The notes beneath the pieces are model-generated. The model searched no databases. It saw only the letters and a program-made list of their open reading frames with translations, and was not told the origin of the DNA. The translations under genes and the position numbers were made by a program. A stretch of 64,000 nt of DNA from Asanoa sp. WMMD1127 (GTDB lineage: Bacteria > Actinomycetota > Actinomycetes > Mycobacteriales > Micromonosporaceae): positions 5,704,001 to 5,768,000 of the forward strand of contig NZ_JARUBP010000001.1 of NCBI RefSeq assembly GCF_029626225.1, given 5' to 3'. This document shows positions 1 through 64,000 of the stretch, one piece after another. Numbering within the stretch: position 1 is the stretch's first letter; each line of letters starts with the position of its first letter.

Positions 1-164
1 GTGACCAGGCGTTCGCCGGCTGGTGCCACCAGGGGCCGACGAGGATGGTGACCACGGCGAGACCGCCGCGCGCGGGCCGGCGCTTGGTGCGGGCCTTGCC
101 AGGGGCCCGCGCACCGATCGGCGGCGAGGATCTCGCACAGCGTTGTGAGTTCCGGACCCCCCAT
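1..164 (-). other. Possible 5' part of a leftward gene running off the window
   Basis: On the minus strand an ATG at 164 opens a frame beginning MGGPELTTLCEIL. From about 103 down to 1 a different minus frame has the strongly G/C-ending codons of a real gene and reads GGLAVVTILVGPWWHQPANA off the edge. The two frames do not join without a shift, so this may be a broken or overlapping gene, or chance. No family is recognised. The interval 165-232 shows nothing recognisable. Confidence 0.2.
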
Positions 165-232
165 CGATTGATCGGAACGTCTCGATCCTGCTCGACACCC
201 TACGCGCGGCGCTCGTGACGCGCAAAAGCTGG

Positions 233-709
233 TCAGGTCCGCTCCAGCGCGACCAGCGTGGCGTATGTGACGGTGCCGTACACCAGGTGGGGGATCAGGT
301 CGCTGAGCCAGTCCGTGACCGACCACGTGCGCGGATCGGAGACGCGCAGACCGGCCAGCGAGCTGTCGGAGACGGCCATGGCGCCCAGGCCCACCGCCGC
401 CGCCCCGGCGGGCAGGGCCGGCCGCCAGCCGGCGGCGTGCAGCAGCCCGAAGGCCGCGCCGACCGAGATGCCGGTGAGCACGCCGGAGAGGCCGCCGAGG
501 CCGTTGAGCCGGTTCTGGCGATGGGAGTTGTGGCCGGGGACGTCGAGGTGGAGATGCTTGGCCAACGCCTCGACGGTTTCGGCCGGCACGGCACTGCTCG
601 GGCGTCCGCGTACCGCCATGTCCAGATAGGTGGTGGCGTCGAGCGCCGCACATCCCGCGGCCCCCGCCGCGGCGCCGGCGGTGGCGCCGGACAGCATCGT
701 GAGTTCCAT
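233..709 (-). CDS. Small hypothetical membrane protein
   Basis: The 158-residue product has a glycine/alanine-rich N-terminus (AGAAAGAAG). A polar central stretch includes HSHRQNR-like residues around position 60. Two or three hydrophobic segments follow (roughly 70-90, 95-115 and 135-155), which suggests an integral membrane protein. The ATG at 709 is preceded by a good ribosome site (GAGGTGG). The much longer open frame upstream is the antisense shadow of the peptidase gene, so it was trimmed. The gene is divergent from the M20 peptidase, and the 63 bp between them must hold both promoters. Function is unknown; similar small proteins with a conserved polar loop occur in actinomycetes, but I do not assign a family. 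Confidence 0.6.
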   Translation of the reverse strand: MELTMLSGATAGAAAGAAGCAALDATTYLDMAVRGRPSSAVPAETVEALAKHLHLDVPGHNSHRQNRLNGLGGLSGVLTGISVGAAFGLLHAAGWRPALPAGAAAVGLGAMAVSDSSLAGLRVSDPRTWSVTDWLSDLIPHLVYGTVTYATLVALERT

Positions 710-772
710 GGGTCCACCTCCGCCCCGCACATGCCCCTGCCTGCCGCGACCAAACGGCTGCGGAGGCATAGG

Positions 773-1945
773 GTGGCGGCCGTGGACATCCCCAGCGCGG
801 CGCTCGACCTGTCCCCCGTCCGGCGCTGGGTGGTCGACCACCGCGCCGACATGCTGGCCGAGATCGGCGACTACGTGTCGCGGGAGACCCCCAGCAACAG
901 CAAGCCGCACCTCGATGCCGGCCTGGACTGGCTGACGGAGCGGCTGCTCGCCGTGCTCGGGCCGGCGGACTCCGTGGAACGCGTGCCGGCGCCCGCACAC
1001 GGCGACACGCTCGTCGCCGACTTCGCGGGTTCGGGCGCGCGCCGGCTGCTGGTGCTCTGCCACTACGACACGGTCTGGGACGCGGGCACGCTCGCGCAGC
1101 GACCGTTCACTGTGGATGGTGACGCGGCGCGCGGGCCGGGGGTCTTCGACATGAAGGCCGGCCTGGTGCAGTTTCTCTGGGCGGTGCGGGCGCTGGACGC
1201 GGCGGGCCTGTCCCGCCCGCCGCTGCGGGTGGTGCTCAACGGCGACGAGGAACTGGGCAGCCTCGCGTCCCGCCCGACCATCGAGGCGGCGGCGGCCGGG
1301 GTCAGCGCGGCCCTGGTGCTCGAGCCCGGCCTCGGCGGCGCGCTGAAGACCGCCCGCAAGGGCATCGGCCTGTTCGAGGTCGACGTCACCGGCGTGGAGG
1401 CGCACGCCGGCCTCGACCCGGAGAAGGGCGTCAGCGCGATCGACGAGCTCGCCCGGGTCGTGCTGCGCCTGCGGGCGCTGGAGGACCTGGGCCGCGGCAC
1501 GAGCGTCAACGTCGGCACGATCGCCGGGGGTACGCGCAACAACGTCATCGCCGGCCACGCCCGGGCCACGCTCGACGTGCGGGTGAGCGAACCGGCCGAG
1601 GCGGCCCGCATCGACGCGGCGCTGGCGGCCGTGCCGAGCGACCCCCGCCTGACGGTGACGGTCGGCGGTGGCTGGAACAGGCCGCCGATGCCGCGTACGC
1701 CGGGGATCGCCGCGATGGTCGACCTGGCCCGCGCCCTCGCCGTGCCGCTCGGCGACGACCTGCCGGAGGTGGCCGTCGGGGGCGGCAGCGACGCCAACTT
1801 CCTGGCCGCCCTCGACGTCCCGCTCCTCGACGGCCTGGGCGCGGTCGGCGCCGGCGCCCACGCCCTCGACGAACACATCGACATCCCCGCCACCGTCGCC
1901 CGCACGGCCCTGATCGCCGGGCTCATCCACGCGTTCGCCCATTAA
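773..1945 (+). CDS. M20 family metallopeptidase (glutamate carboxypeptidase-like)
   Basis: A 390-residue zinc exopeptidase of the M20/CPG2 type, predicted to remove C-terminal residues or deacylate N-acyl amino acids in the cytoplasm. Family metal ligands are visible in order: HYDTVWD (His and catalytic Asp), GVFDMKAG (bridging Asp), NGDEELGS (catalytic Glu and metal Glu), an EPG motif, and a late His in GAGAHALDEH. The dimerisation (lid) domain lies between them and carries the conserved HAG of VEAHAGLDPEKG. I chose GTG at 773 because GGAGG lies six bases upstream; the open frame runs back to 215 but that part is antisense to the membrane-protein gene. No signal peptide is seen. The exact substrate cannot be deduced. 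Confidence 0.85.
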   Translation: MAAVDIPSAALDLSPVRRWVVDHRADMLAEIGDYVSRETPSNSKPHLDAGLDWLTERLLAVLGPADSVERVPAPAHGDTLVADFAGSGARRLLVLCHYDTVWDAGTLAQRPFTVDGDAARGPGVFDMKAGLVQFLWAVRALDAAGLSRPPLRVVLNGDEELGSLASRPTIEAAAAGVSAALVLEPGLGGALKTARKGIGLFEVDVTGVEAHAGLDPEKGVSAIDELARVVLRLRALEDLGRGTSVNVGTIAGGTRNNVIAGHARATLDVRVSEPAEAARIDAALAAVPSDPRLTVTVGGGWNRPPMPRTPGIAAMVDLARALAVPLGDDLPEVAVGGGSDANFLAALDVPLLDGLGAVGAGAHALDEHIDIPATVARTALIAGLIHAFAH

Positions 1946-1985
1946 TCCGGGTGCCCGCGACGGCGTCCGCTGGCACCCTCGTCCT

Positions 1986-2449
1986 ATGAACGACCGGTTC
2001 CGCGACCCGGCGGTCTGGGTCGAGAGCTTCTCGGTGAACCCGATCGACGTGTCTGCCCCCGCTGCGCCGGCCGTGCGCGCGTGGTTTCCTTGCCGGACGC
2101 CACCGAGCCGCTCTGGCGCCGGCCGCGCCGGCTGGTCTGTGACAGCTGCGGCCATGCGGCGTCGTGGGCGCCGTCGAGTTCGGCCACCATGTGGGGCGGT
2201 CCCGTCGATCCGTTCTTCCGCCGCCCGTTGTGGCTGCGGGCCGAGTGCTGTGGTGGCCACACCCTCTGGGCGTTTAACCGGGCGCATCTCGACCTGCTGG
2301 CCGAGTTCGTCGGCGCGGGCCTGCGCGAGCGCGCGCGGTCACCGCACCGGATGACCATGGTGGCGCGGCTTCCGGCCTGGCTCAAGGCGGCCAAGCACCG
2401 CGACGAGGTGATGCGCGTGCTCACCCGCCTGCGCACGACGCTCGACTGA
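1986..2449 (+). pseudogene. Zinc-ribbon protein gene interrupted by a -1 frameshift
   Basis: The first part reads MNDRFRDPAVWVESFSVNP from the ATG at 1986. The rest is in another frame and contains CDSCGHAASW, a GGPVDPFFRRPLWLR segment and a C-terminal helix AWLKAAKHRDEVMRVLTRLR. If one base is restored near 2052-2054, the two parts join through DVSCPRCAGRARVV, creating the missing CPRC half of a four-cysteine zinc ribbon (CPRC...CDSC). The 464-nt span is one base short of 155 codons. It therefore looks like a recently broken gene or an assembly error in a C-rich run. The intact product would be about 154 residues, a small zinc-binding protein of unknown role. Confidence 0.6.
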
Positions 2450-2483
2450 GCTGTCAACGAACCGGGCCGGGGCGGCGTCTGAT

Positions 2484-2932
2484 GTGGTGTTAGACAACGC
2501 CGCTGTGCCCAACCAGACCTCGCCGGTCGAGGTCGGCGGCAAGCCCGCGGTGCTGTCGCAGGAGCAGTTCGACTGGGGCCCGCACCAGTGGATCACCTGG
2601 CACCCGGCGGACGGGCTCACCGCCCAGGTCAGCCTCGTCGCGCCGGAATCCCTGTCCGTCGACGGGAGCGCGCCGCCGAATGCCGCGGGGATGGTGAGCC
2701 TCGCCGACCTGACCGCGTTCGCGAACGCCGTCGGTCCTCGACGCGACGACCGCGTGCGCCGCACCGCTGCCGCATCCTGTCGACGGACCAGACCCCGACG
2801 AGGTCGGTACGACCGGGCCTGAGCGCCTGGGCCTCCTACCAGCCCGGCGGCGAGGCGGAAGCCACCGCGGTGGTGGACGGCCTGACGCCCGCCGGCGACC
2901 CCGACGATCCGTCAACCTGGCCACGCCCCTAG
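2484..2932 (+). pseudogene. Hypothetical protein gene, frame broken
   Basis: From 2484 (or GTG at 2504) one frame reads sensible protein: an EVGGKPAVLSQEQFDWG segment, then WITWHPADG, VSLVAPESLSVDG and MVSLADLTAFANAV. After about 2720 this frame becomes arginine-rich junk. From about 2780 another frame carries the coding bias and ends with ASYQPGGEAEATAVVDGLTP and a proline/aspartate-rich tail at 2932. The total length is again one base short of a multiple of three. A third frame between 2725 and 2820 also looks coding-like, so more than one indel is possible. No family is recognised and no good ribosome site is seen. Confidence 0.4.
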
Positions 2933-2935
2933 ACC

Positions 2936-3058
2936 CGGCCTGCTCCGGCCCGCCGCCCGGCTTGTCCCGCGCGGCCTGGGCCGGGCCGCCCGCGCGGCCC
3001 GCCTGGCCTGGCCCGCCCGCCGCGGCGCCGGGCCTGTCCCGGCCGCGCCGCCCGCGGG
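2936..3058. repeat. GC-only low-complexity spacer between convergent genes
   Basis: About 120 bases made almost only of G and C, with reiterated blocks of the type GGCCTGGCCCGCCCGCC and GGGCCGGGCCGCCCG. They lie between the end of the broken hypothetical gene and the stop codon of the MFS gene. Many overlapping self-complementary GGCC/GGGCC words allow strong hairpins, so it may act as a bidirectional terminator. No single clean stem was resolved. Confidence 0.4.
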
Positions 3059-4543
3059 TCACACGCCGACGTGTTCGGGCGCTTCCTTTCCGACGTTGCG
3101 GCGGAAGGCGGCCAGCAGGGGTGGCGAGTACCAGGCGTCCTCGCCGCCGAACCACTTCGCCAGCGACGGGGTGGGTGGGCGGCGGACGCCGCCGGTGAGG
3201 TAGAGCGAGATCGCCGCCAGCGTTCCGGCGCCGGCGATGCCGAGCGCGATCCACAGTGCGGTCCGGATGCCCGCCTGCTGAGTCGCCCCGACCGTCAGCG
3301 CGATGTAGACCAGGATCGGCGCGATCATGAAGGCGGCCACCGCGCGGAGCAGTTCGATGATGGCGAAGACCCGTTGCAGGTTGGTGTTGCGTAACGAGAA
3401 GCCCGCGATGAACAGTGACGGCGCCACGGACGCGCCGACGCCGAGGCCGATCAGCGCCGTGCCGACGAGGGCCACGATCGTCGACGGTGGCAGGCTCGTG
3501 GCGATCAGCGCGATGCCCGCGGTGAGGCTGAGCAGGCCGCCGAGAGCGAAGAAGTGCAGCCCGCGGGAGGCGAACAGCACGGCGAACAGGATCGCGGTGA
3601 GCACCGCCCCGCCGAACTCGGGCAGGTAGATCAGGCCGAGCTTGAGCGGCGAATAGCGGTCGGTGAGCAGGATGCCGGTCAGCGTGATCGCGGAGACCGA
3701 CGCGGCGGCGGCCGACATGGCCGCGATGATGCCGGCGACCGGCAGCGTGGTGGTCAGCGGCCGCAACACCAGCAACGGGCGCCGCGCGCGATATTGCTGG
3801 ACCAGCAGGACGAGGATCAGCGCCACGCCGGCGATCAGCGGGGCCAGGGTCGCGGCGTTGAGGTCCTGGTGGGTCAGCAGCTGCGCCGCGCCGTAGAACG
3901 CGGCGATGCAGCCCGCCGCGGCCATCAGCACGGCGGTGGGCGCCTTGGTCGACGTGGGGTCGGCGGGCGGCGCGTAGCGGTAGGTGGCCAGCACGAGGAG
4001 CAGCGCCACCATGGCGATCGCGGCGATCACCCAGAACATCGGGCGCCAGCCGTTGGCGTCGGCCTGGATGCCGCCGATCAGCGGGCCGAGCGCGACCGCG
4101 CCGAAGATGGACAGGTTCAGCACGACCGCGGTGTAACGCACCTTGGCCGGTGGGAATCCGGTGACCAGCGGGGGCACGGCCGCGATCAGCAGGAGGCTGG
4201 TGCACAGGCCCTGCAGCACGTGGCCGGCGATGAAGGTGACGGGCCCGACCGCGGCGGCCGCCAGCACGGAGCCGATGACCAGCACGACGGCGTAGACGAT
4301 CAGCATCCGCCGCTGTGGCAGGTGCTGCGCCAGTTGCACGGACAGGACGGTGCCCAGCGCGTAGCCGGCGTTGGCCAGGCCGGTCGCCAGGTTGATCTCC
4401 TCCGTGCTCATGCCGAGCTGTTGCTGGAGGACCGGCATGACCGGTTCCAGCGCGGCCGAGAGCACGAGGTAGGGAATCAGTGCCAGCACGACCATCGCCG
4501 CCACGGCGGGATAGTGCCCAGCGAACGGACCTTGCCTCGTCAT
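3059..4543 (-). CDS. MFS transporter, 14-TM DHA2-like
   Basis: A 494-residue polytopic membrane protein of the major facilitator superfamily. Hydrophobic segments begin at VVLALIPYLVLSA and continue throughout. The motif-C-like stretch NLSIFGAVALGPLIGGIQ and the arginine-containing loop LPQRRMLIVY match drug:H+ antiporters with about 14 segments. Likely role: proton-driven efflux of a small organic compound. ATG at 4543 was chosen over the upstream ATG at 4594 because a G-rich ribosome site (GGGGGG) sits about eight bases before it. The gene stands alone; 165 bp without a gene separate it from the next leftward gene upstream. Substrate is unknown. Confidence 0.75.
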   Translation of the reverse strand: MTRQGPFAGHYPAVAAMVVLALIPYLVLSAALEPVMPVLQQQLGMSTEEINLATGLANAGYALGTVLSVQLAQHLPQRRMLIVYAVVLVIGSVLAAAAVGPVTFIAGHVLQGLCTSLLLIAAVPPLVTGFPPAKVRYTAVVLNLSIFGAVALGPLIGGIQADANGWRPMFWVIAAIAMVALLLVLATYRYAPPADPTSTKAPTAVLMAAAGCIAAFYGAAQLLTHQDLNAATLAPLIAGVALILVLLVQQYRARRPLLVLRPLTTTLPVAGIIAAMSAAAASVSAITLTGILLTDRYSPLKLGLIYLPEFGGAVLTAILFAVLFASRGLHFFALGGLLSLTAGIALIATSLPPSTIVALVGTALIGLGVGASVAPSLFIAGFSLRNTNLQRVFAIIELLRAVAAFMIAPILVYIALTVGATQQAGIRTALWIALGIAGAGTLAAISLYLTGGVRRPPTPSLAKWFGGEDAWYSPPLLAAFRRNVGKEAPEHVGV

Positions 4544-4708
4544 CAGCGGAACCCCCCGGGCGCAGGCCGGCGTGCAGTTCCGTGCCGGCGGCACCGATCC
4601 GTGCGCCTGTGCGGGGACGACCCGCCGTGGGCGGCCCGCGAGCGACGCGGGCAGCCAGCTCAGGCGTCAAGCCCAAGCTACCCCGGCCGAACACCCGTCC
4701 GGGCGACA

Positions 4709-5587
4709 TTACGGAGCTTCGAGGCGCCCGTAGGAGACCAGCGTCCGCAGGTTTTCCAGGGTGACGATGCCGCGCCACTCGAGGACGGCGGCCTGGCCCG
4801 GCGGCTCCCAGGTGATCGGCCAGCCGCCGTCGTCCTGCTGGTCGCGCTCCATGCGGTCGAGGTGGCCCTGGATGACGTCCTCGTCGAAGAGCGCGCGCCA
4901 CGGGCTCTCGGCCGAGGAGGCGAGGCCGAGCGGGGTCACGCCGTATTCCGGCGCGTCGGGGTCGAGGTTGAAGTGACTCGCCGTGTCGAGGGCCGCCCGG
5001 ACCTTGGCCGCCGCCGCGGTGGCCCGGTCGCGCTCCGTGCCGTGCTCCAGGAACACCAGGATCTCCCGTAGGGCGTGGGCGTCGGTCGGCAGGTCCTCGT
5101 CGAGCCGGGCCCAGCACCAGGCTGCCGCCGTCGTCACCCACGGGTGCTCGACACCGAGGCGGTGGAGCAGGCCGACCAGGCCGGCGGTCGGGTTGAGCGA
5201 AGGCGCGTAGGTCCACTCCGTCATGTGATCCGCCCGCGGATAGCCCTCGATCACCGGATCGGCCAGCGGGACGGCGCCGCCAGCGTCCACATCGGACGCG
5301 ACGCGGGCGAGGAAGTCGGCCGCGCCGCGGGCCAGGGGCAGGTCGACGACGCCCGCCGTCGCCATCGCCTGCAGGGCGACCTCGACGTCGAGGGGAAGGC
5401 TGGCGGGACAACGCTTGTCGGGCTCGAGCGCGTGACCGAACCCGCCGTCGTCGTTGGCATAGCCGCGCAGCACGTCGACGACGCGGCCCCCGGGCGCGCC
5501 CTCGAAGCAGGTGGCGAACAGCCGGCGCTCGAGCAGCCGGCCCTCGCGTCGCAGGAACTCACGCCCGTCGGCGAATCGCTTGTCCAT
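4709..5587 (-). CDS. Alpha/alpha-toroid (prenyltransferase/squalene-cyclase fold) protein
   Basis: A 292-residue protein with QW-like repeats typical of terpenoid-cyclase/prenyltransferase toroids: YANDDGGFGHALEPD near residue 45 and QQDDGGWPITWEPP near residue 255, with helical repeats between. No signal peptide is seen. It lacks the DCTAE or DXDD motif expected of a true cyclase, so catalytic activity is doubtful; stand-alone proteins of this fold are common in actinomycetes and mostly uncharacterised. The ATG at 5587 follows no strong ribosome site. The adjacent 57-bp gap separates it from the iron-box gene transcribed in the same direction. Confidence 0.6.
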   Translation of the reverse strand: MDKRFADGREFLRREGRLLERRLFATCFEGAPGGRVVDVLRGYANDDGGFGHALEPDKRCPASLPLDVEVALQAMATAGVVDLPLARGAADFLARVASDVDAGGAVPLADPVIEGYPRADHMTEWTYAPSLNPTAGLVGLLHRLGVEHPWVTTAAAWCWARLDEDLPTDAHALREILVFLEHGTERDRATAAAAKVRAALDTASHFNLDPDAPEYGVTPLGLASSAESPWRALFDEDVIQGHLDRMERDQQDDGGWPITWEPPGQAAVLEWRGIVTLENLRTLVSYGRLEAP

Positions 5588-5644
5588 GCGGGGGACGCTA
5601 CCCGCGGCGTACGACAGTTGTATTGAACGAATCGGACGCGCGGC

Positions 5645-6100
5645 TCAGCCCTCGGCGTACGCCTCGGGATCGATCTCGATCCAGCGGCCGTCCGGATGTT
5701 CGAGGCGGACCTCGGCGACGTCCATGCGGTGGAGAGCGTGGCCCTGGCCCACGTCGAGGAGGTCGGCGACCGGCCGGTGGGCAGCGAACTCGAGCGCCGC
5801 CCGGCGTGCCAGCGGCTCGCGCAGTCGGGTCGACCAACCCGAGATCCAGATGCGGCTGCCGTCGGGCGCGGCGATGCCCAGGACGGCCGCGACGTCGTGG
5901 CTGTCGGGCGCGGTCAGCGCGAGGTCGACCGGGTCGTCGGCGGTGACGAGCAGCAGCGGCGAGCCGGCGCCGTCGAGCGCGTGCCGGACGGGGTAGGGCC
6001 CGCGGCGGCCGGTCGCGCCCCGGGCCACCTGGACCATCCCTGGGTGCTGTCCGGCGGCGAGCGCGCGGACGTGCGCCACGAGGTCGGTGGACTGCGTCAT
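5645..6100 (-). CDS. Iron-box-controlled small protein, DUF2470/PPOx-like
   Basis: A 151-residue soluble protein. The segment SRIWISGWSTRL, followed by DLLDVGQGHALHRMDVAEVRL and an IEIDPEAY ending, resembles the flavin-reductase-like beta-barrel found with DUF2470/HugZ-type heme-utilisation proteins. That match is from memory and only moderately firm. ATG at 6100 is chosen over the upstream ATG at 6127 because GGGAGG lies just before it and because 6127 falls inside the regulatory box. Its promoter is visible: TTGGCT (complement of 6152-6157), 17 bases, then TAACCT (complement of 6129-6134), which lies inside the iron box. Iron-repressed expression is therefore likely. Confidence 0.55.
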   Translation of the reverse strand: MTQSTDLVAHVRALAAGQHPGMVQVARGATGRRGPYPVRHALDGAGSPLLLVTADDPVDLALTAPDSHDVAAVLGIAAPDGSRIWISGWSTRLREPLARRAALEFAAHRPVADLLDVGQGHALHRMDVAEVRLEHPDGRWIEIDPEAYAEG

Positions 6101-6126
6101 GGTGCCTCCCGGGATGCGTCTCCTCA

Positions 6127-6145
6127 TTAGGTTAGGCTAACCTCT
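6127..6145. promoter_or_regulatory. IdeR/DmdR-type iron box between divergent genes
   Basis: TTAGGTTAGGCTAACCTCT matches 17 of 19 positions of the DtxR/IdeR/DmdR consensus (TTAGGTTAGGCTAACCTAA) and is an interrupted palindrome. It covers the predicted -10 hexamer of the leftward gene and lies 27 bp from that gene's ATG and 27 bp from the rightward S4 start. Iron-bound repressor would be expected to shut both genes. The sequence match is direct; repression of both genes is inferred. Confidence 0.85.
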
Positions 6146-6171
6146 GGCACAAGCCAACCAGTGGAGGCAAG

Positions 6172-6780
6172 GTGAACCAGTCGCGGCCGAAGGCGAGACT
6201 CTCGCGGGCCCTCGGCATTCCGCTGACGCCGAAGTGCGTCAAGTACTTCGAGCGCCGGCCCTACCCGCCGGGCGTGCACGGCCGCGCGCGCCGCAAGGAG
6301 ACCGACTACAAGGTGCGGCTGCTGGAGAAGCAGCGGCTGCGCCATCAGTACAACGTGAGCGAGGTCCAGCTCCGCCGCGCGTTCGCCGAGGCGCACCGCA
6401 GCAGCGGCAAGACCGGTGAGCGCCTGCTGGTCACGCTGGAGTGCCGGCTCGACGCGCTGGTGCTGCGGGCCGGTTTCGCGCGCACCATCTACCAGGCCCG
6501 CCAGGCCGTGGCGCACGGGCACATCGCCGTCGACGGACGCAAGGTCGACCGGCCGTCCTACCGGGTGCAGCCGTACCAGACGATCGAGGTGCGCGAGAGG
6601 AGCAGGGCCAAGACGCCGTTCCAGGTGGCCGCGGCCGGCGCCCACGTCGGCGCCCGCACCGCGCCCTACCTGTCGACCTCGATCGAGGACCTGCGCACGA
6701 CCCTGGTGCGCCTGCCCGAGCGCACCGAGATCCCGGTGCTCTGCGACGAACAGCTCGTCGTCGAGTTCTACAGCCGCTGA
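6172..6780 (+). CDS. rpsD: 30S ribosomal protein S4, cysteine-poor paralogue
   Basis: A 202-residue S4 with the N-terminal S4/S9-type domain ([35 protein letters not shown]) and a C-terminal S4 RNA-binding domain ([19 protein letters not shown], then [20 protein letters not shown]). The zinc-binding cysteines found at the N-terminus of the C+ form of S4 are absent, so this is the C- type. GTG at 6172 has GGAGG five bases upstream. It stands alone rather than in the alpha operon, which suggests a second, condition-specific copy. Its promoter region carries an iron box rather than a recognisable Zur box, which is unusual for C- ribosomal paralogues. A main rpsD elsewhere in the genome is expected but cannot be seen here. 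Confidence 0.9.
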
Positions 6781-6786
6781 GACGGG

Positions 6787-6819
6787 GGACGGCCCCCGGG
6801 CATCGCCCGAGGGCCGTCC
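6787..6819. terminator. Hairpin terminator between rpsD and the M14 gene
   Basis: GGACGGCCC and GGGCCGTCC form a nine-base perfect stem, extended inward by CGGGC/GCCCG around a short loop. It lies between two convergent genes, so it can serve both. There is no clear U-tract, as is usual in GC-rich actinomycetes. Confidence 0.8.
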
Positions 6820-6830
6820 ACAATAGAAGG

Positions 6831-8945
6831 TTACGGCTGGACGGCGCCCTCGGCGCTGAGGTCGCGGGCGACCCGGACCAGCTCGACCAGGCCGGCCGCG
6901 TACTCCTGCGACTCCGCGTGGGCTTCCTCGTAAGGCGGCTGGAAGCCGACGCCCTCCCACTCCTGGGTCTCCGCGTTCCACAGGTCGTTGCCGACCTCGA
7001 AGTCCCAGGCCAGGATGCCCAGCTCGTAGTAGAGCTGGTCGGCCGAGTTGCCGGCCGCGGAATAGAGCACGTCGGCGACCGGCCCGGTGTACGACGGCCA
7101 GGTGACCGTGCCGCGCGAGCTGCGGATGGCGCCGATGATGCGCTTGGCGCTCTCCATGAAGTACGCGGACTCCTCGATGGACGGACGCGGCAGCGTGATG
7201 CGGCCGTCCGCCTTGTAGGCCCCCGGCGGCCACATGAAGTAGCCACCGTAGCTGTGCACGTTCATCGCGAACTTGATGTTCGGATGCGCCGACGCCAGGG
7301 CGATGACGTTGCGGCTCTCCGCCTCGGACAGCTCCGCCGTGCCGGAGTAGGTGCCCGACAGGCAGTTCGCGCTGCCGCCCACGTACCCGTCGAAGTAGGA
7401 GCCGACCGTGTAGTTGCGGTTGATGTCGACGCCCCACGAGTTGGCCAGCCGCGGGTCGCGTTGCGCGCCCGTGCAGTGGTTGACCAGGTTCTTGCGCTGG
7501 AAGTTGTAGTCGTTGAACGAGTAGTTCGCGCCGTCCGGGTTGACCATCGGCAGCACGAACACGTCGACGTTGTCCAGCAACGACTTCGTCTCCGCATCGG
7601 TCGCGTAGTTGGCCAGCAGGCGCTCCGCGAACTCCAGGGTCACCAGCGGCGTGGCCCATTCACGGGCGTGCTCCTGCGAGTACGCCATGACGCCGATCTT
7701 GGAGCCGTCGCGGACCGACCCGATGCGCATGGCCTGCACCGTCCACGGCTTCTTGGACACCTCGCTGCCGTCGAGACCGTCGTCGAGCCGCGCCGGGCCG
7801 GCGACCGGCATGACCTGGCCGGCCGAGCCGTCCTCGACGAACGCCCGGAACACCTGCGGGTAGCGCGCGCTGATGAACGCGGCGACCTGGTCGGTCGTGC
7901 TGATCACCGCGCCGGTGCTGTCGGTGGCCAGCGAGACGGTCAGGACCCGGTCCTTGTACGTGGCGTTCAGCGGCCGGTTCCGCCGCCCCGGGTCGACGGT
8001 CTTGACCTGGACGCCGTTCATCTTCTGGTCGCCGAACTTGACCGACTCGACCACGACGGCGGTGACGGCCGGGTCACCGAGGTACGCGGTCGCGGTGCGC
8101 CGGTAGCCCTGGGTCTTGTTGGGCAGGTCGATGACGTCGACCAGCGCCGGGTACTGCCGCGCGAGCCGCTTGATCCGCGCCTGGATGTCGGTCGGCGTCA
8201 TGTAGGCGGCGATGAAGTCCTTCTGGTAGCCGGCGGGCAGGGGCGGCGGCGCCGCGCCGGGCCAGGCGCTCGGCCGGATGGCCCGGGTGGTGCCGCCCAG
8301 GCTGGAGCTCGCGGTGACGGTCACCGGCTGCGCGGGCACGGGCTGGGGGAGGGCGACGTGGTACTGGTATTCGCCCGAGTCCTCGAACCGGGAGAGGGGG
8401 AAGGATCCGGTGGTGCCGTCGGCCGTCTTCCACGTCACGGTGATCTCGACGTCGGGGTCGTCGGTCGCCGTCGTCGCGACCTGCACGGCGAGGAAGGTCT
8501 GGCCCTCGGTGCTCCACCAGTAGGACTGGAGGAACTGGAGGGTGTCGGCGGCGAGCGTGCGGGCGCCGGCGGCGCGCTTGCTGGCCGCGACCCGGGCGGA
8601 ACCCTCGGACGCGGTCTGGATGAGCTGGGTGGCCACGGCGCCGCGGGCGGTCAGCGCGGCCAGTTCCTGGTCGGTGACGACCAGGTCGACCTGGACCTGG
8701 CCGAGCGTGGTGCGCGGCCGGGCGGCGACGTCGGCGCCGCTGGCGACCAGGTCGCGCAGCATCGCCTCGTCGGGAAGGCGGAACCGGACGAGCGCGGTCT
8801 GGCCGGCGGCCAGCTTGACGGCGGGACCGGCGGCGGGTGCGGCGGTGTCGGGCGGGGCGGCGACGCTCGACCCTGGTGCGGCGAGCAGCCCGACGGTCAG
8901 AACGGCTGCGGTGGCGCCGGCCACCCAGATCCGTCTGGTTGACAT
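6831..8945 (-). CDS. Secreted M14 zinc carboxypeptidase
   Basis: A 704-residue exported peptidase. An N-terminal signal peptide (hydrophobic core VAGATAAVLTVGLLAAPG, cleavage near SVAAPP) is followed by a long beta-rich region and then the M14 catalytic domain. Zinc ligands are visible as HxxE in YSQEHAREWATPL and a later His in MNVHSYGGYFMWPPG; the substrate-binding NPDGANYSF and DINRNY motifs lie between. The catalytic Glu is probably in YYELGILAWDFEVGND. ATG at 8945 has AGGAGG upstream; the ATG at 8963 was rejected. It is larger than a minimal carboxypeptidase because of the N-terminal extension. Likely role: extracellular peptide scavenging. Confidence 0.9.
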   Translation of the reverse strand: MSTRRIWVAGATAAVLTVGLLAAPGSSVAAPPDTAAPAAGPAVKLAAGQTALVRFRLPDEAMLRDLVASGADVAARPRTTLGQVQVDLVVTDQELAALTARGAVATQLIQTASEGSARVAASKRAAGARTLAADTLQFLQSYWWSTEGQTFLAVQVATTATDDPDVEITVTWKTADGTTGSFPLSRFEDSGEYQYHVALPQPVPAQPVTVTASSSLGGTTRAIRPSAWPGAAPPPLPAGYQKDFIAAYMTPTDIQARIKRLARQYPALVDVIDLPNKTQGYRRTATAYLGDPAVTAVVVESVKFGDQKMNGVQVKTVDPGRRNRPLNATYKDRVLTVSLATDSTGAVISTTDQVAAFISARYPQVFRAFVEDGSAGQVMPVAGPARLDDGLDGSEVSKKPWTVQAMRIGSVRDGSKIGVMAYSQEHAREWATPLVTLEFAERLLANYATDAETKSLLDNVDVFVLPMVNPDGANYSFNDYNFQRKNLVNHCTGAQRDPRLANSWGVDINRNYTVGSYFDGYVGGSANCLSGTYSGTAELSEAESRNVIALASAHPNIKFAMNVHSYGGYFMWPPGAYKADGRITLPRPSIEESAYFMESAKRIIGAIRSSRGTVTWPSYTGPVADVLYSAAGNSADQLYYELGILAWDFEVGNDLWNAETQEWEGVGFQPPYEEAHAESQEYAAGLVELVRVARDLSAEGAVQP

Positions 8946-9006
8946 GAAACCTCCTGCGGACATCGAAGGACGTTGGGTCCTACATCAGTCCACAGATCGA
9001 GGTATG

Positions 9007-9639
9007 TCAACCGTTCGAAAGATACGCCAAGATAACTTCCGGATGATCGCCCCAGCGGCCGGCGAGCGCGGCGGCTGGAAGGTCACCGTCCGTGAATCGG
9101 CGGTTGATGACGATCCGTAGCGAGCCCACGTGGACCACCGTGCGGTCGCCGTGGTCCTCGATCCGCCGGATCTCCTCGACCGGCGGCACCGTGCCGCCGG
9201 GCACGCCGGTGCCCCGCGCGGTCATCGCCGGCGCCCGACGCTCCAGCGTGCCCCGGCCGTCGACGTCGACGAACTCCTCGGCCTCGCCCGTGCCCGCGAC
9301 GATGGCGCCGGCCAGCGCACACAGGTAGACCGGGTCACTCGCGCCGTCGTAGACCCAGCGCTTGCCGAGCACGGAGTGTTCCGCGGTGCCGAGCAGCCAG
9401 ACGTCACAACCGGGGATCGGCGCGTCACGGTAGGTGAGGGGCACGTGGTGGACCGGGCCGTCGCCGTAGCGGACGAGCATGGTCTCGATGCCCACCGCCC
9501 CGGCCGGATCGTCGAACCGGAACGCGGCGACCCGTTCCAGGTCGCCGGCCGCGCCCTGGTGCCAGCGCCGGCCGGGCAGCCAGCCGGCGATCAGGTCGAG
9601 CTTGCTGGGCGTCACGGTGGCCCGGTGCAGGAGCGCCAT
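9007..9639 (-). CDS. Maltokinase N-terminal-cap-like protein
   Basis: A 210-residue protein resembling only the N-terminal cap region of actinobacterial maltokinases (motifs WLPGRRWHQGAAG, LLGTAEHSVLGKRWVYDGASDP, and the late VVHVGSLRIVINRRF). The kinase lobe is absent. Free-standing cap-like proteins of this kind exist near glycogen/trehalose metabolism genes in actinomycetes, but their role is not established. The frame is intact and no truncation scar was seen, so it is likely a real short gene. Its promoter must lie in the 28-bp gap after the endonuclease-like gene, or it is co-transcribed with it. Confidence 0.6.
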   Translation of the reverse strand: MALLHRATVTPSKLDLIAGWLPGRRWHQGAAGDLERVAAFRFDDPAGAVGIETMLVRYGDGPVHHVPLTYRDAPIPGCDVWLLGTAEHSVLGKRWVYDGASDPVYLCALAGAIVAGTGEAEEFVDVDGRGTLERRAPAMTARGTGVPGGTVPPVEEIRRIEDHGDRTVVHVGSLRIVINRRFTDGDLPAAALAGRWGDHPEVILAYLSNG

Positions 9640-9667
9640 TGCCGGATCGTACGCCGGTCGCCTGTGC

Positions 9668-10468
9668 TCAGGTCGGCCCGGTCAGGCCCACGGTGACCAG
9701 CAGCCCGGGGTGGTCGGTGCTCCGGGCCAGGTCGACCGCCCGCATGGTCGGCTCGGCGAGGTCGGTGGTGGCGAGCACGTGCTGCAGCCCGCCGTCGCCG
9801 AGCCACCGGTAGCCCGCCGGCATGCAGTCCCGCAGGTCCGGCGGTGCGCCGTAGCGCAGGTTGAGGTCGCCGGCCACGATCGTCGGGTGGTAGCCGGCCC
9901 GCCGGTGCAGCGCCGGCAACGTCACCCCGAACAGGTGCTGGCACTGGTGCAGCGCGGCCTGCGGGTCGAAGCCGGCGAGGTGGGTGGTGCAGACGTCGAC
10001 GGCGGCGAGCAGGCAGAGCCAGACCCGTTCCTCCGGGTCGACCGGGTCCTGCACGGGATAGGCGCCGCCGACCACCTCGTGCGGCACTGCCGGGCGGCGG
10101 GCGACGAGGCCGATCCCGTACGGCTGGCCGTTGCGCCCGCAGATCGTCGGACCGCCCGAGGGCCGGTCGGGCGCCGCCCGGAACCCGGACGCGACCGGCT
10201 CACCGTGCACCTCGCCGAGCACCGCGCCGAGGGTCGCGATGTCGCCCTCGCAGATCTCGTTGAGCGTGACCACGTCGGGCCGGGTGGCCCGGATGACCCG
10301 AGCGGCCTCGTCGATCGACCGGCCGGTGTAGCAACCGGCCTGCCCGCTGGCGCACAGGTTGAGCTGGAGCAGCCGCACGGCCCGTTCGGTGGGCGTCACC
10401 GAACCGCCGAGCAGCGCCGCGGCCGCGAGCAGCCAGGCGACGAGCAGGAACCACCGCCGGGACGCCAT
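9668..10468 (-). CDS. Secreted endonuclease/exonuclease/phosphatase-family protein
   Basis: A 266-residue protein. A signal peptide (FLLVAWLLAAAALLGGSV) is followed by an EEP-fold domain with its motifs in order: LQLNLCAS (Asn), VVTLNEIC (catalytic metal Glu), CTTHLAG (His region), IVAGDLNLRYG (Asp-x-Asn) and STDHPGLLVTV (final Asp-His). All key residues of the DNase I/sphingomyelinase superfamily are present, so it should be an active Mg-dependent phosphodiesterase outside the cell. The substrate (DNA, RNA, phospholipid) cannot be told. It follows the DUF202 pair in the same direction with a 21-bp gap, so it may be transcribed by read-through from the large operon. Confidence 0.8.
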   Translation of the reverse strand: MASRRWFLLVAWLLAAAALLGGSVTPTERAVRLLQLNLCASGQAGCYTGRSIDEAARVIRATRPDVVTLNEICEGDIATLGAVLGEVHGEPVASGFRAAPDRPSGGPTICGRNGQPYGIGLVARRPAVPHEVVGGAYPVQDPVDPEERVWLCLLAAVDVCTTHLAGFDPQAALHQCQHLFGVTLPALHRRAGYHPTIVAGDLNLRYGAPPDLRDCMPAGYRWLGDGGLQHVLATTDLAEPTMRAVDLARSTDHPGLLVTVGLTGPT

Positions 10469-10489
10469 CGTGGATCAGTCTAGGTAACG

Positions 10490-10783
10490 TCAGGCGGCGG
10501 CGAGTACCCCGGCGACGGCCAACACGCCACAGGCCGTCGCCAGGCCGGTGAACACGAGCAGCGCCCGGGGCCGGACCGCCGTCGTGGCGGTGACCACCCG
10601 GCGCCGCCGTCGCCAGCCGGCCAGCACCGCGAGCGCGCCGGCGGCCGCCGCTCCCACGAACGGCAGTGGCGCGCCTCCGTGCAGGCCGAGGCGGGCGAGC
10701 AGGACGCCGGTGACCAGCGCGACCGCGGCGGTGCGCGTCCACGCCAGTGCGGTGCGCTCGGTCTGCAGACCGGGTCGGGTCAC
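10490..10783 (-). CDS. DUF202 family membrane protein
   Basis: A 97-residue membrane protein with the DUF202/YidH signature near the N-terminus (LQTERTALAWTRTAAVAL) and three hydrophobic segments. GTG at 10783 overlaps the stop codon of the preceding DUF202 gene by four bases (GTGA), which indicates translational coupling. It is the last clear member of the large leftward operon. DUF202 proteins usually occur in pairs; their function is unknown. Confidence 0.8.
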   Translation of the reverse strand: MTRPGLQTERTALAWTRTAAVALVTGVLLARLGLHGGAPLPFVGAAAAGALAVLAGWRRRRRVVTATTAVRPRALLVFTGLATACGVLAVAGVLAAA

Positions 10784-11133
10784 GACACCACCGCGAGCAC
10801 CACCAGGCCCGCGCCGAGCAGGCCGACGACACCGGACACCACGGCCAGCAGCGGAGTGAACGGCAGCGGCCGGTCGTTGCGCATCGCCCGCTGGACCGCC
10901 GACCACCGCCGGTAGGCGACCACCGGCAGCAGCGTGCCGCCGATCGCCAGCACGGCGGCGAAGGCTGTCCGCAACCCCGAGAGGGCCGAGCTCGGCAGGA
11001 ACTGGATGACCGCGATCGCGCCGGCCAGCAGCGCCAGCGCCGTCCGGATCCAGGCCAGGAAGGTGCGCTCGTTGGCCAGCGAGAACCGGTAGTCGGGCTC
11101 CGCGCCCTCCCGCTGCCAGCGTGGTTCAGCCAC
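10780..11133 (-). CDS. DUF202 family membrane protein (YidH-like)
   Basis: A 117-residue membrane protein. DUF202 signature: FSLANERTFLAWIRTALALL at residues 17-36. Two further hydrophobic segments follow, around 55-75 and 95-117. The start overlaps the end of the formylglycine-generating-enzyme gene by eight bases, and the stop overlaps the next DUF202 gene by four, so the pair is translationally coupled. Why a DUF202 pair should follow sulfatase genes is unclear; a role in transport of the released sulfate or sugar is speculation. Confidence 0.8.
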   Translation of the reverse strand: MAEPRWQREGAEPDYRFSLANERTFLAWIRTALALLAGAIAVIQFLPSSALSGLRTAFAAVLAIGGTLLPVVAYRRWSAVQRAMRNDRPLPFTPLLAVVSGVVGLLGAGLVVLAVVS

Positions 11134-12103
11134 CCGCGCGGTCCGGTTCGTCGATGGCGCACCGGAAGCCGGCGTGCCCGGTCGTGCTGTCCGGTGTGGA
11201 CGACGTCCGCGCCGAGACCCGGTAGCGGTTGCAGTAGGACTCGTGGCAGAGGTAGGAGCCGCCGCGCATCACCCGGGTGGCGCCGTCGGGCGGGCCGGTC
11301 GGGTCGCGCCGGGTGGCGTCGGATGCCGGCGCGTGCCAGTCCGCGCTGAACCAGTCGGCGCACCACTCCCAGACGTTGCCGGAGGTGTTGTAGAGGCCGT
11401 ACCCGTTGGGACGGAAGGCGTTGGCGGGCGCGGTGCCGAGATGGCCGTCGGCGCCGGTGTTGTGCCGGGGAAACGTGCCCTGCCAGGTGTTGCAGCGGTG
11501 CTGCCCGCGAGGCGTGAACTCGTCGCCCCACGGGAAGGTGGCCCGCTCGAGCCCACCGCGGGCCGCCTTCTCCCACTCGGCCTCGGTCGGCAGCCGCTTG
11601 CCGGCCCAGGCCGCGTAGGCGCTCGCGTCCTGCCACGACACGTGCACCACCGGGTGGTTGGACCGGCGCGCGACGTCGGAGCCGGGTCCCTCGGGCGTCC
11701 GCCACGCCGCGCCCTCGACCGGCAGCCACCACGGCGCGCCCGGGACCTGCCCGTCGAGCACGCGGTGCGCCGCCTCGCCCCGGACGAACGCGTGGAAGAC
11801 GTACGACCACCCGAACCGCTCCGCGTCGGTGACGTGCCCGGTCGCCTTGACGAACGCGGCGAACTGGGCGTTGGTCACCGCCTTGGGATCGATCCGGAAG
11901 GCCGCGACCTCGACCTCGCGGACCGGCCCTTCCCCGTCGTCCGCGAACGTGTCCTCGTCGTCGCTGCCCATCCAGAACGCGCCGGCCGGGATGCGCGCCA
12001 TCCCCCGGGCCGCCTCGTGGGGGTCGACCCGGCGCACCGGCAGCGCCGGCGGCGCCGGGGACGACCCGTGGCCGCCGCCCGGGGCGCAGCACGAAGCACT
12101 CAA
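11126..12103 (-). CDS. Formylglycine-generating enzyme (sulfatase maturation)
   Basis: A 325-residue aerobic FGE that would oxidise the active-site cysteine of sulfatases to C-alpha-formylglycine. Family motifs are clear: MARIPAGAFWMGSDD, ITN-like KAVTNAQFAAFV, HPVVHVSWQDASAYAAWAG, RLPTEAEWEKAARGG, NVWEWCADWF, RVMRGGSYLCHESYCNRYRV. The last one has the two copper-binding/catalytic cysteines spaced C-x4-C. The likely start is TTG at 12103 inside TTGA, overlapping the sulfatase stop; an ATG within MARIPAG would be too late. Placement directly after a sulfatase gene, with another sulfatase upstream, strongly supports the role. Confidence 0.92.
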   Translation of the reverse strand: MSASCCAPGGGHGSSPAPPALPVRRVDPHEAARGMARIPAGAFWMGSDDEDTFADDGEGPVREVEVAAFRIDPKAVTNAQFAAFVKATGHVTDAERFGWSYVFHAFVRGEAAHRVLDGQVPGAPWWLPVEGAAWRTPEGPGSDVARRSNHPVVHVSWQDASAYAAWAGKRLPTEAEWEKAARGGLERATFPWGDEFTPRGQHRCNTWQGTFPRHNTGADGHLGTAPANAFRPNGYGLYNTSGNVWEWCADWFSADWHAPASDATRRDPTGPPDGATRVMRGGSYLCHESYCNRYRVSARTSSTPDSTTGHAGFRCAIDEPDRAGG

Positions 12104-13596
12104 GACGGCACCTTGACGTCGAACGGCAGGCCACTGCTCTCGTCGCGGCAGATCTCCCGCAGCTGGTCGTAGAGCCCGGCGACCACCTCGGGCTCGTCGG
12201 CCCACCGGTCGGTCGTCTCGAAGGGGTCGGCGTGCACGTCGTAGAGCTGGCCGGTCGGGTGGTCGGCGTCCCACGGCGGGTTGGCGTGGGCCTTTCCGGA
12301 GCCCGAGGCGAACAGCGCGTCGATCGACGGCTCGGAGAAGCCGCCGCCGGAACCCTCCGCGAACACCGCCTTCCACCGGCCCGCCCGCAGCGCGAACCGG
12401 CCGCCGAGGCTGTGGTGCACGATCGGGCGGTCGGCGGGCGGGGGAGCGGCCTGGCCGGTGAGGGCGCCGAGAAGGTCGACGCCATCCTCGGCCGCGCCGC
12501 CCGGCAGCGACACGCCGGCCGCGGCCGCGACCGTCGGCAGCACGTCGGTCAGGCAGACGGGCGCGTCGAGGACGGCGCCGGCCGGGATGCGGCCGGGCCA
12601 GTGCGCCACGAACGGCTCGCGGTGGCCGCCGTCCCAGAGGTCGCCCTTCTGCCCCCGCCAGTCGCCGTTGGGCCGGTGTGCCGAGACGTCACCGTCGTCG
12701 GTGAAGATCGTCGGTGCGCCGTTGTCGCTGGTCACGATCACCAGCGTATTGTCGCGCTGACCACGGGCGTCGATGGCGGCGACCAGCTGCCCGACCGCCC
12801 AGTCGACCAGGCAGACGCCATCGGCCCGGTCGCCCAGCCCGGAGTGCCCGCGCACCACGTCGGGCGGGACGTTGGGCCGGTGCGGGGCCGACGGCGTGAC
12901 GTAGCAGAGGAACGGTTGGTCGGTCGACACGGTCGACAGCCACCGCACCGCCTCACCGACGAACCGGACATCCGCCTCGTCCTCCCGGAAACCGGGCGCC
13001 TCGAGCCCGGGTCGCTGCTCGGTCAGGTAGACCTGCTTCTCCCGATCGGGCACGCCGACGGTGCGATCCTGGTCGATGAAGGCGTACGGCGGCATGTCGA
13101 GCGACCCGGCGATGCCGAAGAACCGGTCGAAGCCCAGCGCGGTCGGGCCGCCGCTGACCGGCGCCGTGTAGTCGATGTCGTGCCCGAAGTCGGTCTCCAC
13201 GTCGTCGTGCAGGGTCGCGCCGGGCGCGAACGCGTCGCGGACCGACCCGTCCCGGTGCCGCCAACCGAGTCCCAGATGCCATTTGCCGAACGCGCCGGTG
13301 GCGTAGCCGGCGTCCCGCAGCACCGATGCCAGCGTGGGCCGGTCGGGCTCGATCAACGCCGGGCCGTGCCCCATCAGCACGAAGTTCTTGAGCGGCCCGC
13401 GCCAGGCGTAGCGCCCCGTCATCAGCGCGTACCGGCTGGGCGTGCAGACCGCGGACGCCGAGTGCGCGTCCGTTGCCCGCGCACCGCCGGCGGCCAGCGC
13501 GTCGATGTGCGGTGTCGGGATGGTGGACCCGTAGCAGCCGAGGTCACCCCAGCCCATGTCGTCGGCCAGCACGACCAGGATGTTGGGTCGAGTCAC
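12100..13596 (-). CDS. Sulfatase, S1 family, CTPSR type
   Basis: A 498-residue alkaline-phosphatase-superfamily sulfatase. The N-terminal metal site is ILVVLADDMGWGDLG, the formylglycine motif is VCTPSRYALMTGRY (Cys around residue 50), the GKWHLGL motif follows, and the second metal site is VIVTSDNGAP. No signal peptide precedes the catalytic domain, so the enzyme appears cytoplasmic and would act on imported sulfated sugars. GTG at 13596 overlaps the stop of the beta-helix glycosidase gene by four bases. The presence of FGE in the next position explains its maturation. Sulfated substrate is unknown. Confidence 0.9.
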   Translation of the reverse strand: MTRPNILVVLADDMGWGDLGCYGSTIPTPHIDALAAGGARATDAHSASAVCTPSRYALMTGRYAWRGPLKNFVLMGHGPALIEPDRPTLASVLRDAGYATGAFGKWHLGLGWRHRDGSVRDAFAPGATLHDDVETDFGHDIDYTAPVSGGPTALGFDRFFGIAGSLDMPPYAFIDQDRTVGVPDREKQVYLTEQRPGLEAPGFREDEADVRFVGEAVRWLSTVSTDQPFLCYVTPSAPHRPNVPPDVVRGHSGLGDRADGVCLVDWAVGQLVAAIDARGQRDNTLVIVTSDNGAPTIFTDDGDVSAHRPNGDWRGQKGDLWDGGHREPFVAHWPGRIPAGAVLDAPVCLTDVLPTVAAAAGVSLPGGAAEDGVDLLGALTGQAAPPPADRPIVHHSLGGRFALRAGRWKAVFAEGSGGGFSEPSIDALFASGSGKAHANPPWDADHPTGQLYDVHADPFETTDRWADEPEVVAGLYDQLREICRDESSGLPFDVKVPS

Positions 13597-15221
13597 GTGC
13601 GGCAGCTCCCGTCGGTGCTGCGGTAGATCCGTACCGCGTTGGTGGTCGCCGGGTCGATGTCGAAGGAGCCGGCGTTGTTCAGGCACGCCCCGTTGGCGTA
13701 CACGTTCTGGAAGTTGATGTTGCGCATCTTGTGCGTGCTGTCGATGCCCCGCACGATGTTCGGCTTGGTGTAGCTCGTGTAGGCGTGGATGTTCCGGAAG
13801 ATGAGCTGCTCGATCTCGCCGTAGCCGCGCGCCGGGTCGTACCACTTGTTGTTGTCGATGGTGAGGTTGAAGAGCCGGAAGGTGGCGTTCTCGATCCGGA
13901 TGTCCTCGAACAGATAGCGCGACAGCGTGCCGCTGCCGGCGTGCAGCGCGCGGAAGATGCCGGACTTCTCGATCTGGTAGTGCTCGGCGTGGATGACGTC
14001 GTTGTCGTAGACGTGGAACGTCGAGCTGTCCTCGTGGATGTTCCAACTGATCATGAACGGCGCGCCGTTCTCCAGCTGCCAGATGGTGTTGTGGCGGGCG
14101 ATCGTGTCGCCCCAGAACAGCTTGATCGAGTCGTCGTTCGACTTCACGAAGTTGTGCTGCAGCACGCTCTTGTTGCCGCCGACCATCCCGTCGGTGCTGT
14201 ACCACCAGGACATCGTCTTGACATTGTGGATGGTCGTGTACCGGGCCAGCGCACGGACGTTGAACCGGGGAGCGTCGACGAACGTGATGCCCTCGACGAG
14301 GAGGTTCGACGAGGTCTGGTCCGCGATGTCGATCATGCCGGGCTGGTTCTTGTTGGCGTCCTGGTCGCCCGTGTCCATGAACAGTCCGGAGATGACGCCG
14401 CGGCCCTTGATGGTGACGTCGTGCACCGAGCCGGTCGCGATGAACGCGGCCGAGACGAACGCACCGCCCGCGACGTAGATCGTCTGGCCGGAGGTGATCG
14501 GCTGGCCTGACCCGACATTGTGGACACCGGGGCCGAAGTAGCGGACGTTCGGGTCGCTCGGCGACGGCACGTCCACCTCGGGCGGGTTCGCGAACACCAG
14601 CATCGGGTGGAGAACCGGGTTGTGGATCTCGGGCTGGAACTCGACGGACAGGTTGCCGGGCCGGGTGAGCGTGAACGTGCAGGTGCTGCCGGCGAAGCTG
14701 GTGACCACCGCGGCCGAGTAGGGGCGCACCAGGCAGCCGGTCGCGCCGGGCGTGGTCTTCGTGACCCGCACGGTGACCGCGCCGGAGAACGAGAACGAGG
14801 TCCACGAGGTGTCCGCCTCGCGGTTGGTGTCGGCCTTCTTGGCGGTGGACCTGTAGACGAACGACGGCACCGGGCCGCCCGCCTGTTGCACGGTCACCGC
14901 GTACTGGTCCGAGGCCGGGATCCCGGCCGGCCCGGGGTAGGTGGTGAGCTGGTCGGGCGTGCCCGGCGCCGGGTCGATGCCGCCGTAGGGCAGCGTCGCC
15001 CGGTGCGCGGCGATCTCGTCGACGGTGGCCGCGGTCGACGCCGCGATGCTGTCGGCGATGTCGTCGACGACCGGCACGGTCCCGCTGATCGGGGTGACCG
15101 TGCCGCCGAAGTCGTACTGCGCTCCGGTGTAGGGCGGTCCGTCCGCGCGCGCGGTGCCCGCGGGCAGCAGGGCGGCCACGAGCGCGGCGACGGCGACGAG
15201 GGGGCGGAGGGTGCGTGGCAT
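13593..15221 (-). CDS. Secreted right-handed beta-helix glycosidase (GH-N clan, GH49/GH28-like)
   Basis: A 542-residue exported protein. A signal peptide (LVAVAALVAALLPAGTARA) is followed by a beta-sandwich-like region and then parallel beta-helix coils. Diagnostic stretches are VRYFGPGVHNVGSG, QTIYVAGGAFVSAAF, VHDVTIKGRGVISG, and the acidic NDDSIKLFWGD followed by WQLENGAPFMISWN. These resemble the active-site Asp cluster of dextranase/isopullulanase (GH49) and polygalacturonase (GH28). It probably cleaves an extracellular polysaccharide whose fragments are then imported. ATG at 15221; there is a 20-bp gap to the sulfatase gene upstream, the only real gap in the operon. Family assignment to GH49 is tentative. 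Confidence 0.7.
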   Translation of the reverse strand: MPRTLRPLVAVAALVAALLPAGTARADGPPYTGAQYDFGGTVTPISGTVPVVDDIADSIAASTAATVDEIAAHRATLPYGGIDPAPGTPDQLTTYPGPAGIPASDQYAVTVQQAGGPVPSFVYRSTAKKADTNREADTSWTSFSFSGAVTVRVTKTTPGATGCLVRPYSAAVVTSFAGSTCTFTLTRPGNLSVEFQPEIHNPVLHPMLVFANPPEVDVPSPSDPNVRYFGPGVHNVGSGQPITSGQTIYVAGGAFVSAAFIATGSVHDVTIKGRGVISGLFMDTGDQDANKNQPGMIDIADQTSSNLLVEGITFVDAPRFNVRALARYTTIHNVKTMSWWYSTDGMVGGNKSVLQHNFVKSNDDSIKLFWGDTIARHNTIWQLENGAPFMISWNIHEDSSTFHVYDNDVIHAEHYQIEKSGIFRALHAGSGTLSRYLFEDIRIENATFRLFNLTIDNNKWYDPARGYGEIEQLIFRNIHAYTSYTKPNIVRGIDSTHKMRNINFQNVYANGACLNNAGSFDIDPATTNAVRIYRSTDGSCRT

Positions 15222-15241
15222 GGGCGTACCCGCTTCCTGGC

Positions 15242-16642
15242 TCAGCCGAATCGGCGTTGGTGTTTGGCTTCCGGGTCCCACTCGTTGAGGCCCGCGGCAC
15301 CGAAGGCCGGCGCCAGCACGTAGTGGTCGTAGGTCTGCGCCAGGCGGTCCCGCAGCAGCGCGTGGTGCCGCGCCACCTCATCCGCGTGCGCCGGGTCGTC
15401 GACCAGGTTGGTCAGCTCGCACGGGTCGTTCTCGAGGTCGAAGAACTGCCAGGGCCGGCCGCCGTGCGCGTCGCCGAGCACCGTGTACTTGTAGCGGCGC
15501 GTCCGGATGCCCCGCCACGTCTCGTCGTGGAACGGCAACCCGGGCCGCATCTCGGCCACGAACTCGAGCAGCACGCCCTCCCGGTCGACGGAGGAGCTCT
15601 CGCCGCGCACCAGCGGGCTCAGGTCGATGCCCGGCTTCGGGTCCCGGGGCGTCACGCCGGCCAGGCCCAGCAGGGTCGGGAAGAGGTCCTCGGTGCAGAC
15701 CGGGTCACCGACCACGGACGCGGGCGTGCCGGCGCCGGAGACGATCAGCGGGATGCCGAGCGACTCCTCCCACGGCCGCTGCTTGGCCAGCAGGCCGTGG
15801 GAGCCGAGCAGCTCGCCGTGGTCGGCGGTCAGCGCGATGACGGTGTTGTCGAGCTGACCGTTGGCGCGCAAGGCGGCCACCAGCCGACCGACGTTGTCGT
15901 CGAGGTTCTCGATCATCGCGTAGTAGACGCGCAGGTCGTCGAGCAGGTCCCGGCCGTGCGGTCCCCGCTTGTTGTAGTCCTTGCCGAGCTCGACGTTGTC
16001 GCGCAGGACCAGCTCCCGGTCGCGCCAACGCTCGACATATGACTCCGGCGCGGTGAAGATCGGGTGCGGCGGCTCGACCGACAGCACGGTGGCGAACGGG
16101 CGGTCGCCGACCGCGCCCAGATGTTCGATGGCCAGGTCGAAGAGCCCGTCGGTCTGGAACCCCTCGATCTTGTGGGGTGTCGGGTCGTCCTCGTTCCAGA
16201 AGTAGGTGTCCCACGGGTCGTTGCAGATGTCGAAGCCGCCGAACCGCTCGAACCGGCCCTGGAACGGCCGGGGGACGGGCGTACGCGACGCCTTGACGAC
16301 GTTGTGGCCCGGATAGTGGCCGAAGTTGCCGTAGAGGTGCCACTTGCCGAACAGCGCGGTGGCGTAGCCGGCGTCGTTGAGCTCGTCGGCGAGGGTCCGC
16401 TCGGCCGGCGACATCCGCCACTCGATCGACGGGATGAACCGCGTGTGCGCGTACTCCCCGGTCATCAGCGTGAACCGGTAGGGGACGCAGACCGGATAGG
16501 TGGAGGACGCGGCATCGAACCGCGTGCCCGCGGCCGCCAGCGCGTCGATGTGCGGTGTGCTGACGTTGGGGTCGCCGTAGCAGCCGAGCGCCTGCCGCCG
16601 GAGCTGGTCCGAGATGATGAGGATGATGTTGGGCCGGCTCAC
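15242..16642 (-). CDS. Sulfatase, S1 family, CVPYR type
   Basis: A 466-residue sulfatase distinct from its neighbour. Metal site IILIISDQLRRQALGCYG; formylglycine motif YPVCVPYRFTLMTGEY (C-x-P-x-R with Tyr at the fourth position); ALFGKWHLYG; second metal site VIALTADHGELLGSHGL. It is closer to the choline-sulfatase/iduronate-type branch than to the first sulfatase, so two different sulfate positions may be handled. No signal peptide is present. GTG at 16642 overlaps the permease stop by four bases. An FGE-modified cysteine is expected because the core C-x-P-x-R is intact. Confidence 0.88.
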   Translation of the reverse strand: MSRPNIILIISDQLRRQALGCYGDPNVSTPHIDALAAAGTRFDAASSTYPVCVPYRFTLMTGEYAHTRFIPSIEWRMSPAERTLADELNDAGYATALFGKWHLYGNFGHYPGHNVVKASRTPVPRPFQGRFERFGGFDICNDPWDTYFWNEDDPTPHKIEGFQTDGLFDLAIEHLGAVGDRPFATVLSVEPPHPIFTAPESYVERWRDRELVLRDNVELGKDYNKRGPHGRDLLDDLRVYYAMIENLDDNVGRLVAALRANGQLDNTVIALTADHGELLGSHGLLAKQRPWEESLGIPLIVSGAGTPASVVGDPVCTEDLFPTLLGLAGVTPRDPKPGIDLSPLVRGESSSVDREGVLLEFVAEMRPGLPFHDETWRGIRTRRYKYTVLGDAHGGRPWQFFDLENDPCELTNLVDDPAHADEVARHHALLRDRLAQTYDHYVLAPAFGAAGLNEWDPEAKHQRRFG

Positions 16643-17523
16643 TTGATGCCTCCAGAGGTCAGGCCGCTGACGAACTTGCGCTGCAGGGCCAGGAACAGCA
16701 GCACGACGGGCGCCATCATGAAGATCGCTGCCGCGCTGGTCAGGCCCCAGTCGGTGGAGTTCTGGTCCTGGAAGGCGAGGAAGCTGGTCGACACCGGCCG
16801 CAGCTCGGGCGTGTGGATGAACGTGATCGCCCAGAAGAACTCGTTCCAGGACCACAGCGCCACGATCAGCGCGACGGTCAGGAAGCCCGGCCAGGCCAAC
16901 GGCAGCACGACCCGCCAGGCGATCTGCAGGCTGGACGCGCCGTCCAGCCGGGCCGCCTCGGTGAAGTCCTTGGGAATCTTCAGCAGGAACGACCGCAGCA
17001 GCAGCGTCGCGAACGGCGCGTCAGTGGCCCAGTAGATGATGATCAGGCCGAACAGGTTGTCGGTCAGGTGCAGCTGGGTCCAGAGGAAGAACAGCGGCAC
17101 CAGGAACAGTTGGACGGGCAGCGCGCTGCCGAGGAACAGGTAGCCGATGACCGCGCCGCCACCCGGCACGTTGAGCTGGCTCAGCGCGAACGCCGCCAGC
17201 CCGGCGATGACGCACGTGCCGAGCACCGACCCCGCGCAGATGATCAGGCTGTTGCGCATGGTCGTGGCGAAGTCGCCCTGGGTCCACGCGGTGGTGAAGT
17301 TGTCGAGCGTGAACGAGGTGGGCGGCGCCAGCGGGTTGCTGCCGATCTCCGCGTTGTTCTTGAACGCGTTGAACAGCACGGCGACCAGCGGCCCGACCGC
17401 GAACAGCGCGAGCACGATCAGGATCAGGTAGTACGTGCCGCCCTGCAGTCCGAACCGGCGGCGACGCGGCGCGGGCGGCGCCACACCGGGCGAAGCCGGT
17501 CGTTGGAGAGTCGTGGCGCTCAT
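16639..17523 (-). CDS. Carbohydrate ABC transporter permease (CUT1, MalG-like)
   Basis: A 294-residue inner-membrane permease with six hydrophobic segments and the EAA loop EAARLDGASSLQIAWRVVLP (residues about 205-225) that contacts the ATPase. Closest family: MalG-type component of CUT1 oligosaccharide importers. ATG at 17523 overlaps the stop of the partner permease by four bases. No ATP-binding subunit is encoded in the operon, so a shared MsiK-type ATPase elsewhere is expected, as is common for actinomycete CUT1 systems. Confidence 0.9.
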   Translation of the reverse strand: MSATTLQRPASPGVAPPAPRRRRFGLQGGTYYLILIVLALFAVGPLVAVLFNAFKNNAEIGSNPLAPPTSFTLDNFTTAWTQGDFATTMRNSLIICAGSVLGTCVIAGLAAFALSQLNVPGGGAVIGYLFLGSALPVQLFLVPLFFLWTQLHLTDNLFGLIIIYWATDAPFATLLLRSFLLKIPKDFTEAARLDGASSLQIAWRVVLPLAWPGFLTVALIVALWSWNEFFWAITFIHTPELRPVSTSFLAFQDQNSTDWGLTSAAAIFMMAPVVLLFLALQRKFVSGLTSGGIK

Positions 17524-18419
17524 GCGTCCTCCCAACCCTTGCGGCGCATCCACTGGTAGACGGCCAGGATCACGGCGGTCACCAGGGTCATCGACAGGCC
17601 GAGGGCGGCGGCGTAGCCGGCCTCGTACTCGTTGAACGCCTGCTTGTACATCAACGTGGAGACGACCTCGCTGGAGCCGGCCGGCCCACCCTGGGTCATG
17701 ATGAAGATGTAGTCGAACGCCTTGAGCGTCCAGATGACCGTCATCAGCACGATGAACACCATCGTCGGGCGAATGCCGGGCAGCGTGATGTGGCGATACT
17801 GCTGCCAGTTGCTGGCACCGTCCACTTTGGCCGCGTCGTAGAGCGCCGGGTCCACGCCCTGCATCGCTGACAGGAAGATGACGGCCAGGAAGCCCCACCA
17901 GTGCCAGTCGACGACGAAGTTGACGCTCAGCAGCGAGGTGCGGGTGTCACCGAGCCACGACTGGTCCGAGCCGAGGAGATGGCCGACCCCGCTGGTCGGC
18001 GAGAGCAGCATCTTCCACACCGCCGCGTTGACCACGCTGGCCACCACGTACGGGATGAAGTAGAGCGCCCGGAACAGCATCTGGAAGCGCGTGACCTGGC
18101 TGAGGAGGTAGGCGCCGAGCAGGCCCATGGCGCCCGGCACCGACAGGAACAGCACGAACCAGATCAGGTTGTGCAGCAGGGCTTCGTGCACCTTGGCGTC
18201 GCGGAACGCCTCGACGTAGTTGTCGAGACCGATGAAGGTGGCCGGACCGAGGCCGGACCAGTCGGTGAACGAGTAGTACACGGTCGCCACGGACGGCCCG
18301 GCCACCACGACCAGGTTCAGCAGGAGCAGCGGCGCGAGGAACGCCCAGCCGACCACCGCCGCGCGCCGCCGTGCCCGGCGGGCGCCCGACCCGGTTCTGG
18401 GCGCGGCGGTGGCGGTCAC
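17520..18419 (-). CDS. Carbohydrate ABC transporter permease (CUT1, MalF-like)
   Basis: A 299-residue permease with six membrane segments (first at VVGWAFLAPLLLLNLVVVAG) and an EAA-like loop DAAKVDGASNWQQYRHITLP near residue 210. It pairs with the MalG-like permease. GTG at 18419 overlaps the binding-protein stop codon (GTGA); an in-frame upstream extension is antisense-type sequence within the binding-protein gene and was removed. Its gene order after the lipoprotein gene is the standard CUT1 order. Confidence 0.9.
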   Translation of the reverse strand: MTATAAPRTGSGARRARRRAAVVGWAFLAPLLLLNLVVVAGPSVATVYYSFTDWSGLGPATFIGLDNYVEAFRDAKVHEALLHNLIWFVLFLSVPGAMGLLGAYLLSQVTRFQMLFRALYFIPYVVASVVNAAVWKMLLSPTSGVGHLLGSDQSWLGDTRTSLLSVNFVVDWHWWGFLAVIFLSAMQGVDPALYDAAKVDGASNWQQYRHITLPGIRPTMVFIVLMTVIWTLKAFDYIFIMTQGGPAGSSEVVSTLMYKQAFNEYEAGYAAALGLSMTLVTAVILAVYQWMRRKGWEDA

Positions 18420-19816
18420 TGGCCGGACCCCTTGGCAGGCAGTTGCGGCAGGTTCCCGTCCGCCTTCTCCTCGGTGAACATCTGGTCGAGCTGCTTGCAG
18501 TAGTCCGCCGGCGTCAGCTTGCCGGTCAGCACCTGCTCCAGGCCCTCGTAGACGAACACGTCGGTCTTCGGCGGCCACCAGGTCCAGGTGACGAAACCGT
18601 AGTCACCCGAGGCGACCGCCTTGTTGACCGCGGCCAGCGCGCGCCCGGAGCGGGGGTCGATGCTGGTCGGAACGTCGCTGTCGGCGAAGTCGATCGGGAT
18701 GTTGTAGGTCGAGGGGACGTCGGCCATCCGCTTGAGCGCGGCCGTCTTGTCGCCGTAGTACCAGTTCAGATATTCGGCGGCGGCGTCCTTGTTCTTGCTC
18801 GCCTCGTTGATGGCGAACGAGCCGCCGATGCCGATCGGCAGCATGTCGGCCTTGACCTCGGCCCGCAGCGGCGGAGTGGGCATCCAGTCCCACTCGTTGT
18901 CGTTCTTGGCCTTGGCCCCGAAGTACTGGCCGACCTGGCTCATGAACCAGTTGCCCTGGGGCACCATGGCCACCTTGCCCTTGCCGAAGTTGGCCCCGAT
19001 CTCCTGCGACGGCACGGCGAAGTACTTCTCGACGCTGCCGCCGATCCAGCCCTTGTCGAAGTAGCCCTTGATCAGGTTGACCGCGTCGACGAACACCGGG
19101 TCGGTGAACTTGATCTCGCCCGTCAGCGCCTGGCGCAGCGCGTCCGGGCCGGAGTAGTGGTTCCAGAAGACCGTCATCAGCCATTCGCCGGCGGCCTTCC
19201 AGTCGACGTTCGACGAGCCGAACGGTGTGATGCCCTGGCCGGCCGCCTCCGTGGCGAGCGCCTCCAGCGACGCCCGGTCGGTCGGCTGGCTCCAGCCCTT
19301 CTGCTCGAACAGCGTCTTGTTGAAGTAGAGCAGCATCGTGTCGACCCGCATCGGCAGCGCGTAGAGCTTGCCATCGGTCGTGAACGCGTCCATCGCCCAG
19401 CGCGACAGCTTGTCCTTCAGACCGAACTTCTCGACGTACGGGTTGAGGTCCGCCAGCAGGTGCGCCTTGCTCCAGGCGATCGTCTGGGTGGCGCTCGGGC
19501 CGCGCACGACGTCCGGGCCGGACCGCGACTGCAGCGCCGTCTGCACGAGCCGGCGCAGGTCCTCGCCCTTGTAGAACGTGGTGTTGAGGTCGATCTCGGG
19601 CTTGGCCTTCTCGAACGCGGCGGCCACGTTCTCGGTGAAGTACTTCTGGTTGGCGTCGCCCTGGATGTCGAGCCAGAGGTCGACCTTGCCGGTCCCGGTG
19701 CCGGCCGAACCGCCGCTGTCGCCGCAGGCGGCGAGCAGGAGGCTGGGGCTGGACAGGCCGAGGGCGGTCAGGCCCGCGCCGGCGAGGAAGCGCCGGCGGG
19801 ACAGCGATGCGGTCAT
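18416..19816 (-). CDS. Extracellular sugar-binding lipoprotein
   Basis: A 466-residue family 1 solute-binding protein. The N-terminus has a twin-arginine-like motif (SRRRFLAGAG) followed by a lipobox (LLLAACG, lipidated Cys around residue 31), so it is anchored outside the membrane, possibly exported by Tat. Typical binding-protein features are WLDIQGDANQKYFTENVAAAFE, the tryptophan-rich C-terminal WTWWPPKTDVF, and SQEIGANFGKGKVAMVPQGN. ATG at 19816 overlaps the preceding gene by four bases. It probably captures the oligosaccharide released by the secreted glycosidase. Confidence 0.9.
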   Translation of the reverse strand: MTASLSRRRFLAGAGLTALGLSSPSLLLAACGDSGGSAGTGTGKVDLWLDIQGDANQKYFTENVAAAFEKAKPEIDLNTTFYKGEDLRRLVQTALQSRSGPDVVRGPSATQTIAWSKAHLLADLNPYVEKFGLKDKLSRWAMDAFTTDGKLYALPMRVDTMLLYFNKTLFEQKGWSQPTDRASLEALATEAAGQGITPFGSSNVDWKAAGEWLMTVFWNHYSGPDALRQALTGEIKFTDPVFVDAVNLIKGYFDKGWIGGSVEKYFAVPSQEIGANFGKGKVAMVPQGNWFMSQVGQYFGAKAKNDNEWDWMPTPPLRAEVKADMLPIGIGGSFAINEASKNKDAAAEYLNWYYGDKTAALKRMADVPSTYNIPIDFADSDVPTSIDPRSGRALAAVNKAVASGDYGFVTWTWWPPKTDVFVYEGLEQVLTGKLTPADYCKQLDQMFTEEKADGNLPQLPAKGSGQ

Positions 19817-21855
19817 GCTGCGTCCTCCGAGGGGATGGGGGTGATCTGGACGGACTGCGTGGCGGTGCGGCCCTGCTCGATCAGCAGCGCCACGCCGCCG
19901 CAGTCCAGGGCGGTGTCGTCGAGGTCCAACAGCTCGGCGCCGTCGACGAAGGCGGTGATCCGGGTGCCGGCGACGCGCAGCGCGAGCTGGTGGGTGTCGC
20001 CGTACGCCCAGGGAAAGGGTTGGGAGGCCAGGACCTCGGGCGCCGGGGCGTCGAGGTGCCGGACCAGCTCGACCCGGTCGCGGCCGGCCAGCCGCAGCGC
20101 GTAGTAGCGGCGCAGACCTTGCACGCGCGCGGCGACGCCGGTCGACTCGGCGAGGTGCGGCGTGACGTCCGCCGTGACGGTGTAGTCACGCCACTCGCGA
20201 GCGCCCTGGATCAGCAGGCCGGTGCCCCGGTTCTGCACCAGCCGGAACGGCTCGGGCCAGTGCGGGTCCCAGCGGTCGACGGCCTTGACCCAGGCCCGCC
20301 GCCACATCGCGCCCGGGTCGCCACCGTGCCCGACGTGCGCGTTGGCGGGCCGGGTGAAGGTGACCGTCGGGGCGCCGTCCCAGGTGAGCGACTCGAGCTC
20401 GATCGGGCCGGTGGATCGCAGGCCGATGTAGACGACCGGCTGGCCGCCGAGGTCGGGCACGGTCCACTCGGTGGCCCCGGCCGGCCCGTCGACCCAGGCG
20501 AGCGTGTCACCGTCGTCGGCGTAGTGCGCGAGGGTGAGGTGGAAGCCCGCGCCGCCCCGGACCTGGGCGCGCACGGTCTGCCCGCTGTAGAGGGTGGGGC
20601 TGGCGATCAGACCGTAGATCGGCATGTCCCGCGCCTCGGGCGGGATGAACGTGGGCGTGACCACGGTGGCGGCCCCGCCGACGGCGAGCCGGCCGCCGGG
20701 GTTGTGCAACCGGGCATCGCCGTCGTGCACGGAGAAACCCTGCAGGCTGTCCGGCAGTCCGAAGTGGAACCGCTTGCCGCGGGCCAGGTCACGCTCCGGC
20801 TGGCCGGCCCACGCGCGGCCGTGCGCGGCGAGCGTGAGCGCCTCGCGGGCCGCGTCGGTGACGGTGGAGCCGCCGTCGGTGCTGGGCAGATACATCCGGT
20901 CGGCGATCGGCCCCCGCCAGTCCGGGCCGTCGGCGATGCCGACCAGCCCGCCGAAGACGCCGCAGATCGCGCCCACGTCACCGGCGTTGGAGTCGGTGTC
21001 CCAGCCGGAGGTGTTGACCACCGTCATCGCCGGCAGGAAGGCGCCGCCGCTGCGCGCCAGGGCATGGACGACGGTCGCGTGGTTGGGCACCACATGGCAG
21101 TTGCCGCCGAAGAGGTGGTAGCCGTAACGCTCGTCGATCCGGGCTCGCGTGGTGGTCCAGTCAGCGTCGGCCGCGGCCCACTCGCGCACGTCGTCGACGA
21201 CCCGCCGGATCAGGCTGTCCGCCGGTATGAGGCTGACCGCCACGTTCAGCAGCTTGTCCATGTCGGTTTCGGTGAAGGCGCCCGCGACGAGGGCGGCCAC
21301 GACCCGCGCGGCGTGCACGGACTCGCCGTCGTGGCTGACCCGGGCGGCCCGCTCGACCAGGTCGGCCGCCGCCTCCGGGTCGCCGGGCCTGGTCATGGCG
21401 AAACCCTCGACGAAGATCTGCGCACCGACCTGCTCGGCCACGACGACGCCGTTGCGGGCGACCGAGCCGCTGTCGGGCGCGCGTACGCCGTCCTTGAGGT
21501 GGAGGTAGGCGGTGTGCTCCGTGGAGTTGCCGACGCCACCCCACCAGAGCACCGACGTGCCCTCGAGGATCTCGTTGAGCCAGGTGTCGCCGATCCGCTC
21601 CGACGCCGGCTCCGGGCCGTGGTCGCGCAGCGCCCGCGGGAACACGAAGGTGCCGCTGATGTCGTCGTCGGTGACCACCAGCAGGTGGTTCTTCAAGGGC
21701 AGGTCCACACGGTGGTTGACGTATCCGGTGATCTCGCCCAGCTCGCGGCTGATCCGGTCGTAGGTCCAGCCTTCGAACGGGCGGCCGAGGTAGACCGCGA
21801 TCACCTTGCCGAGCACGCCGGCGTAGACGCGCTCCTCGTAGTCGGTGGGGAACAT
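19813..21855 (-). CDS. ADP-ribosylglycohydrolase-family enzyme with C-terminal beta-sandwich extension
   Basis: A 680-residue protein. Residues 1 to about 340 form an ADP-ribosylglycohydrolase/DraG-type all-alpha domain: the early metal ligands lie in LLVVTDDDISGTF, and the late pair lies in TSGWDTDSNAGDVGAICG, where D-x-D binds the second metal. Residues about 380-680 are beta-rich with lectin/LamG-like segments (YTVTADVTPHLAES, DTHQLALRVAGTRITAFVDG) that resemble carbohydrate-binding or family-16-like sandwiches. No signal peptide is seen. Family enzymes hydrolyse ribosyl N- or O-glycosidic bonds, which fits the neighbouring ribose pyranase and ribokinase: it could release ribose from an imported ribosylated compound. 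Natural ADP-ribosyl-protein hydrolysis seems less likely here. Confidence 0.8.
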   Translation of the reverse strand: MFPTDYEERVYAGVLGKVIAVYLGRPFEGWTYDRISRELGEITGYVNHRVDLPLKNHLLVVTDDDISGTFVFPRALRDHGPEPASERIGDTWLNEILEGTSVLWWGGVGNSTEHTAYLHLKDGVRAPDSGSVARNGVVVAEQVGAQIFVEGFAMTRPGDPEAAADLVERAARVSHDGESVHAARVVAALVAGAFTETDMDKLLNVAVSLIPADSLIRRVVDDVREWAAADADWTTTRARIDERYGYHLFGGNCHVVPNHATVVHALARSGGAFLPAMTVVNTSGWDTDSNAGDVGAICGVFGGLVGIADGPDWRGPIADRMYLPSTDGGSTVTDAAREALTLAAHGRAWAGQPERDLARGKRFHFGLPDSLQGFSVHDGDARLHNPGGRLAVGGAATVVTPTFIPPEARDMPIYGLIASPTLYSGQTVRAQVRGGAGFHLTLAHYADDGDTLAWVDGPAGATEWTVPDLGGQPVVYIGLRSTGPIELESLTWDGAPTVTFTRPANAHVGHGGDPGAMWRRAWVKAVDRWDPHWPEPFRLVQNRGTGLLIQGAREWRDYTVTADVTPHLAESTGVAARVQGLRRYYALRLAGRDRVELVRHLDAPAPEVLASQPFPWAYGDTHQLALRVAGTRITAFVDGAELLDLDDTALDCGGVALLIEQGRTATQSVQITPIPSEDAA

Positions 21856-22238
21856 CAGAAGGGCACTCCCGCTCGCAGGATCACATTGGCGTACGGCGTG
21901 GCCTCACCGGTCCGCACCACCGCGCTCGCCGTCGCGCAGCGGTGCTTGAGCTCCGTGTGCGGCACGCTGTCGACCGGCACGCCCAGCGCGCGGACGCCGG
22001 CGAGCACCGCCTCGTCGGTCAGCTCGGCCGCGACGGTGGCCGCCTCGATCACGAGGTCACCCGCCATCGCCGCCAGTACGGCGCGGAACGACGGCACGCC
22101 GCGGGTCAGCGCGAGCTGAACCGTCTCGACTCCCGCGGGCACGGGCAGGCCGGCGTCGGCGACCACGATCGTGTCGGTGTGGCCCAGCCCGGCGACCAGC
22201 GAGGCCAGGCGCGGATGCCACAGTCCGGTGTCACGCAT
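21855..22238 (-). CDS. rbsD: D-ribose pyranase
   Basis: A 127-residue RbsD/FucU-family mutarotase that interconverts beta-pyranose and furanose ribose before phosphorylation. The RbsD-specific stretch GHTDTIVVADAGLPVP, then LALTRGVPSFRAVL, a late TGEATPYANVILRAGVPF with the substrate-binding residues, and the N-terminal His of GLWHPRL are all present. The sequence fits RbsD rather than L-fucose mutarotase. ATG at 22238 overlaps the end of the ribokinase gene by eight bases; the stop overlaps the next ATG by one base. Confidence 0.9.
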   Translation of the reverse strand: MRDTGLWHPRLASLVAGLGHTDTIVVADAGLPVPAGVETVQLALTRGVPSFRAVLAAMAGDLVIEAATVAAELTDEAVLAGVRALGVPVDSVPHTELKHRCATASAVVRTGEATPYANVILRAGVPF

Positions 22239-23136
22239 GAGCAGCCTCCTTCTCGGCGGCCAGGAACAGGTCGAGCTCGGCGCCGGTCGGCATCGCCGAC
22301 TGCGCGCCCATCCGGGTCGTGGCCAACGCGCCGGCGGCACACCCTCGGCGCACCGCCTGGTCCAGGTCGATCCCCGAGGCCAGTCCGACGGCCAGCGCGC
22401 CGCAGAAGGTGTCGCCGGCCCCGGTGGTGTCCACGGCGTCGACGGGGAACGGCGGGTGCGTGCGGGCGCCGGTGCCGTCCGCGCTGACCGCGCCCCGGGC
22501 GCCCAGCGTCACCACGCAGGCCGCCGGCCCGTGCCGCAGCAACGCCCGCGCGTCGCCGCCGAGCTGCCGCGCCTCGCCCTCGTTGACGACCAGCACGTCG
22601 ACCACGCCGAGCAGCTCGGTCAGCGCGGCGGCCCCGGCCGGCGGCAACGGCGCCGCGTTGAGCAGCACCGAGGCGCCGGCATCGCGGGCGCGCCGGGCCG
22701 CGGCGAGGCAGGTCTCCAACGGGATCTCGAGCTGCAGCACCAGCACGTCGCCCGGCGCGAACAGGCCGTCCAACGAGGAATCGTCGAGCCGCGCGTTGGC
22801 GCCGGGCGCCACCACGATCGTGTTCTCGCCGGCCGCCTCCACGACGATCAGCGCGACGCCGGTCGCGATGCCGGCCCGGGTGACGAGGCGGTCGAGCGGC
22901 AGCCCTTCGCGGGCGAGCGCGGCGCGCAGGTCGGTGCCGAACCGGTCGTCGCCGAGCGCGGCGACGAGCAGCGTCTCGGCCCCCAGCCGGTGCGCGGCGA
23001 CCGCCTGGTTGGCGCCCTTGCCCCCGGGGCCGGTGACCACGTCGGATCCGAGCACGGTCTCGCCCGGTGCGGGTAGCCGCGGCACGCCGACGACGAGGTC
23101 CAGGTTGGCGCTACCCACGACGACCACGCGGCTCAT
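22231..23136 (-). CDS. rbsK: Ribokinase
   Basis: A 301-residue PfkB-family kinase that phosphorylates D-ribose at O5. It has the N-terminal VVVVGSANLDLVV, the GGKGANQAVAAHRLG signature 1, and signature 2 DTTGAGDTFCGALAVGL with catalytic Asp. ATG at 23136 overlaps the LacI stop by four bases. Coupled with RbsD, it indicates that free D-ribose is an end product of the operon's pathway. The long open frame continuing upstream is an out-of-frame shadow of the regulator gene. Confidence 0.92.
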   Translation of the reverse strand: MSRVVVVGSANLDLVVGVPRLPAPGETVLGSDVVTGPGGKGANQAVAAHRLGAETLLVAALGDDRFGTDLRAALAREGLPLDRLVTRAGIATGVALIVVEAAGENTIVVAPGANARLDDSSLDGLFAPGDVLVLQLEIPLETCLAAARRARDAGASVLLNAAPLPPAGAAALTELLGVVDVLVVNEGEARQLGGDARALLRHGPAACVVTLGARGAVSADGTGARTHPPFPVDAVDTTGAGDTFCGALAVGLASGIDLDQAVRRGCAAGALATTRMGAQSAMPTGAELDLFLAAEKEAAHA

Positions 23137-24155
23137 GCGCCTGCCTCCTCGCCGGCCGGGTCGCCGCCGGGTGGGTCGGGGCAACCACACGAGCCGCGTC
23201 TGACCAGCGTGACCGGCAGCACGTCGGTGGGCGCCGTGGGCTGGGTGAGCAGGTGGTTGACGGCGGCGCGGCCCACGGCGGCGATCGGCTGGGCCATCGT
23301 GGTCAGCGCGGGCAGCGTGTAGGCGGCGCCGGGAATGCCGTCGAACGAGGCGACCGCGACGTCGTCGGGGCAGCGCAGCCCCGCCTCGGCGATGGCGCGC
23401 AGCACGCCGACCGCCTGCTCGTCGCTGGCGACGAAGACGGCGTCGGGTCGTTCGGGCCGGCCGAGCAGCTCGCGGGCCGCGCCGTAGCCACCCCGTCGGC
23501 CGAACGGCGCGTGCACGACCGGCATGGAGATGCTCTCCGCGTCGAGCGCGTCGCGCCAGCCCTCGACGCGGTCGGTCGCGGGCCGGACGTCCCGCGGCCC
23601 GCCGACGCAGGCGATGCGGCGGCGGCCGTGGTCGAGCAGGTGCCGGGTGGCCGCGAAGGCGCCACCGCGGTTGTCGACGAGGACGCCTGGCGCGGCCGCC
23701 CCGGGCACCTGGCGGTCCAGGCACACCCACGGCGTGCGCGCGCGCTCCAGGTCGCCGAGGAAGCCGGCGGGGCCGTGGGCGGGCACGATGAACAGCCCGT
23801 CCACCTGGCGGGCGAGGAAGGTCCGCACGTACGTCGTCTGCCGCTCGTCGCTCTCGGCGGCGTTGCCGATCAGCAGCGTGTAGCCCTGTGCGAACGCCTC
23901 TTCCTCGATCGCCCGGGCCAGCTCCGCGAAGAACGGGTTGGCGTTGTCCGGGATGACCAGGCCGAGCGTCATGGTGCGGCTCATCCGCAGCGAACGGGCG
24001 ATGCCGTTGGGGCGGTAACCGAGCTGTTCGATGGCGGCGAGCACCTTCGCCCGGGTCTGCGCGGAGACCGGACGCGGTCCGCCGTTGACCACGTAGCTGA
24101 CCACCGCGGGTGAGGTCCCGGCGAGCCGGGCCACGTCGGTGCGTCGAACCGCCAC
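23133..24155 (-). CDS. LacI-family regulator, first gene of the sulfated-glycoside operon
   Basis: A 340-residue repressor. The N-terminal helix-turn-helix is TDVARLAGTSPAVVSYVVNG, followed by the hinge (RSLRMSRTMTLGLVIPD) and a periplasmic-binding-protein-like ligand domain. The last 20 residues add a CGCPDPPGG cysteine-containing tail seen in some actinomycete LacI proteins. GTG at 24155 was chosen because GGAGG lies seven bases upstream; an ATG at 24176 is in-frame but overlaps an operator copy and has no ribosome site. As the first operon gene it is expected to be autoregulated and relieved by a ribose- or oligosaccharide-type ligand. Confidence 0.88.
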   Translation of the reverse strand: MAVRRTDVARLAGTSPAVVSYVVNGGPRPVSAQTRAKVLAAIEQLGYRPNGIARSLRMSRTMTLGLVIPDNANPFFAELARAIEEEAFAQGYTLLIGNAAESDERQTTYVRTFLARQVDGLFIVPAHGPAGFLGDLERARTPWVCLDRQVPGAAAPGVLVDNRGGAFAATRHLLDHGRRRIACVGGPRDVRPATDRVEGWRDALDAESISMPVVHAPFGRRGGYGAARELLGRPERPDAVFVASDEQAVGVLRAIAEAGLRCPDDVAVASFDGIPGAAYTLPALTTMAQPIAAVGRAAVNHLLTQPTAPTDVLPVTLVRRGSCGCPDPPGGDPAGEEAGA

Positions 24156-24170
24156 GCTGGTACCTCCGGT

Positions 24171-24238
24171 CAACACGAGTTGCGCGAGATGTGCTGCACA
24201 TCATGCGAAGCGGTTCTCAGGTTGCGCAACACGTGTTG
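24171..24238. promoter_or_regulatory. Two LacI-type operators upstream of the operon
   Basis: CAACACGTGTTG (24227-24238) is a perfect 12-bp palindrome with the central CG typical of LacI operators. CAACACGAGTTG (24171-24182) is a one-mismatch copy. Centres are 56 bp apart, and both are flanked by TTGCGC words, one being the palindrome GTTGCGCAAC at 24221-24230. They lie immediately before the LacI start, so loop-mediated autorepression is plausible. Confidence 0.75.
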
Positions 24239-24321
24239 AATGGCCGTTACCGGACCGAGACCCGTGATCATCGCGTTGCGTTCCGTGCGGATTGACATCA
24301 CCCGAGCGCTAATCCACCATT

Positions 24322-24339
24322 CCACTAACCACTTAGTGG
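24322..24339. promoter_or_regulatory. Probable GntR/YtrA operator
   Basis: CCACTAA at 24322-24328 and TTAGTGG at 24333-24339 form a perfect seven-base inverted repeat with a four-base spacer. The right arm runs into the ribosome site of the GntR gene. This position is typical for autorepression of YtrA-type regulators. The rest of the 24239-24321 gap shows no other clear site. Confidence 0.7.
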
Positions 24340-24348
24340 AGGATGCAG

Positions 24349-24735
24349 ATGATCGCCTTCCGGCTCGACGCGCGGTCGGGCGTGCCGACCTACCTGCAGC
24401 TGGTCAACCAGGTCAAGCACGCGCTGCGGCTGGGCCTCCTCGAGCCCGGCGACCGCCTGCCCACCGCCGCCGAGGTGGTCGCCGCGCTCGCCATCAACCC
24501 CAACACCGTGCTCAAGGCCTACCGGGAGCTGGAGCGCGAGGGCCTGGTCGCCGCCCGGCCCGGCGCCGGCACGTTCGTGCAGCGCACGCTCGGGCGCGTC
24601 AGCGCCATCGACCGGGCCCGGCTCCGGCGGCAGCTCGTCGGTTGGATGCGGTCGGCGGCCGAGGCCGGCCTCGACCGGGAGGACATCGACGCCCTCGTCG
24701 CGGCCGCCCGCCTGGACGCGGAGGCGGCCGCGTGA
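24349..24735 (+). CDS. GntR-family regulator, YtrA subfamily
   Basis: A 128-residue regulator with a GntR winged helix (YLQLVNQVKHALRLG, AEVVAALAINPNTVLKAYRE, GLVAARPGAGTFV) and only a short C-terminal dimerisation helix pair, which is the YtrA hallmark. Such proteins control an adjacent ABC exporter. ATG at 24349 is preferred to ATG at 24343 because GGAGG directly abuts the latter but stands six bases from the former. It shares a GTGA overlap with the ATPase gene, forming a three-gene operon. Confidence 0.88.
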   Translation: MIAFRLDARSGVPTYLQLVNQVKHALRLGLLEPGDRLPTAAEVVAALAINPNTVLKAYRELEREGLVAARPGAGTFVQRTLGRVSAIDRARLRRQLVGWMRSAAEAGLDREDIDALVAAARLDAEAAA

Positions 24736-25622
24736 CGGCCGCGGTGGAGACGGTCCGGCTCGGCCGGCGGTACGGGCGGACCTGGGCGCTGCGGGACTGC
24801 GGCCTGACCGTCCCGAGTGGACGCGTCGTGGCCCTCGTCGGGCCCAACGGCGCGGGCAAGACCACACTGCTCAACCTGCTGGCCGGGCTGATCCGGCCGT
24901 CGGCCGGCCACGTGCTGCGGTTCGGTGAGCCGGTGCGCGACGACACCGCGTCGCTGTCCCGGGTGGCCTACATGGCCCAGGACTCGGCGCTCTACCCGAC
25001 GTTCCGGGTCGAGGAGCTGCTCACCTTCGGCCGCCGGCTCAACCCGGGCTGGGACGACACGCTGGCCCGCGACCGGCTGGGCCGGCTCGGCATCCCGCTC
25101 GGCAGGCGGGTGCGGCAGCTCTCCGGCGGCCAGCGCGCCCAGTGCGCCCTCGTGCTCGCCCTGGCCAAGCGGCCCGACCTGCTGCTGCTCGACGAGCCGC
25201 TGGCCAGCCTCGACCCGCTGGCCCGGCACGACGTGATGGCGGTGCTGATGGAGATGGTCGCGCTGCACGACACGACCGTCGTGCTGTCGTCGCACATCAT
25301 CGCCGACCTGGTGGAGACCTGCGACTGGCTGGTCGCCGTCAACCGGGGGCGGGTGCAGCTCAGTGGCGCCATCGAGGAGCTGCTGGCCGGGCACGCGGTG
25401 GTCGGCGGACCGATCGAGGCGCGGCCGATGCTGCCGGACCGGTTGCCGGTGGTGACCGAGACCGCCCGGGGACGGCAGGTCGACCTGCTGGTCCGGTCGA
25501 CCGCGGAGGCGCACGGGCCGGCCTGGACCGCGCGGCCGCCGTCGCTCGACGAGCTGGTCCGCGGCTATCTCGGCGCGCCCGACGCGAGCGCGCTGCCCGG
25601 CCCCACAGCGGTGGTGCGCTGA
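24732..25622 (+). CDS. ABC transporter ATP-binding protein
   Basis: A 296-residue nucleotide-binding protein. Walker A LVGPNGAGKTTLLNLL, Q-loop AYMAQDSALYP, signature QLSGGQRAQCAL, Walker B PDLLLLDEPLASLD, and H-loop VVLSSHII. The C-terminal 80 residues resemble the regulatory tail of YtrB/CcmA-type exporters. GTG at 24732 overlaps the GntR stop. Together with the next gene it forms an exporter likely responding to cell-envelope stress or antibiotics, by analogy with ytr operons. Confidence 0.92.
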   Translation: MTAAVETVRLGRRYGRTWALRDCGLTVPSGRVVALVGPNGAGKTTLLNLLAGLIRPSAGHVLRFGEPVRDDTASLSRVAYMAQDSALYPTFRVEELLTFGRRLNPGWDDTLARDRLGRLGIPLGRRVRQLSGGQRAQCALVLALAKRPDLLLLDEPLASLDPLARHDVMAVLMEMVALHDTTVVLSSHIIADLVETCDWLVAVNRGRVQLSGAIEELLAGHAVVGGPIEARPMLPDRLPVVTETARGRQVDLLVRSTAEAHGPAWTARPPSLDELVRGYLGAPDASALPGPTAVVR

Positions 25623-26542
25623 TGCTCTGGCTCGTCTGGCGCCAGCACCGCTGGCAGTTCCTCGCCGTCACTGCGGTCACAATCGTCTACTGTGGATACA
25701 TTGCCCGGATCGGCCTCGGGGCGCCCGCGGCGGTGCGCGCCTGCACTGGCGCCTGCGAGGCTCTCAACGCCGCCAGGAGCGACTGGAGCGGCGCCGTCTA
25801 CCTCGGCAACCTCCTGCCGGCCGCGGTCGGCATCTTCTGGGGCGCGCCGCTGCTGGCCCGCGAGACGGAGCAGGGGACGATCCGCCTGGCGCTCACGCAG
25901 TCGGTCAGTCGCCGCCGGTGGCTCGCCACCAAGCTCGGCGTTCTCGCGGCCGTCGCCGCCGTGCTCGGCCTGACCGTCGGGACGACGGTCAGCTGGGCGG
26001 GCGCCCGGTTCGGAGCCTTCGCCGACCGGCCGTTCGGCAACGACGTGGTGTTCAGCCAGGCGGGACTCGTCCCGGTCGCGATGTGGGTGTTCGCGCTGCT
26101 CGCCGGCGCCGCCCTGGGCGCTGTCCTGCGGCGGCTGATGCCCGCCCTGGCGGCCACGGTGCTGGTGCTGGCGCTCGCGTTCGGCGGCCTCGTCGCGCTG
26201 CGTCCCCATCTCGTGCCACCGGTGACGGCCGTCGCCGGAGCGGACCGGATGCTGCCCGACCCCTGGATGGAGGCCGACGAGCGCGGCTGGATCCAGGACG
26301 TGTCCTACGTGGACAGGGACGGTCGCGTGCTGAGCCCGGCCGGCGCCGGCCTCGTCTGCGCCGATCCGGCCAACACCTACCCGACACCCGCGTGCCTCGC
26401 CCGGACGGGCCTGCGCCAGCGGGCGGTATACCAGCCGGCCGACCGTTACGTCTGGTTCCAGCTGATCGAGATGGGCCTGTTGCTGGTGGTCTCGGCGGGA
26501 CTGGGGGTGGTCGTACGCCGGAGGGTGGTCGACGCCGTTTAG
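25622..26542 (+). CDS. ABC-2-type transporter permease
   Basis: A 306-residue membrane protein with about six hydrophobic segments (first LAVTAVTIVYCGYIARIGL, last LLLVVSAGLGVVVRRRV). It carries the permease-type stretch GIFWGAPLLARETEQGTIRLALTQS that precedes the ATPase contact region, and a large extracellular loop between segments five and six with three Cys. The start overlaps the ATPase stop by one base (TGATG). Role: membrane partner of the exporter above; the substrate is unknown. Confidence 0.85.
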   Translation: MLWLVWRQHRWQFLAVTAVTIVYCGYIARIGLGAPAAVRACTGACEALNAARSDWSGAVYLGNLLPAAVGIFWGAPLLARETEQGTIRLALTQSVSRRRWLATKLGVLAAVAAVLGLTVGTTVSWAGARFGAFADRPFGNDVVFSQAGLVPVAMWVFALLAGAALGAVLRRLMPALAATVLVLALAFGGLVALRPHLVPPVTAVAGADRMLPDPWMEADERGWIQDVSYVDRDGRVLSPAGAGLVCADPANTYPTPACLARTGLRQRAVYQPADRYVWFQLIEMGLLLVVSAGLGVVVRRRVVDAV

Positions 26543-26565
26543 CTGAGCCCTCGAAAGCCCCCGCG

Positions 26566-26571
26566 TAAGGT
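26566..26571 (+). promoter_or_regulatory. -10 element of a leaderless promoter
   Basis: TAAGGT (TANNNT type) lies six bases before the GTG at 26578. There is no Shine-Dalgarno-like sequence at the usual distance, so transcription probably starts at or next to the GTG. This fits the known actinobacterial pattern of leaderless mRNAs. The -35 region is not obvious. Confidence 0.55.
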
Positions 26572-26577
26572 CGGGGT

Positions 26578-27108
26578 GTGGTCGACTCCGACCTGCTGCG
26601 CGGCGAGGTGGTGCTGCGCGTCAACGGCGCGGACCGGGTCCTGCACGTGGACAACCGGGTCACCCTGCTCGACGCCCTCCGGGAGCACCTCGGCCTCACC
26701 GGCACCAAGAAGGGCTGCGACCACGGCCAGTGCGGCGCCTGCACCGTGCTGCTCGACGGCGACCGGGCAAACAGCTGCCTGCTGTTCGCGGTGGCCGTGG
26801 ACGGCCGTGCCGTGACCACGGTGGAGGGCCTCGCCGACGGCGACGACCTGCACCCGTTGCAGCGCGCGTTCATCGCGCACGACGGTTTCCAGTGCGGCTA
26901 CTGCACACCCGGTCAGCTGTGCTCCGCGGTGGGCATGCTGGCCGAGGCGGCCGACGGCATGCCCAGCTGGATCAGCCCCGACCTCGACGACCGGGCGCCG
27001 ATCGACCTCGACGACGAGGAGATCCGCGAGCGGTTGAGCGGCAACCTCTGCCGGTGCGGCGCGTACGCCGGGATCGTCGCCGCGGTCCGCGAGGTGGCCG
27101 ACGGATGA
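26578..27108 (+). CDS. 2Fe-2S subunit of a molybdenum hydroxylase (PaoA/XdhA-like)
   Basis: A 176-residue small subunit that passes electrons between the molybdenum and FAD subunits. The plant-type ferredoxin cluster ligands are in GTKKGCDHGQCGACTVL plus a Cys further on (ANSCLLF). The second cluster is in FQCGYCTPGQLCSAVG and NLCRCGAY. All eight cysteines are present. It lacks a twin-arginine signal, so the complex appears cytoplasmic. The gene overlaps the FAD subunit by four bases (ATGA). Confidence 0.92.
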   Translation: MVDSDLLRGEVVLRVNGADRVLHVDNRVTLLDALREHLGLTGTKKGCDHGQCGACTVLLDGDRANSCLLFAVAVDGRAVTTVEGLADGDDLHPLQRAFIAHDGFQCGYCTPGQLCSAVGMLAEAADGMPSWISPDLDDRAPIDLDDEEIRERLSGNLCRCGAYAGIVAAVREVADG

Positions 27109-28094
27109 GGGCGTTCCAATACGCGAAGGCCGGCGAACCCGGCGAGGCCGCGGCCCTCGTCGCCGGCGTGCCGGGCGCGGTGTACCTCGGCGGCGGGACC
27201 AACCTGGTCGACCTGATGAAGCTCGGCGTGCTCCGGCCGGGGCTGCTGGTCGACGTGAGCGCGCTGCCCTATGACGCGGTCGAGCACCGGCCCGACGGCG
27301 GCGTGCTGATCGGCGGGACGGTCCGCAACCACCGGCTGGCGCTGGACGCCGGGATCCGGCGGCGCTTCCCCGCCGTCGCGCGGGCCGTGCTCGCCGGCGC
27401 GTCCGGCCAGATCCGCAGCCAGGCGACCGTGGCGGGCAACCTCCTGCAGCGCACGCGCTGCCCGTACTTCCAGAACACCACCACGCCGTGCAACAAGCGT
27501 TCCCCCGGCACCGGCTGCTCGGCGATCCGCGGGCACCACCGGGACCTGGCGGTGATCGGCACCTCCGACGCCTGCGTGGCGTCCCACCCGTCGGACCTGG
27601 CGGTCGCGTTGGCCGCGTACGACGCGGTCGTCGAGGTGCGCCGGCCCGACGGGGTCGAGCGGTTGGTGCCGATCCACGACCTGCACCGGCTGCCTGGTGA
27701 CACGCCGTGGATCGAGACCGTGCTCGAACCCGGCGACCTGCTCACCGGGGTCCAGCTGCCGGCGCCGCCGGAGGGCGCGGTGGCCACCTACCGCAAGGTG
27801 CGCGACCGGTGGTCGTACGCGTTCGCCGTGGTCTCGGTCGCGGCCGTGCTCCGCCGCGGCCACGGCGGCCGGCTCGACGAGGTGCGGCTCGCGCTGGGCG
27901 GGGTCGGGCCGAAGCCGTGGCGGTTGTGGGCGACGGAGCGGTTGCTGATCGGCGCCGATCCCGGTGACGACGACGTGCGGGCGGCGGTCGAGGCGGGGCT
28001 GGCCGACGCGCGGCCGTTGCCCGACAACGCGTTCAAGCTGTCGCTGGCGGCCGACCTGGTCGCGGCGGTGCTGCGGCCGGGAGGCGCCCCGTGA
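27105..28094 (+). CDS. FAD-binding subunit of a molybdenum hydroxylase (PaoB/YagS-like)
   Basis: A 329-residue subunit. The FAD motif YLGGGTNLVDLMKLGV lies near residue 25, and the ATVAGNLLQRT motif follows. An inserted cluster-binding loop TRCPYFQNTTTPCNKRSPGT plus GCSA provides four cysteines for a 4Fe-4S cluster, as in the PaoABC aldehyde oxidoreductase of E. coli and unlike classical xanthine dehydrogenases. Start overlaps the small subunit, stop overlaps the large subunit (GTGA). This loop decides in favour of a PaoABC-type aldehyde oxidoreductase. Confidence 0.9.
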   Translation: MRAFQYAKAGEPGEAAALVAGVPGAVYLGGGTNLVDLMKLGVLRPGLLVDVSALPYDAVEHRPDGGVLIGGTVRNHRLALDAGIRRRFPAVARAVLAGASGQIRSQATVAGNLLQRTRCPYFQNTTTPCNKRSPGTGCSAIRGHHRDLAVIGTSDACVASHPSDLAVALAAYDAVVEVRRPDGVERLVPIHDLHRLPGDTPWIETVLEPGDLLTGVQLPAPPEGAVATYRKVRDRWSYAFAVVSVAAVLRRGHGGRLDEVRLALGGVGPKPWRLWATERLLIGADPGDDDVRAAVEAGLADARPLPDNAFKLSLAADLVAAVLRPGGAP

Positions 28095-30160
28095 CCGCCG
28101 GCACCGGGCTGTCCAGGCTGGAGGGACGCGACAAGGTCACCGGCGCGGCCCGCTACGCCTACGAGTACGAGGTGCCGGGCGCGCTGTACGTGTGGCCGGT
28201 CGGGTCCACAGTGGCCAGCGGTGTGGTGACCTCGGTCGAGGGCGCGGCGGCGCTGGACGAGCCGGGCGTGGTCGCCGTCCTCGACCACACCAACGCGCCG
28301 CGGCTGCGGGCGGGCGTCGCCGAGGACCAGCTGGTGCTCCAGACGCCCGAGGTCTCCTACCGGGGGCAGGTCGTCGCCGGGGTCGTCGCGACGACGCCGG
28401 AGGCCGCGCGGGAAGGCGCCGACCAGGTGCTGGTCCGCTACGCGGAGCGCCCGCACAAGGTGGTGCTCGACCCGGACGACCCGGACCTTTCGCTGCCCGA
28501 GGTCACCAACGCCGGCTTCCCGGGCCTGTCGGTGATCGGCGACGTCGATGCCGCCCTCGCCGCGGCGGACGTGGTGGTGGACGCGGTCTACCGCACCCCG
28601 CCGCAGCACAACAATCCGATGGAGACGGTGGCCGTCATCGCGTCGTGGTCCGGTGACCGGCTCACCGTGTGGGACTCCAACCAGGGCCCGTGGCGGGCTG
28701 CGGTGGGGTTCGGGATGCTGTGGGGGATCCCGCCGGAGCAGGTCGAGGTGATCACCGAGCACGTCGGCGGTGGCTTCGGCAGCAAGGTCTGGCCGACGGC
28801 CGGCGCGGTGCTCGCGACGCTGGCCGCCCGGGTGACGGGCCGCCCCTGCAAGCTGATGCTGACCCGGCAGCAGATGTTCACGATGGCGCCGGCCCGCACC
28901 GCCACGCGCAGCCACGTCCGGCTCGGCGCCCGCCGCGACGGCACGCTGACCGCGATCGACCACGACGCGCTGCAGTACAGCTCGGTGATCCACGAGTTCG
29001 TCGAGCAGACGGGCACGGCCACCCGCACCATGTACGCGTCGGACGCGCTGCGGATCCGGCATCGGCTCGCCCGGCTGCACCTGCCGACGCCGCGGGTCAT
29101 GCGGGCGCCGGGCAAGACCCCCGGCATGTACGCGCTGGAGTCGGCGATGGACGAGCTCGCGTACGCCCTCGGGCTGGATCCGTTGGAACTGCGCGTGCGC
29201 AACGAGCCGTCGGTCGAACCGGCCACCGGCCTGCCGTTCGGCGGCCGCCACCTGGTCGAGTGCCTGACCACCGGCGCGGACCGGTTCGGCTGGTCGTCCC
29301 GCGATCCCACACCGGGCGTGCGCCGCCGCGGCCGCTACCTGTTCGGCACGGGCCTGGCGTCCTCGGTCTACCCGGTCTACCAGGGCCCCGCCCGGGCGAC
29401 GGCCCGGGCGGAGCCGGACGGCACGTTCCAGGTGCGGGTCGGCGCGGTCGACATCGGCACGGGCGCCCGCACGGCGCTGTGGCAGCTGGCCGCCGACGTC
29501 TTCGGTGTGGCCCCGTCGCAGGTCACCATCCACCTCGGACGGTCCGCCTACGGCGAGGCGGCGGTCGCGGGCGGCTCGGCCGGCACGGCGTCCTGGGGCG
29601 GCGCGGTCCGCAAGGCGTGCACGGAGCTGTGCCGGCGGCTGGCCGAGCACGGGGGAGCGGTCCCGGCCGACGGCCTGGAGGTGGTCGCCGACACCACCGA
29701 GGACCAGCCCGCGCCGGACCACGCGTGGCACTCCTACGGCGCCCACTTCTGCGCGGTCCGGGTCGACGCCGACACGGGCGAGGTCCGCGTCGACCGCCTG
29801 CTCGGCGTCTTCTCCCACGGCCACGCGCTCAACGCCCGCACGGCACACTCCCAGCTCATCGGCGGCATGGTCATGGGCGTCTCGATGGCGCTCGACGAAC
29901 AGACGGTGATCGACCCGCACCTGGGCCTGTTCGTCAACCACGACCTGGCCCAGTACCACGTCGCGGCGAACGCGGACATCCGCGGCCTGGAGGCGCATTC
30001 GCTGGAGCACGCCGACGACGACGTCACCCTGGTCGGCGGCAAGGGCATCGGCGAGCTCGGCATCGTCGGCGCGGCCGCAGCGGTGGCCAACGCGGTTTAT
30101 CACGCCACCGGCGTACGCGTCCGCGACCTCCCCATCACCCTCGAGCGCGTGCGGGCCTAG
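28091..30160 (+). CDS. Molybdopterin-binding subunit of a molybdenum hydroxylase (PaoC/YagR-like)
   Basis: A 689-residue catalytic subunit. The molybdenum-cofactor motif VGGGFGSKVW lies around residue 232, the substrate loop RAPGKTPGMYALESAMDEL near 340, and the catalytic Glu in GGKGIGELGIVGAA near the end. Expected reaction: hydroxylation of an aldehyde or N-heterocycle with water as the oxygen source. Cofactor-insertion factors (XdhC/PaoD) are not seen beside it and must be encoded elsewhere. Its last codons overlap the convergent DinB gene by four bases. Confidence 0.9.
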   Translation: MTAGTGLSRLEGRDKVTGAARYAYEYEVPGALYVWPVGSTVASGVVTSVEGAAALDEPGVVAVLDHTNAPRLRAGVAEDQLVLQTPEVSYRGQVVAGVVATTPEAAREGADQVLVRYAERPHKVVLDPDDPDLSLPEVTNAGFPGLSVIGDVDAALAAADVVVDAVYRTPPQHNNPMETVAVIASWSGDRLTVWDSNQGPWRAAVGFGMLWGIPPEQVEVITEHVGGGFGSKVWPTAGAVLATLAARVTGRPCKLMLTRQQMFTMAPARTATRSHVRLGARRDGTLTAIDHDALQYSSVIHEFVEQTGTATRTMYASDALRIRHRLARLHLPTPRVMRAPGKTPGMYALESAMDELAYALGLDPLELRVRNEPSVEPATGLPFGGRHLVECLTTGADRFGWSSRDPTPGVRRRGRYLFGTGLASSVYPVYQGPARATARAEPDGTFQVRVGAVDIGTGARTALWQLAADVFGVAPSQVTIHLGRSAYGEAAVAGGSAGTASWGGAVRKACTELCRRLAEHGGAVPADGLEVVADTTEDQPAPDHAWHSYGAHFCAVRVDADTGEVRVDRLLGVFSHGHALNARTAHSQLIGGMVMGVSMALDEQTVIDPHLGLFVNHDLAQYHVAANADIRGLEAHSLEHADDDVTLVGGKGIGELGIVGAAAAVANAVYHATGVRVRDLPITLERVRA

Positions 30161-30786
30161 AGCCGTTCCCGCAGCACCGCCACGCCAGGGCCCGTCAGGT
30201 CGTCGAGGTATGCGGGCCGGCCGGCGATCGCCATGGTGAGCGCCAGCGTCGGGCCGCTCACCAGTGGGCCCGTGCCCGTGGCGAACGGGCCGTCGGTGGC
30301 TTCCAGGCGCAGGTCCTTGGCCTTGGTGCGGCTGTCGACGGTGAAGTCGCGGCTCGTGAAGAACGTCGCGACCGCGGTGGCCGACTCGACCGACGGGGTG
30401 CGTGGCAGGCCGAGCGGGCGCCGGATGTCCTGGCCGTGCACGACCACCTCGCCGAGCCACGCGGCCGTGTCGCCGGTCGGGGCCGTGGTGGAGGTGACGA
30501 CGTGGCGGAAGCGGTCGAGCGTCTCCGCGGGCGTCGCGCCGCGGTGCTCGGCCATCCGCCGCTGGTTGTGCACGTCCGCGTCGAAGCGCGCGCCGACGAT
30601 GCTGGCCAGCCAGCGGAACCGGCCGGTGCTGGCGCCGGCGGTGAGGTGGGCGACCACGTCCTCGACGGTCCAGTCGCCGCACAGCGTCGGCCTCGACCAG
30701 TCGTCGTCGGCCAGCGTGGCCAGGTCCTCGGCGAGCGCCGCACGCTCGGCGCGGACGGCTTTCCAGAGCGGGTCGGTGCTGGTCAC
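30157..30786 (-). CDS. Mycothiol-dependent DinB/maleylpyruvate-isomerase-like protein
   Basis: A 209-residue protein of the TIGR03083/DinB_2 superfamily. The N-terminal four-helix metal-binding domain carries TVEDVVAHLTAGAS (first His), DADVHNQRR and WLGEVVVHGQDIRRPLGLP (later His), giving the three-His site. The C-terminal SCP2-like region ends GVAVLRERL. Possible thiol-dependent isomerase or transferase in the cytoplasm; the exact reaction is unknown. GTG at 30786 overlaps the TetR stop (GTGA), so both are co-transcribed. Confidence 0.75.
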   Translation of the reverse strand: MTSTDPLWKAVRAERAALAEDLATLADDDWSRPTLCGDWTVEDVVAHLTAGASTGRFRWLASIVGARFDADVHNQRRMAEHRGATPAETLDRFRHVVTSTTAPTGDTAAWLGEVVVHGQDIRRPLGLPRTPSVESATAVATFFTSRDFTVDSRTKAKDLRLEATDGPFATGTGPLVSGPTLALTMAIAGRPAYLDDLTGPGVAVLRERL

Positions 30787-31397
30787 GGATCAGCTTCTTC
30801 CTTGCCGAGGAGGGCCTGCAGCAGTTGACGGTAGACCCGCAGCTGGGCCCGCATCGCCGAGGGGTCGGTGTAGGTGCGGCACAGGATGAACGCGCCTTCG
30901 AACGTGGTGTAGAGATGGTCGGCCAGCGCCTCCACGTCGATGTCCGGCCGACCGGCCAGCGCCGGCCGCAGCAGGTCGGTCAGGGCGTCGCGCCACGCGC
31001 GGGTGGCCTTCGCGACCTGGTCGTTGATCTCGCTGCCGGTGAACTCGCGCTCCGCCAGGACGGTGGCGTAGAGGCAGCCCGACTGCTCCGACATGAGCGC
31101 GTCCGCGCCGTCCTCGTAGTGGCGGACGAAGGCGACCGCCCGTGCCGCCGGGTCGGTGTGGTGGGCGGTGGCCGCGAGGCCCGCGTCGAGGTGGGCCAGG
31201 TCCGCGGCCACGTAACGCTCCACGAGCTGGACCGCCAGGTCGGTCTTCGAGCTGAAGTGGTGGAAGAACGCGCCCTTAGAGCTGGCCGCCTCGGCGATCA
31301 CCTGGTCGACCGAGGTGGCGCTGTAACCCTGGTCGGTCATCAGCCGCTCGGCGACGCGCAGGATCCGCTCCCGTGTCGGGTTCCCGTCCCTCGGCAT
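30783..31397 (-). CDS. TetR-family regulator
   Basis: A 204-residue repressor. The N-terminal HTH is RERILRVAERLMTDQGYSAT, VDQVIAEAASSKGAFFHHFS, KTDLAVQLVERYV. The C-terminal ligand domain is helical and of the AcrR/NemR style. ATG at 31397 follows no strong ribosome site. It is divergent from the homocysteine methyltransferase, with a duplicated palindromic operator between, and is in an operon with the DinB protein. It should repress itself and probably the methyltransferase. Confidence 0.9.
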   Translation of the reverse strand: MPRDGNPTRERILRVAERLMTDQGYSATSVDQVIAEAASSKGAFFHHFSSKTDLAVQLVERYVAADLAHLDAGLAATAHHTDPAARAVAFVRHYEDGADALMSEQSGCLYATVLAEREFTGSEINDQVAKATRAWRDALTDLLRPALAGRPDIDVEALADHLYTTFEGAFILCRTYTDPSAMRAQLRVYRQLLQALLGKEEADP

Positions 31398-31406
31398 TTC
31401 TCCGTT

Positions 31407-31453
31407 GTACCAGACCAACTGGTCTGCTAGTAACAGACCATTCAGTCTGGTAC
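31407..31453. promoter_or_regulatory. Duplicated TetR operator
   Basis: GTACCAGACCAACTGGTCTG (31407-31426) and the inverted second copy (31434-31453, ending GTCTGGTAC) agree at 17 of 20 positions, so the whole 47-bp block is nearly palindromic. The inner AGACCAacTGGTCT is itself a perfect inverted repeat. It spans the promoter area of both divergent genes. Confidence 0.8.
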
Positions 31454-31469
31454 GCGAGAGGACCCGCTC

Positions 31470-32375
31470 ATGCCCGCACTGCCGCAGCTCGCCGGCCGCC
31501 CGGTGGTCACCGACGGCGGCCTCGAGACCGACCTCATCTACCACCACGGCGCCGACCTGCCCGAGTTCGCCGCCTTCCCGCTCCTCGCCGACGACCACGG
31601 TCGCGACCTGCTGCGCGCCTACTACGCCGGCTACGTCGACATCGCCCGCCGGGCCGGGGCCGCGCTGCAGCTGGACACGCCGACCTGGCGCGCGAGCGCG
31701 GACCACGGCGCCCGGGTCGGCTACGACGCCGCCGCGTTGCGCGGCGCCAACCGCGCCGCCGTCGGCCTGCTCCACGAGGTGCGCGCCGGCGCCGGCCTCG
31801 AGACCGTGCTGATCAGCGGCTGCGTCGGCCCACGCGGCGACGGCTACGTGGCCGGCGAGCGGGTCGACCCGGACGAGGCCGCCGCCTATCACGCGCCGCA
31901 GATCGAGGCGTTCGCCGAGGCGGGCGCCGACCTGGTCACCGCGCTGACCCTGACGGGCGCCGGCGAGGCGATCGGCGTCGTCCGCGCCGCCCGCGCGGCC
32001 GGCCTACCGGTGGCGGTCTCGTTCACGGTCGAAGTGGACGGACGCCTGCCCGACGGCACCGGCCTCGGCGACGCCATCACCGCCGTCGACGCCGCCGGGA
32101 GCCCCGACTACTTCATGGTCAACTGTGCGCATCCCACCCACATCGCGCCGGCGCTGGGTGACGGGCCCTGGCGGGACCGCATCGTCGGCCTCCGCGCCAA
32201 CGCCTCGACGCGCAGCCACGAGGAACTGGACGCGGCCACCGAGCTCGACGAGGGCGACCCGACCGCCCTGGCCCACGCCCACGACGCCCTGCGCCCGCAC
32301 CTGCCGAACCTTTCGTTGCTCGGCGGCTGCTGCGGCACCGACGCCCGCCACGTCGCCGCTCTCTGGGGTGTCTAG
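31470..32375 (+). CDS. mmuM: Homocysteine S-methyltransferase
   Basis: A 301-residue cobalamin-independent methyltransferase that would make methionine from homocysteine using S-methylmethionine or a similar donor. Zinc ligands are visible: VNCAHPTHI (first Cys) and SLLGGCCGTDARHV (paired Cys). The N-terminal DGGLETDLIYHHGADLP and SGCVGPRGDGY stretches are conserved in the family. Start ATG 31470; a GAGAGG ribosome site lies upstream. Regulation by the adjacent TetR is inferred from the shared operator region. Converges on thiD with overlapping ends. Confidence 0.88.
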   Translation: MPALPQLAGRPVVTDGGLETDLIYHHGADLPEFAAFPLLADDHGRDLLRAYYAGYVDIARRAGAALQLDTPTWRASADHGARVGYDAAALRGANRAAVGLLHEVRAGAGLETVLISGCVGPRGDGYVAGERVDPDEAAAYHAPQIEAFAEAGADLVTALTLTGAGEAIGVVRAARAAGLPVAVSFTVEVDGRLPDGTGLGDAITAVDAAGSPDYFMVNCAHPTHIAPALGDGPWRDRIVGLRANASTRSHEELDAATELDEGDPTALAHAHDALRPHLPNLSLLGGCCGTDARHVAALWGV

Positions 32376-33173
32376 CCGGCCCAGCCGAATGGTCGAGGGG
32401 GCCGTGGCCAGCGCCGAGGTGCCAGGCGGCGCCGCCGGCGATGCCGCGGCTGACGAAGGCCTTCGCGGCCGTGAGGGCCGTCCGGAGGTCGTCGCCTAGG
32501 GCCAGGTGGGCGGCGGTCGCCGAGGCGAACGAGCAGCCCGTGCCGTGGTTGTTGGGCGTGTCGACCCACGGCGCGGTCAGCTCGTAGGTCTCCTTGCCGT
32601 CCCAGACCACGTCGACCGCCGTGTCGTCGCTGTCGGGCGTCGGGTGGCCGCCCTTGACCACGACGGCGGCCGGGCCCAGGTCGCCGAGGGCCTGCGCGGC
32701 CGCGTGCTGGTCGGCGCGCGTGCGGATCTCCTTGCCCAGCAACGCTTCCGCCTCGCGCCGGTTGGGCGTGACCACCGCCGCGTGTGGGAAGAGCGTCTCG
32801 CGGTAGGCGGCCTCGGCGGCCGGTTCGAGCAGCCGGTGGCCGCTGGACGACACCATCACCGGGTCGACGACCAGGTGGGGGAGGCGGCCGCGGGCGGCCA
32901 GCGCGGCGACCGCGTCGACCGTCGCGGCGGTGGCCAGCATGCCCGTCTTGACCGCGCCCACCGGCAGGTCGTCGAGGACCGCCTCGATCTGGGCGACCAC
33001 GAACTCCGTCGGCGTGGCGTGCACGCCGCGTACGCCGAGGGTGTTCTGTGCCGTCAACGCGGTGATCGCGGTCGTGCCGAAGACCCGCAGGGCCGCGAAC
33101 GTCTTGAGGTCGGCCTGGATGCCGGCGCCACCGCCCGAGTCGGAACCGGCGATGGTCAGCGCGACGGGCGGGT

Positions 33174-33177
<4 letters not shown>
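32372..33177 (-). pseudogene. thiD: thiD: hydroxymethylpyrimidine (phosphate) kinase with a C-terminal frameshift
   Basis: The first 255 or so residues are a complete Thi[20 protein letters not shown] (substrate and P-loop), [55 protein letters not shown] (catalytic Cys and anion hole). The family ends soon after GAGHGPLDH. Here the frame misses one base near 32387 and runs another 86 arginine-rich codons antisense into mmuM to 32119. Restoring one base gives ...HGPLDHFGWAG and a stop at 32372, about 268 residues, the normal length. The shift affects only the last few residues, so the enzyme may still work, or it may be a sequencing error. Last gene of the thiamine operon. Confidence 0.8.
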
Positions 33178-35812
<2,635 letters not shown>

Positions 35813-35816
<4 letters not shown>

Positions 35817-36430
35817 CGGGCGCCGTCCAGTGCGGACAGGAGTGACGCGGCCGCGGCTGCCGGGTCGGGCGCGTCCGACACCGCGGACACCACCGCGACA
35901 CCGTGCGCGCCGGCGGCACGCAGCGACGGAACCCGGGCCGCGGTCACGCCGCCGATCGCGATCACCGGCACCTTGACGGCGGCCGCGACCGCGCCGACCC
36001 CGGCGGGTCCGATGGGGTCCGGCAGCCCGTCCTTGGTGACGGTCGCGAACGCGGGACCCACGCCGAGGTAGTCCGCCCCGGCCGCGACGAGCTCCGCCGC
36101 CCGCGCCGGATCCCGGGCGGTGCCGCCGATCAGGTGGGCCGGCCCCGCGATCCGGCGCACCACCTCGACCGGCAGGTCGTCGGCGCCGACGTGGGTGCCG
36201 TCGGCCCGGGCGGCGAGCGCCAGGTCGACCCGGTCGTTGACGATGCACAGCGCCCCGGCCGCCCGGCAGAGCAGCACCACCTCACGCGCGAACGCGTACC
36301 GCGACCGGTCGTCGCTCGTCTTGGTGCGGACCTGGACGACCGGCGCCCCGCCGGCCAGCGCGGCCCGCACGGCCGCGAGCGCCGCCGCGCCCCCCGCGGC
36401 GGAGGTGACCACGTGCAGCCGGCCGATCAT
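35813..36430 (-). CDS. thiE: Thiamine phosphate synthase
   Basis: A 205-residue TIM barrel that couples HMP diphosphate and thiazole phosphate. It has PVVQVRTKT, LCIVNDRVDLALAARADGTH (diphosphate/Mg site), LIGGTARDPARA, ADYLGVGPAFATVTKDG, VIAIGGVTAARV. This is the canonical ThiE of the operon. ATG at 36430 overlaps the permease stop by four bases. Confidence 0.92.
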
Positions 36431-37737
36431 GCCGCCACCGCCCGGCGCCGGCCCGGCAGCAGGAACAGCGCCGTCAGCACCGCCGCGACCGCCAGGCTGA
36501 CCAGGGACGCCGACCAGCCGTTGGCGGGATCGATGCCGAGGTCCTCCTGGCGCGCCGTCCACCAGGCCGTCCAGCCCTGGCCGGCCGACGGGAACAGCGT
36601 CGGCAGGGTCAGCTGGTAGGCGACGAAGCCGGCGGCCCACGGGATCAGCAGCCACGGTCGCGACGGCGCGGTCGCGGAGACGTCCCAGCGGCCGCGCGGC
36701 AGCACGAAGTAGGCGACGGCGAAGACCGCGACCAGCGGCACGAACACCGCGCCGATGAGGAACAGGAACGGCTCGTACGAGACGATGTCGACGGCCAGGG
36801 CCAGCAGCGTGGCGAGGGCGCCGACGGCCACCGCGAGCACCCGCCGGTCGACGCGCTCGAGGATGTTGTTGCCCGACACCGAGGTGGAGTAGACGTTGGC
36901 GAACGCCTCGTCGACCTCGACGACCACCAGCACGGCCAGCGCCACCGCGCCGAAGGGCACCGCCAGCAGCGCGTCGACGACGTCCAGCCCGCCGGCCCCG
37001 TACGCGGCGAGGGCGAGCGCGCCCAGCACGAAGCAGGCGATCGTCGCGGTGCCGTAGCCCACGGCGGCGCCGGCGAACGCGGCCCGGCCGCTGCGGGTGT
37101 AGCGGGTGTAGTCGGCCACCAGCGGGAACCAGGAGACCGGCATCGCGATGACCAGGTCGACCGAGGTCCAGAACGAGCCGCCGTCGCCGCTCAGCGGTTG
37201 GGGTGAGGCCCGGAGCACCTCGACGAACAGGTACGCGCCGGCGATCAGCGCGGCCCAGACGGCGTAGCGGGCCAGCAGTCGGAAGGCGCCCAGCGGCCGC
37301 AGCGCCATCAGCGTGGCCACGGCGCCGCCGATCAGCACGAACGGCCACCGCGGCGCGTCCAGCACCCGGGCGGCGGCGGACGCGATGATGAAGATCTCGA
37401 AGGTCGCCCAGCCGACGCACTGGAGGAGGTTGAACACCGTCGGCAGGTACGAGAGCCGGCGGCCGAGCAGACCGCGCAGCAGGACCATGGTCGGCGCGCC
37501 CTCCCGCGCGCCGGCGGCCGCGCCGAGGCCCAGCAGCAGGGAGCCGATGACGGCGCCGACCACGATGGCCAGGACGGTGACGCCGAGCGGCCGGCCGGGC
37601 AGCACGGCAAAGGTGGCGGCCACCGGCAGGAGCAGGCTGACGCCGAGGCTGCCGAAGAGGCCCGCGGTGTCGCGGAAGCCGAGCGCGCGCGTGGGGGCCG
37701 CCGACTCGGCGACGGCGGTTGACGAGGAAAGAGACAC
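36427..37737 (-). CDS. cytX: NCS1-family permease, probable thiamine-precursor (HMP) transporter CytX
   Basis: A 436-residue membrane protein of the purine-cytosine permease family with about 12 segments. The early FGSLGVSLLLPVAATFAVLPG and GAPTMVLLRGLLGRRLSYLP, and central WFPLVADYTRYTR are family features. As first gene of a TPP-controlled operon it is best read as CytX, importer of hydroxymethylpyrimidine or a similar precursor. ATG at 37737 lies directly after the riboswitch. Confidence 0.88.
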   Translation of the reverse strand: MSLSSSTAVAESAAPTRALGFRDTAGLFGSLGVSLLLPVAATFAVLPGRPLGVTVLAIVVGAVIGSLLLGLGAAAGAREGAPTMVLLRGLLGRRLSYLPTVFNLLQCVGWATFEIFIIASAAARVLDAPRWPFVLIGGAVATLMALRPLGAFRLLARYAVWAALIAGAYLFVEVLRASPQPLSGDGGSFWTSVDLVIAMPVSWFPLVADYTRYTRSGRAAFAGAAVGYGTATIACFVLGALALAAYGAGGLDVVDALLAVPFGAVALAVLVVVEVDEAFANVYSTSVSGNNILERVDRRVLAVAVGALATLLALAVDIVSYEPFLFLIGAVFVPLVAVFAVAYFVLPRGRWDVSATAPSRPWLLIPWAAGFVAYQLTLPTLFPSAGQGWTAWWTARQEDLGIDPANGWSASLVSLAVAAVLTALFLLPGRRRAVAA

Positions 37738-37745
37738 CTTCAGAC

Positions 37746-37832
37746 GCTCCCTACGCCGGCATTACCCGGACCAGGTTCCGACGGTCGGCGGCGCCTCAGC
37801 CGCCCTCTCAGCCCGGTGCTCCGAGCTCCCGT
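37746..37832 (-). promoter_or_regulatory. TPP (THI-element) riboswitch
   Basis: On the minus strand the conserved blocks appear in order: GGGCTGAGAG (CUGAGA core), a variable P3 arm, GGAACCTG, then CCGGGTAATGCCGGCGTAGG. This is the standard TPP aptamer order and spacing. It precedes cytX by a few bases, so ligand probably blocks ribosome access to cytX and lowers the whole thi operon. Exact ends are approximate. Confidence 0.93.
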
Positions 37833-37849
37833 TTGTGACTTCCGGCAGG

Positions 37850-38160
37850 CTAGTGACCGGCACCGCCCACGGTCAACCAGGGTGGCGCAGGTCTCCTACC
37901 GTCGACATTACGCTCCAGGCCGCCAGACCACGGCCGAATCTCTCCGTTGTCCGCCCAAGGGCGAGCGACTCACAGACCACCGCGCACTCGCCGCGACAAC
38001 GACCTTGTTCACGCCGGATGGCGCTCGCGCGACCCGAAGGCCAAGTGTCTACTATGGATTACATGCGGTTTCCGATTTGGCACAGCGATAATTTCACTGA
38101 CGGAATTTACGGGGAGATCGAATGGTGGCTGCGTGAGCTGGCGTTCGAGACAACTCTTCT
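37850..38160. other. Gene-free stretch of lower GC upstream of an orphan gene
   Basis: The first 60 bases should hold the promoter of the thiamine operon. From about 38030 the sequence becomes noticeably richer in A/T (words like TCTACTATGGATTACATG and GCGATAATTTCACTG), unlike the surrounding genome. TACTAT and GATAAT could be -10 elements for the downstream rightward gene. No convincing coding region was found. Confidence 0.5.
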
Positions 38161-38700
38161 ATGCGGCAGCTCCAACTCTTTCCGGCGGCTCAATCGGCCG
38201 CCGTGCGGGATAGGAATCGGCGCAATTATTCGGTCGCGGGTGAGGATTTTCGTCGTGAGCATGCGCGGCATCGGGAATGGGGTCTGGGTCAGCGGCATGC
38301 TCGGAAGTTGCGCCGCGCGTATGGTTATGTTCCCGATGACGCGGAGGTGCTGGCGGCGTGGGATCAGCGGTTGAGAGCGGCTCGGACGGTCGAGCCCATC
38401 CCGGCGATGCCGGCCGAGCGAGTTCCGCCGCGAGAATGCGGAGTTTCGGGCCTGGTGCCTGGGTGCCGCGGGTGCGCCGCCGGCTGGCCGATCCCTAGCC
38501 GGGCCGAGCACGGCCGGTCCTGTCGAGCGCACGGCGATCAGCGTCCCGTCCGGTGGGCTGACCTCGACTCGGGTCGCGTCTGCCGAACCCGTCGCGGCCG
38601 GTCCTGTCGAGCCCGGGGCGATCAGCTCCGCTTCCGGGGAGATGGCCCCGACTCGGTCGCGCTTCCTGAGCCGGACGCGAACGGACCGGTTGAGCGTTGA
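38161..38700 (+). CDS. Orphan hypothetical protein with degenerate C-terminus
   Basis: 179 residues from ATG 38161. Residues 1 to about 85 look genuine: a short N-terminus, RRNYS, then EDFRREHARHREWGLGQRHA with a helical, charged character, and AWDQRLRAARTVEP. The remainder is Arg/Cys-rich, lies over an 84-bp tandem repeat and looks non-coding or frame-shifted. I recall similar short proteins from Micromonosporaceae but cannot name a family. Base composition differs from neighbours. No ribosome site is evident. Possible decaying accessory gene. Confidence 0.35.
   Translation: MRQLQLFPAAQSAAVRDRNRRNYSVAGEDFRREHARHREWGLGQRHARKLRRAYGYVPDDAEVLAAWDQRLRAARTVEPIPAMPAERVPPRECGVSGLVPGCRGCAAGWPIPSRAEHGRSCRAHGDQRPVRWADLDSGRVCRTRRGRSCRARGDQLRFRGDGPDSVALPEPDANGPVER
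38512..38679. repeat. Imperfect tandem repeat, period 84 bp
   Basis: The block starting GGCCGGTCCTGTCGAGC at 38512 recurs at 38596. Each copy continues with GGCGATCAGC and ends near CTCGACTCGG/CCCGACTCGG. The period of 84 is 28 codons, so the repeat would be in-frame if translated. It lies in the doubtful C-terminal part of the orphan gene. Confidence 0.65.
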
Positions 38701-38978
38701 ATGGCGAAGCCGGTGGCGGCCAATCCGGCCCTTGTCGAAACCGAATCGTATGGTTATCAGAGCCGCCATCGACTGCGGGATGCCAGATCCGCGCAGTTAT
38801 ATGTCGAAGATTAGACGCAAGCGGCGGTTCCGTTTCGGCGGCAGGCCGTCGACTCTGGACGACCGCTGCGGACGCAGACCTGAACAAGCAGAGAAGCATG
38901 CGACGCCGAGCGGTTGGCGTGTCGAAAGCTCCGGCGATTTCCGGCCGCAGCCACGTAGGCGGACCGGGACGGGAGCGC
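38701..38978. other. Intergenic stretch with no convincing gene
   Basis: Between the orphan gene and the leftward repair-protein gene. One frame directly after the orphan stop codon gives a 37-residue peptide (38701, starts MAKPVAANPALVE), but with no ribosome site or relatives it was not called. Composition remains less GC-rich than average up to about 38930. Confidence 0.4.
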
Positions 38979-39464
38979 CTATTCACCCGGCGCGCAGCCG
39001 TTGGGGCGGTCCGAGGGTGGCCAGACGTAGGGGAGGTCCGGTGGGACGTCGCCGAAGATCGGGGCGTAGAAGGTGGCGTCCTTGCGCATCAGGGCCGACT
39101 GGTGTGAGCGGTGGAAGGCCTCGTCGCCCAGCCAGGGTGGCAGGTCGCCGGCGGCGGACAGGGCCGGGACCTCGCGGACCTCCGTGATGCCGCACGACGC
39201 GGCCAGGTCCGTCGTCAGGGTCGTGGCCGTCGTGTCGGCGCGGCCCGTCGCCGTCCAGGTCGCGGCGACGATCAGGCCGTAGCGGACCAGGGCCTCCTCG
39301 TAGCCCGCCCACATCTTCACCGCCGGGTGGTGGCGGAAGCCGTGGCCCGCCACGGTGAGGCCGCGCAGGATCTGGACGTTCTCGACGCGCTGCTTGCCCA
39401 GCCGGGGTGGGTCGAGGACCGCCGCCGACCGGGCGAAGTCGGGGAAGGGGAGGAACGTCTGCAT
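38979..39464 (-). CDS. Pyrimidine-dimer DNA glycosylase-like protein (MSMEG_6728 family)
   Basis: A 161-residue protein starting MQTFLPFPDFARSAAVLD, with the conserved RLGKQRVENVQILRGL and HHPAVKMWAGYEEALVRYGL, and the C-terminal HRSHQSALMRKD and PPDLPYVWP. These match the MSMEG_6728/pyrimidine-dimer-glycosylase-like family, whose members are predicted to act on DNA but are little studied. Its start overlaps the GH15 stop by one base (TGATG), so it is probably co-transcribed. Confidence 0.8.
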   Translation of the reverse strand: MQTFLPFPDFARSAAVLDPPRLGKQRVENVQILRGLTVAGHGFRHHPAVKMWAGYEEALVRYGLIVAATWTATGRADTTATTLTTDLAASCGITEVREVPALSAAGDLPPWLGDEAFHRSHQSALMRKDATFYAPIFGDVPPDLPYVWPPSDRPNGCAPGE

Positions 39465-41269
39465 CAGCCGAGCGCGCGGTCGATGTTGAACGCGGCGCTG
39501 ATCAGCGCGAGGTGCGTGAACGCCTGCGGGAAGTTGCCGAGCTGTTCGCCGGTCGGGCCGAGCTGCTCCGCGTACAGGCCGAGGTGGTTCGCGTAGGTGA
39601 TCATCTTTTCGAAGGCGAGGCGGGCCTCGTCGACCCGGCCGGCGCGGGAGAGCGCCTCCACGTACCAGAAGGTGCAGATGGACATCGTGCCCTCTTCACC
39701 CTCCAGGCCGTCGGGACTCAGGTGCGGGTCGTAACGGTACACCAGGGTGTCGGAGACCAGCGTGTCACCGAGGAGGTCCAATGTGGTCAGCCACCGCGGG
39801 TCGGTCGGCGCGACGAACTTCGACAGCGGCATCATCAGCACCGACGCGTCCAGGGTGTGGCCGTCGCGGTGCTGCACGAACGCCCGCAGGTCCGGGTCCC
39901 AGAAGCGGTCCATGATCTGGTAGTAGATGGCGTCGCGGGCCTGGCTCCAGCGCACCAGGTCGGCCGGGAGCCCGCGCTGGTGCGCCACCCGGATCGCCCG
40001 CTCGATGGCGACCCAGCACATCAGTCGGGAATAGAGGAAGTCACGCCGCCCGCCGCGGATCTCCCAGACGCCCTCGTCGGGCTGGTCCCAGTTCTTGCAG
40101 ACCCACTCGACGAACGTCGTGACGCCCTGCCAGACGCCGCTGGAGATCGGTTGGCCCCACTTGTTGTAGAGGTAGATGGAGTCGACCAGCGCGCCGTAGA
40201 TGTCGAGCTGCAGCTGGTTGATCGCGTCGTTGCCGACCCGCACCGGCGCCGAGCCCTCGTAGCCCTCGAGGTGGTCGAGGCGGCGTTCGGAGAGCGACTC
40301 GCTGCCGTCGACCCGGTACATGATCTGCAGCGGGCCCTCCGGGTCCGGGTCGCTCTCCCGCACCCGGGCGGCGAGGAAGGTCATGAACTGGTCGGCCTCC
40401 TCGGTGAAGCCGAGCCGCAGCAACGCGTAGATGCAGAACGCGGCGTCGCGCACCCACACGTAGCGGTAGTCCCAGTTGCGCTCGCCGCCGAGCCGCTCCG
40501 GCAGGCTCGTCGTCGGCGCGGCCACGATCGCCCCCGTGGGGGCGTAGGTCATCAGCTTCAGCGTCAGCGCCGAGCGGTGCACGGCCTCCCGCCAGCGGCC
40601 GCGGTAGCGCGAGGCGGACAGCCAGCGCCGCCAATATTCCACTGTCGACGTGAACGCTGCCTCGGCCTCCTCGGCCGTGCCGTAGCGCGGCGGGGTGGTC
40701 GTCTCGGCCCGGTCGAGGCAGAACACCACCGTCTCGCCCTGCTTGAGGCGGAACGAGCTGAGCACGTCGCCGTCGACCATCTCGAACGGCGCCGTCGAGT
40801 TGAGCGCCAGGGCCATCGACGCCGACTCGAAGACCGCCCGGCCGTCGTGCTCGCGCAGGGTGTGCGGCTGGAGCCCGTAGTCGAACCGCGGCGCGATGTG
40901 GGCGCGGAACGGCAGCTCGCCGCGCACGCAACTGACCCGGCGGATCAGCCGGAAGCTCTCGGCCTCGTGCCGGTCACCGGGCACGGGCATGAAGTCCTGG
41001 ATCTCCGCGATGCCGTCGTCCGACAGGAAGCGGGTGATCAGCACGTTCGTGTCGGGGAAGTAGAACTGTCGTGTGGTCGCCGCGACATCTGTGGTCAGCG
41101 AGAAGAAGCCACCCCGGTCACGGTCGAGGATCGAGGCGAAGATGCTCGGCGCGTCGAAGCGGGGCACGCAGCACCAGTCGATGGTGCCGTCGGTCCCGAC
41201 GAGCGCCACGGTCCGAAGGTTACCGATGAGGCCATGCTCGCCGATGGGGAGATATCGCTGCTCGTCCAC
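39464..41269 (-). CDS. GH15 family glycoside hydrolase (trehalase/glucoamylase type)
   Basis: A 601-residue cytoplasmic (alpha/alpha)6-barrel enzyme. The N-terminal beta domain begins RYLPIGEHGLIGNLRTVALVG, then the catalytic part: TTSLPERLGGERNWDYRYVWVRDAAF, HLEGYEGSAPVRVGN, EWVCKNWDQPDEGVWEIRGG (a catalytic Glu) and EEGTMSICTFWYVEALSR. Actinobacterial GH15 proteins of this form include the mycobacterial trehalase, so trehalose is a possible substrate. GTG at 41269 is the most credible start, though GGAGG lies only two bases before it; the frame upstream lies over the GH5 gene. Confidence 0.88.
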   Translation of the reverse strand: MDEQRYLPIGEHGLIGNLRTVALVGTDGTIDWCCVPRFDAPSIFASILDRDRGGFFSLTTDVAATTRQFYFPDTNVLITRFLSDDGIAEIQDFMPVPGDRHEAESFRLIRRVSCVRGELPFRAHIAPRFDYGLQPHTLREHDGRAVFESASMALALNSTAPFEMVDGDVLSSFRLKQGETVVFCLDRAETTTPPRYGTAEEAEAAFTSTVEYWRRWLSASRYRGRWREAVHRSALTLKLMTYAPTGAIVAAPTTSLPERLGGERNWDYRYVWVRDAAFCIYALLRLGFTEEADQFMTFLAARVRESDPDPEGPLQIMYRVDGSESLSERRLDHLEGYEGSAPVRVGNDAINQLQLDIYGALVDSIYLYNKWGQPISSGVWQGVTTFVEWVCKNWDQPDEGVWEIRGGRRDFLYSRLMCWVAIERAIRVAHQRGLPADLVRWSQARDAIYYQIMDRFWDPDLRAFVQHRDGHTLDASVLMMPLSKFVAPTDPRWLTTLDLLGDTLVSDTLVYRYDPHLSPDGLEGEEGTMSICTFWYVEALSRAGRVDEARLAFEKMITYANHLGLYAEQLGPTGEQLGNFPQAFTHLALISAAFNIDRALG

Positions 41270-41280
41270 CGCCTCCGACG

Positions 41281-42303
41281 TTACGCGCCGGGCGGGGCGG
41301 CGGGTGCGGAAACCGGCGTACGCAGGCGGTCGCGCACCCAGCGGCCCGCCGGCTTCAGCCGCGCCGGGTCGGCGTACGCCCCGGCCTTGCACGTGCCCTT
41401 GGTGAACACGGCGCCGGAGCGCTTGTCGTCACTCCAGTTCCAGTTGACCCACCCGATCCGTTTCGTCGCCATCAGGTCCAGATAGGACTGTGAGCGCGCG
41501 AAGTCGTTGCCGCCGTCGCCGGTGTAGGTCTGGGTGCCGAACTCGGTGACGAAGATGGGCAACGTGTCGGCGGCCCGGGACAGGGTCTCGAGATAGCGCC
41601 GGCCGTGTGAGGCCGCGTAGAAGTGGAACGTGTACATCACGTTGCTCGCCCGCACAGGGTTGGCGACGATCTCCCGCTCGTCCGCGCCGTCCGAGACGCC
41701 CAGCGACGACCACCCGCGGGTGCCGACCAGCACGACCGCGTCCGGGTCCGCGGCCCGGATCACCGGGATCACCTGCTCGGCGTACGACCGGATCCGGCTC
41801 CAGCTGACGCCGCTGGGCTCATTGGCGACCTCGTAGAGGATGTTGTCGGCGCCCCGGTGGCGACCGGCGATCTCGGCGAAGAAGGTGCGGGCGCGCTCGA
41901 GGTTGGCCCACGGGTCGCCGGGGTCGAGGATGTGCCAGTCGACGATCACGTAGAGTCCGCGCGCCGTCGCCAGGTCGATGTAGTCGTCGACGAGCTCCGT
42001 GAACCGGCGCGGGTCGCTGGCGTAGCCGTCCTCCTGGACGTACATCGAGACGCGGAGCACGTCGGCACGCCAGTCGCGGGCCAGCACGTCCAGCGCCGGC
42101 CCGGTCACGCAGTTGCCGTACCACTGGATGCCGTGGGTCGACATGCCGCGGAGCTGGACCGGCCGGCCCGCGCGGTCGCACAGGTGCGTGCCGCAGACGC
42201 GCAGCGCGCCATGCGTGGAGACCGGGGTCGGAACGGGCGCCGCCATCGCCGGTCCTATACCGACAGTGAGTGCGCCGATGACGCCGAGTAGCCAGATCCG
42301 CAT
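41281..42303 (-). CDS. Secreted GH5 cellulase (endo-1,4-beta-glucanase)
   Basis: A 340-residue exported enzyme. Signal peptide (IWLLGVIGALTVGIGPAMAA), then a GH5_2-type barrel: LRGMSTHGIQWYG, ADVLRVSMYVQEDGY, VIVDWHIL, acid/base in LYEVANEPSGVSW, FHFYAASHG, nucleophile in IFVTEFGTQTYTGDGGN, and WVNWNWSDD. All catalytic residues are present. It has no carbohydrate-binding module. It begins divergently from the MFS gene, with 81 bp between the start codons. Confidence 0.9.
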   Translation of the reverse strand: MRIWLLGVIGALTVGIGPAMAAPVPTPVSTHGALRVCGTHLCDRAGRPVQLRGMSTHGIQWYGNCVTGPALDVLARDWRADVLRVSMYVQEDGYASDPRRFTELVDDYIDLATARGLYVIVDWHILDPGDPWANLERARTFFAEIAGRHRGADNILYEVANEPSGVSWSRIRSYAEQVIPVIRAADPDAVVLVGTRGWSSLGVSDGADEREIVANPVRASNVMYTFHFYAASHGRRYLETLSRAADTLPIFVTEFGTQTYTGDGGNDFARSQSYLDLMATKRIGWVNWNWSDDKRSGAVFTKGTCKAGAYADPARLKPAGRWVRDRLRTPVSAPAAPPGA

Positions 42304-42384
42304 GACATGAAGAGATCACGCGATCCGGGCAGTGACCGGGCACACCCTGGCGTTGTCACCCATCCGGGTGGAAGGTGGGAAGAC

Positions 42385-43812
42385 GTGCCTGCCACCCCCT
42401 CTGTCACCCCCTCCGTGACCTCCGGCGTCGGCCTGCGGTCCGAGCGCGGCCCCGTGCTCGCCGCCGTGATGCTCTCGACCGCGCTGGTCGCCATCGACTC
42501 GACCATCATCGCGACCGCCGTCCCGTCGGTGGTCGACGACATCGGTGGGTTCACCCAGTTCCCCTGGCTCTTCTCGGTCTATCTGCTGGCCCAGGCGGTG
42601 ACCGTGCCCGTCTACGGCAAGCTCTCCGACCTGTTCGGACGCAAGCCGGTGATCCTGTTCGGCATCGCCACGTTCTTCGTGGGCTCCGTGCTCTGCGGCC
42701 TGGCCACCAGCATGACCATGCTGATCGTCTTCCGCGTCGTGCAGGGCCTGGGCGCCGGCGGCATCGCCCCGGTGACCGTGACCATCGTCGGCGACCTCTA
42801 CACGGTGGCCGAGCGGGCCAAGGTGCAGGGCTACGTGGCCAGCGTCTGGGGCATCTCGTCGGTGGTCGGCCCGACGCTCGGTGGCGTGTTCAGCGAGTAC
42901 GTGTCCTGGCGCTGGATCTTCTTCATCAACGTCCCGCTGTGCCTGCTGGCCGCGGGGATGATCTGGCGCAGCTACCACGAGCGGCGCACGCCGGCCAAGC
43001 CGGTGATCGACTACCGGGGCGCCGTGCTGCTCACCGCCGGCCTGACACTGGTCATCCTGGGCGTGCTGGAGGGCGGGCAGGCCTGGGCCTGGGACTCGCC
43101 GGCCAGCATCGCGGTCCTCGGCATCGGCGCGCTGCTGCTGGCCGGTTTCCTGCTCGCGCAGCGCCGCACCAGCGAGCCCGTGCTGCCGCTGTGGGTGTTC
43201 CGGCGCCGGCTGCTCGTGGCCAGTGGGGTGGTCTCCGCCGGCGCGGGCGCGATCCTGCTGGGCCTGAGCTCCTACGTGCCGACGTACGCCCAGGAGGTGA
43301 TCGGCGTCGGACCGCTCGTGGCCGGCCTGGCGCTCGCGGCGCTGACGCTCGGTTGGCCGATCGCGGCGTCGCAGTCCGGCCGGCTCTACCTGCGGTTCGG
43401 GTTCCGGGCCTGCGCGCTGGCCGGCGCGAGCATCATCGTGCTCGGCAGCGCCCTGCTGCTCCTGCTCGGCGGTGGCAGCAACGTCTGGCAGGTCGGCCTG
43501 ACCTGCATGGTGATCGGCTTCGGGATGGGCCTGACCGTCAGCCCGACCCTGATCGCGTCACAGTCCAGTGTGGGCTGGACGGAACGCGGCGTGGTGACGG
43601 CCAACAACCTGTTCCTGCGCTCGGTCGGCAGCTCGCTCGGCACCGCCGTCTTCGGCGCGGTCGCCAACGCCCGGCTGCGCGGCGGCCACGACGCCGTCCG
43701 GCTCACCAGCGCCGTGCACCACGTGTTCGTCGGCGTGCTGCTGGTGGCGGTCGTGGTGGCCGGCGCCGCGTTCCTGTTCCCGCGGGGCGACGTCGCGGCG
43801 GCGGCCGAATAA
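42385..43812 (+). CDS. EmrB/QacA-type MFS drug transporter
   Basis: A 475-residue, 14-segment transporter. Motif D1 region AIDSTIIATAVPSVVDDIGG, motif A YGKLSDLFGRKPVILFG, and motif C SVVGPTLGGVFSEYVSWRWIFFINVP show the DHA2 family of proton-driven multidrug pumps. GTG at 42385 is preferred because GGTGGGA lies upstream; an ATG at 42307 would add a non-conserved 26-residue leader. No regulator gene is adjacent. Confidence 0.88.
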   Translation: MPATPSVTPSVTSGVGLRSERGPVLAAVMLSTALVAIDSTIIATAVPSVVDDIGGFTQFPWLFSVYLLAQAVTVPVYGKLSDLFGRKPVILFGIATFFVGSVLCGLATSMTMLIVFRVVQGLGAGGIAPVTVTIVGDLYTVAERAKVQGYVASVWGISSVVGPTLGGVFSEYVSWRWIFFINVPLCLLAAGMIWRSYHERRTPAKPVIDYRGAVLLTAGLTLVILGVLEGGQAWAWDSPASIAVLGIGALLLAGFLLAQRRTSEPVLPLWVFRRRLLVASGVVSAGAGAILLGLSSYVPTYAQEVIGVGPLVAGLALAALTLGWPIAASQSGRLYLRFGFRACALAGASIIVLGSALLLLLGGGSNVWQVGLTCMVIGFGMGLTVSPTLIASQSSVGWTERGVVTANNLFLRSVGSSLGTAVFGAVANARLRGGHDAVRLTSAVHHVFVGVLLVAVVVAGAAFLFPRGDVAAAAE

Positions 43813-44290
43813 CAGAAAGTTTCCGGCGACTTTCCGTTATTCATCATCGGTCTCGCGGCGGCCGGTCGAGTGACTTGTAAAGCCCGCTTATGTTCGGCTT
43901 AACCGGCCGGCCGCGGGCGCTCACCCGTACCTACATTCAGGTCCCGGCCGCCACGCGCCGACTGGCGACCGCGGGGTGCTCGCCTCCACGGCCGTGGCCG
44001 TCCCGCCGGCCGTGGCGGCGGCATCCGCCTCAAGGTCCGCTTAGGTTCGGGTTAAGGACGCACCGGACCCGCCGATCGCCTCGTAGAGTCGGGCCGCACC
44101 GCCCACCGAAAGAGGCCCCTCGATGCACCGTCCACGTTGGTCCGCCCGGTGACCTCCCGACCGCCGGACCCGCGCCGCCGCCCGCGCGTCGCTCCGCGCC
44201 GGCCGCGGCGTCGCCTGCCCTCGGCCCGCCGACCACCCCGCCGAGTGGGCTGATCCGTTTTCACCGCACCTGTCCGGATCTGCCGGTACG
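43813..44290. other. Gene-free region with a duplicated motif and a possible gene remnant
   Basis: Two copies of a 21-bp element lie here: 43884-43904 (CCGCTTATGTTCGGCTTAA...) and 44037-44057 (CCGCTTAGGTTCGGGTTAA...), identical at 17 of 21 positions and 153 bp apart. The pattern of spaced TTA words resembles binding sites of OmpR-type response regulators. Following the second copy, TAGAGT and AGAGG precede ATG 44122, whose frame stops after nine codons. This may be the 5' end of a deleted secreted-protein gene. No intact gene was found. Confidence 0.5.
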
Positions 44291-44293
44291 GTG

Positions 44294-44929
44294 ATGCCTG
44301 TGGTGCTGGCGGGGTTGGCCCGGCGCGGCGGGCGCCGGGTCACCCCGCTCTCCCTTGCCGCCTGCGCCGGCGTGGTCGACCTCGTCGCGATCGCGGCGCT
44401 GGGCGGCGCGTTCGCCAGCATCGTGACCGGCAACCTGGTCACCGTCGGGCTCGGCGTCGGCGCCACCGACGACCACGTCTTCGCGCCGCCGGCCGTGGCG
44501 GTCGGGGCCTACAGCGCCGGCGTGCTGGCCGCCCAGGCGACGATCCGGCTGCGCTGGCCCGGACACCTGCTCGCGGAGTTCGCTCTGCTGGGCGCCCTGG
44601 CCGCCGGCTTCGCCGCCACCGACGGCCGGCCGGGCCGGACCACGTCGCTGCTGCTGCTCGCGACCGCGGCGCTGGCGATGGGTGTCCAGAGTGTGGTGGC
44701 GCAGCGGATGCACGAGTCGACCACCTATCTGACCGGCACCCTGACCGGCGCGCTGCAGGAGCTCGTGTCCGGCCGGCGTGGCCGGCGCGGTGTGGCGCTC
44801 GGCCAACTGGCCGCCCTGACCGCCGGCGCCGCGGTCGCGGCCGCGCTGCTGCAGGCGGTGCGCTGGACGCCGCCGCTGCTGGCGCTGGCCCTGCTGGTGG
44901 TGGCGATCGTGGCGCGGCGCCGTGACTAA
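44294..44929 (+). CDS. DUF1275 (YoaK-like) membrane protein
   Basis: A 211-residue membrane protein with about six hydrophobic segments. The DUF1275 features are visible: CAGVVDLVAIAALGGAFASIVTGNLV at the start, AMGVQSVVAQRM in the middle followed by TTYLTGTLTGALQEL. Function unknown; a transporter-like fold is presumed. ATG at 44294 (or GTG at 44291). It ends ten bases before the next gene. Confidence 0.8.
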   Translation: MPVVLAGLARRGGRRVTPLSLAACAGVVDLVAIAALGGAFASIVTGNLVTVGLGVGATDDHVFAPPAVAVGAYSAGVLAAQATIRLRWPGHLLAEFALLGALAAGFAATDGRPGRTTSLLLLATAALAMGVQSVVAQRMHESTTYLTGTLTGALQELVSGRRGRRGVALGQLAALTAGAAVAAALLQAVRWTPPLLALALLVVAIVARRRD

Positions 44930-44938
44930 CCTGTCGGC

Positions 44939-45289
44939 ATGGCGTCTGCTGACGATGTGCGCACGCTGGCGCTCGGGCTGCCGCACGTGGTCGAGATCGA
45001 CAGCGACGGCTTCGACTTCCGGGTGGCCGACAAGGGCTTCGTCTGGTCCTATCCGGAACGCGTCCCGGGTCAGAAGCGCGTCATCCGCACCGACATCGCG
45101 GTGCTCTACGTGGGCGACGAGGCGGAGAAGCAGGCCCTGTTGCTCGGCGAGCCGGACCTCTTCTTCACGACGCCGGCGTACGACGGCCTGCCGCTGGTGA
45201 TGCTCCGCCTGGCGCACGTCGACGTCGACCGCCTGCGCGAGCTGGTCACCGACGCGTGGCACATGCGCGCGCCCGCCGACTTCTCCTGA
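44939..45289 (+). CDS. MmcQ/YjbR-family protein, leaderless start
   Basis: A 116-residue protein of the MmcQ/YjbR double-wing fold (start VRTLALGLPHVVE, DKGFVWSYPERVPGQ, end LRELVTDAWHMRAP), a family with a cyclophilin-like DNA-binding-type fold and unknown role. The ATG at 44939 is preceded by TAACCT with six bases between and lacks a ribosome site, which is the pattern of a leaderless mRNA promoter located inside the end of the DUF1275 gene. Confidence 0.82.
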   Translation: MASADDVRTLALGLPHVVEIDSDGFDFRVADKGFVWSYPERVPGQKRVIRTDIAVLYVGDEAEKQALLLGEPDLFFTTPAYDGLPLVMLRLAHVDVDRLRELVTDAWHMRAPADFS

Positions 45290-45308
45290 GCCCCTTGACG
45301 CCCGAACG

Positions 45309-45340
45309 ACAACCGATAGGTTGTACAACCAACAGGTTGT
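45309..45340. promoter_or_regulatory. Back-to-back tandem operator upstream of the DUF998 gene
   Basis: ACAACCgataGGTTGT (45309-45324) is followed with no gap by ACAACCaacaGGTTGT (45325-45340). Both are perfect six-base inverted repeats with four-base spacers, typical of TetR-family operators. The pair sits 23 bp before the ATG at 45363. No TetR gene lies next to it. Confidence 0.8.
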
Positions 45341-45362
45341 TTAGAGAGTCGGGCGGTGCTCC

Positions 45363-46043
45363 ATGGTCGATGACAAGCAAGCGAGAGGCGCGTTGGCGGC
45401 CGGTGCCGTGGCCGGACCTTTGTTCGTCGGTTCGTCCGTCGTGCAGGGTCTGCTGCGGCCCGGGTTCTCCTTCACCCAGCACCCGCCCAGCGCGCTCGCG
45501 CTGGGCGCGGCCGGCTGGGTCCAGACCGTGACGTTCGTGGTCGCCGGTTGCCTCTTCGTCCGCGGCGCGTGGGGTCTGCGGCGGGTGATGACCGGGCCGG
45601 GAGCGAGGTGGGCGCCGCGGCTGATCGCCGTGTTCGGCGCCGCGCTGGTCGCCGGCGGGGTGTTCCGCATGGACCCGGCGTTCGGCTTCCCGCCGGGCAC
45701 GCCGCCCGGAGCGGGCGACAGCGTGTCGTGGCACGCCGCCGTGCACGGCGTGCTCTTCCCGCTCGGTTTTGCCGCGCTCGTCGCGGTCGCGTTCGTCATG
45801 GCCCACCGGTTCCGCCGGCAGGGGCGCCGTGGCTGGCAGTGGAGCGGCATCGGCACCGGACCGCTCGCTCTCGCGCTGTGCCTGTGGCCCAACCTCGCCG
45901 CCCGCCCGGACGGCCGGTTCCTGCCGATGTGGTTCGGCGTGGCCGCGGCCTTCCTCTGGACCAGCGCGGTCATCGCCGACGCGCGGCGTCAGGTCATGCC
46001 GACCCGTCCAGCCGTGACCGACGCCCACCCTCGCCGGATCTGA
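45363..46043 (+). CDS. DUF998 family membrane protein
   Basis: A 226-residue integral membrane protein with about six segments (GALAAGAVAGPLFVGSSVVQG at the start), and the family's FSFTQHPPSALALGAAGWVQ loop and VFRMDPAFGFPPG region. Similar proteins are usually encoded next to a TetR regulator in actinomycetes, which is absent here. Function is unknown. Expression is presumably controlled through the tandem inverted repeats just upstream. Confidence 0.82.
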   Translation: MVDDKQARGALAAGAVAGPLFVGSSVVQGLLRPGFSFTQHPPSALALGAAGWVQTVTFVVAGCLFVRGAWGLRRVMTGPGARWAPRLIAVFGAALVAGGVFRMDPAFGFPPGTPPGAGDSVSWHAAVHGVLFPLGFAALVAVAFVMAHRFRRQGRRGWQWSGIGTGPLALALCLWPNLAARPDGRFLPMWFGVAAAFLWTSAVIADARRQVMPTRPAVTDAHPRRI

Positions 46044-46081
46044 CAGGATCGGGCGGTACGCGACGGAGGGGAGCCGGGCTC

Positions 46082-46567
46082 ATGACGCGCATCGTTGCCT
46101 ACGAGCCGAGGTACCGTGCCGCTCTGCTCGAGTTGTCCATGCGGGCCTGGGAGCCGGTGTTCCCGATGATGGCGGACGACGTGCCCGCCTTCGTCTACGA
46201 GTCGTTCTGGCCCAACGGGTGGCGCGAGCGCCAGCACCACGAGCTCGCCGCGGTCATGGACGGCGAGCCGGAGCACATCGACGTCGCGCTCGACGGCGAC
46301 CAACCGACGGGCTGGGTGTGCACGCGGCTGCACCCCGAGGACAACATGGGCGAGATCCACGTGATCGCCGTCGACCCGCGCCACCAGCGGCGAGGTGTCG
46401 GTCGCGCCCTCATGGAGCGGTCGTTCGCCCGGGTACGCGAGGCCGGGATGCGGATGGTCATGGTCGAGACCGGCGGCGACAGCGGGCACGCCCCGGCCCG
46501 GGCGGTCTACGAGTCCGCGGGCTTCGAGCGCTGGCCGGTCGCCCGCTACTTCAAGGACCTCGCCTAG
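46082..46567 (+). CDS. GNAT-family N-acetyltransferase
   Basis: A 161-residue acetyltransferase. Acetyl-CoA binding motif VIAVDPRHQRRGVGRALMERSF, preceded by the beta strand MGEIHVI, and followed by a late AVYESAGFERWPVARYFK. It starts at ATG 46082 with GGAGGGG upstream. Substrate is unknown. Its stop overlaps the convergent ligase gene by four bases. Confidence 0.88.
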   Translation: MTRIVAYEPRYRAALLELSMRAWEPVFPMMADDVPAFVYESFWPNGWRERQHHELAAVMDGEPEHIDVALDGDQPTGWVCTRLHPEDNMGEIHVIAVDPRHQRRGVGRALMERSFARVREAGMRMVMVETGGDSGHAPARAVYESAGFERWPVARYFKDLA

Positions 46568-47592
46568 TCCTCGACGCCGAGCAGCGGCACGTCGTAGACG
46601 GACAGGTCGCGGCGCGGGCGGACGTAGTGCACCGGGTGGCGGTAGCGGCCCTGGTCGACGGCGGTGTCGACGAGCAGCTCCGCGACGACCTCGGGTTCGA
46701 CCTGGGCGTACCGCTGCGGCTCCGGGCGTTGCCACGATCCCGACCAGGCCGCCGGCAGCGGTTGGGGCCACGGGTGGGCCACCGGGGCGCCGCGGCGGCG
46801 GGCGGCCGGCGGGGAGAGCAGCGGCGCCAGCTCGACCCGCTGCTCGTCGGTCAGCGGCAGCGACCGGCCGAGGTAGCGCAGCCGGCCACCGGCGTCGAAC
46901 CGGCCCACCAGGACGGTCTGCGGCGCACTCGGCCAGCCGGTCACGCCGCCGATGACCGCCTCGGCGGTGGTGCGGACGCGCAGCTTGCGCCAGCCGCCGC
47001 GGCCGGCCCGGTAACGCTGGTCGCGGCGCTTGGCGACGACGCCCTCGATGCCGGTGCTGGTCCACGTGTCGATCCACTCGCGGGCGACGGCGGGGCTGGT
47101 GGTGTGCGGGCAGAGCACGAGCTGGTTGGGCACGTCGGCGAGCAGCCGTTCGAGGTGCTGCCGGCGCTCGGCCAGCGGCGCCGGCAGCAGCGACTGCTCC
47201 GGCGTGGCCAGCAGGTCGAAGACGACGAAGTGGGCGGGGTAGCGGTGGGCCAGCCGCAGGGCGTGCCGACCGGCGGCGGCGCGGCGCTGGAGCAGCGCGA
47301 AGCTGGACCGCTCCCGGTCCTCGTCCCAGACGACGAGCTCACCGTCGAGGACCGTGCCGGCCGGGACCGTCTCGCGCAGGGCCCGGGTGATGTCGGGGAA
47401 CTGCAGGCCGATGGGGTGCCCGTTGCGGGTCTGCAGCTGCACCCGGCCGTCCCGCACCCAGGCGACCTGCCGCCAACCGTCCCATTTCGGCTCGTACGCC
47501 CAACCCGGCCCGACCGGCAGCTCCGGCACCGAGGTCGCCACCATCGGCGCGAGCGGGTAGCGCAGGCTCGCGCGGTCGCGTTCCGCCGCCAC
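46564..47592 (-). CDS. ATP-dependent DNA ligase (LigC-like)
   Basis: A 342-residue ligase. Adenylation motif I with the catalytic Lys is in YEPKWDGWRQV, motif III VLDGELVVWD, motif IV GIEGVVAKRRDQRY, motif V RKLRVRTT. An OB-fold domain follows (TVLVGRFDAGGRLRYLGRS). There are no nuclease or polymerase domains, so it is a stand-alone LigC-like end-joining or repair ligase rather than a full LigD. GTG at 47592 follows GAGAGG closely. Confidence 0.88.
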   Translation of the reverse strand: MAAERDRASLRYPLAPMVATSVPELPVGPGWAYEPKWDGWRQVAWVRDGRVQLQTRNGHPIGLQFPDITRALRETVPAGTVLDGELVVWDEDRERSSFALLQRRAAAGRHALRLAHRYPAHFVVFDLLATPEQSLLPAPLAERRQHLERLLADVPNQLVLCPHTTSPAVAREWIDTWTSTGIEGVVAKRRDQRYRAGRGGWRKLRVRTTAEAVIGGVTGWPSAPQTVLVGRFDAGGRLRYLGRSLPLTDEQRVELAPLLSPPAARRRGAPVAHPWPQPLPAAWSGSWQRPEPQRYAQVEPEVVAELLVDTAVDQGRYRHPVHYVRPRRDLSVYDVPLLGVED

Positions 47593-47653
47593 CTCTCGAT
47601 CGAACGCCCGCCCGTGCGCCCGGCGTGCGCAGATGGACCGGAACGAATGCCGG

Positions 47654-48799
47654 TCACACCTGCGGCGGGTTGTCCGGGACGAGCAGGGTGGCGATCTCCC
47701 TGCCCAGCGGCAGCGCGTTGTCGACGTCGGCGTCGGACGTGGGCCCCAGCGTCACGTAGGCGACGACCAGGGTCCGCGTCTGCGTGTCGTAGTAGACGAC
47801 ACCGTGGTAGCCGCCGTAGGCCGGGTTCATGAAGAACCAGCTGCCGGCGTGCCCCACACCGTAGGCGAAGTACTTGTCCTCCGTGAGCGCACCGAGGCCC
47901 GCCGTCGAGGGCGCCATCATGGCCTCGTGCTGCTCCGGGGTGAGCAGCGTGCCGTCGGCCAGGGCGCGGATCCAGGTGGCCACGTCGGCGACCGTCGTCG
48001 TCATGTTGCCACTGTGGAGGAACGCCGTCGGGTTCCAGAACGAGGAGTCCTCGAAGACGCCGCGCTCGTTGGTGTAGCCGTGCAGGTAGGGCTCGTCGAT
48101 CTGCGCCGTCAGCACGACATTACTGTCGTCCATGGACAGTGGGTCGAGGATGCGCTCCCGCAGCAGGTCCGCGAGAGGCTCGCCGGTCGCCTTCTCCAAC
48201 ACCTGGCCCAGCAGGACGAGATCGCTGTGGGCGTACGCGAAGTCCGTGCCGGGCGCGAAGAGCGGGGGTCGCTCGTTGGCCAGCGCGATCAGCTGCTCGC
48301 CGGTGAACCCAGTGAACGGGTTGGCGTAGAACTGCTTCAGGAAGTTGGGGTTGGTCACGTAGTCCGAGACGCCCGACGTGCTGCTGGCCAGCATCCTGGG
48401 GGTGATCTCGGCCGCGCGCGGGAAGTCGGGCAGCCACGTCGCGAGAGGCGCGTCCTGGTCGAGCACGCCTTCGCCGTCGAGCTGGAGCAGCACGGTGGAG
48501 AGCATCGGCTCCATCGGCTGACCGATCCGCACCCGCATGTCGGTGGCGGCCGGCAGGCCGATGGGCGAGTCGCCGACGGCGCCCGTGGCGACCAGCTCGT
48601 CGCCCTGCCACACGCCGTACACCGCGCCCGTGAGGTCCTGGTCCCGCAGGTTCCGTTCGACGATCTCGGCGACCCGCTCGGCGGTCGGATCGGCGACCTG
48701 CTCGGGCGGGGCGCCGTCGCTCGCACTGATGAGGCCGACGGCGAGAGCCGCGACGCAGAGGGTGGACGGCCAACGCCGCAGCCGGCTCGAAACGATCAT
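47654..48799 (-). CDS. Secreted beta-lactamase/DD-peptidase-fold protein without the SxxK motif
   Basis: A 381-residue exported protein (hydrophobic STLCVAALAVGLISAS then mature chain) of the class C beta-lactamase-related family. The helix that should hold the nucleophile reads RIGQPMEPMLSTVLLQL: the expected G-S-x-x-K is G-Q-P-M-E (Gln94, Glu97), so both catalytic Ser and Lys are replaced. The second motif reads FAYAHSDLVLLG (Y-x-H rather than Y-x-N). The rest of the fold is well conserved (MTTTVADVATWIRAL, YGVGHAGSWF). It is likely a pseudoenzyme, perhaps a binding or scaffold protein. It is divergent from the SRPBCC gene and shares the ArsR operator region. Confidence 0.8.
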   Translation of the reverse strand: MIVSSRLRRWPSTLCVAALAVGLISASDGAPPEQVADPTAERVAEIVERNLRDQDLTGAVYGVWQGDELVATGAVGDSPIGLPAATDMRVRIGQPMEPMLSTVLLQLDGEGVLDQDAPLATWLPDFPRAAEITPRMLASSTSGVSDYVTNPNFLKQFYANPFTGFTGEQLIALANERPPLFAPGTDFAYAHSDLVLLGQVLEKATGEPLADLLRERILDPLSMDDSNVVLTAQIDEPYLHGYTNERGVFEDSSFWNPTAFLHSGNMTTTVADVATWIRALADGTLLTPEQHEAMMAPSTAGLGALTEDKYFAYGVGHAGSWFFMNPAYGGYHGVVYYDTQTRTLVVAYVTLGPTSDADVDNALPLGREIATLLVPDNPPQV

Positions 48800-48887
48800 C
48801 GACGGCCTTCCTTTACGGAGAAACGAAGGAGCCTCGTGTTCGTGAAGTTACCGGCAGTGACCTTGGGGTGACGGTGTTTTGCCAAAC

Positions 48888-48947
48888 GCAACCGATGGTT
48901 GCGCATAACGATGATCGCGGGTAGCCTCTGGAGCAACCAAAGGTTGC
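48888..48947. promoter_or_regulatory. Two ArsR-type operators
   Basis: GCAACCgatGGTTGC (48888-48902) and GCAACCaaaGGTTGC (48933-48947) are perfect six-base inverted repeats with three-base spacers, 45 bp apart centre to centre. The second ends ten bases before the SRPBCC start. They probably bind the ArsR encoded next to it, and could also affect the divergent beta-lactamase-fold gene. Confidence 0.8.
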
Positions 48948-48957
48948 GAAAGGTCGC

Positions 48958-49419
48958 ATGAGCATGGAGTACGGATCGATCGAGCGGGACATCCACGTCG
49001 ACGCCTCGCCGGAGGTGGTCTTCGAGGTGATCAGTCGGCCGGAGCACATCCAGGAGTGGTGGCCCGACGAGGCGCGCTTCGACCCGGTTCCCGGGGCGCC
49101 GGGCGAGCTCGTCTGGCACGACGCGGACAGCGGCGACACGATGACCGTCGCGCTCTCCGTCGTCGAGGTGGACCCGCCGAAGCGGTTCTCGTTCCGGTGG
49201 GCCTACGCGGAGCCGGAGCGGGCCGGGCCGGCGCTGCTGGTCACCTTCGACCTGCTGCCGGCCGGCGGCGGCACCCGGATCCGGATGACCGAGACCGGCT
49301 TCCGCGAGATGGGCTGGGAGGTCGCGGTCCTCGAGGAGCAGTACCGCGAGCACGTCGAGGGCTGGGACCGCTTCCTGCCCGCGCTGGGGAGCTATGTCGC
49401 GCGGGTGTCGTCGTCATGA
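48958..49419 (+). CDS. SRPBCC/AHSA1 domain protein
   Basis: A 153-residue START-like lipid/ligand-binding fold: IERDIHVDASPEVVFEVISR, HIQEWWPDEARF, KRFSFRWAY, and the C-terminal helix EQYREHVEGWDRFLPALGSY. Such AHSA1 proteins are commonly co-encoded with ArsR repressors. It is first in a three-gene operon; the stop overlaps the ArsR ATG by four bases (ATGA). Confidence 0.88.
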   Translation: MSMEYGSIERDIHVDASPEVVFEVISRPEHIQEWWPDEARFDPVPGAPGELVWHDADSGDTMTVALSVVEVDPPKRFSFRWAYAEPERAGPALLVTFDLLPAGGGTRIRMTETGFREMGWEVAVLEEQYREHVEGWDRFLPALGSYVARVSSS

Positions 49420-49763
49420 GCACCGCGGTCGACGACGACCTGTGGTCGGCGATCGGCGACCCGACCCGGCGCACGATGATCGACCTGCTGTTGGCCGGCG
49501 GCCCGGGCACGGCGACGTCGCTGAGCGACCGCCTGCCGGTCACCCGCCAGGCCGTGGCCAAGCACCTGGCCGTGCTCGACCGGGTCGGGCTGGTGCACGG
49601 CGCGCCGGCCGGGCGTGAGCGCCGCTACCGGGTCGACGAGGCCCAGCTCGCCCGCGCCGTCGCCCAACTTTCGGCGGTCGGTGCCAGCTGGGACGCCCGG
49701 CTGCGCCGCATCAAGCGGATCGCCGAGGCGATCCACCGCAACCGTGAGTCCGAAGGAGACTGA
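49416..49763 (+). CDS. ArsR-family regulator
   Basis: A 115-residue winged-helix repressor: LWSAIGDPTRRTMIDLLL, LSDRLPVTRQAVAKHLAVLD (recognition helix), VHGAPAGRERRYRVDE. It has no metal-binding Cys pair, as expected of the non-metal subgroup that pairs with SRPBCC proteins. It is likely autoregulated through the two inverted repeats upstream of the operon. Confidence 0.9.
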   Translation: MSTAVDDDLWSAIGDPTRRTMIDLLLAGGPGTATSLSDRLPVTRQAVAKHLAVLDRVGLVHGAPAGRERRYRVDEAQLARAVAQLSAVGASWDARLRRIKRIAEAIHRNRESEGD

Positions 49764-49766
49764 GAC

Positions 49767-50210
49767 ATGGTGGACATCCTGCACAGGGTGGGCATGGTCG
49801 CGCCGCTCGACGACGTCTATCAGGCGATCGCGACGCCGGAGGGCATCGCCGGCTGGTGGACCGTCGACACGGTCGGCAAGAGCGAGGTCGGTGGGCAACT
49901 GGTGTTCCGGTTCGGCGACCTCGGCGGTTTCGACATGGAGGTGCTCGAGCTCGACCCCACCGGCCGCGTGCGGTGGCGGGTCACCGACGGGCCGGCCGAG
50001 TGGATCGGCACGGAGGTGGACTGGCGGCTCGAGCGACGCGGCGACTGGACGGTCGTGCTGTTCACACACGCCGGGTGGCGCGAACCCGTCGAGTTCATGC
50101 ACCACTGCAGCACCAAGTGGGCGACGTTCCTGCTGAGCCTCAAGGACCTGGTCGAGACCGGTCGCGGCCGGCCGGCGCCCGACGACGTGCGGATCAGCGA
50201 CTGGCACTGA
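49767..50210 (+). CDS. Second SRPBCC-domain protein
   Basis: A 147-residue START-like protein (ILHRVGMVAPLDDVYQAIAT, GIAGWWTVDTVG, a C-terminal FMHHCSTKWATFLLSLKDLVE helix). It begins three bases after the ArsR stop, with GAAGGAG as ribosome site, so it is the third member of the operon. Two SRPBCC proteins flanking one ArsR suggest that they share a ligand or act as a pair. Confidence 0.87.
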   Translation: MVDILHRVGMVAPLDDVYQAIATPEGIAGWWTVDTVGKSEVGGQLVFRFGDLGGFDMEVLELDPTGRVRWRVTDGPAEWIGTEVDWRLERRGDWTVVLFTHAGWREPVEFMHHCSTKWATFLLSLKDLVETGRGRPAPDDVRISDWH

Positions 50211-50232
50211 GCCTGTCACGTTCCCGGCCGCT

Positions 50233-50254
50233 GTCTCGTCCGACGGGGCGAGAC
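50233..50254. promoter_or_regulatory. Inverted repeat upstream of the DUF6220 gene
   Basis: GTCTCG at 50233-50238 and CGAGAC at 50249-50254 are perfect arms with a ten-base spacer that can extend through C-C/G-G. It may be an operator for a TetR-type factor, or a terminator for the ArsR operon. Position 22 bp before the next start codon slightly favours an operator. Confidence 0.5.
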
Positions 50255-50275
50255 AACGGATCCGGGGGAGGAAAC

Positions 50276-50650
50276 GTGCGGAAAGCGTTCGTCGGCCTGT
50301 CGGCCCTGCTCGTGCTGGTCGTGGTGGCCCAGTTCTACTTCGCCGCGACCGGCGCGTTCGGCAGTGACTTCGCGGCCCACCTGGCGCTCGGCTGGGCGGT
50401 GTTCTTCCTGCCGGTCGTCCTGGTGCTCGTGGCGGCGGCCGGCCGGCTGCCGGGGCGGCTGATCGGGCTGCCGGCCCTCGTCGCGGGGCTGGCCGCGCTG
50501 CAGGTGGGCATCGCCGCGGTGGCCGACGCGCTGGGCGACGACAGCACCGCCGGTGTGCTGGTGTTCGGCCTGCACGCGGTCAACGGCCTGGCCATCCTGG
50601 GGGTTTCGGTCGCCATCCTGCGCGCGACCCTGGAGCGGGCTCTCGAGTGA
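50276..50650 (+). CDS. DUF6220-type small membrane protein
   Basis: A 124-residue protein with four hydrophobic segments (VGLSALLVLVVVAQFYFAAT, AHLALGWAVFFLPVVLVLVA, and two more) and little else. GTG at 50276 has GGGGGAGG upstream. It fits the DUF6220 family by pattern, and function is unknown. Its final codons are part of the stem of a perfect terminator hairpin. Confidence 0.72.
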   Translation: MRKAFVGLSALLVLVVVAQFYFAATGAFGSDFAAHLALGWAVFFLPVVLVLVAAAGRLPGRLIGLPALVAGLAALQVGIAAVADALGDDSTAGVLVFGLHAVNGLAILGVSVAILRATLERALE

Positions 50651-50660
50651 GAGCCCGCTC
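50633..50660. terminator. Bidirectional terminator, 12-bp perfect stem
   Basis: GAGCGGGCTCTC and GAGAGCCCGCTC pair perfectly around a four-base loop (GAGT). It overlaps the stop codon of the DUF6220 gene and serves the convergent lipase gene as well. Confidence 0.88.
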
Positions 50661-50668
50661 CCGGCCGG

Positions 50669-51919
50669 TCAGCTCGTGACGATCCGGCCGTCCGGCTGGC
50701 GTACGCAGGCGATCGTGCGGTTGCCGGTCGTGGCCGCCGCGGCCAGGCACTGGCCGAGCACCTGGTGGCCCGTCGAGTTGGGGTGCCAGGACTCCTGGCA
50801 CGTCTGGAAGTACGTGACGCAGGCGTTGGCGATCCGCTGAATGGCGATCTTGTCCTTGCCGGACAGGCTGGTCACCGGCACGCCGGTCGGCCCGTCCTGC
50901 AGCCGGATCGGGGTGGCCAGCGCCCCGGCCGGGCTGGCGTCGAACTCGCAGAGCCGGGCGCCGTCGAAGGCGCGCTGCACGTTGAGATAGACGATGTCCT
51001 CGCCCGGGAACTCGGCGGCCAGCGTGTTCTGTCCATTGCGGACGATGGTGCCCAGCCCGGCGGAGAACCAGTGTCCGGCGGCGAGACTGGCCCGGTGGAT
51101 CGGGCAGCCGGCCGCGTAGCGCTCCGCGCCCAGGTCGCGGAACTTGTCACGGTCGTCGGCCCGGCCGTCCTCGGTCCAGAACCGCTGGGCGAGGTCGAAC
51201 GGCAGCGGGTTCGTGTAGTCCTGCAGCACGATCCGGTGCTGGCCGTCGGCGTCGACCTGGCGCAGCGTGGTGACGATCTGCCGCACGGCGGCCAGCGTCT
51301 CCTGGCCGGCCGCGGCCATCTGGGCGTCGGTGGCCAGGTCGCTGGTAGCGCAGGGCGCCTGCTCGACCGGGCCGTTGAGGTAGGCCCAGAACTCCCACCA
51401 GCCGGTCCAGGCGTCCGCGATGAACCGGTTGGCGCACTTCTCCGCCACGTTGCCGAACGTGAACTGGCTGTTGTTGGAGCCGAGGCCGACCAGCACCACG
51501 TCGATGTCGTGCGTCTGCGCGACGGCCCGCAGCTGGTCGAGCTGCGACGCGACCGTGCGGCCCTTGGCCCGGGTCGCCGACGCTGAGGCGATGTCGTAGG
51601 GCTGCCCGCCCGAGCACGCGAGGTTGAACCGGGCGGCGATGCCGGGCAGGGCCGCCTGCTGGATCGAGGCGTTGGCGGAGCGGTGACAGAAGAAGGCGTT
51701 GCTGTTGGCCGCCGACCAGCCGGGGAAGCTCTGCGCCACCCCGTTGAGGTCGGTGACGGGCTGGTAGCTGCCCGCCCCTTCACCGCTGACGAAGCTGTCG
51801 CCCAGCGCCACGGCGGCGGTCGGCAGCGCGGCGGACGCGGGTGGACTGCTGCCGAGCACGGCGACGACCCCCGCGGCGAGCGCGGTGAGCGTGGCGGCCA
51901 GGAACGCGGGACGACGCAT
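50669..51919 (-). CDS. Secreted SGNH/GDSL hydrolase (lipase/esterase)
   Basis: A 416-residue exported esterase. Signal peptide (AATLTALAAGVVAVLGSSPPASA), block I ALGDSFVSGEG with nucleophile Ser, block III VLVGLGSNNSQF (Gly-x-Asn), block V ESWHPNSTGHQVLG with catalytic His. Several Cys pairs suggest disulfides. Comparable Streptomyces enzymes act on lipids. ATG at 51919 has GGAGGT upstream. Confidence 0.9.
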   Translation of the reverse strand: MRRPAFLAATLTALAAGVVAVLGSSPPASAALPTAAVALGDSFVSGEGAGSYQPVTDLNGVAQSFPGWSAANSNAFFCHRSANASIQQAALPGIAARFNLACSGGQPYDIASASATRAKGRTVASQLDQLRAVAQTHDIDVVLVGLGSNNSQFTFGNVAEKCANRFIADAWTGWWEFWAYLNGPVEQAPCATSDLATDAQMAAAGQETLAAVRQIVTTLRQVDADGQHRIVLQDYTNPLPFDLAQRFWTEDGRADDRDKFRDLGAERYAAGCPIHRASLAAGHWFSAGLGTIVRNGQNTLAAEFPGEDIVYLNVQRAFDGARLCEFDASPAGALATPIRLQDGPTGVPVTSLSGKDKIAIQRIANACVTYFQTCQESWHPNSTGHQVLGQCLAAAATTGNRTIACVRQPDGRIVTS

Positions 51920-52013
51920 GCGACCTCCAGAACATGAAAGAAACTCTGAGATCGCGATCAGATCATCGCCGCACGACGTACGTCAATGCGTCGATCCGTG
52001 GGATCGTGAGCCG

Positions 52014-52979
52014 GTGACGGTCGCACCGTTCCACCCCGGACTGGCGACGCCCGCCGACCTGGCCGCCTGGGCCGCGGTGTTCAGCGACGGGCAGCTCGCG
52101 TTGGCCGGAAGCTCCGCGTCCGCCGACGAGGTCGCCCGCCGCCTGTCGACTCCGGACGGCGCACGCCGGTGGGCGGCGCGGTCGTCGGAGGGACGGATCG
52201 TCGGCGTCGCCTCGCTGAGCCCGCAGCCGCACGATCGCTCCATCGGCTTCCTGCGGTTGTTCGTCGCGCCGCAGGCCCGCCGCCGGGGCATCGGGTCCGC
52301 GTTGCTCGCCGCCGTCCGGGCGGAGGTGGCCGGCCTGCGCGCCGTCCAGTCGACCGTCCTGGCCGGACCGCCCGGAGAGCCGTTCGCCCGGACGCACGCG
52401 GGACTGCGGGTGCTGCTGCGTCTCGAGCTCCAGCGCCAGCCGGTCGACGCGCCGGACACGCTGCGGCGGTGCCGGGAGATCGTGGCCGTTCCGCCCGACG
52501 GCTACACGCTGCGGCACTGGTCCGGGCCGGCCCCGGAGGCGGCGGCGGCCGGGCTCGGCACCGTGCTGGCGCGCGTGCGGGACGCCCCCGGCGCGGTGCT
52601 GCAGCTGCCGGACCGGCACTGGGACCCGGCGGCCGTGCGCGCGTGGGAGGCCGAACTGACGGCCGGCGGCGCGCGGTTGCTGGTCGGCGCCGCGACGCAC
52701 CGCGGAGAGGTCGTCGCCGCGACGGCGCTCACCGTGCCAGCGGCCGGTGGGCCGCTGGCCGACCAGCACGACACGGCGGTGCTGCCCGCTCATCGCGGCC
52801 GCGGTCTGGCCCGCTGGATCAAGGCTGACCAGACGCTCCGGCTGGCGGCGGCCTTCCCGGCCGTGCGGGCCGTCACCGTGACCGTGAACCAGGACAACGG
52901 CCCGATGCTCGCGGTCAACCGCGCCGTCGGCTACCGGCGTTCCGCCGAGCGCCTGCTGCTGGAAGCGCCCTTAGCGTAG
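52014..52979 (+). CDS. Tandem GNAT acetyltransferase
   Basis: A 321-residue protein with two GNAT domains. The N-terminal one has LRLFVAPQARRRGIGSALLAAV; the C-terminal one has TAVLPAHRGRGLARWIKADQ, then VTVTVNQDNGPMLAVNRAVGY. Duplicated GNATs such as MshD exist in actinomycetes, but key MshD motifs were not verified. GTG at 52014 is chosen as the last plausible start before conserved sequence; the ribosome site is weak. It overlaps the convergent coiled-coil gene by nine bases. Confidence 0.8.
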   Translation: MTVAPFHPGLATPADLAAWAAVFSDGQLALAGSSASADEVARRLSTPDGARRWAARSSEGRIVGVASLSPQPHDRSIGFLRLFVAPQARRRGIGSALLAAVRAEVAGLRAVQSTVLAGPPGEPFARTHAGLRVLLRLELQRQPVDAPDTLRRCREIVAVPPDGYTLRHWSGPAPEAAAAGLGTVLARVRDAPGAVLQLPDRHWDPAAVRAWEAELTAGGARLLVGAATHRGEVVAATALTVPAAGGPLADQHDTAVLPAHRGRGLARWIKADQTLRLAAAFPAVRAVTVTVNQDNGPMLAVNRAVGYRRSAERLLLEAPLA

Positions 52980-53921
52980 GAGGTCGCGGCGTTCCGTCTC
53001 GATCGCGGTCAGGCGGGCGCGGGCGGCGGCGGTGCGGTGTTCGAGGCGGGCGTGTACCTCGTGCACCAGCTGCTGGCACCGCTCGACGTTCGCCTCCGCC
53101 TGCCGGATCCGGTCGCGGACCGCGAGGTCGGTGAAGATGTTGTCGAACCAGACGTCGACGAACCGGGTCAGCCCGTCGATCGCGAGCTGCGGCGCCGCCA
53201 CCGCGGCCCCGTCGACGTCGGCCAGCTCCGTGCGCAGCACGGCGAGGCTCCGGTCGGCGCGGGCCGCGGCCTCGGCGGTCTCGTCGAGCCGCGAGTGCTT
53301 GATGGCGCTGCCGATCACGCCGCCCCCGAAGAACGTGTCGTACGTGGACCAGCCCGACGCGCTGCGCAACCTCTCCTGGACCCGCGCCAGGTCGGCCGCC
53401 GCCGTGCGGGCCGCCTGGATCGCCTCGGCGATCTCCCGCAGCTCCCCGCCGAGCCGACCGCGCTCGTCGGCTAGCGCGAGGAGCCGGGACCGGCGCGGAT
53501 CGCCGGACGCCGCGAGGTGGCGCTCCTTCTCGTCGAGAGCGGCCGCGTAGCTCGCCGGCGCCGCGGCGAGCTCCTCGTGCCGGGCGACCGCGGCGGCGTG
53601 CTCCCGGCGCAAGGCCGCGAGCCGGGCCTCGGCCTCCGCCACGCGGTAACGCGCGGCGTCGGCCTCGGCCCGCTCGCGACCCAGGGCGTCCTCGCGGGAG
53701 CCGCGCAGCGCCGCCAGCACCCGGGTCAGCGAGAGCCCTTCGAGCCGGTCGACGTCACCCTGCTCGGCCGCGTGCTCGGCGCGCAGGCTGGCCAGCCGGT
53801 CGGTCAGCTCGTCGACCCGCTGCCGCAGGTCGGCGACCCGGCGGCCGACCACCTCACGCTCGCGGACCGCCTCGGCCGCCGTCGCCAGCCGCTGCTCGAT
53901 GTCGTCGACCATGCCCTCCAT
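52971..53921 (-). CDS. Coiled-coil protein of unknown function
   Basis: A 316-residue, almost wholly helical protein rich in Glu/Ala/Arg, with coiled-coil heptads from about 5-190 and again 240-316. A distinctive non-helical insert, WSTYDTFFGGGVIGSAIKHS, lies near residue 195; similar motifs occur in widespread bacterial hypothetical coiled-coil proteins. No membrane segments or signal peptide. ATG at 53921, or ATG at 53912 close to a GGAGG. Function unknown; possible structural or stress-related role. Confidence 0.7.
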   Translation of the reverse strand: MEGMVDDIEQRLATAAEAVREREVVGRRVADLRQRVDELTDRLASLRAEHAAEQGDVDRLEGLSLTRVLAALRGSREDALGRERAEADAARYRVAEAEARLAALRREHAAAVARHEELAAAPASYAAALDEKERHLAASGDPRRSRLLALADERGRLGGELREIAEAIQAARTAAADLARVQERLRSASGWSTYDTFFGGGVIGSAIKHSRLDETAEAAARADRSLAVLRTELADVDGAAVAAPQLAIDGLTRFVDVWFDNIFTDLAVRDRIRQAEANVERCQQLVHEVHARLEHRTAAARARLTAIETERRDLLR

Positions 53922-53944
53922 GACACACCGCCCGCGCAAGCGGC

Positions 53945-54658
53945 TCAGGCCGCCACGGCCGCGCGGATGGTCTCGGTGACCGCGGCGGGCTGCGACACGC
54001 TGAGCGCGTGCGACGCGCCCGCGATCTGGTGTGTCTCCTTGGCGCCCGCCCGGTCGGCCATCCACCGGTGCAGCGCGACCGGGATGTTGCGGTCCTGGTC
54101 GCCGAAGACGAACCAGGACGGCCGCGACCGCCACGCCGGTGACTCGGTCGGCAGCCCGGCGATGAGGGCGGCCTCCGTGACCGGGCGCTGCGTCGCGGCC
54201 AGCACCGCCGCCTGCTGCGCCGGCACGTCCGCGGCGAACTGCGCGTGGAACGCCTCCCGGCGGATGGCGAACTCGTTGCCACCGAACGACAGGGGGTACG
54301 CCGTCAGGGCGTCGCCGAGCGTCCCACCGGGGAACTTCGTCGACAGCTGCAGCGCCGACTCGTCGTGGTCGGGCGCGAACGCGCACACGTAGACCAGCCC
54401 GGTCACCCCGTCGTTGCCGGCCGCCGCCTGCGTGATCACCATGCCGCCGTACGAGTGGCCCACCAGCACCACCGGCCCGGGGATCGACGCGACCACGTCC
54501 CGCAGGTAGGCGGCGTCCCGGGCGATCCCGCGCAGCGGGTTGGCCACCGCGACCGCCTCGATCGACCGCGCCCGCAGGCGTTCCACGACGCCGGACCAGC
54601 TGGCCGACTCGGCGAAGGCCCCGTGCACCAGGACGACGGTCGGTTTCCGCTCACTCAT
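53945..54658 (-). CDS. Alpha/beta hydrolase
   Basis: A 237-residue hydrolase. Oxyanion motif VVLVHGAFAESASW, nucleophile elbow LVGHSYGGMVI, acid in FVFGDQDRNIP and His in IAGASHALSVSQP complete the triad. It is of the salicylate-esterase-like/EstC branch often annotated as alpha/beta hydrolase. ATG at 54658 follows AGGGAG. Gap of 23 bp to the coiled-coil gene downstream suggests an operon. Substrate unknown. Confidence 0.88.
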   Translation of the reverse strand: MSERKPTVVLVHGAFAESASWSGVVERLRARSIEAVAVANPLRGIARDAAYLRDVVASIPGPVVLVGHSYGGMVITQAAAGNDGVTGLVYVCAFAPDHDESALQLSTKFPGGTLGDALTAYPLSFGGNEFAIRREAFHAQFAADVPAQQAAVLAATQRPVTEAALIAGLPTESPAWRSRPSWFVFGDQDRNIPVALHRWMADRAGAKETHQIAGASHALSVSQPAAVTETIRAAVAA

Positions 54659-54812
54659 GTCGTGCTCCCTTCGAAAGGTTCCGTCGCCAGCTGAGACCGC
54701 GCGGGGGACGCGGCGCGTGACGGCCGCGCGGCACGTCACACTTCGCCGCGCGACCCGGTCCTAGCTGGTGTCGGGGCCGCACGGGGCGCCCCACGAAACC
54801 GGAGGAGTGGAC

Positions 54813-55568
54813 ATGAAGGTCGTGGTGATCGGTGGTACGGGCCTGGTCGGGTCGCAGGTCGTGCGGGAGCTGGGTGATCTGGGCCACGAGGCCGTGGTGG
54901 CGGCGCCCCGGACCGGTGTGAACGCGCTCACCGGCGCCGGGCTCGACACGGCGCTGGCCGGAGCGGCGGTGGTGGTCGACGTGTCCAACGCACCGTCCTT
55001 TGCGGACGATGCCGTGCGGGAGTTCTTCGAGACCTCGACCCGCAACCTGCTCGCCGCCGAGGTCGCGGCGGGCGTGGGCCACCATGTGGCGCTGTCGGTG
55101 GTGGGCACCGACCGGCTGCAGGACAGCGGCTACTTCCGGGCCAAGCAGGCGCAGGAGAAGCTCATCGAGAGCTCGGGCCGCGCGTACACGATCGTGCATG
55201 CCACGCAGTTCTTCGAGTTCGCGGGGAGCATGGCGGACGCGGCCGCCGACGGTGCGACGGTGCGGTTCGCGCCGGTCCTCTTCCAGCCGATCGCCAGCGC
55301 GGAGGTCGCGGCGGAGGTCGCCCGGGTCGCCGTCGCCGAGCCGGTGAACGGCATCGTCGAGGTCGCCGGGCCGGAGCGGTTCCGGATGGACGACTTCTTC
55401 CGCGAGGCGCTGTCGTTCCGCAACGACACGCGCTTCGTGCTCACCGACCCGCACGCCGCCTACTTCGGCGCGGAGCTCGGCGAGCGGACCCTGCTGCCGG
55501 GAACCGACGCAACCCTGGGCCGGATCCGGTTCGGCACGTGGCCGGGCCGGGACGGCTCCCGGCACTGA
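54813..55568 (+). CDS. NmrA/SDR-type NAD(P)-binding protein
   Basis: A 251-residue atypical short-chain dehydrogenase with the NAD(P) fingerprint VVVIGGTGLVGSQVVRELG, a later VALSVVGTDRL and YFRAKQAQEKLI (Y-x3-K-like), and FRMDDFFREALS. It resembles YtfG/NmrA-like quinone or redox-sensing proteins. GGAGGAG precedes the ATG at 54813. The heme-peroxidase gene follows 44 bp later in the same direction, so a redox-related pair is possible. Confidence 0.8.
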   Translation: MKVVVIGGTGLVGSQVVRELGDLGHEAVVAAPRTGVNALTGAGLDTALAGAAVVVDVSNAPSFADDAVREFFETSTRNLLAAEVAAGVGHHVALSVVGTDRLQDSGYFRAKQAQEKLIESSGRAYTIVHATQFFEFAGSMADAAADGATVRFAPVLFQPIASAEVAAEVARVAVAEPVNGIVEVAGPERFRMDDFFREALSFRNDTRFVLTDPHAAYFGAELGERTLLPGTDATLGRIRFGTWPGRDGSRH

Positions 55569-55612
55569 TCGCACCGGACGCACCGGCCACAGTCGTCACA
55601 CCAGGAGTGGAC

Positions 55613-57010
55613 ATGAGCAGCCCGACATACCCTCGGCGGATGGGCACGCCACACGTGCACGGCGTCCACGCCGCCGCCCGGGACCACTGCCTCGGCCCCG
55701 GCCGAGGGGCGGTGGACCGGCCCACCGGACCGGCCCGCTACGGCCACATGTTCCGCGACGTCGCCCCGCTCGGCGCCGACCCGTGGGTGCTGATGCGGGC
55801 GGGCAGCCACGGCGGTGTCTGTGACGCCGCGGCGGTGCTCGACGAGCTCAACGCCGACGCGGACGACGCCACCGAGGCGGCCGGCTGGCCGTTCTTCGGT
55901 CAGCTCGTCGCGCACGACCTCACCGCCGACCGCTCGCCGATCACCGGGGGAGTGGCCGCCGAGGCCCTCCGCAACGCCCGCGCCCCGATGCTCAACCTGG
56001 AGATCCTCTACTCCGACGGCCCGATCGGCTCCGCGTTCCTCTTCGACGTGCACGACCCGGCCCGCTTCCTGCTGGGCCCGGACGGCGGCGACGTGCCTCG
56101 CAACCAGCAGGGCGTGGCCCTGATCGGCGACCCGCGCAACGACGTGCACCTGTTCACGCTGAGCCTGCACGTCGCCCTGCTGCGCGCGCACAACGGCATC
56201 GTCGACCGGCTGCGCCGGCAGGGCGTGCCGGAGGGCGAGGTGTTCACCTGGGCGCGGGAGTCGCTGGTCCGGCACTACCAGTGGATCGTGGTGCACGACT
56301 TCCTGCCGCGGCTGGTCGGCCGCCCGCTGGTCGACGAGGTGTTGGCGGAAGGCGGGCGGTGGTTCGCGCCGGCGCCGGGCGAGGCGTTCATCCCGCTGGA
56401 GTTCGCGGACGCCGCCTACCGCTACGGGCACGGGCAGATCCGCCACCGCTACCGGCTGGTCGAGGGCGGGCCGGCGGTGCCGCTGTTCCCGGACCTGGTC
56501 GGCTTCGGCCCGCTGCCGGCCGACCGCCGGCTCGACCTCGCGCAGATCTTCGACCTGCCGGGCCATCCCCCGGCCCAGCGCGCGAAGCGCCTCGACGGCA
56601 CGCTGGCCGCGAGCCTGATCGGTCTCCCCGAGCAGGTGACCGGGGCGGTCGACGCCGACGCGTACCGGTCGCTGGCGGTCCGCGACCTGCTCCGCGGCGA
56701 GACCACCGGCCTGCCCAGCGGCGAGCAGATCGCCCGGCTGGTCGGCGTCGAGCCGTTGAGCATCGACGAGCTCGGCATCGAGTGGTCGCACGGCACGCCG
56801 CTCTGGTTCTACGTCCTCAAGGAGGCGGAGCACCGCGGCGACGGCGACCGGCTCGGCCCCGTCGGCGGCCGGATCGTGGCCGAGGTGCTGATCGGCCTGC
56901 TGCGCGCGGACCCGGCCAGTTACCTCAGCGAGGACCCCGACTGGACCCCGGACCTGACGGCGGCCGGCGATCGTTTCGGCCTGGCCGACCTGCTCATGGT
57001 GGGCCGGTGA
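55613..57010 (+). CDS. Animal-type heme peroxidase
   Basis: A 465-residue member of the peroxidase-cyclooxygenase superfamily. Distal His100 and Asp101 lie in WPFFGQLVAHDLTADRS; the catalytic Arg is probably in FTWARESLVRHYQWIV; the proximal His is in YRYGHGQIRHRYRL. No signal peptide is seen, so it may act inside the cell or be released by another route. It uses hydrogen peroxide to oxidise halides or organics. AGGAG precedes ATG 55613. Such genes are sporadic in bacteria. Converges on marR with a three-base gap. Confidence 0.85.
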   Translation: MSSPTYPRRMGTPHVHGVHAAARDHCLGPGRGAVDRPTGPARYGHMFRDVAPLGADPWVLMRAGSHGGVCDAAAVLDELNADADDATEAAGWPFFGQLVAHDLTADRSPITGGVAAEALRNARAPMLNLEILYSDGPIGSAFLFDVHDPARFLLGPDGGDVPRNQQGVALIGDPRNDVHLFTLSLHVALLRAHNGIVDRLRRQGVPEGEVFTWARESLVRHYQWIVVHDFLPRLVGRPLVDEVLAEGGRWFAPAPGEAFIPLEFADAAYRYGHGQIRHRYRLVEGGPAVPLFPDLVGFGPLPADRRLDLAQIFDLPGHPPAQRAKRLDGTLAASLIGLPEQVTGAVDADAYRSLAVRDLLRGETTGLPSGEQIARLVGVEPLSIDELGIEWSHGTPLWFYVLKEAEHRGDGDRLGPVGGRIVAEVLIGLLRADPASYLSEDPDWTPDLTAAGDRFGLADLLMVGR

Positions 57011-57013
57011 GCG

Positions 57014-57502
57014 TCAGGAGCGGTCGTCGGGCGACGGGAACGGCACGTGCGCGTATCCCTCGGCGGCCGCCACCCGCTCGGCGATCGTGGCCAGCTGGTC
57101 GATCTCGGCCGGACTGAGCCGGTCGACCAGCACGGCGCGGACCGTCTCGACGTGGCCGGGCGCCGCCGCGGCGATCTTCTCGTAGCCCTTGTCGGTCAGC
57201 CGCACCATGGTGCCCCGGCCGTCCGTCACGCAGTCGGCGCGCGTGATCAGGCCCCGCTGCTCCATCCGCCGGAGCTGGTGCGATATCCGGCTGCGGTCCC
57301 AGTTGAGCCAGGCACCCAGATCGCGTACCCGCAGCGTGCGCTCCTCGGCCGTCGACAGCGGGACGAGCACCTCGTACTCGGCCCGGGTCATCCCGGCGGC
57401 GCCGAGCTGCCGGTCGACGGCGACCTCGATCGCGCGCTGCATGCGCAGGAAGGCCACCCACATCCGGCCCTCCCGCTCGTCGAGCCAGCGGGGTTCGGTC
57501 AT
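57014..57502 (-). CDS. MarR-family regulator
   Basis: A 162-residue winged-helix protein: WVAFLRMQRAIEVAVDRQLG, MTRAEYEVLVPLS, VRDLGAWLNWDRSRISHQLR (recognition helix), RMEQRGLI, DGRGTMVRLTDKG (wing). It is divergent from an azoreductase-like gene, with two palindromic sites between. It likely represses that gene and itself and is relieved by quinone- or azo-type electrophiles. Confidence 0.9.
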   Translation of the reverse strand: MTEPRWLDEREGRMWVAFLRMQRAIEVAVDRQLGAAGMTRAEYEVLVPLSTAEERTLRVRDLGAWLNWDRSRISHQLRRMEQRGLITRADCVTDGRGTMVRLTDKGYEKIAAAAPGHVETVRAVLVDRLSPAEIDQLATIAERVAAAEGYAHVPFPSPDDRS

Positions 57503-57522
57503 GCGTCACAGCGTACCGCCTT

Positions 57523-57571
57523 TTGTTGACGCATCAGCAATCGCGGCCTAGCTTTGCTGACACGTCAGCAA
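57523..57571. promoter_or_regulatory. Two MarR-type operators
   Basis: TTGCTGACACGTCAGCAA (57554-57571) is a perfect 8-2-8 inverted repeat, and TTGTTGACGCATCAGCAA (57523-57540) is a near copy. Their centres are 31 bp apart, close to three helical turns. The first lies 20 bp before the MarR start, the second 23 bp before the reductase start. Confidence 0.85.
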
Positions 57572-57594
57572 TACCGATCCGAGGAGTACCTCCC

Positions 57595-58227
57595 ATGTCC
57601 CTGTTCCGGCTCGACGCCAGCATCCGGGTCGACGGCTCGCACAGCCGCGCGATCGCCGACATCGTCGAGAGCGAGTGGCGCGCCGCCCACCCCGACGACC
57701 GCGTCGTGCGCAGGGACGTGGGCACCGCCGTCATCCCGGCGACGACCTGGGCCGACGCCGCGACGGCCCGCTACCTGCCGCCGGCGGACCGGAGCCCGGC
57801 CCAGCGGGCCGCCGCCGGGCTGGCCACCCGCTTCACCGACGAGCTGATCGACGCCGATGCGCTGCTCTTCGCCGTCCCGCTCTACAACTACGGCGTCTCG
57901 CAGCACTTCAAGGCGTGGGTGGACGTCGTGGTGGCCGACCCGCGGATGGGCGCCGGCGCCGAGCCGATCCTCGCCGGCAAGCCCGCCGTGCTGGTCACCG
58001 TGCGCGGCGGTGGCTACGGATCCGGCACGCCGCGGGCCGGGTGGGACCACGCCACCCCGTGGATGCGCCGCATCCTCGGCGACCTGTGGCAGCTGGACCT
58101 GAAGGTCGTCGAGGCCGAGCTCACCCTCGCCGCCGAGACTCCGGCGATGGCCGCGTTCGCGGCGCTCGGCGCGACGTCCCGGGCCCGGGCCGAGGAGCTC
58201 GCCCGCGCACACGGCCGCGCGCTGTAG
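57595..58227 (+). CDS. FMN-dependent NADH-azoreductase-like flavodoxin-fold protein
   Basis: A 210-residue AzoR/AcpD-family protein: FRLDASIRVDGSHSR (phosphate loop), LLFAVPLYNYGVSQHFKAWVD (FMN contact), VLVTVRGGGYG. Predicted FMN-dependent quinone or azo-compound reductase. GAGGAG precedes the ATG at 57595. Control by the adjacent MarR fits the known MarR-azoreductase pairing for electrophile defence. Confidence 0.88.
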   Translation: MSLFRLDASIRVDGSHSRAIADIVESEWRAAHPDDRVVRRDVGTAVIPATTWADAATARYLPPADRSPAQRAAAGLATRFTDELIDADALLFAVPLYNYGVSQHFKAWVDVVVADPRMGAGAEPILAGKPAVLVTVRGGGYGSGTPRAGWDHATPWMRRILGDLWQLDLKVVEAELTLAAETPAMAAFAALGATSRARAEELARAHGRAL

Positions 58228-58233
58228 AACCGC

Positions 58234-58239
58234 TATACT
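58234..58239 (+). promoter_or_regulatory. Strong -10 element
   Basis: TATACT, a close match to TATAAT, lies 32 bp before the HTH-protein start at 58272 and 12 bp before an in-frame ATG at 58251. It is rare in such GC-rich DNA and probably drives the downstream gene. Confidence 0.55.
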
Positions 58240-58271
58240 CATCGGGGTCGATGCGATCCGGAGTGGCCGTG

Positions 58272-59120
58272 ATGGACGCCGTGCTCTTCACCGGACCCTT
58301 CCATCTGGCGCTCCGGAAGGCGATCCGGGACCGTGGCCTGACCCTCGACCGGGTCTGCGCCCACCTCGCCCGCCGCGGCGTCTCGCTCGCCCTGTCCAGC
58401 CTCAGCGACTGGCAGACCGGGCGCTGCCGGCCGGTCAACCTCGACACGGTGGCCGCGCTCGAGGACGTGCTCGGGCTCGAGACCGGCGCGCTCGCCCGGC
58501 TGCTGGCCGACAGCGGCCGGCTCGCCGACATCGGACCGGTGGCCGAGCTGCTCGACGTCGTCGCCGACTCCGACCCGCGCGACCTCGAGCTGGTCAGCGT
58601 CCAGCAGCGCATCGACGTCGGGGACGACGGGCGGCTCGCCCGGCTGTGGGTGCGCACCGCCATCCGCGCCCGGCGGGACGGCGTCGACCGCTACGTCGCC
58701 CGCTTCTACGGCGACCACGGCTGCGACCCGCACCGCGTACGCACCCGGGCGTTGCGCAATTGCCGCCTCGGTCGGCGCCTCACCCACCCGTCGGCGCCGG
58801 CGCTGGTCTACGAGCTCGTCTTCGACCAGGCACTGCGGGCCGGCGACACCTGGGTGTTCGAGAGCCAGCTCGTCGACCCGAGCGCGGGCGTGTGCGCGGA
58901 GGCCGCGTTCGGCTTCCGCTATCCGGCCGAGCAGTGCCTGCTGGAGGTGCAGTTCCACCGGGGCGCGGTGCCGACCGGCACGCGCGCGTTCGCCCAGCGC
59001 GACCTGGCCGGCCCGCGGCACGGCCTCGGCGGCCTGCCGGTCAACCGGCACCACGCCGTGCACCTCATCGCGTCGGGCGTCGACTCGGGCGTGCTCGGCA
59101 TCGCCTGGGACTGGCGCTGA
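58272..59120 (+). CDS. XRE-type HTH protein with uncharacterised C-terminal domain
   Basis: A 282-residue protein. The N-terminal 75 residues form an HTH-like domain (LRKAIRDRGLTLDRVCAHLARRG, SLALSSLSDWQTGRCRPVN, TVAALEDVLGL) resembling XRE repressors. The rest is beta-rich, with RFYGDHGCDPHRVRTRALRN and VYELVFDQALRAGDTWVFES, and is unknown to me; it may sense a ligand. ATG at 58272 has GGAG eight bases upstream; ATG at 58251 is possible. A preceding TATACT suggests its own promoter. Similar proteins occur in actinomycetes as single-gene units. Confidence 0.65.
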   Translation: MDAVLFTGPFHLALRKAIRDRGLTLDRVCAHLARRGVSLALSSLSDWQTGRCRPVNLDTVAALEDVLGLETGALARLLADSGRLADIGPVAELLDVVADSDPRDLELVSVQQRIDVGDDGRLARLWVRTAIRARRDGVDRYVARFYGDHGCDPHRVRTRALRNCRLGRRLTHPSAPALVYELVFDQALRAGDTWVFESQLVDPSAGVCAEAAFGFRYPAEQCLLEVQFHRGAVPTGTRAFAQRDLAGPRHGLGGLPVNRHHAVHLIASGVDSGVLGIAWDWR

Positions 59121-59265
59121 GCCGGCGGCACTTTACGGACCGGCCCGGCGGGGGTCAAGCGGCGGAATTCCGCAGGTTGCCGGGGCGCGAGGGGGATGGG
59201 ACAACGAACGGCACAGCGGCGCGCGCGTGCCGCTCACCGTCCCCCAGCGTCAAGGAGTGTCCACC

Positions 59266-60756
59266 ATGCCCCTCCGACCGATCATCGCCCGCACAGCCGC
59301 CCTCGGCGGGCTCGTCGCGGCGCTGCTGACCGGCTCGCCGGCCCACGCCGCGGCCCCGCGCGACCAGGTGCCCCTCGTCGACGCGGCGACCGTCGTCCGC
59401 TCCGCCGCCGAAGCGCTCGGCGGGGCCGGCCTCGCCTCCGTCGTCATCGAGGAGCGGACCGTCGCCGTGTTCTGGAAGGGCGACCTGCCGCCGGCCGTAC
59501 GCGCCGCCGTCGCCCGGGCGCGCTCGATCGCGCCGGTCCGCGTGGCCGCGGCGAAGTACTCCAAGGCCGAGCTGCTCGACGCCTCCGCGCGGATCGAGGC
59601 GCAGCTGGCGGCCGATCCCGGCTTCCACGGCATCAAGGCCCGGCCTGACGGCTCCGGCCTGGTCGTCAAGGTCGACGCGTCCGGCGCCCGCACGCTCGCG
59701 GCCACGGGCGGCGTCCCGGTCACGTTCAGCGTCGAGGAGCGGCTGCGGCCGGTCGCCCGCAACAACGACAGCGCGCCCTGGTCGGGCGGCGCTCAGATCA
59801 TCAACACGTCGATCGGGGCTGGCTGCACGGGCGGCTACGGCGTCAACACCCCGAGCGGGCCGGCCATCCTCTCTGCCGGCCACTGTGGACAGCCGGGCAA
59901 CCGGATCACCGACGGTGGCGGCGAGTTCATCGGCAACATCGGCGGCGACGACAACACCTACGACGTGCTGGTCATCCCGACCAGCACGGTCAGCAACCGG
60001 ATGTACGTCGGTGGCGGCGCCAGCAACCAGCAGTTGACGGTCACCGGCGGCGGGGCGCCGTTCGTCGGCGAGCGCCTGTGCCAGTCGGGCAACACCAGCG
60101 CCAACGCGGTCGGCGGCCAGATCTGCAACCTGCAGGTGCGGTTCGAGGGCACCGACTCGCAGCGGCTGTGGGAGGCAACGCAGACGGACGGTCAGATCGC
60201 CGCCCGACCCGGCGACAGCGGCGGCCCGGTCTACCTCGACCGGGGCGACGGCACCGTGACCGCCCGCGGCACCACGACCCGGGTCGCCGGTTCCGGGTTC
60301 GGCTTCGCGGGCTTCGAGAAGGCCCAGCAGCGGTTCGGGGTGTCCATCCCGGGCGGCAGCGGCGGCGGCCGGACCGGCCAGGTCGTCGGCGCCACGAGCG
60401 GCAAGTGCCTCGACATCAACGCCGGCGCCACGGCCGACGGCACGAAGATCCAGATCTGGACCTGCAACGGTACGACCGCGCAGCGCTGGACGATCGGCGC
60501 CGACGGCACGGTGCGCGGGCTGGGCAAGTGCCTGGACGTGCGGTCGAGCGGCACCGCCAACGGCACGATCGTGCAGCTGTGGGGCTGCAACGGCACGGGC
60601 GCGCAGGTCTGGGCCGCCGGGGCCAACGGGTCGCTGGTCAACCCGCGGTCGGGCCGCTGCCTCGACGTGGCCGGCAACGGCACCGCCGACGGCACGCAGA
60701 TCCAGCTCTGGGACTGCAACGGCACCGGCGCGCAGCGCTGGACCCTGCCGGCCTGA
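59266..60756 (+). CDS. Secreted S1 serine protease with C-terminal ricin-type lectin domain
   Basis: A 496-residue exported protease. Signal peptide (AALGGLVAALLTGSPAHAA), an alpha-lytic-type pro-region to about residue 160, then a chymotrypsin-fold domain with catalytic His in LSAGHCG, Asp in DNTYDVLVIP and Ser in ARPGDSGGPVY. A glycine linker leads to a beta-trefoil with three repeats (GKCLDINAGATADG, GKCLDVRSSGTANG, GRCLDVAGNGTADG, each ending in a QxW-like motif), which should bind a polysaccharide. AAGGAG precedes ATG 59266. Likely role: degradation of protein bound in a glycan matrix. Confidence 0.92.
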   Translation: MPLRPIIARTAALGGLVAALLTGSPAHAAAPRDQVPLVDAATVVRSAAEALGGAGLASVVIEERTVAVFWKGDLPPAVRAAVARARSIAPVRVAAAKYSKAELLDASARIEAQLAADPGFHGIKARPDGSGLVVKVDASGARTLAATGGVPVTFSVEERLRPVARNNDSAPWSGGAQIINTSIGAGCTGGYGVNTPSGPAILSAGHCGQPGNRITDGGGEFIGNIGGDDNTYDVLVIPTSTVSNRMYVGGGASNQQLTVTGGGAPFVGERLCQSGNTSANAVGGQICNLQVRFEGTDSQRLWEATQTDGQIAARPGDSGGPVYLDRGDGTVTARGTTTRVAGSGFGFAGFEKAQQRFGVSIPGGSGGGRTGQVVGATSGKCLDINAGATADGTKIQIWTCNGTTAQRWTIGADGTVRGLGKCLDVRSSGTANGTIVQLWGCNGTGAQVWAAGANGSLVNPRSGRCLDVAGNGTADGTQIQLWDCNGTGAQRWTLPA

Positions 60757-60762
60757 CCGGAT

Positions 60763-60793
60763 GTCGGCGGGCCGCCCACAGCGGCCCGCCGAC
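60763..60793 (+). terminator. Terminator after the protease gene
   Basis: GTCGGCGGGCCGC and GCGGCCCGCCGAC pair perfectly over 13 bases around the loop CCACA, starting seven bases after the stop codon. Confidence 0.88.
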
Positions 60794-60880
60794 GGGACAG
60801 CGGCCGGGACGCGGGCGCATTATCTTGATGCCGGTCTGTGGCCGACCGCGGCGACAGCGCGTGACCCAGGCAGAGGCGAG

Positions 60881-61846
60881 ATGACCGGCTGGCAGCCCCA
60901 CGACCCTTATTCCACCGGGCAACCACAGCCCTGGCCGGCCGGCGTGCCCGCCGGTGGTTACCTGCCGCCGCCGCAGCTGGGGCAGCCGGGCGCCGACCCG
61001 CTGGTCAGCCTCGACTTCAACGGCTGGTGGCAGCGGGGCATCATGATCGTCCGGCGCGGCTGGCGACCGCTGGCGGCGGTGCAGGCGGCCGGCGTGCTGC
61101 TGACCCTGCTCGTGCAGGCGCCGCCGGCCATCTACCTCGTGCTGACGGCGGACGACCTCGAACGGACGTTCACCACGACGGACACACCGGTGGCGGCCGA
61201 CTTCGCGCCGCTGCTCGGTGTGCTGGGCCTGACGGTGCTCGCCACCCTGCTCGGCGTCGTGGTCAGCGCGGTGATCACGCTCGCAGTCGTCCACATCGGA
61301 GTGAGCGCCGCGCTGGGGGCGCCGCAGCGGGTCAACGACGCGCTCAAACTCGCCGCCCGCCGGGTCCTACCGCTGATCGGCTGGCAGCTCCTCGCGATAC
61401 CCCTCTACGTGGTCGCCGTGTGCTTCTGCGTTCTCCCGGTGTTCTACGTGATGGCGGTGTTCGCGGTGCTGCCCGCGGTGGTGGCCGTCGAGCGGACCAA
61501 CGCGTTCAGCCGGTGCTTCACCCTCTTTCACCGCGACTTCGGCGCGTCCGCAGCCCGGATCGGCACGGTCATCGGCCTGCTGATCGCCACCGGCGTGGTC
61601 GGGGGCCTGCTCGGCGGCCTTGCCGAGGCGGCGATCAACGCCGCCGTCCCGGGCACCGGCGGCCTGGTGGCGGGCGCCGTTGTCGCGACGCTCGTCGGCG
61701 CGCTCCTCGGGGGAGCGGCAGCCGTGTTGGTCGCGCCGCTCACCCTCACCGCCTACGCGGACATGCGCGCCCGCACCGAACCCGTCAACGCACTGGTCAT
61801 CGCCCAGGAGCTGGGCATCGCGGCGCCGGCCAGCCAGCCGTGGTGA
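60881..61846 (+). CDS. Multi-span membrane protein with proline/glycine-rich N-terminus
   Basis: A 321-residue protein. The first 40 residues are Pro/Gly/Gln-rich (PYSTGQPQPWPAGVPAGGY), then FNGWWQRGIMIVRRGWRPL and about five or six hydrophobic segments (AVQAAGVLLTLLVQ, LLGVLGLTVLATLLGVVVSAV, VAVCFCVLPVFYVMAVFAVL, IGLLIATGVVGGLLGGL, ATLVGALLGGAAAVLVA). It resembles glycerophosphoryl-diester-phosphodiesterase membrane-domain or YIP1-like proteins, function unknown. GAGGCGAG precedes the ATG at 60881. It ends directly against the convergent decarboxylase gene. Confidence 0.72.
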   Translation: MTGWQPHDPYSTGQPQPWPAGVPAGGYLPPPQLGQPGADPLVSLDFNGWWQRGIMIVRRGWRPLAAVQAAGVLLTLLVQAPPAIYLVLTADDLERTFTTTDTPVAADFAPLLGVLGLTVLATLLGVVVSAVITLAVVHIGVSAALGAPQRVNDALKLAARRVLPLIGWQLLAIPLYVVAVCFCVLPVFYVMAVFAVLPAVVAVERTNAFSRCFTLFHRDFGASAARIGTVIGLLIATGVVGGLLGGLAEAAINAAVPGTGGLVAGAVVATLVGALLGGAAAVLVAPLTLTAYADMRARTEPVNALVIAQELGIAAPASQPW

Positions 61847-63267
61847 TCAGCGCACGACGCGGAACGTCTCCAGCGACGGGTCGGACGCGTCGGGAATCGT
61901 CATCCCGGCGGCCTTTCCGGCCCGCAGATAGTCGACCACCGCGGCGTTGAAGCGCTCGCCCGGCAGGATGGCCGGCACGCCCGGCGGGTAGGGGCTGACC
62001 ATCTCGGCCGACACCCGGCCGACCGGATCGGCGACCTGCTCGGTGCGGGCGAAGAAGGCGTCCCGCGGCAGCATCGCCTGCTCGAGGTTGAGCTCGTCCA
62101 GCGGCGGCACCCGCGGCGCCGGGCGGTCAGGCTCCGGGCGTCGCCGCACCAGATCCTCCAGCGCGGCCGCCAGGCGGTCGAGCGCCTCGTCGTCGTCGCC
62201 GAAGGTGAGCGAGAAGATCACCCGGCGGGCGTCGCCGAGCTGCACGACCAGCTCGTGCTCGGCCAGCATCCACTCCTTGACCTGGTACCCGGACAGGCCC
62301 AGGCCCGACACGTCCACGGAGAGCTTGTAGGGATCCCATTCCGCGACGCCGTCCTGGCCGATGATCGAGTCGTCGATGACCGTGAGGTCCGGCAGCTCGG
62401 CGAGCCGGTCACGCAGCCGGCCGACCCGGTGCAGGCCGTCGCCGATCAGCCGCTTCCCGTCGGCGACCATGCGGTGCCGGAAGCCGTCGATCGAGCCGTA
62501 CATCAGGGCCGACGGGCTCGTCGTGGTGATCAGGTCCAGCCGCAGCCGCAGGTCGACCGGGTCCACCAGGTCGCCGCCGACGATGATGATCGACGACTGG
62601 CAGAGCCCGCCGTCGGCCTTGTGCAGGCTCTGCACGCTCAGGTCGGCGCCCGCCCGGACGGCCGGCGTGGGCAGGTCCGGGTGGAACGGGTAGTGGGCGC
62701 CCCAGGCCTCGTCGACCAGCAGCGGGATGCCCCGGCGTGGCAGGCCTCGGCGGCGCCGTGCACGTCCGCGCCGGTGCCGTACTCCGTCGGGGTGATCATC
62801 AGGACGGAGCTGATGTCCGGGTCCCGGTCGAGCGCGGCGGACAGGTCGTCGGCGGTGGCCGGATGGGCGATCTGCCGCTCCTCGTCCCAACGGGGCCGCA
62901 GCCAGACCGGCCGGGCGCCGGCGAGGATCAGCGACGCCAGCACCGACTTGTGGATGTTGCGGTCCACCAGCATCGTGCGGCCGGGCCCGGTGACGGTCAG
63001 CACGGCGGTGTGCACGGAGATGCTGGAGCCGCAGGTGGTGAAGACGGTGTCACGGGCGCCGATCGCCTCCGCGAAGAGCCGTTCGGCCTTACCCACCGCC
63101 TGCTTGGCGCTGATGACGTCGGCCGCGAAGGCCCCGGGCGACAGCACGTCCGCGGCGCGCTGGTCCATGCTGCGGCCGAGCCGGTGCCCGGGTAGGGCGA
63201 ACGTGTAGCCGCCGGCCTCCCGGAGCTCCTCGATCGCCGTCAGCACGGGTGTCTGTTCCTGTCCCAT
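61847..63267 (-). pseudogene. Orn/Lys/Arg decarboxylase-family gene with a -1 frameshift
   Basis: The first 178 codons (63267 to about 62735) read LREAGGYTFALPGHRLGRSM, FTTCGSSISVHTAVLTV, MLVDRNIHKSVLASLILAGA and LMITPTEYGTGADV, the PLP-domain start of a fold-III-like Orn/Lys/Arg decarboxylase. The rest is in the next frame: IPLLVDEAWGAHYPFHPD, SLHKADGGLCQSSIIIVGGD (PLP-binding Lys), then the C-terminal domain with YPPGVPAILPGERF. Restoring one base in the run at 62728-62736 joins them as AEACHARGIPLLVDEAW, giving 473 residues, the normal length. Either a true pseudogene or a sequencing error. The product would decarboxylate a basic amino acid. Confidence 0.8.
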
Positions 63268-63437
63268 CCCGGCGGCGTACCCGGTCCGCGGTGGCCTAAT
63301 CCGCCTACCGCTCGTCTATGGCCTCGATCAACATCGGGTGCGTACCCGCCTCGTTCGGGGGTACACGCCGGCCGGTCGGCGGCCGAACTGGCGCTAGAAT
63401 TTCCGTGCCATCGGGTCGCACTGGAGAAGGGTGCGGG
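63268..63437. other. Divergent promoter region, no gene
   Basis: 170 bp between the decarboxylase start and the next rightward start. It must contain both promoters. A TAGAAT (63395-63400) in GCGCTAGAATTTCC is a good -10 candidate for the rightward gene, 37 bp before its GTG. Confidence 0.45.
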
Positions 63438-64000
63438 GTGCACGTGATCGAGGCATTCCGCGTCACGGAGCTCGGGCTCGCCGAAGCGCTGCGCCTGGGC
63501 GCCGGCCTGCGCGCCGCCGCCACCCCGGCGACCGACCTCGCCGCCGCCTGCGCCGCCGTCGCCGACGCCCTGCACGCCGCCCTGGTGGGCGACGACGCCG
63601 ACCTCGCGTTGATGTCGGTGCGCCTCTACCTCAGCGAGCCCGGGGCCGATCCGGCGCTCGTCGCGGCCGCCGGCGACGCGCCACCGCAGATGGCCACCGT
63701 TCGGGTGACGGCCAACCCGGCGCCGATCGACCTGGTCGTCGCCACCCTCGGCCCCGCGGCCGAGGCGGCGCCGCGCACCGTGTCGCCACGGCACGCCGTC
63801 GTGCACGCGCACCCCACCGACGACCAGCCGCTGCTCGTCGACGGCGCGGTGTCCGCGTTCGGGTTCGGCGCGGCGCTGCCCGGTGGCCGGCTCTTCGCGG
63901 TCGCGGCGTTCGCGCGGGTGCCGCTGCCGTGGGGCATCGGTCACCGGTTCGACATCGTCGCCGCCAACGCCCGGGTGGCGCTCCGCGCCGCGCTCGCGGA
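63438..64000 (+). CDS. Partial gene: possible sensor protein N-terminus, cut by window end
   Basis: A continuous rightward frame with strong G/C-ending codons starts at GTG 63438 (GGAGAAGG upstream) and runs off the window without a stop: 187 complete codons. It begins VIEAFRVTELGLAEALRLGA, continues as an alanine-rich helix, then strands such as LALMSVRLYLSEPG and GGRLFAVAAFARVPLPWG. The arrangement resembles the GAF-like input region of actinobacterial sensor kinases, but that is a guess. The family cannot be settled from this part. Confidence 0.65.
   Translation, partial: MHVIEAFRVTELGLAEALRLGAGLRAAATPATDLAAACAAVADALHAALVGDDADLALMSVRLYLSEPGADPALVAAAGDAPPQMATVRVTANPAPIDLVVATLGPAAEAAPRTVSPRHAVVHAHPTDDQPLLVDGAVSAFGFGAALPGGRLFAVAAFARVPLPWGIGHRFDIVAANARVALRAALA

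Follow-up and report, generated by a model that had tools for sequence, protein, structure and literature searches.

Thirteen co-directional genes on the minus strand (24155-10490) of the analysed window, a stretch of 64,000 nucleotides from Asanoa sp. WMMD1127, probably form one cassette, under LacI control, for the catabolism of an extracellular glycan that is sulfated and probably alpha-linked. Within it, an ADP-ribosylglycohydrolase-fold enzyme (ARH) would act as a cytosolic pentofuranosidase, probably yielding ribose; our probability for this reading is about 0.6. That the block is one co-regulated catabolic unit, as a first-pass annotation had assumed, is supported by a conserved gene order, a shared operator and the presence of an empty site.

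Organization and borders of the gene block

Coordinates and strand of the thirteen genes are as annotated in the first pass, and the spacing described there (eleven overlaps of 1-8 bp and one gap of 20 bp) is found again by coordinates. LacI and rbsK overlap by 4 bp, rbsK and rbsD by 8 bp, and rbsD and ARH by 1 bp; from ARH on, four overlaps of 4 bp each are followed by the single gap (15241-15222, between sulfatase S1 and the gene of the secreted GH49-like enzyme) and then by overlaps of 4, 4, 8 and 4 bp. Spacing alone gives no end of the block, as three further minus-strand genes are situated downstream: an EEP-family gene (10468-9668, 21 bp past the block), a maltokinase-cap gene (9639-9007) and an M14 peptidase gene (8963-6831). 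The block edge is real despite this tight spacing, because in Asanoa G001 the flanks nearly abut: the counterparts of window positions 10484 and 24313 lie 33 bases apart there. The twin operator sits just outside the interval annotated earlier and is counted here as part of the unit.

Among the six Asanoa genomes, two possess the intact cassette, one a reduced form and three none. The block is absent, with near-abutting flanks, from three of the five congeners and is therefore regarded as one cassette that is gained or lost as a whole. The two genes for DUF202 membrane proteins, one YidH-like (10780..11133, minus strand; PF02656, 2.6e-16) and one YidG-like (10490..10783, minus strand; PF02656, 6.2e-11), are accessory: among the five congeners, an orthologue of the former (88%) is found only in the cassette-bearing G003, where the YidG-like gene is also present. 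Within Asanoa the DUF202 pair goes with the cassette, but it falls outside the wider core.

Recurrence of the core in other genomes

The core consists of LacI, RbsK, RbsD, ARH, the CUT1 importer, S1, the GH49-like enzyme, S2 and often the formylglycine-generating enzyme (FGE). It is seen again in eleven further genomes, which belong to three orders and range from Micromonosporaceae to Kribbella and Jiangella, with identical gene order in ten of them; the conserved co-occurrence on which the first-pass proposal depended is thereby found, and the recurrence is more than chance. Full-length ARH of more than 50% identity is present in 10 of 151 genomes, and in eight of these ten it is adjoined by S1, the GH49-like gene and S2. 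Among the least conserved core genes are rbsK and rbsD.

The LacI-family repressor and the twin operator

The first gene of the block encodes a LacI-family repressor (23133..24155, minus strand; PF00356/PF13377), whose nearest NCBIfam models are those of RbsR, with scores under the cut-off. Upstream of it lies a twin operator, composed of a distal site (24227..24238), which is the perfect palindrome CAACACGTGTTG, and, about 56 bp away, a proximal site (24171..24182) with one mismatch. The perfect palindrome exists in one copy in the 8-Mb genome, and the degenerate form in two, both at the cassette (reversed control: 0); in G048, the count of the pattern equals that of the control (2 vs 2). The operator pair, with up to one mismatch per site, is found in all 13 cassette genomes.

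Extra GH49-like genes are also fronted by the twin operator in two genomes. A GH49-like gene of the MAG HOG30 lies in a separate unit with an operator pair, and in Rugosimonospora such pairs precede two additional GH49-like genes located on another contig. The Jiangella cluster contains a second beta-helix protein, an orthologue of which (68%) is preceded in G054 by a third operator site. We propose that the LacI protein binds the twin operator. The conserved operator would provide a direct handle on the cassette, as identifying the inducer of a single repressor would reveal the substrate.

ARH, RbsK, RbsD and the released sugar

ARH (19813..21855, minus strand) is 680 aa long, carries a CBM66-like module at its C-terminus, reaches the curated profile score of PF03747 and has the ADP-ribosylglycohydrolase fold. 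Its acidic motifs D63-D65 and D286/D288, which we take to be metal ligands, are invariant in 34 sequences. We propose that it is a cytosolic pentofuranosidase, probably yielding ribose; the freed sugar is most likely D-ribose, judging from the ARH fold and the linkage to rbsK and rbsD. RbsD (21855..22238, minus strand) exceeds the curated equivalog cut-off for D-ribose pyranase (PRK11797, 130.1 bits vs 93). The PfkB kinase (22231..23136, minus strand; PF00294, 3.9e-61) has a ribokinase as its best solved match (6znx, E 2.4e-64) and is named RbsK-like, because its score for the ribokinase equivalog TIGR02152 (271.6 bits) is under the curated cut-off of 299.65.

A rather unlikely alternative, though one with several observations on its side, keeps the cassette and its logic but has ARH free a sugar other than D-ribose, with RbsD and RbsK handling another pentose, or ribose that arrives otherwise. 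It is favoured by the RbsK score, by the two Kribbella loci, in which no rbsK match is found, and by the long-ARH loci elsewhere: 62 of the 80 looked at contain CUT1 importer homologues without S1, S2 or the GH49-like gene, and among these 62 there is no RbsD match and an RbsK-like match in only three, so that ARH need not yield ribose. Against it stand the RbsD score and the linkage of ARH to rbsK in two ARH subfamilies, since in the second, short-form one 23 of 24 loci examined have an RbsK-like gene next to ARH (in L136, no rbsK match lies within the 13 kb of the locus). A linkage of ARH, permease and ribokinase genes is also described for staphylococci in parts of PMC3637587. Ribose, the released sugar proposed in the first pass, is thus a candidate, favoured by RbsD and by the ARH-rbsK linkage and disfavoured by the RbsK score and by the many long-ARH loci without RbsD.

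Importer and putatively secreted enzyme

As expected from the first pass, a CUT1-type importer is present, with a solute-binding protein (18416..19816; PF01547, 2.8e-23; lipobox recognized by eye) and two permeases of sugar-importer type (17520..18419 and 16639..17523; PF00528, 1.7e-16 and 2.2e-19), all on the minus strand. No dedicated importer ATPase is found by Pfam among the 13 genes, and a shared ATPase encoded elsewhere is therefore probable.

The gene identities of the first pass agree with Pfam and NCBIfam except for the secreted protein (13593..15221, minus strand), which matches no Pfam family at E values up to 1 and is for this reason named GH49-like rather than filed as GH49. Its placement is based on profile matches (GH49 dextranase, 2.1e-23; isopullulanase, 5.8e-16) and on a model (pLDDT 78.6) that matches the solved GH49 fold. 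Residues D344, D363 and D364, presumably the catalytic Asp triad, are invariant in 7 sequences, and the TDG and NDD motifs share columns with dextranase 6nzs. With its signal-peptide-like N-terminus, the enzyme looks secreted, as had been supposed, and the putative triad is intact.

These components bear on the substrate, which might instead be a small sulfated riboside (nucleoside-like or a plant metabolite) and not a polymer. ARH homologues identified by fold matches act on ribosides, and in staphylococci ARH has a nucleobase-type permease and a ribokinase as neighbours (parts of PMC3637587). The reading is nevertheless quite improbable, as the core includes a GH49-like hydrolase whose N-terminus resembles a signal peptide, present in three copies each in G054 and G073, and GH49-like genes elsewhere lie behind the same operator. 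The usual cargo of CUT1 importers is, moreover, oligosaccharides.

Sulfatases and FGE

S1 (15242..16642, minus strand; PF00884, 1.1e-51) carries the motif CVPYR and S2 (12100..13596, minus strand; PF00884, 5.5e-51) the motif CTPSR; both possess the C-x-P-x-R and GKWH-type motifs of type I formylglycine (FGly) sulfatases. By motif they are FGly-dependent sulfatases, for which sulfate ester hydrolysis is predicted. CVP(Y/F)R and GKWHLYG are kept in 10 of 11 S1 orthologues (in L121 this region lies outside its best match), and CTPSR and GKWHLGLG in 11 of 11 S2 orthologues. FGE (11126..12103, minus strand; PF03781, 1.3e-81) matches the proven FGE 6s07 over its full length (E 9.1e-140) with the CHESYC segment aligned, and its paired cysteines, which we assume to be those of the active site, are kept in all six orthologues found. 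The cytosolic sulfatases with their activator, suggested in the first pass, are consistent with these data: neither sulfatase has a signal peptide visible by eye, and FGE is genuine by its match to proven FGEs.

It is highly improbable that the two enzymes are instead phosphodiesterases of the formylglycine type, or phosphonate monoester hydrolases, and act on a phosphorylated substrate. This family shares the formylglycine chemistry, and phosphonate monoester hydrolases are among the weaker matches of S1, but the best solved matches of both proteins are named sulfatases (2qzu for S1; 7oze, 2.2e-64, for S2, by a wide margin) and GKWHL is kept in the orthologues covered.

Proposed pathway

By binding the twin operator upstream of the gene that encodes it, LacI would silence the unit until an inducer sugar appears, as the conserved footprint suggests. 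The GH49-like enzyme would cut the polymer outside the cell, and the binding protein and permeases would import sulfated oligosaccharides, probably with the shared ATPase. FGE would activate S1 and S2 in the cytosol, whereby two kinds of sulfate ester may be removed. ARH would then hydrolyse an alpha-pentofuranosidic bond, most likely releasing D-ribose, which RbsD would convert from pyranose to furanose and RbsK phosphorylate for the pentose phosphate pathway. As no cytosolic glycosidase other than ARH is found among the 13 genes, other residues of the oligosaccharides are unaccounted for.

The first-pass annotation knew of no such pathway, and a search of the open-access literature, which is part of the whole literature, likewise yielded no described equivalent among the papers listed; nor did it yield a paper on sulfated polymers with ribofuranose.

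ARH as a possible new class of glycosidase

To our knowledge, the ARH fold is known only for the reversal of ADP-ribosylation. ARH has the fold of ARH3 and DraG, but that it is a regulatory, DraG-like de-ADP-ribosylating enzyme and not a catabolic glycosidase is scarcely credible, given its carbohydrate-binding-type module, the sugar importer genes beside it in 62 further loci, and the lack of any match to an ADP-ribosyltransferase family among the 13 genes; the context thus argues against activity on ADP-ribosylated substrates. Long ARH is found in Actinobacteria, Alphaproteobacteria, Chloroflexi and Deinococcus. Tentatively, and with more doubt than confidence, we suggest that proteins combining the ARH fold with a CBM66-like module are widespread intracellular pentofuranosidases of a new class (in actinomycetes with sulfatases, in rhizobia without), and that a natural sulfated glycan with alpha-D-ribofuranosyl residues is broken down by the cassette. 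If true, the ARH fold has been put to use in a glycosidase for sugar degradation, and a so far unrecognised sulfated, ribose-bearing polymer exists in soil or plant surroundings.

Comparison with known systems

Compared to ARH3 and DraG (PF03747), the cassette ARH shares the fold and both acidic motifs, whereas it adds two beta-rich regions, one of them the CBM66-like module, is placed in sugar import operons and has 12-20% identity to solved members. Rhizobial operons of the order LacI-SBP-permease-permease-ARH, which were not found named in print, possess an orthologous long ARH, LacI and CUT1 import as in the cassette, but no matches to sulfatases, FGE, the GH49-like enzyme or rbsD; rbsK is rare in them, and a UgpC ATPase is annotated downstream of ARH. 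With GH49 dextranases and isopullulanase, the secreted enzyme has in common the beta-helix, a beta domain at the N-terminus and the positions of the catalytic Asp residues, whereas identity is about 16-20%, a Pfam match is lacking and the context is sulfated.

The rbs ribose operons combine RbsR, RbsK and RbsD with an RbsABC importer. A LacI-type regulator, RbsK and RbsD occur together in both systems, whereas the cassette has a CUT1-type importer instead of RbsABC and adds sulfatases, FGE and hydrolases. In Bacteroidota, polysaccharide utilization loci for carrageenan, ulvan, fucoidan and similar polymers comprise SusC/SusD import, a secreted endo-hydrolase and several FGly sulfatases. These loci and the cassette alike combine a secreted endo-hydrolase, a dedicated importer, several FGly sulfatases and genes of sugar catabolism under common regulation at one locus. 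Despite this general similarity, the cassette has LacI and an ABC importer of CUT1 type in place of SusC/SusD, both of its sulfatases and FGE look cytosolic, and its sole candidate for a cytosolic glycosidase is an enzyme of the ARH fold.

Organization and boundaries of the cassette

As described in the first-pass annotation, the cassette consists of 13 co-directional genes, which run on the minus strand from LacI (24155) to the second of two DUF202 genes (end at 10490). Its tight spacing was likewise borne out: 11 junctions overlap by 1-8 bp, and the remaining one is a gap of 20 bp. The profile families found are LacI, PfkB, RbsD, PF03747 (the ADP-ribosylglycohydrolase-fold enzyme, ARH), SBP_bac_1, two BPD_transp_1, two sulfatases (S1 and S2), FGE (formylglycine-generating enzyme) and two DUF202; the secreted-looking GH49-like protein gave no match in the Pfam search. 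Since three more minus-strand genes follow downstream at short spacing, spacing alone cannot set the end of the cassette.

The boundaries are given by flank homology in three Asanoa genomes without the block, which indicates that it was gained or lost as one piece. In G001, homology to the window extends up to 10484 (position 7532 of the locus) and resumes at 24313 (position 7565). The edges correspond to window positions 10487 and 24555 in G004, and to 10541 and 26596 in G005, such that the divergent ABC genes are missing from the latter, too; the right edges vary among the three genomes. The cassette is intact in the window genome (7.97 Mb) and in G003 and absent from G001, G004 and G005; across the Asanoa genomes compared it is present or absent as one piece, the DUF202 pair included. 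A. iriomotensis (NZ_BONC01000008.1) possesses a reduced cassette, with LacI, rbsK and ARH left and the left flank inverted (L034/L202).

The listed start of the divergent ABC ATPase ORF (24240-25622, plus strand) directly adjoins the distal operator, but since G001 homology begins only at 24313, the real start may be further in. Elsewhere in the window, a TPP riboswitch is situated at 37731-37842 on the minus strand (63.5 bits).

Conservation of the core

The scan of genome contigs for ARH yielded 129 loci, of which the best 80 were compared. In seven of these 80, S1, S2 and the GH49-like gene occur together with ARH: in HOG30 (a Micromonosporaceae MAG), Dactylosporangium siamense, Kribbella pittospori, Kribbella capetownensis, Rugosimonospora africana, Catellatospora methionotrophica and Jiangella asiatica. 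With G003, G006, G054 and G073, added from further related genomes, the core (LacI, RbsK, RbsD, ARH, CUT1 importer, S1, GH49-like, S2, often FGE) is found in eleven genomes besides the window, belonging to three orders. Searching for the same order in other actinomycete genomes, as the first-pass annotation had suggested, showed the core order to be kept in all eleven except HOG30, where S2 directly follows S1 and, behind FGE, there is a GH49-like gene of 52-55% identity that may be a paralogue. In G054 and G073, S1 and S2 are separated by three GH49-like genes.

FGE adjoins the core in 7 of 12 cases (window, HOG30, Dactylosporangium, Rugosimonospora, Catellatospora, G003 and G006), a count limited by the sequence pieces of Jiangella and G073, which stop shortly after S2. 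No FGE was found within about 2 kb behind S2 in Kribbella, and the FGEs found in G054 lie away from the cassette. Full-length ARH with more than 50% identity exists in 10 of 151 related genomes, in eight of which the sulfatase set adjoins it, the exceptions being G002 and G114.

About 5.6 kb away from the K. capetownensis cassette, the opposite strand encodes a pair of CUT1-like permeases as well as an S1-like sulfatase (30%; L040, 4-2911). S1 of G054 (L121, 8545-9941) appears as two separate BLAST pieces, which may be due to a break in the frame or to the alignment.

The operator pair

Two CAACACGTGTTG-like palindromes (at most one mismatch), in the window at 24171-24182 and 24227-24238, precede LacI in the 12 regions examined as well as in HOG30 (L179), and the pair is present in 13 of 13 cassette genomes if the reduced cassette of A. 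iriomotensis is counted. Its spacing amounts to 55-57 bp, and to 90 bp in Jiangella. No pair was found in the G114 locus (L125), which contains a 54% identical ARH and no sulfatase match in its piece. The pair is the proposed binding site of the LacI repressor.

The perfect palindrome occurs as a single copy in the own genome, and the degenerate KCAACNCGNGTTGM twice, both times at the cassette (reversed control: 0). In eight of nine genomes, KCAACNCGNGTTGM is more frequent than in the control, the exception being G048 with equal counts (matches/control 2/0, 5/1, 6/1, 4/0, 5/0, 4/0, 2/2, 4/1, 4/1). As background, two operator matches were obtained in 77 other loci, the cassette locus L119 being set aside. 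When one mismatch is allowed, the own genome has 8 matching places versus 11 in the reversed control, and therefore the six places outside the cassette were rejected as further targets and are considered background.

In other genomes, judging from the position of the sites, putatively secreted enzymes are tied to the operator regulon. In HOG30, a GH49-like gene belongs to a separate unit with its own operator pair (L035). On a second contig of Rugosimonospora (L177), a pair directly precedes two extra GH49-like genes (53 and 59% identity), which are followed by a gene of the GDSL family. A third site in G054 (L180) is found where a divergent gene probably begins, whose product exhibits TAT-signal and beta-helix matches, both below cut-off, and is 68% identical to a Jiangella protein of 540 aa encoded between S1 and the GH49-like gene.

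A single operator-like site at L178, one of 13 elsewhere, is situated where a gene of TetR-like appearance (by eye) begins. Away from the cassette, the operator-like TCAACTCGGGTTGA or its complement was encountered at G054:C1:1024639 and G073:C1:7142997, both of one genus.

The GH49-like hydrolase, the sulfatases and their neighbours

Profile and fold of the GH49-like protein match GH49 dextranases and isopullulanase (model pLDDT 78.6, middling). In seven sequences compared, the Asp triad is invariant and most N-termini look signal-peptide-like by eye, which is consistent with secretion. Such proteins are rare, being found in 5 of 396 genomes of the phylum, the own one counted, with identities no higher than 35% for the remaining four. 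The sequence search with the second Jiangella beta-helix protein revealed no solved relative.

S1 and S2 look cytosolic, as in the window each overlaps the preceding gene and starts with the catalytic domain. Orthologues of both, where covered, retain the FGly and GKWH motifs. The nearest match of S1 is 2qzu; that of S2 is 7oze, followed by a GalNAc-6-O-sulfatase and S1_15 enzymes. Within the own genome, only S1 and S2 combine a PF00884 match with the FGly motif; a third PF00884 gene, with a hydrophobic N-terminal part, lacks the C/S-x-P/A-x-R motif and was rejected as a sulfatase.

The cassette FGE matches proven FGEs. Concerning DUF202, a role as general FGE partner is unsupported: when its profile was compared with 30 FGE-type loci, four of which (L205-L208) stem from cassettes already counted, DUF202 was detected within flanks of about 1.5 kb only at the window locus (L204). 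Among the five congeners, only G003 possesses an 88% identical orthologue, and all five contain a 51-53% relative elsewhere; in Catellatospora a DUF202 gene immediately follows FGE. The yidH-yidG pair near the putative sulfatase yidJ of E. coli K-12 (L203, 4609-7405) recalls the DUF202 pair behind FGE.

The ARH family and the released sugar

In the ARH model, which is good (pLDDT 88.4), an ARH3-like domain is seen together with a CBM66-like module (profile E 4.6e-5); a middle region, around residues 355-495, is barely covered in the fold comparison. CBM66 is a fructofuranose-binding module. Residues were counted over 74 loci and the window, drawn from 80 loci, with L040 not included and L066, L067, L070, L080 and L111 dropped for stops or N runs; alignment A2 contained 34 sequences.

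Among the best 80 of 129 loci, 62 combine ARH with CUT1 importer homologues in the absence of S1, S2 and the GH49-like gene; they are mostly Rhizobiales by record title. Eleven, including the A. iriomotensis locus, have neither sulfatase set nor importer homologues, several of them on short contigs. In these 62 loci, all within L042-L113, a long ARH is the sole evident enzyme beside the importer and, usually, LacI, and annotated examples exhibit UgpC after ARH. L045 (Frankia sp. RB7) and L104 (Mycobacterium sp. KBS0706) have the rhizobial-type arrangement, and their record names may be wrong. A plasmid of Sinorhizobium sp. B11 (L117, 7768-11088) carries two tandem ARH genes with LacI, a sugar ABC importer and UgpC, and one of Deinococcus aetherius (L114) a long ARH with GH2, trehalase-family, RICIN-domain and importer genes.

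Ribose as the product of ARH is suggested by gene linkage. RbsK is nearest to solved ribokinases, yet below the curated cut-off; RbsD lies above its own. Of 24 loci with short-form ARH relatives, which align mainly to residues 60-350, 23 contain an RbsK-like gene next to ARH (19 of 20 in a first comparison, then the twentieth and three of four added loci; exception L136). For the most part these loci belong to a single cluster type, in which LacI and CUT1 permeases are frequent, and so they do not amount to 24 independent cases. For staphylococci, the excerpt concerned of PMC3637587 gives an ARH-permease-ribokinase trio with no functional claim attached. Against the linkage stand the 62 importer-type loci, none of which contains rbsD and only three an rbsK-like match (L080, L088, L096), as well as the two Kribbella core loci, in which the rbsK search gave no match.

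A second, common cluster of LacI, CUT1 permeases, ARH and RbsK-like genes is found in the own genome (L126, 7.80 Mb) and in L127-L135; in L126, Pfam assigns both genes of a tandem pair to ARH, and part of an FGE-type domain is present in a 646-aa protein encoded there. No canonical rbs operon was seen around the gene for the second RbsD-family protein of the own genome, which shares 27% identity with the RbsD of the cassette; the neighbours look unrelated by eye.

Comparison with known systems

In the proposed pathway, a sulfated substrate would be cut by the GH49-like hydrolase and its fragments taken up by the CUT1 importer. The cassette contains no cytosolic glycosidase other than ARH, so that either ARH would be the main exo-enzyme or unlinked genes would contribute. 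The claim in the first-pass annotation that no described pathway joins ARH, ribokinase and sulfatase agrees with the open-access literature, where none was encountered among the matches listed: in the matching portions of the texts, PMC10434189 has the three in separate loci and PMC6773835 has ARH within a gene list. Neither the combination of the cassette nor an ARH-fold enzyme acting as glycosidase was found described in the open-access literature searched; the underlying logic of endo-hydrolase, importer, sulfatases and sugar kinase is already known.
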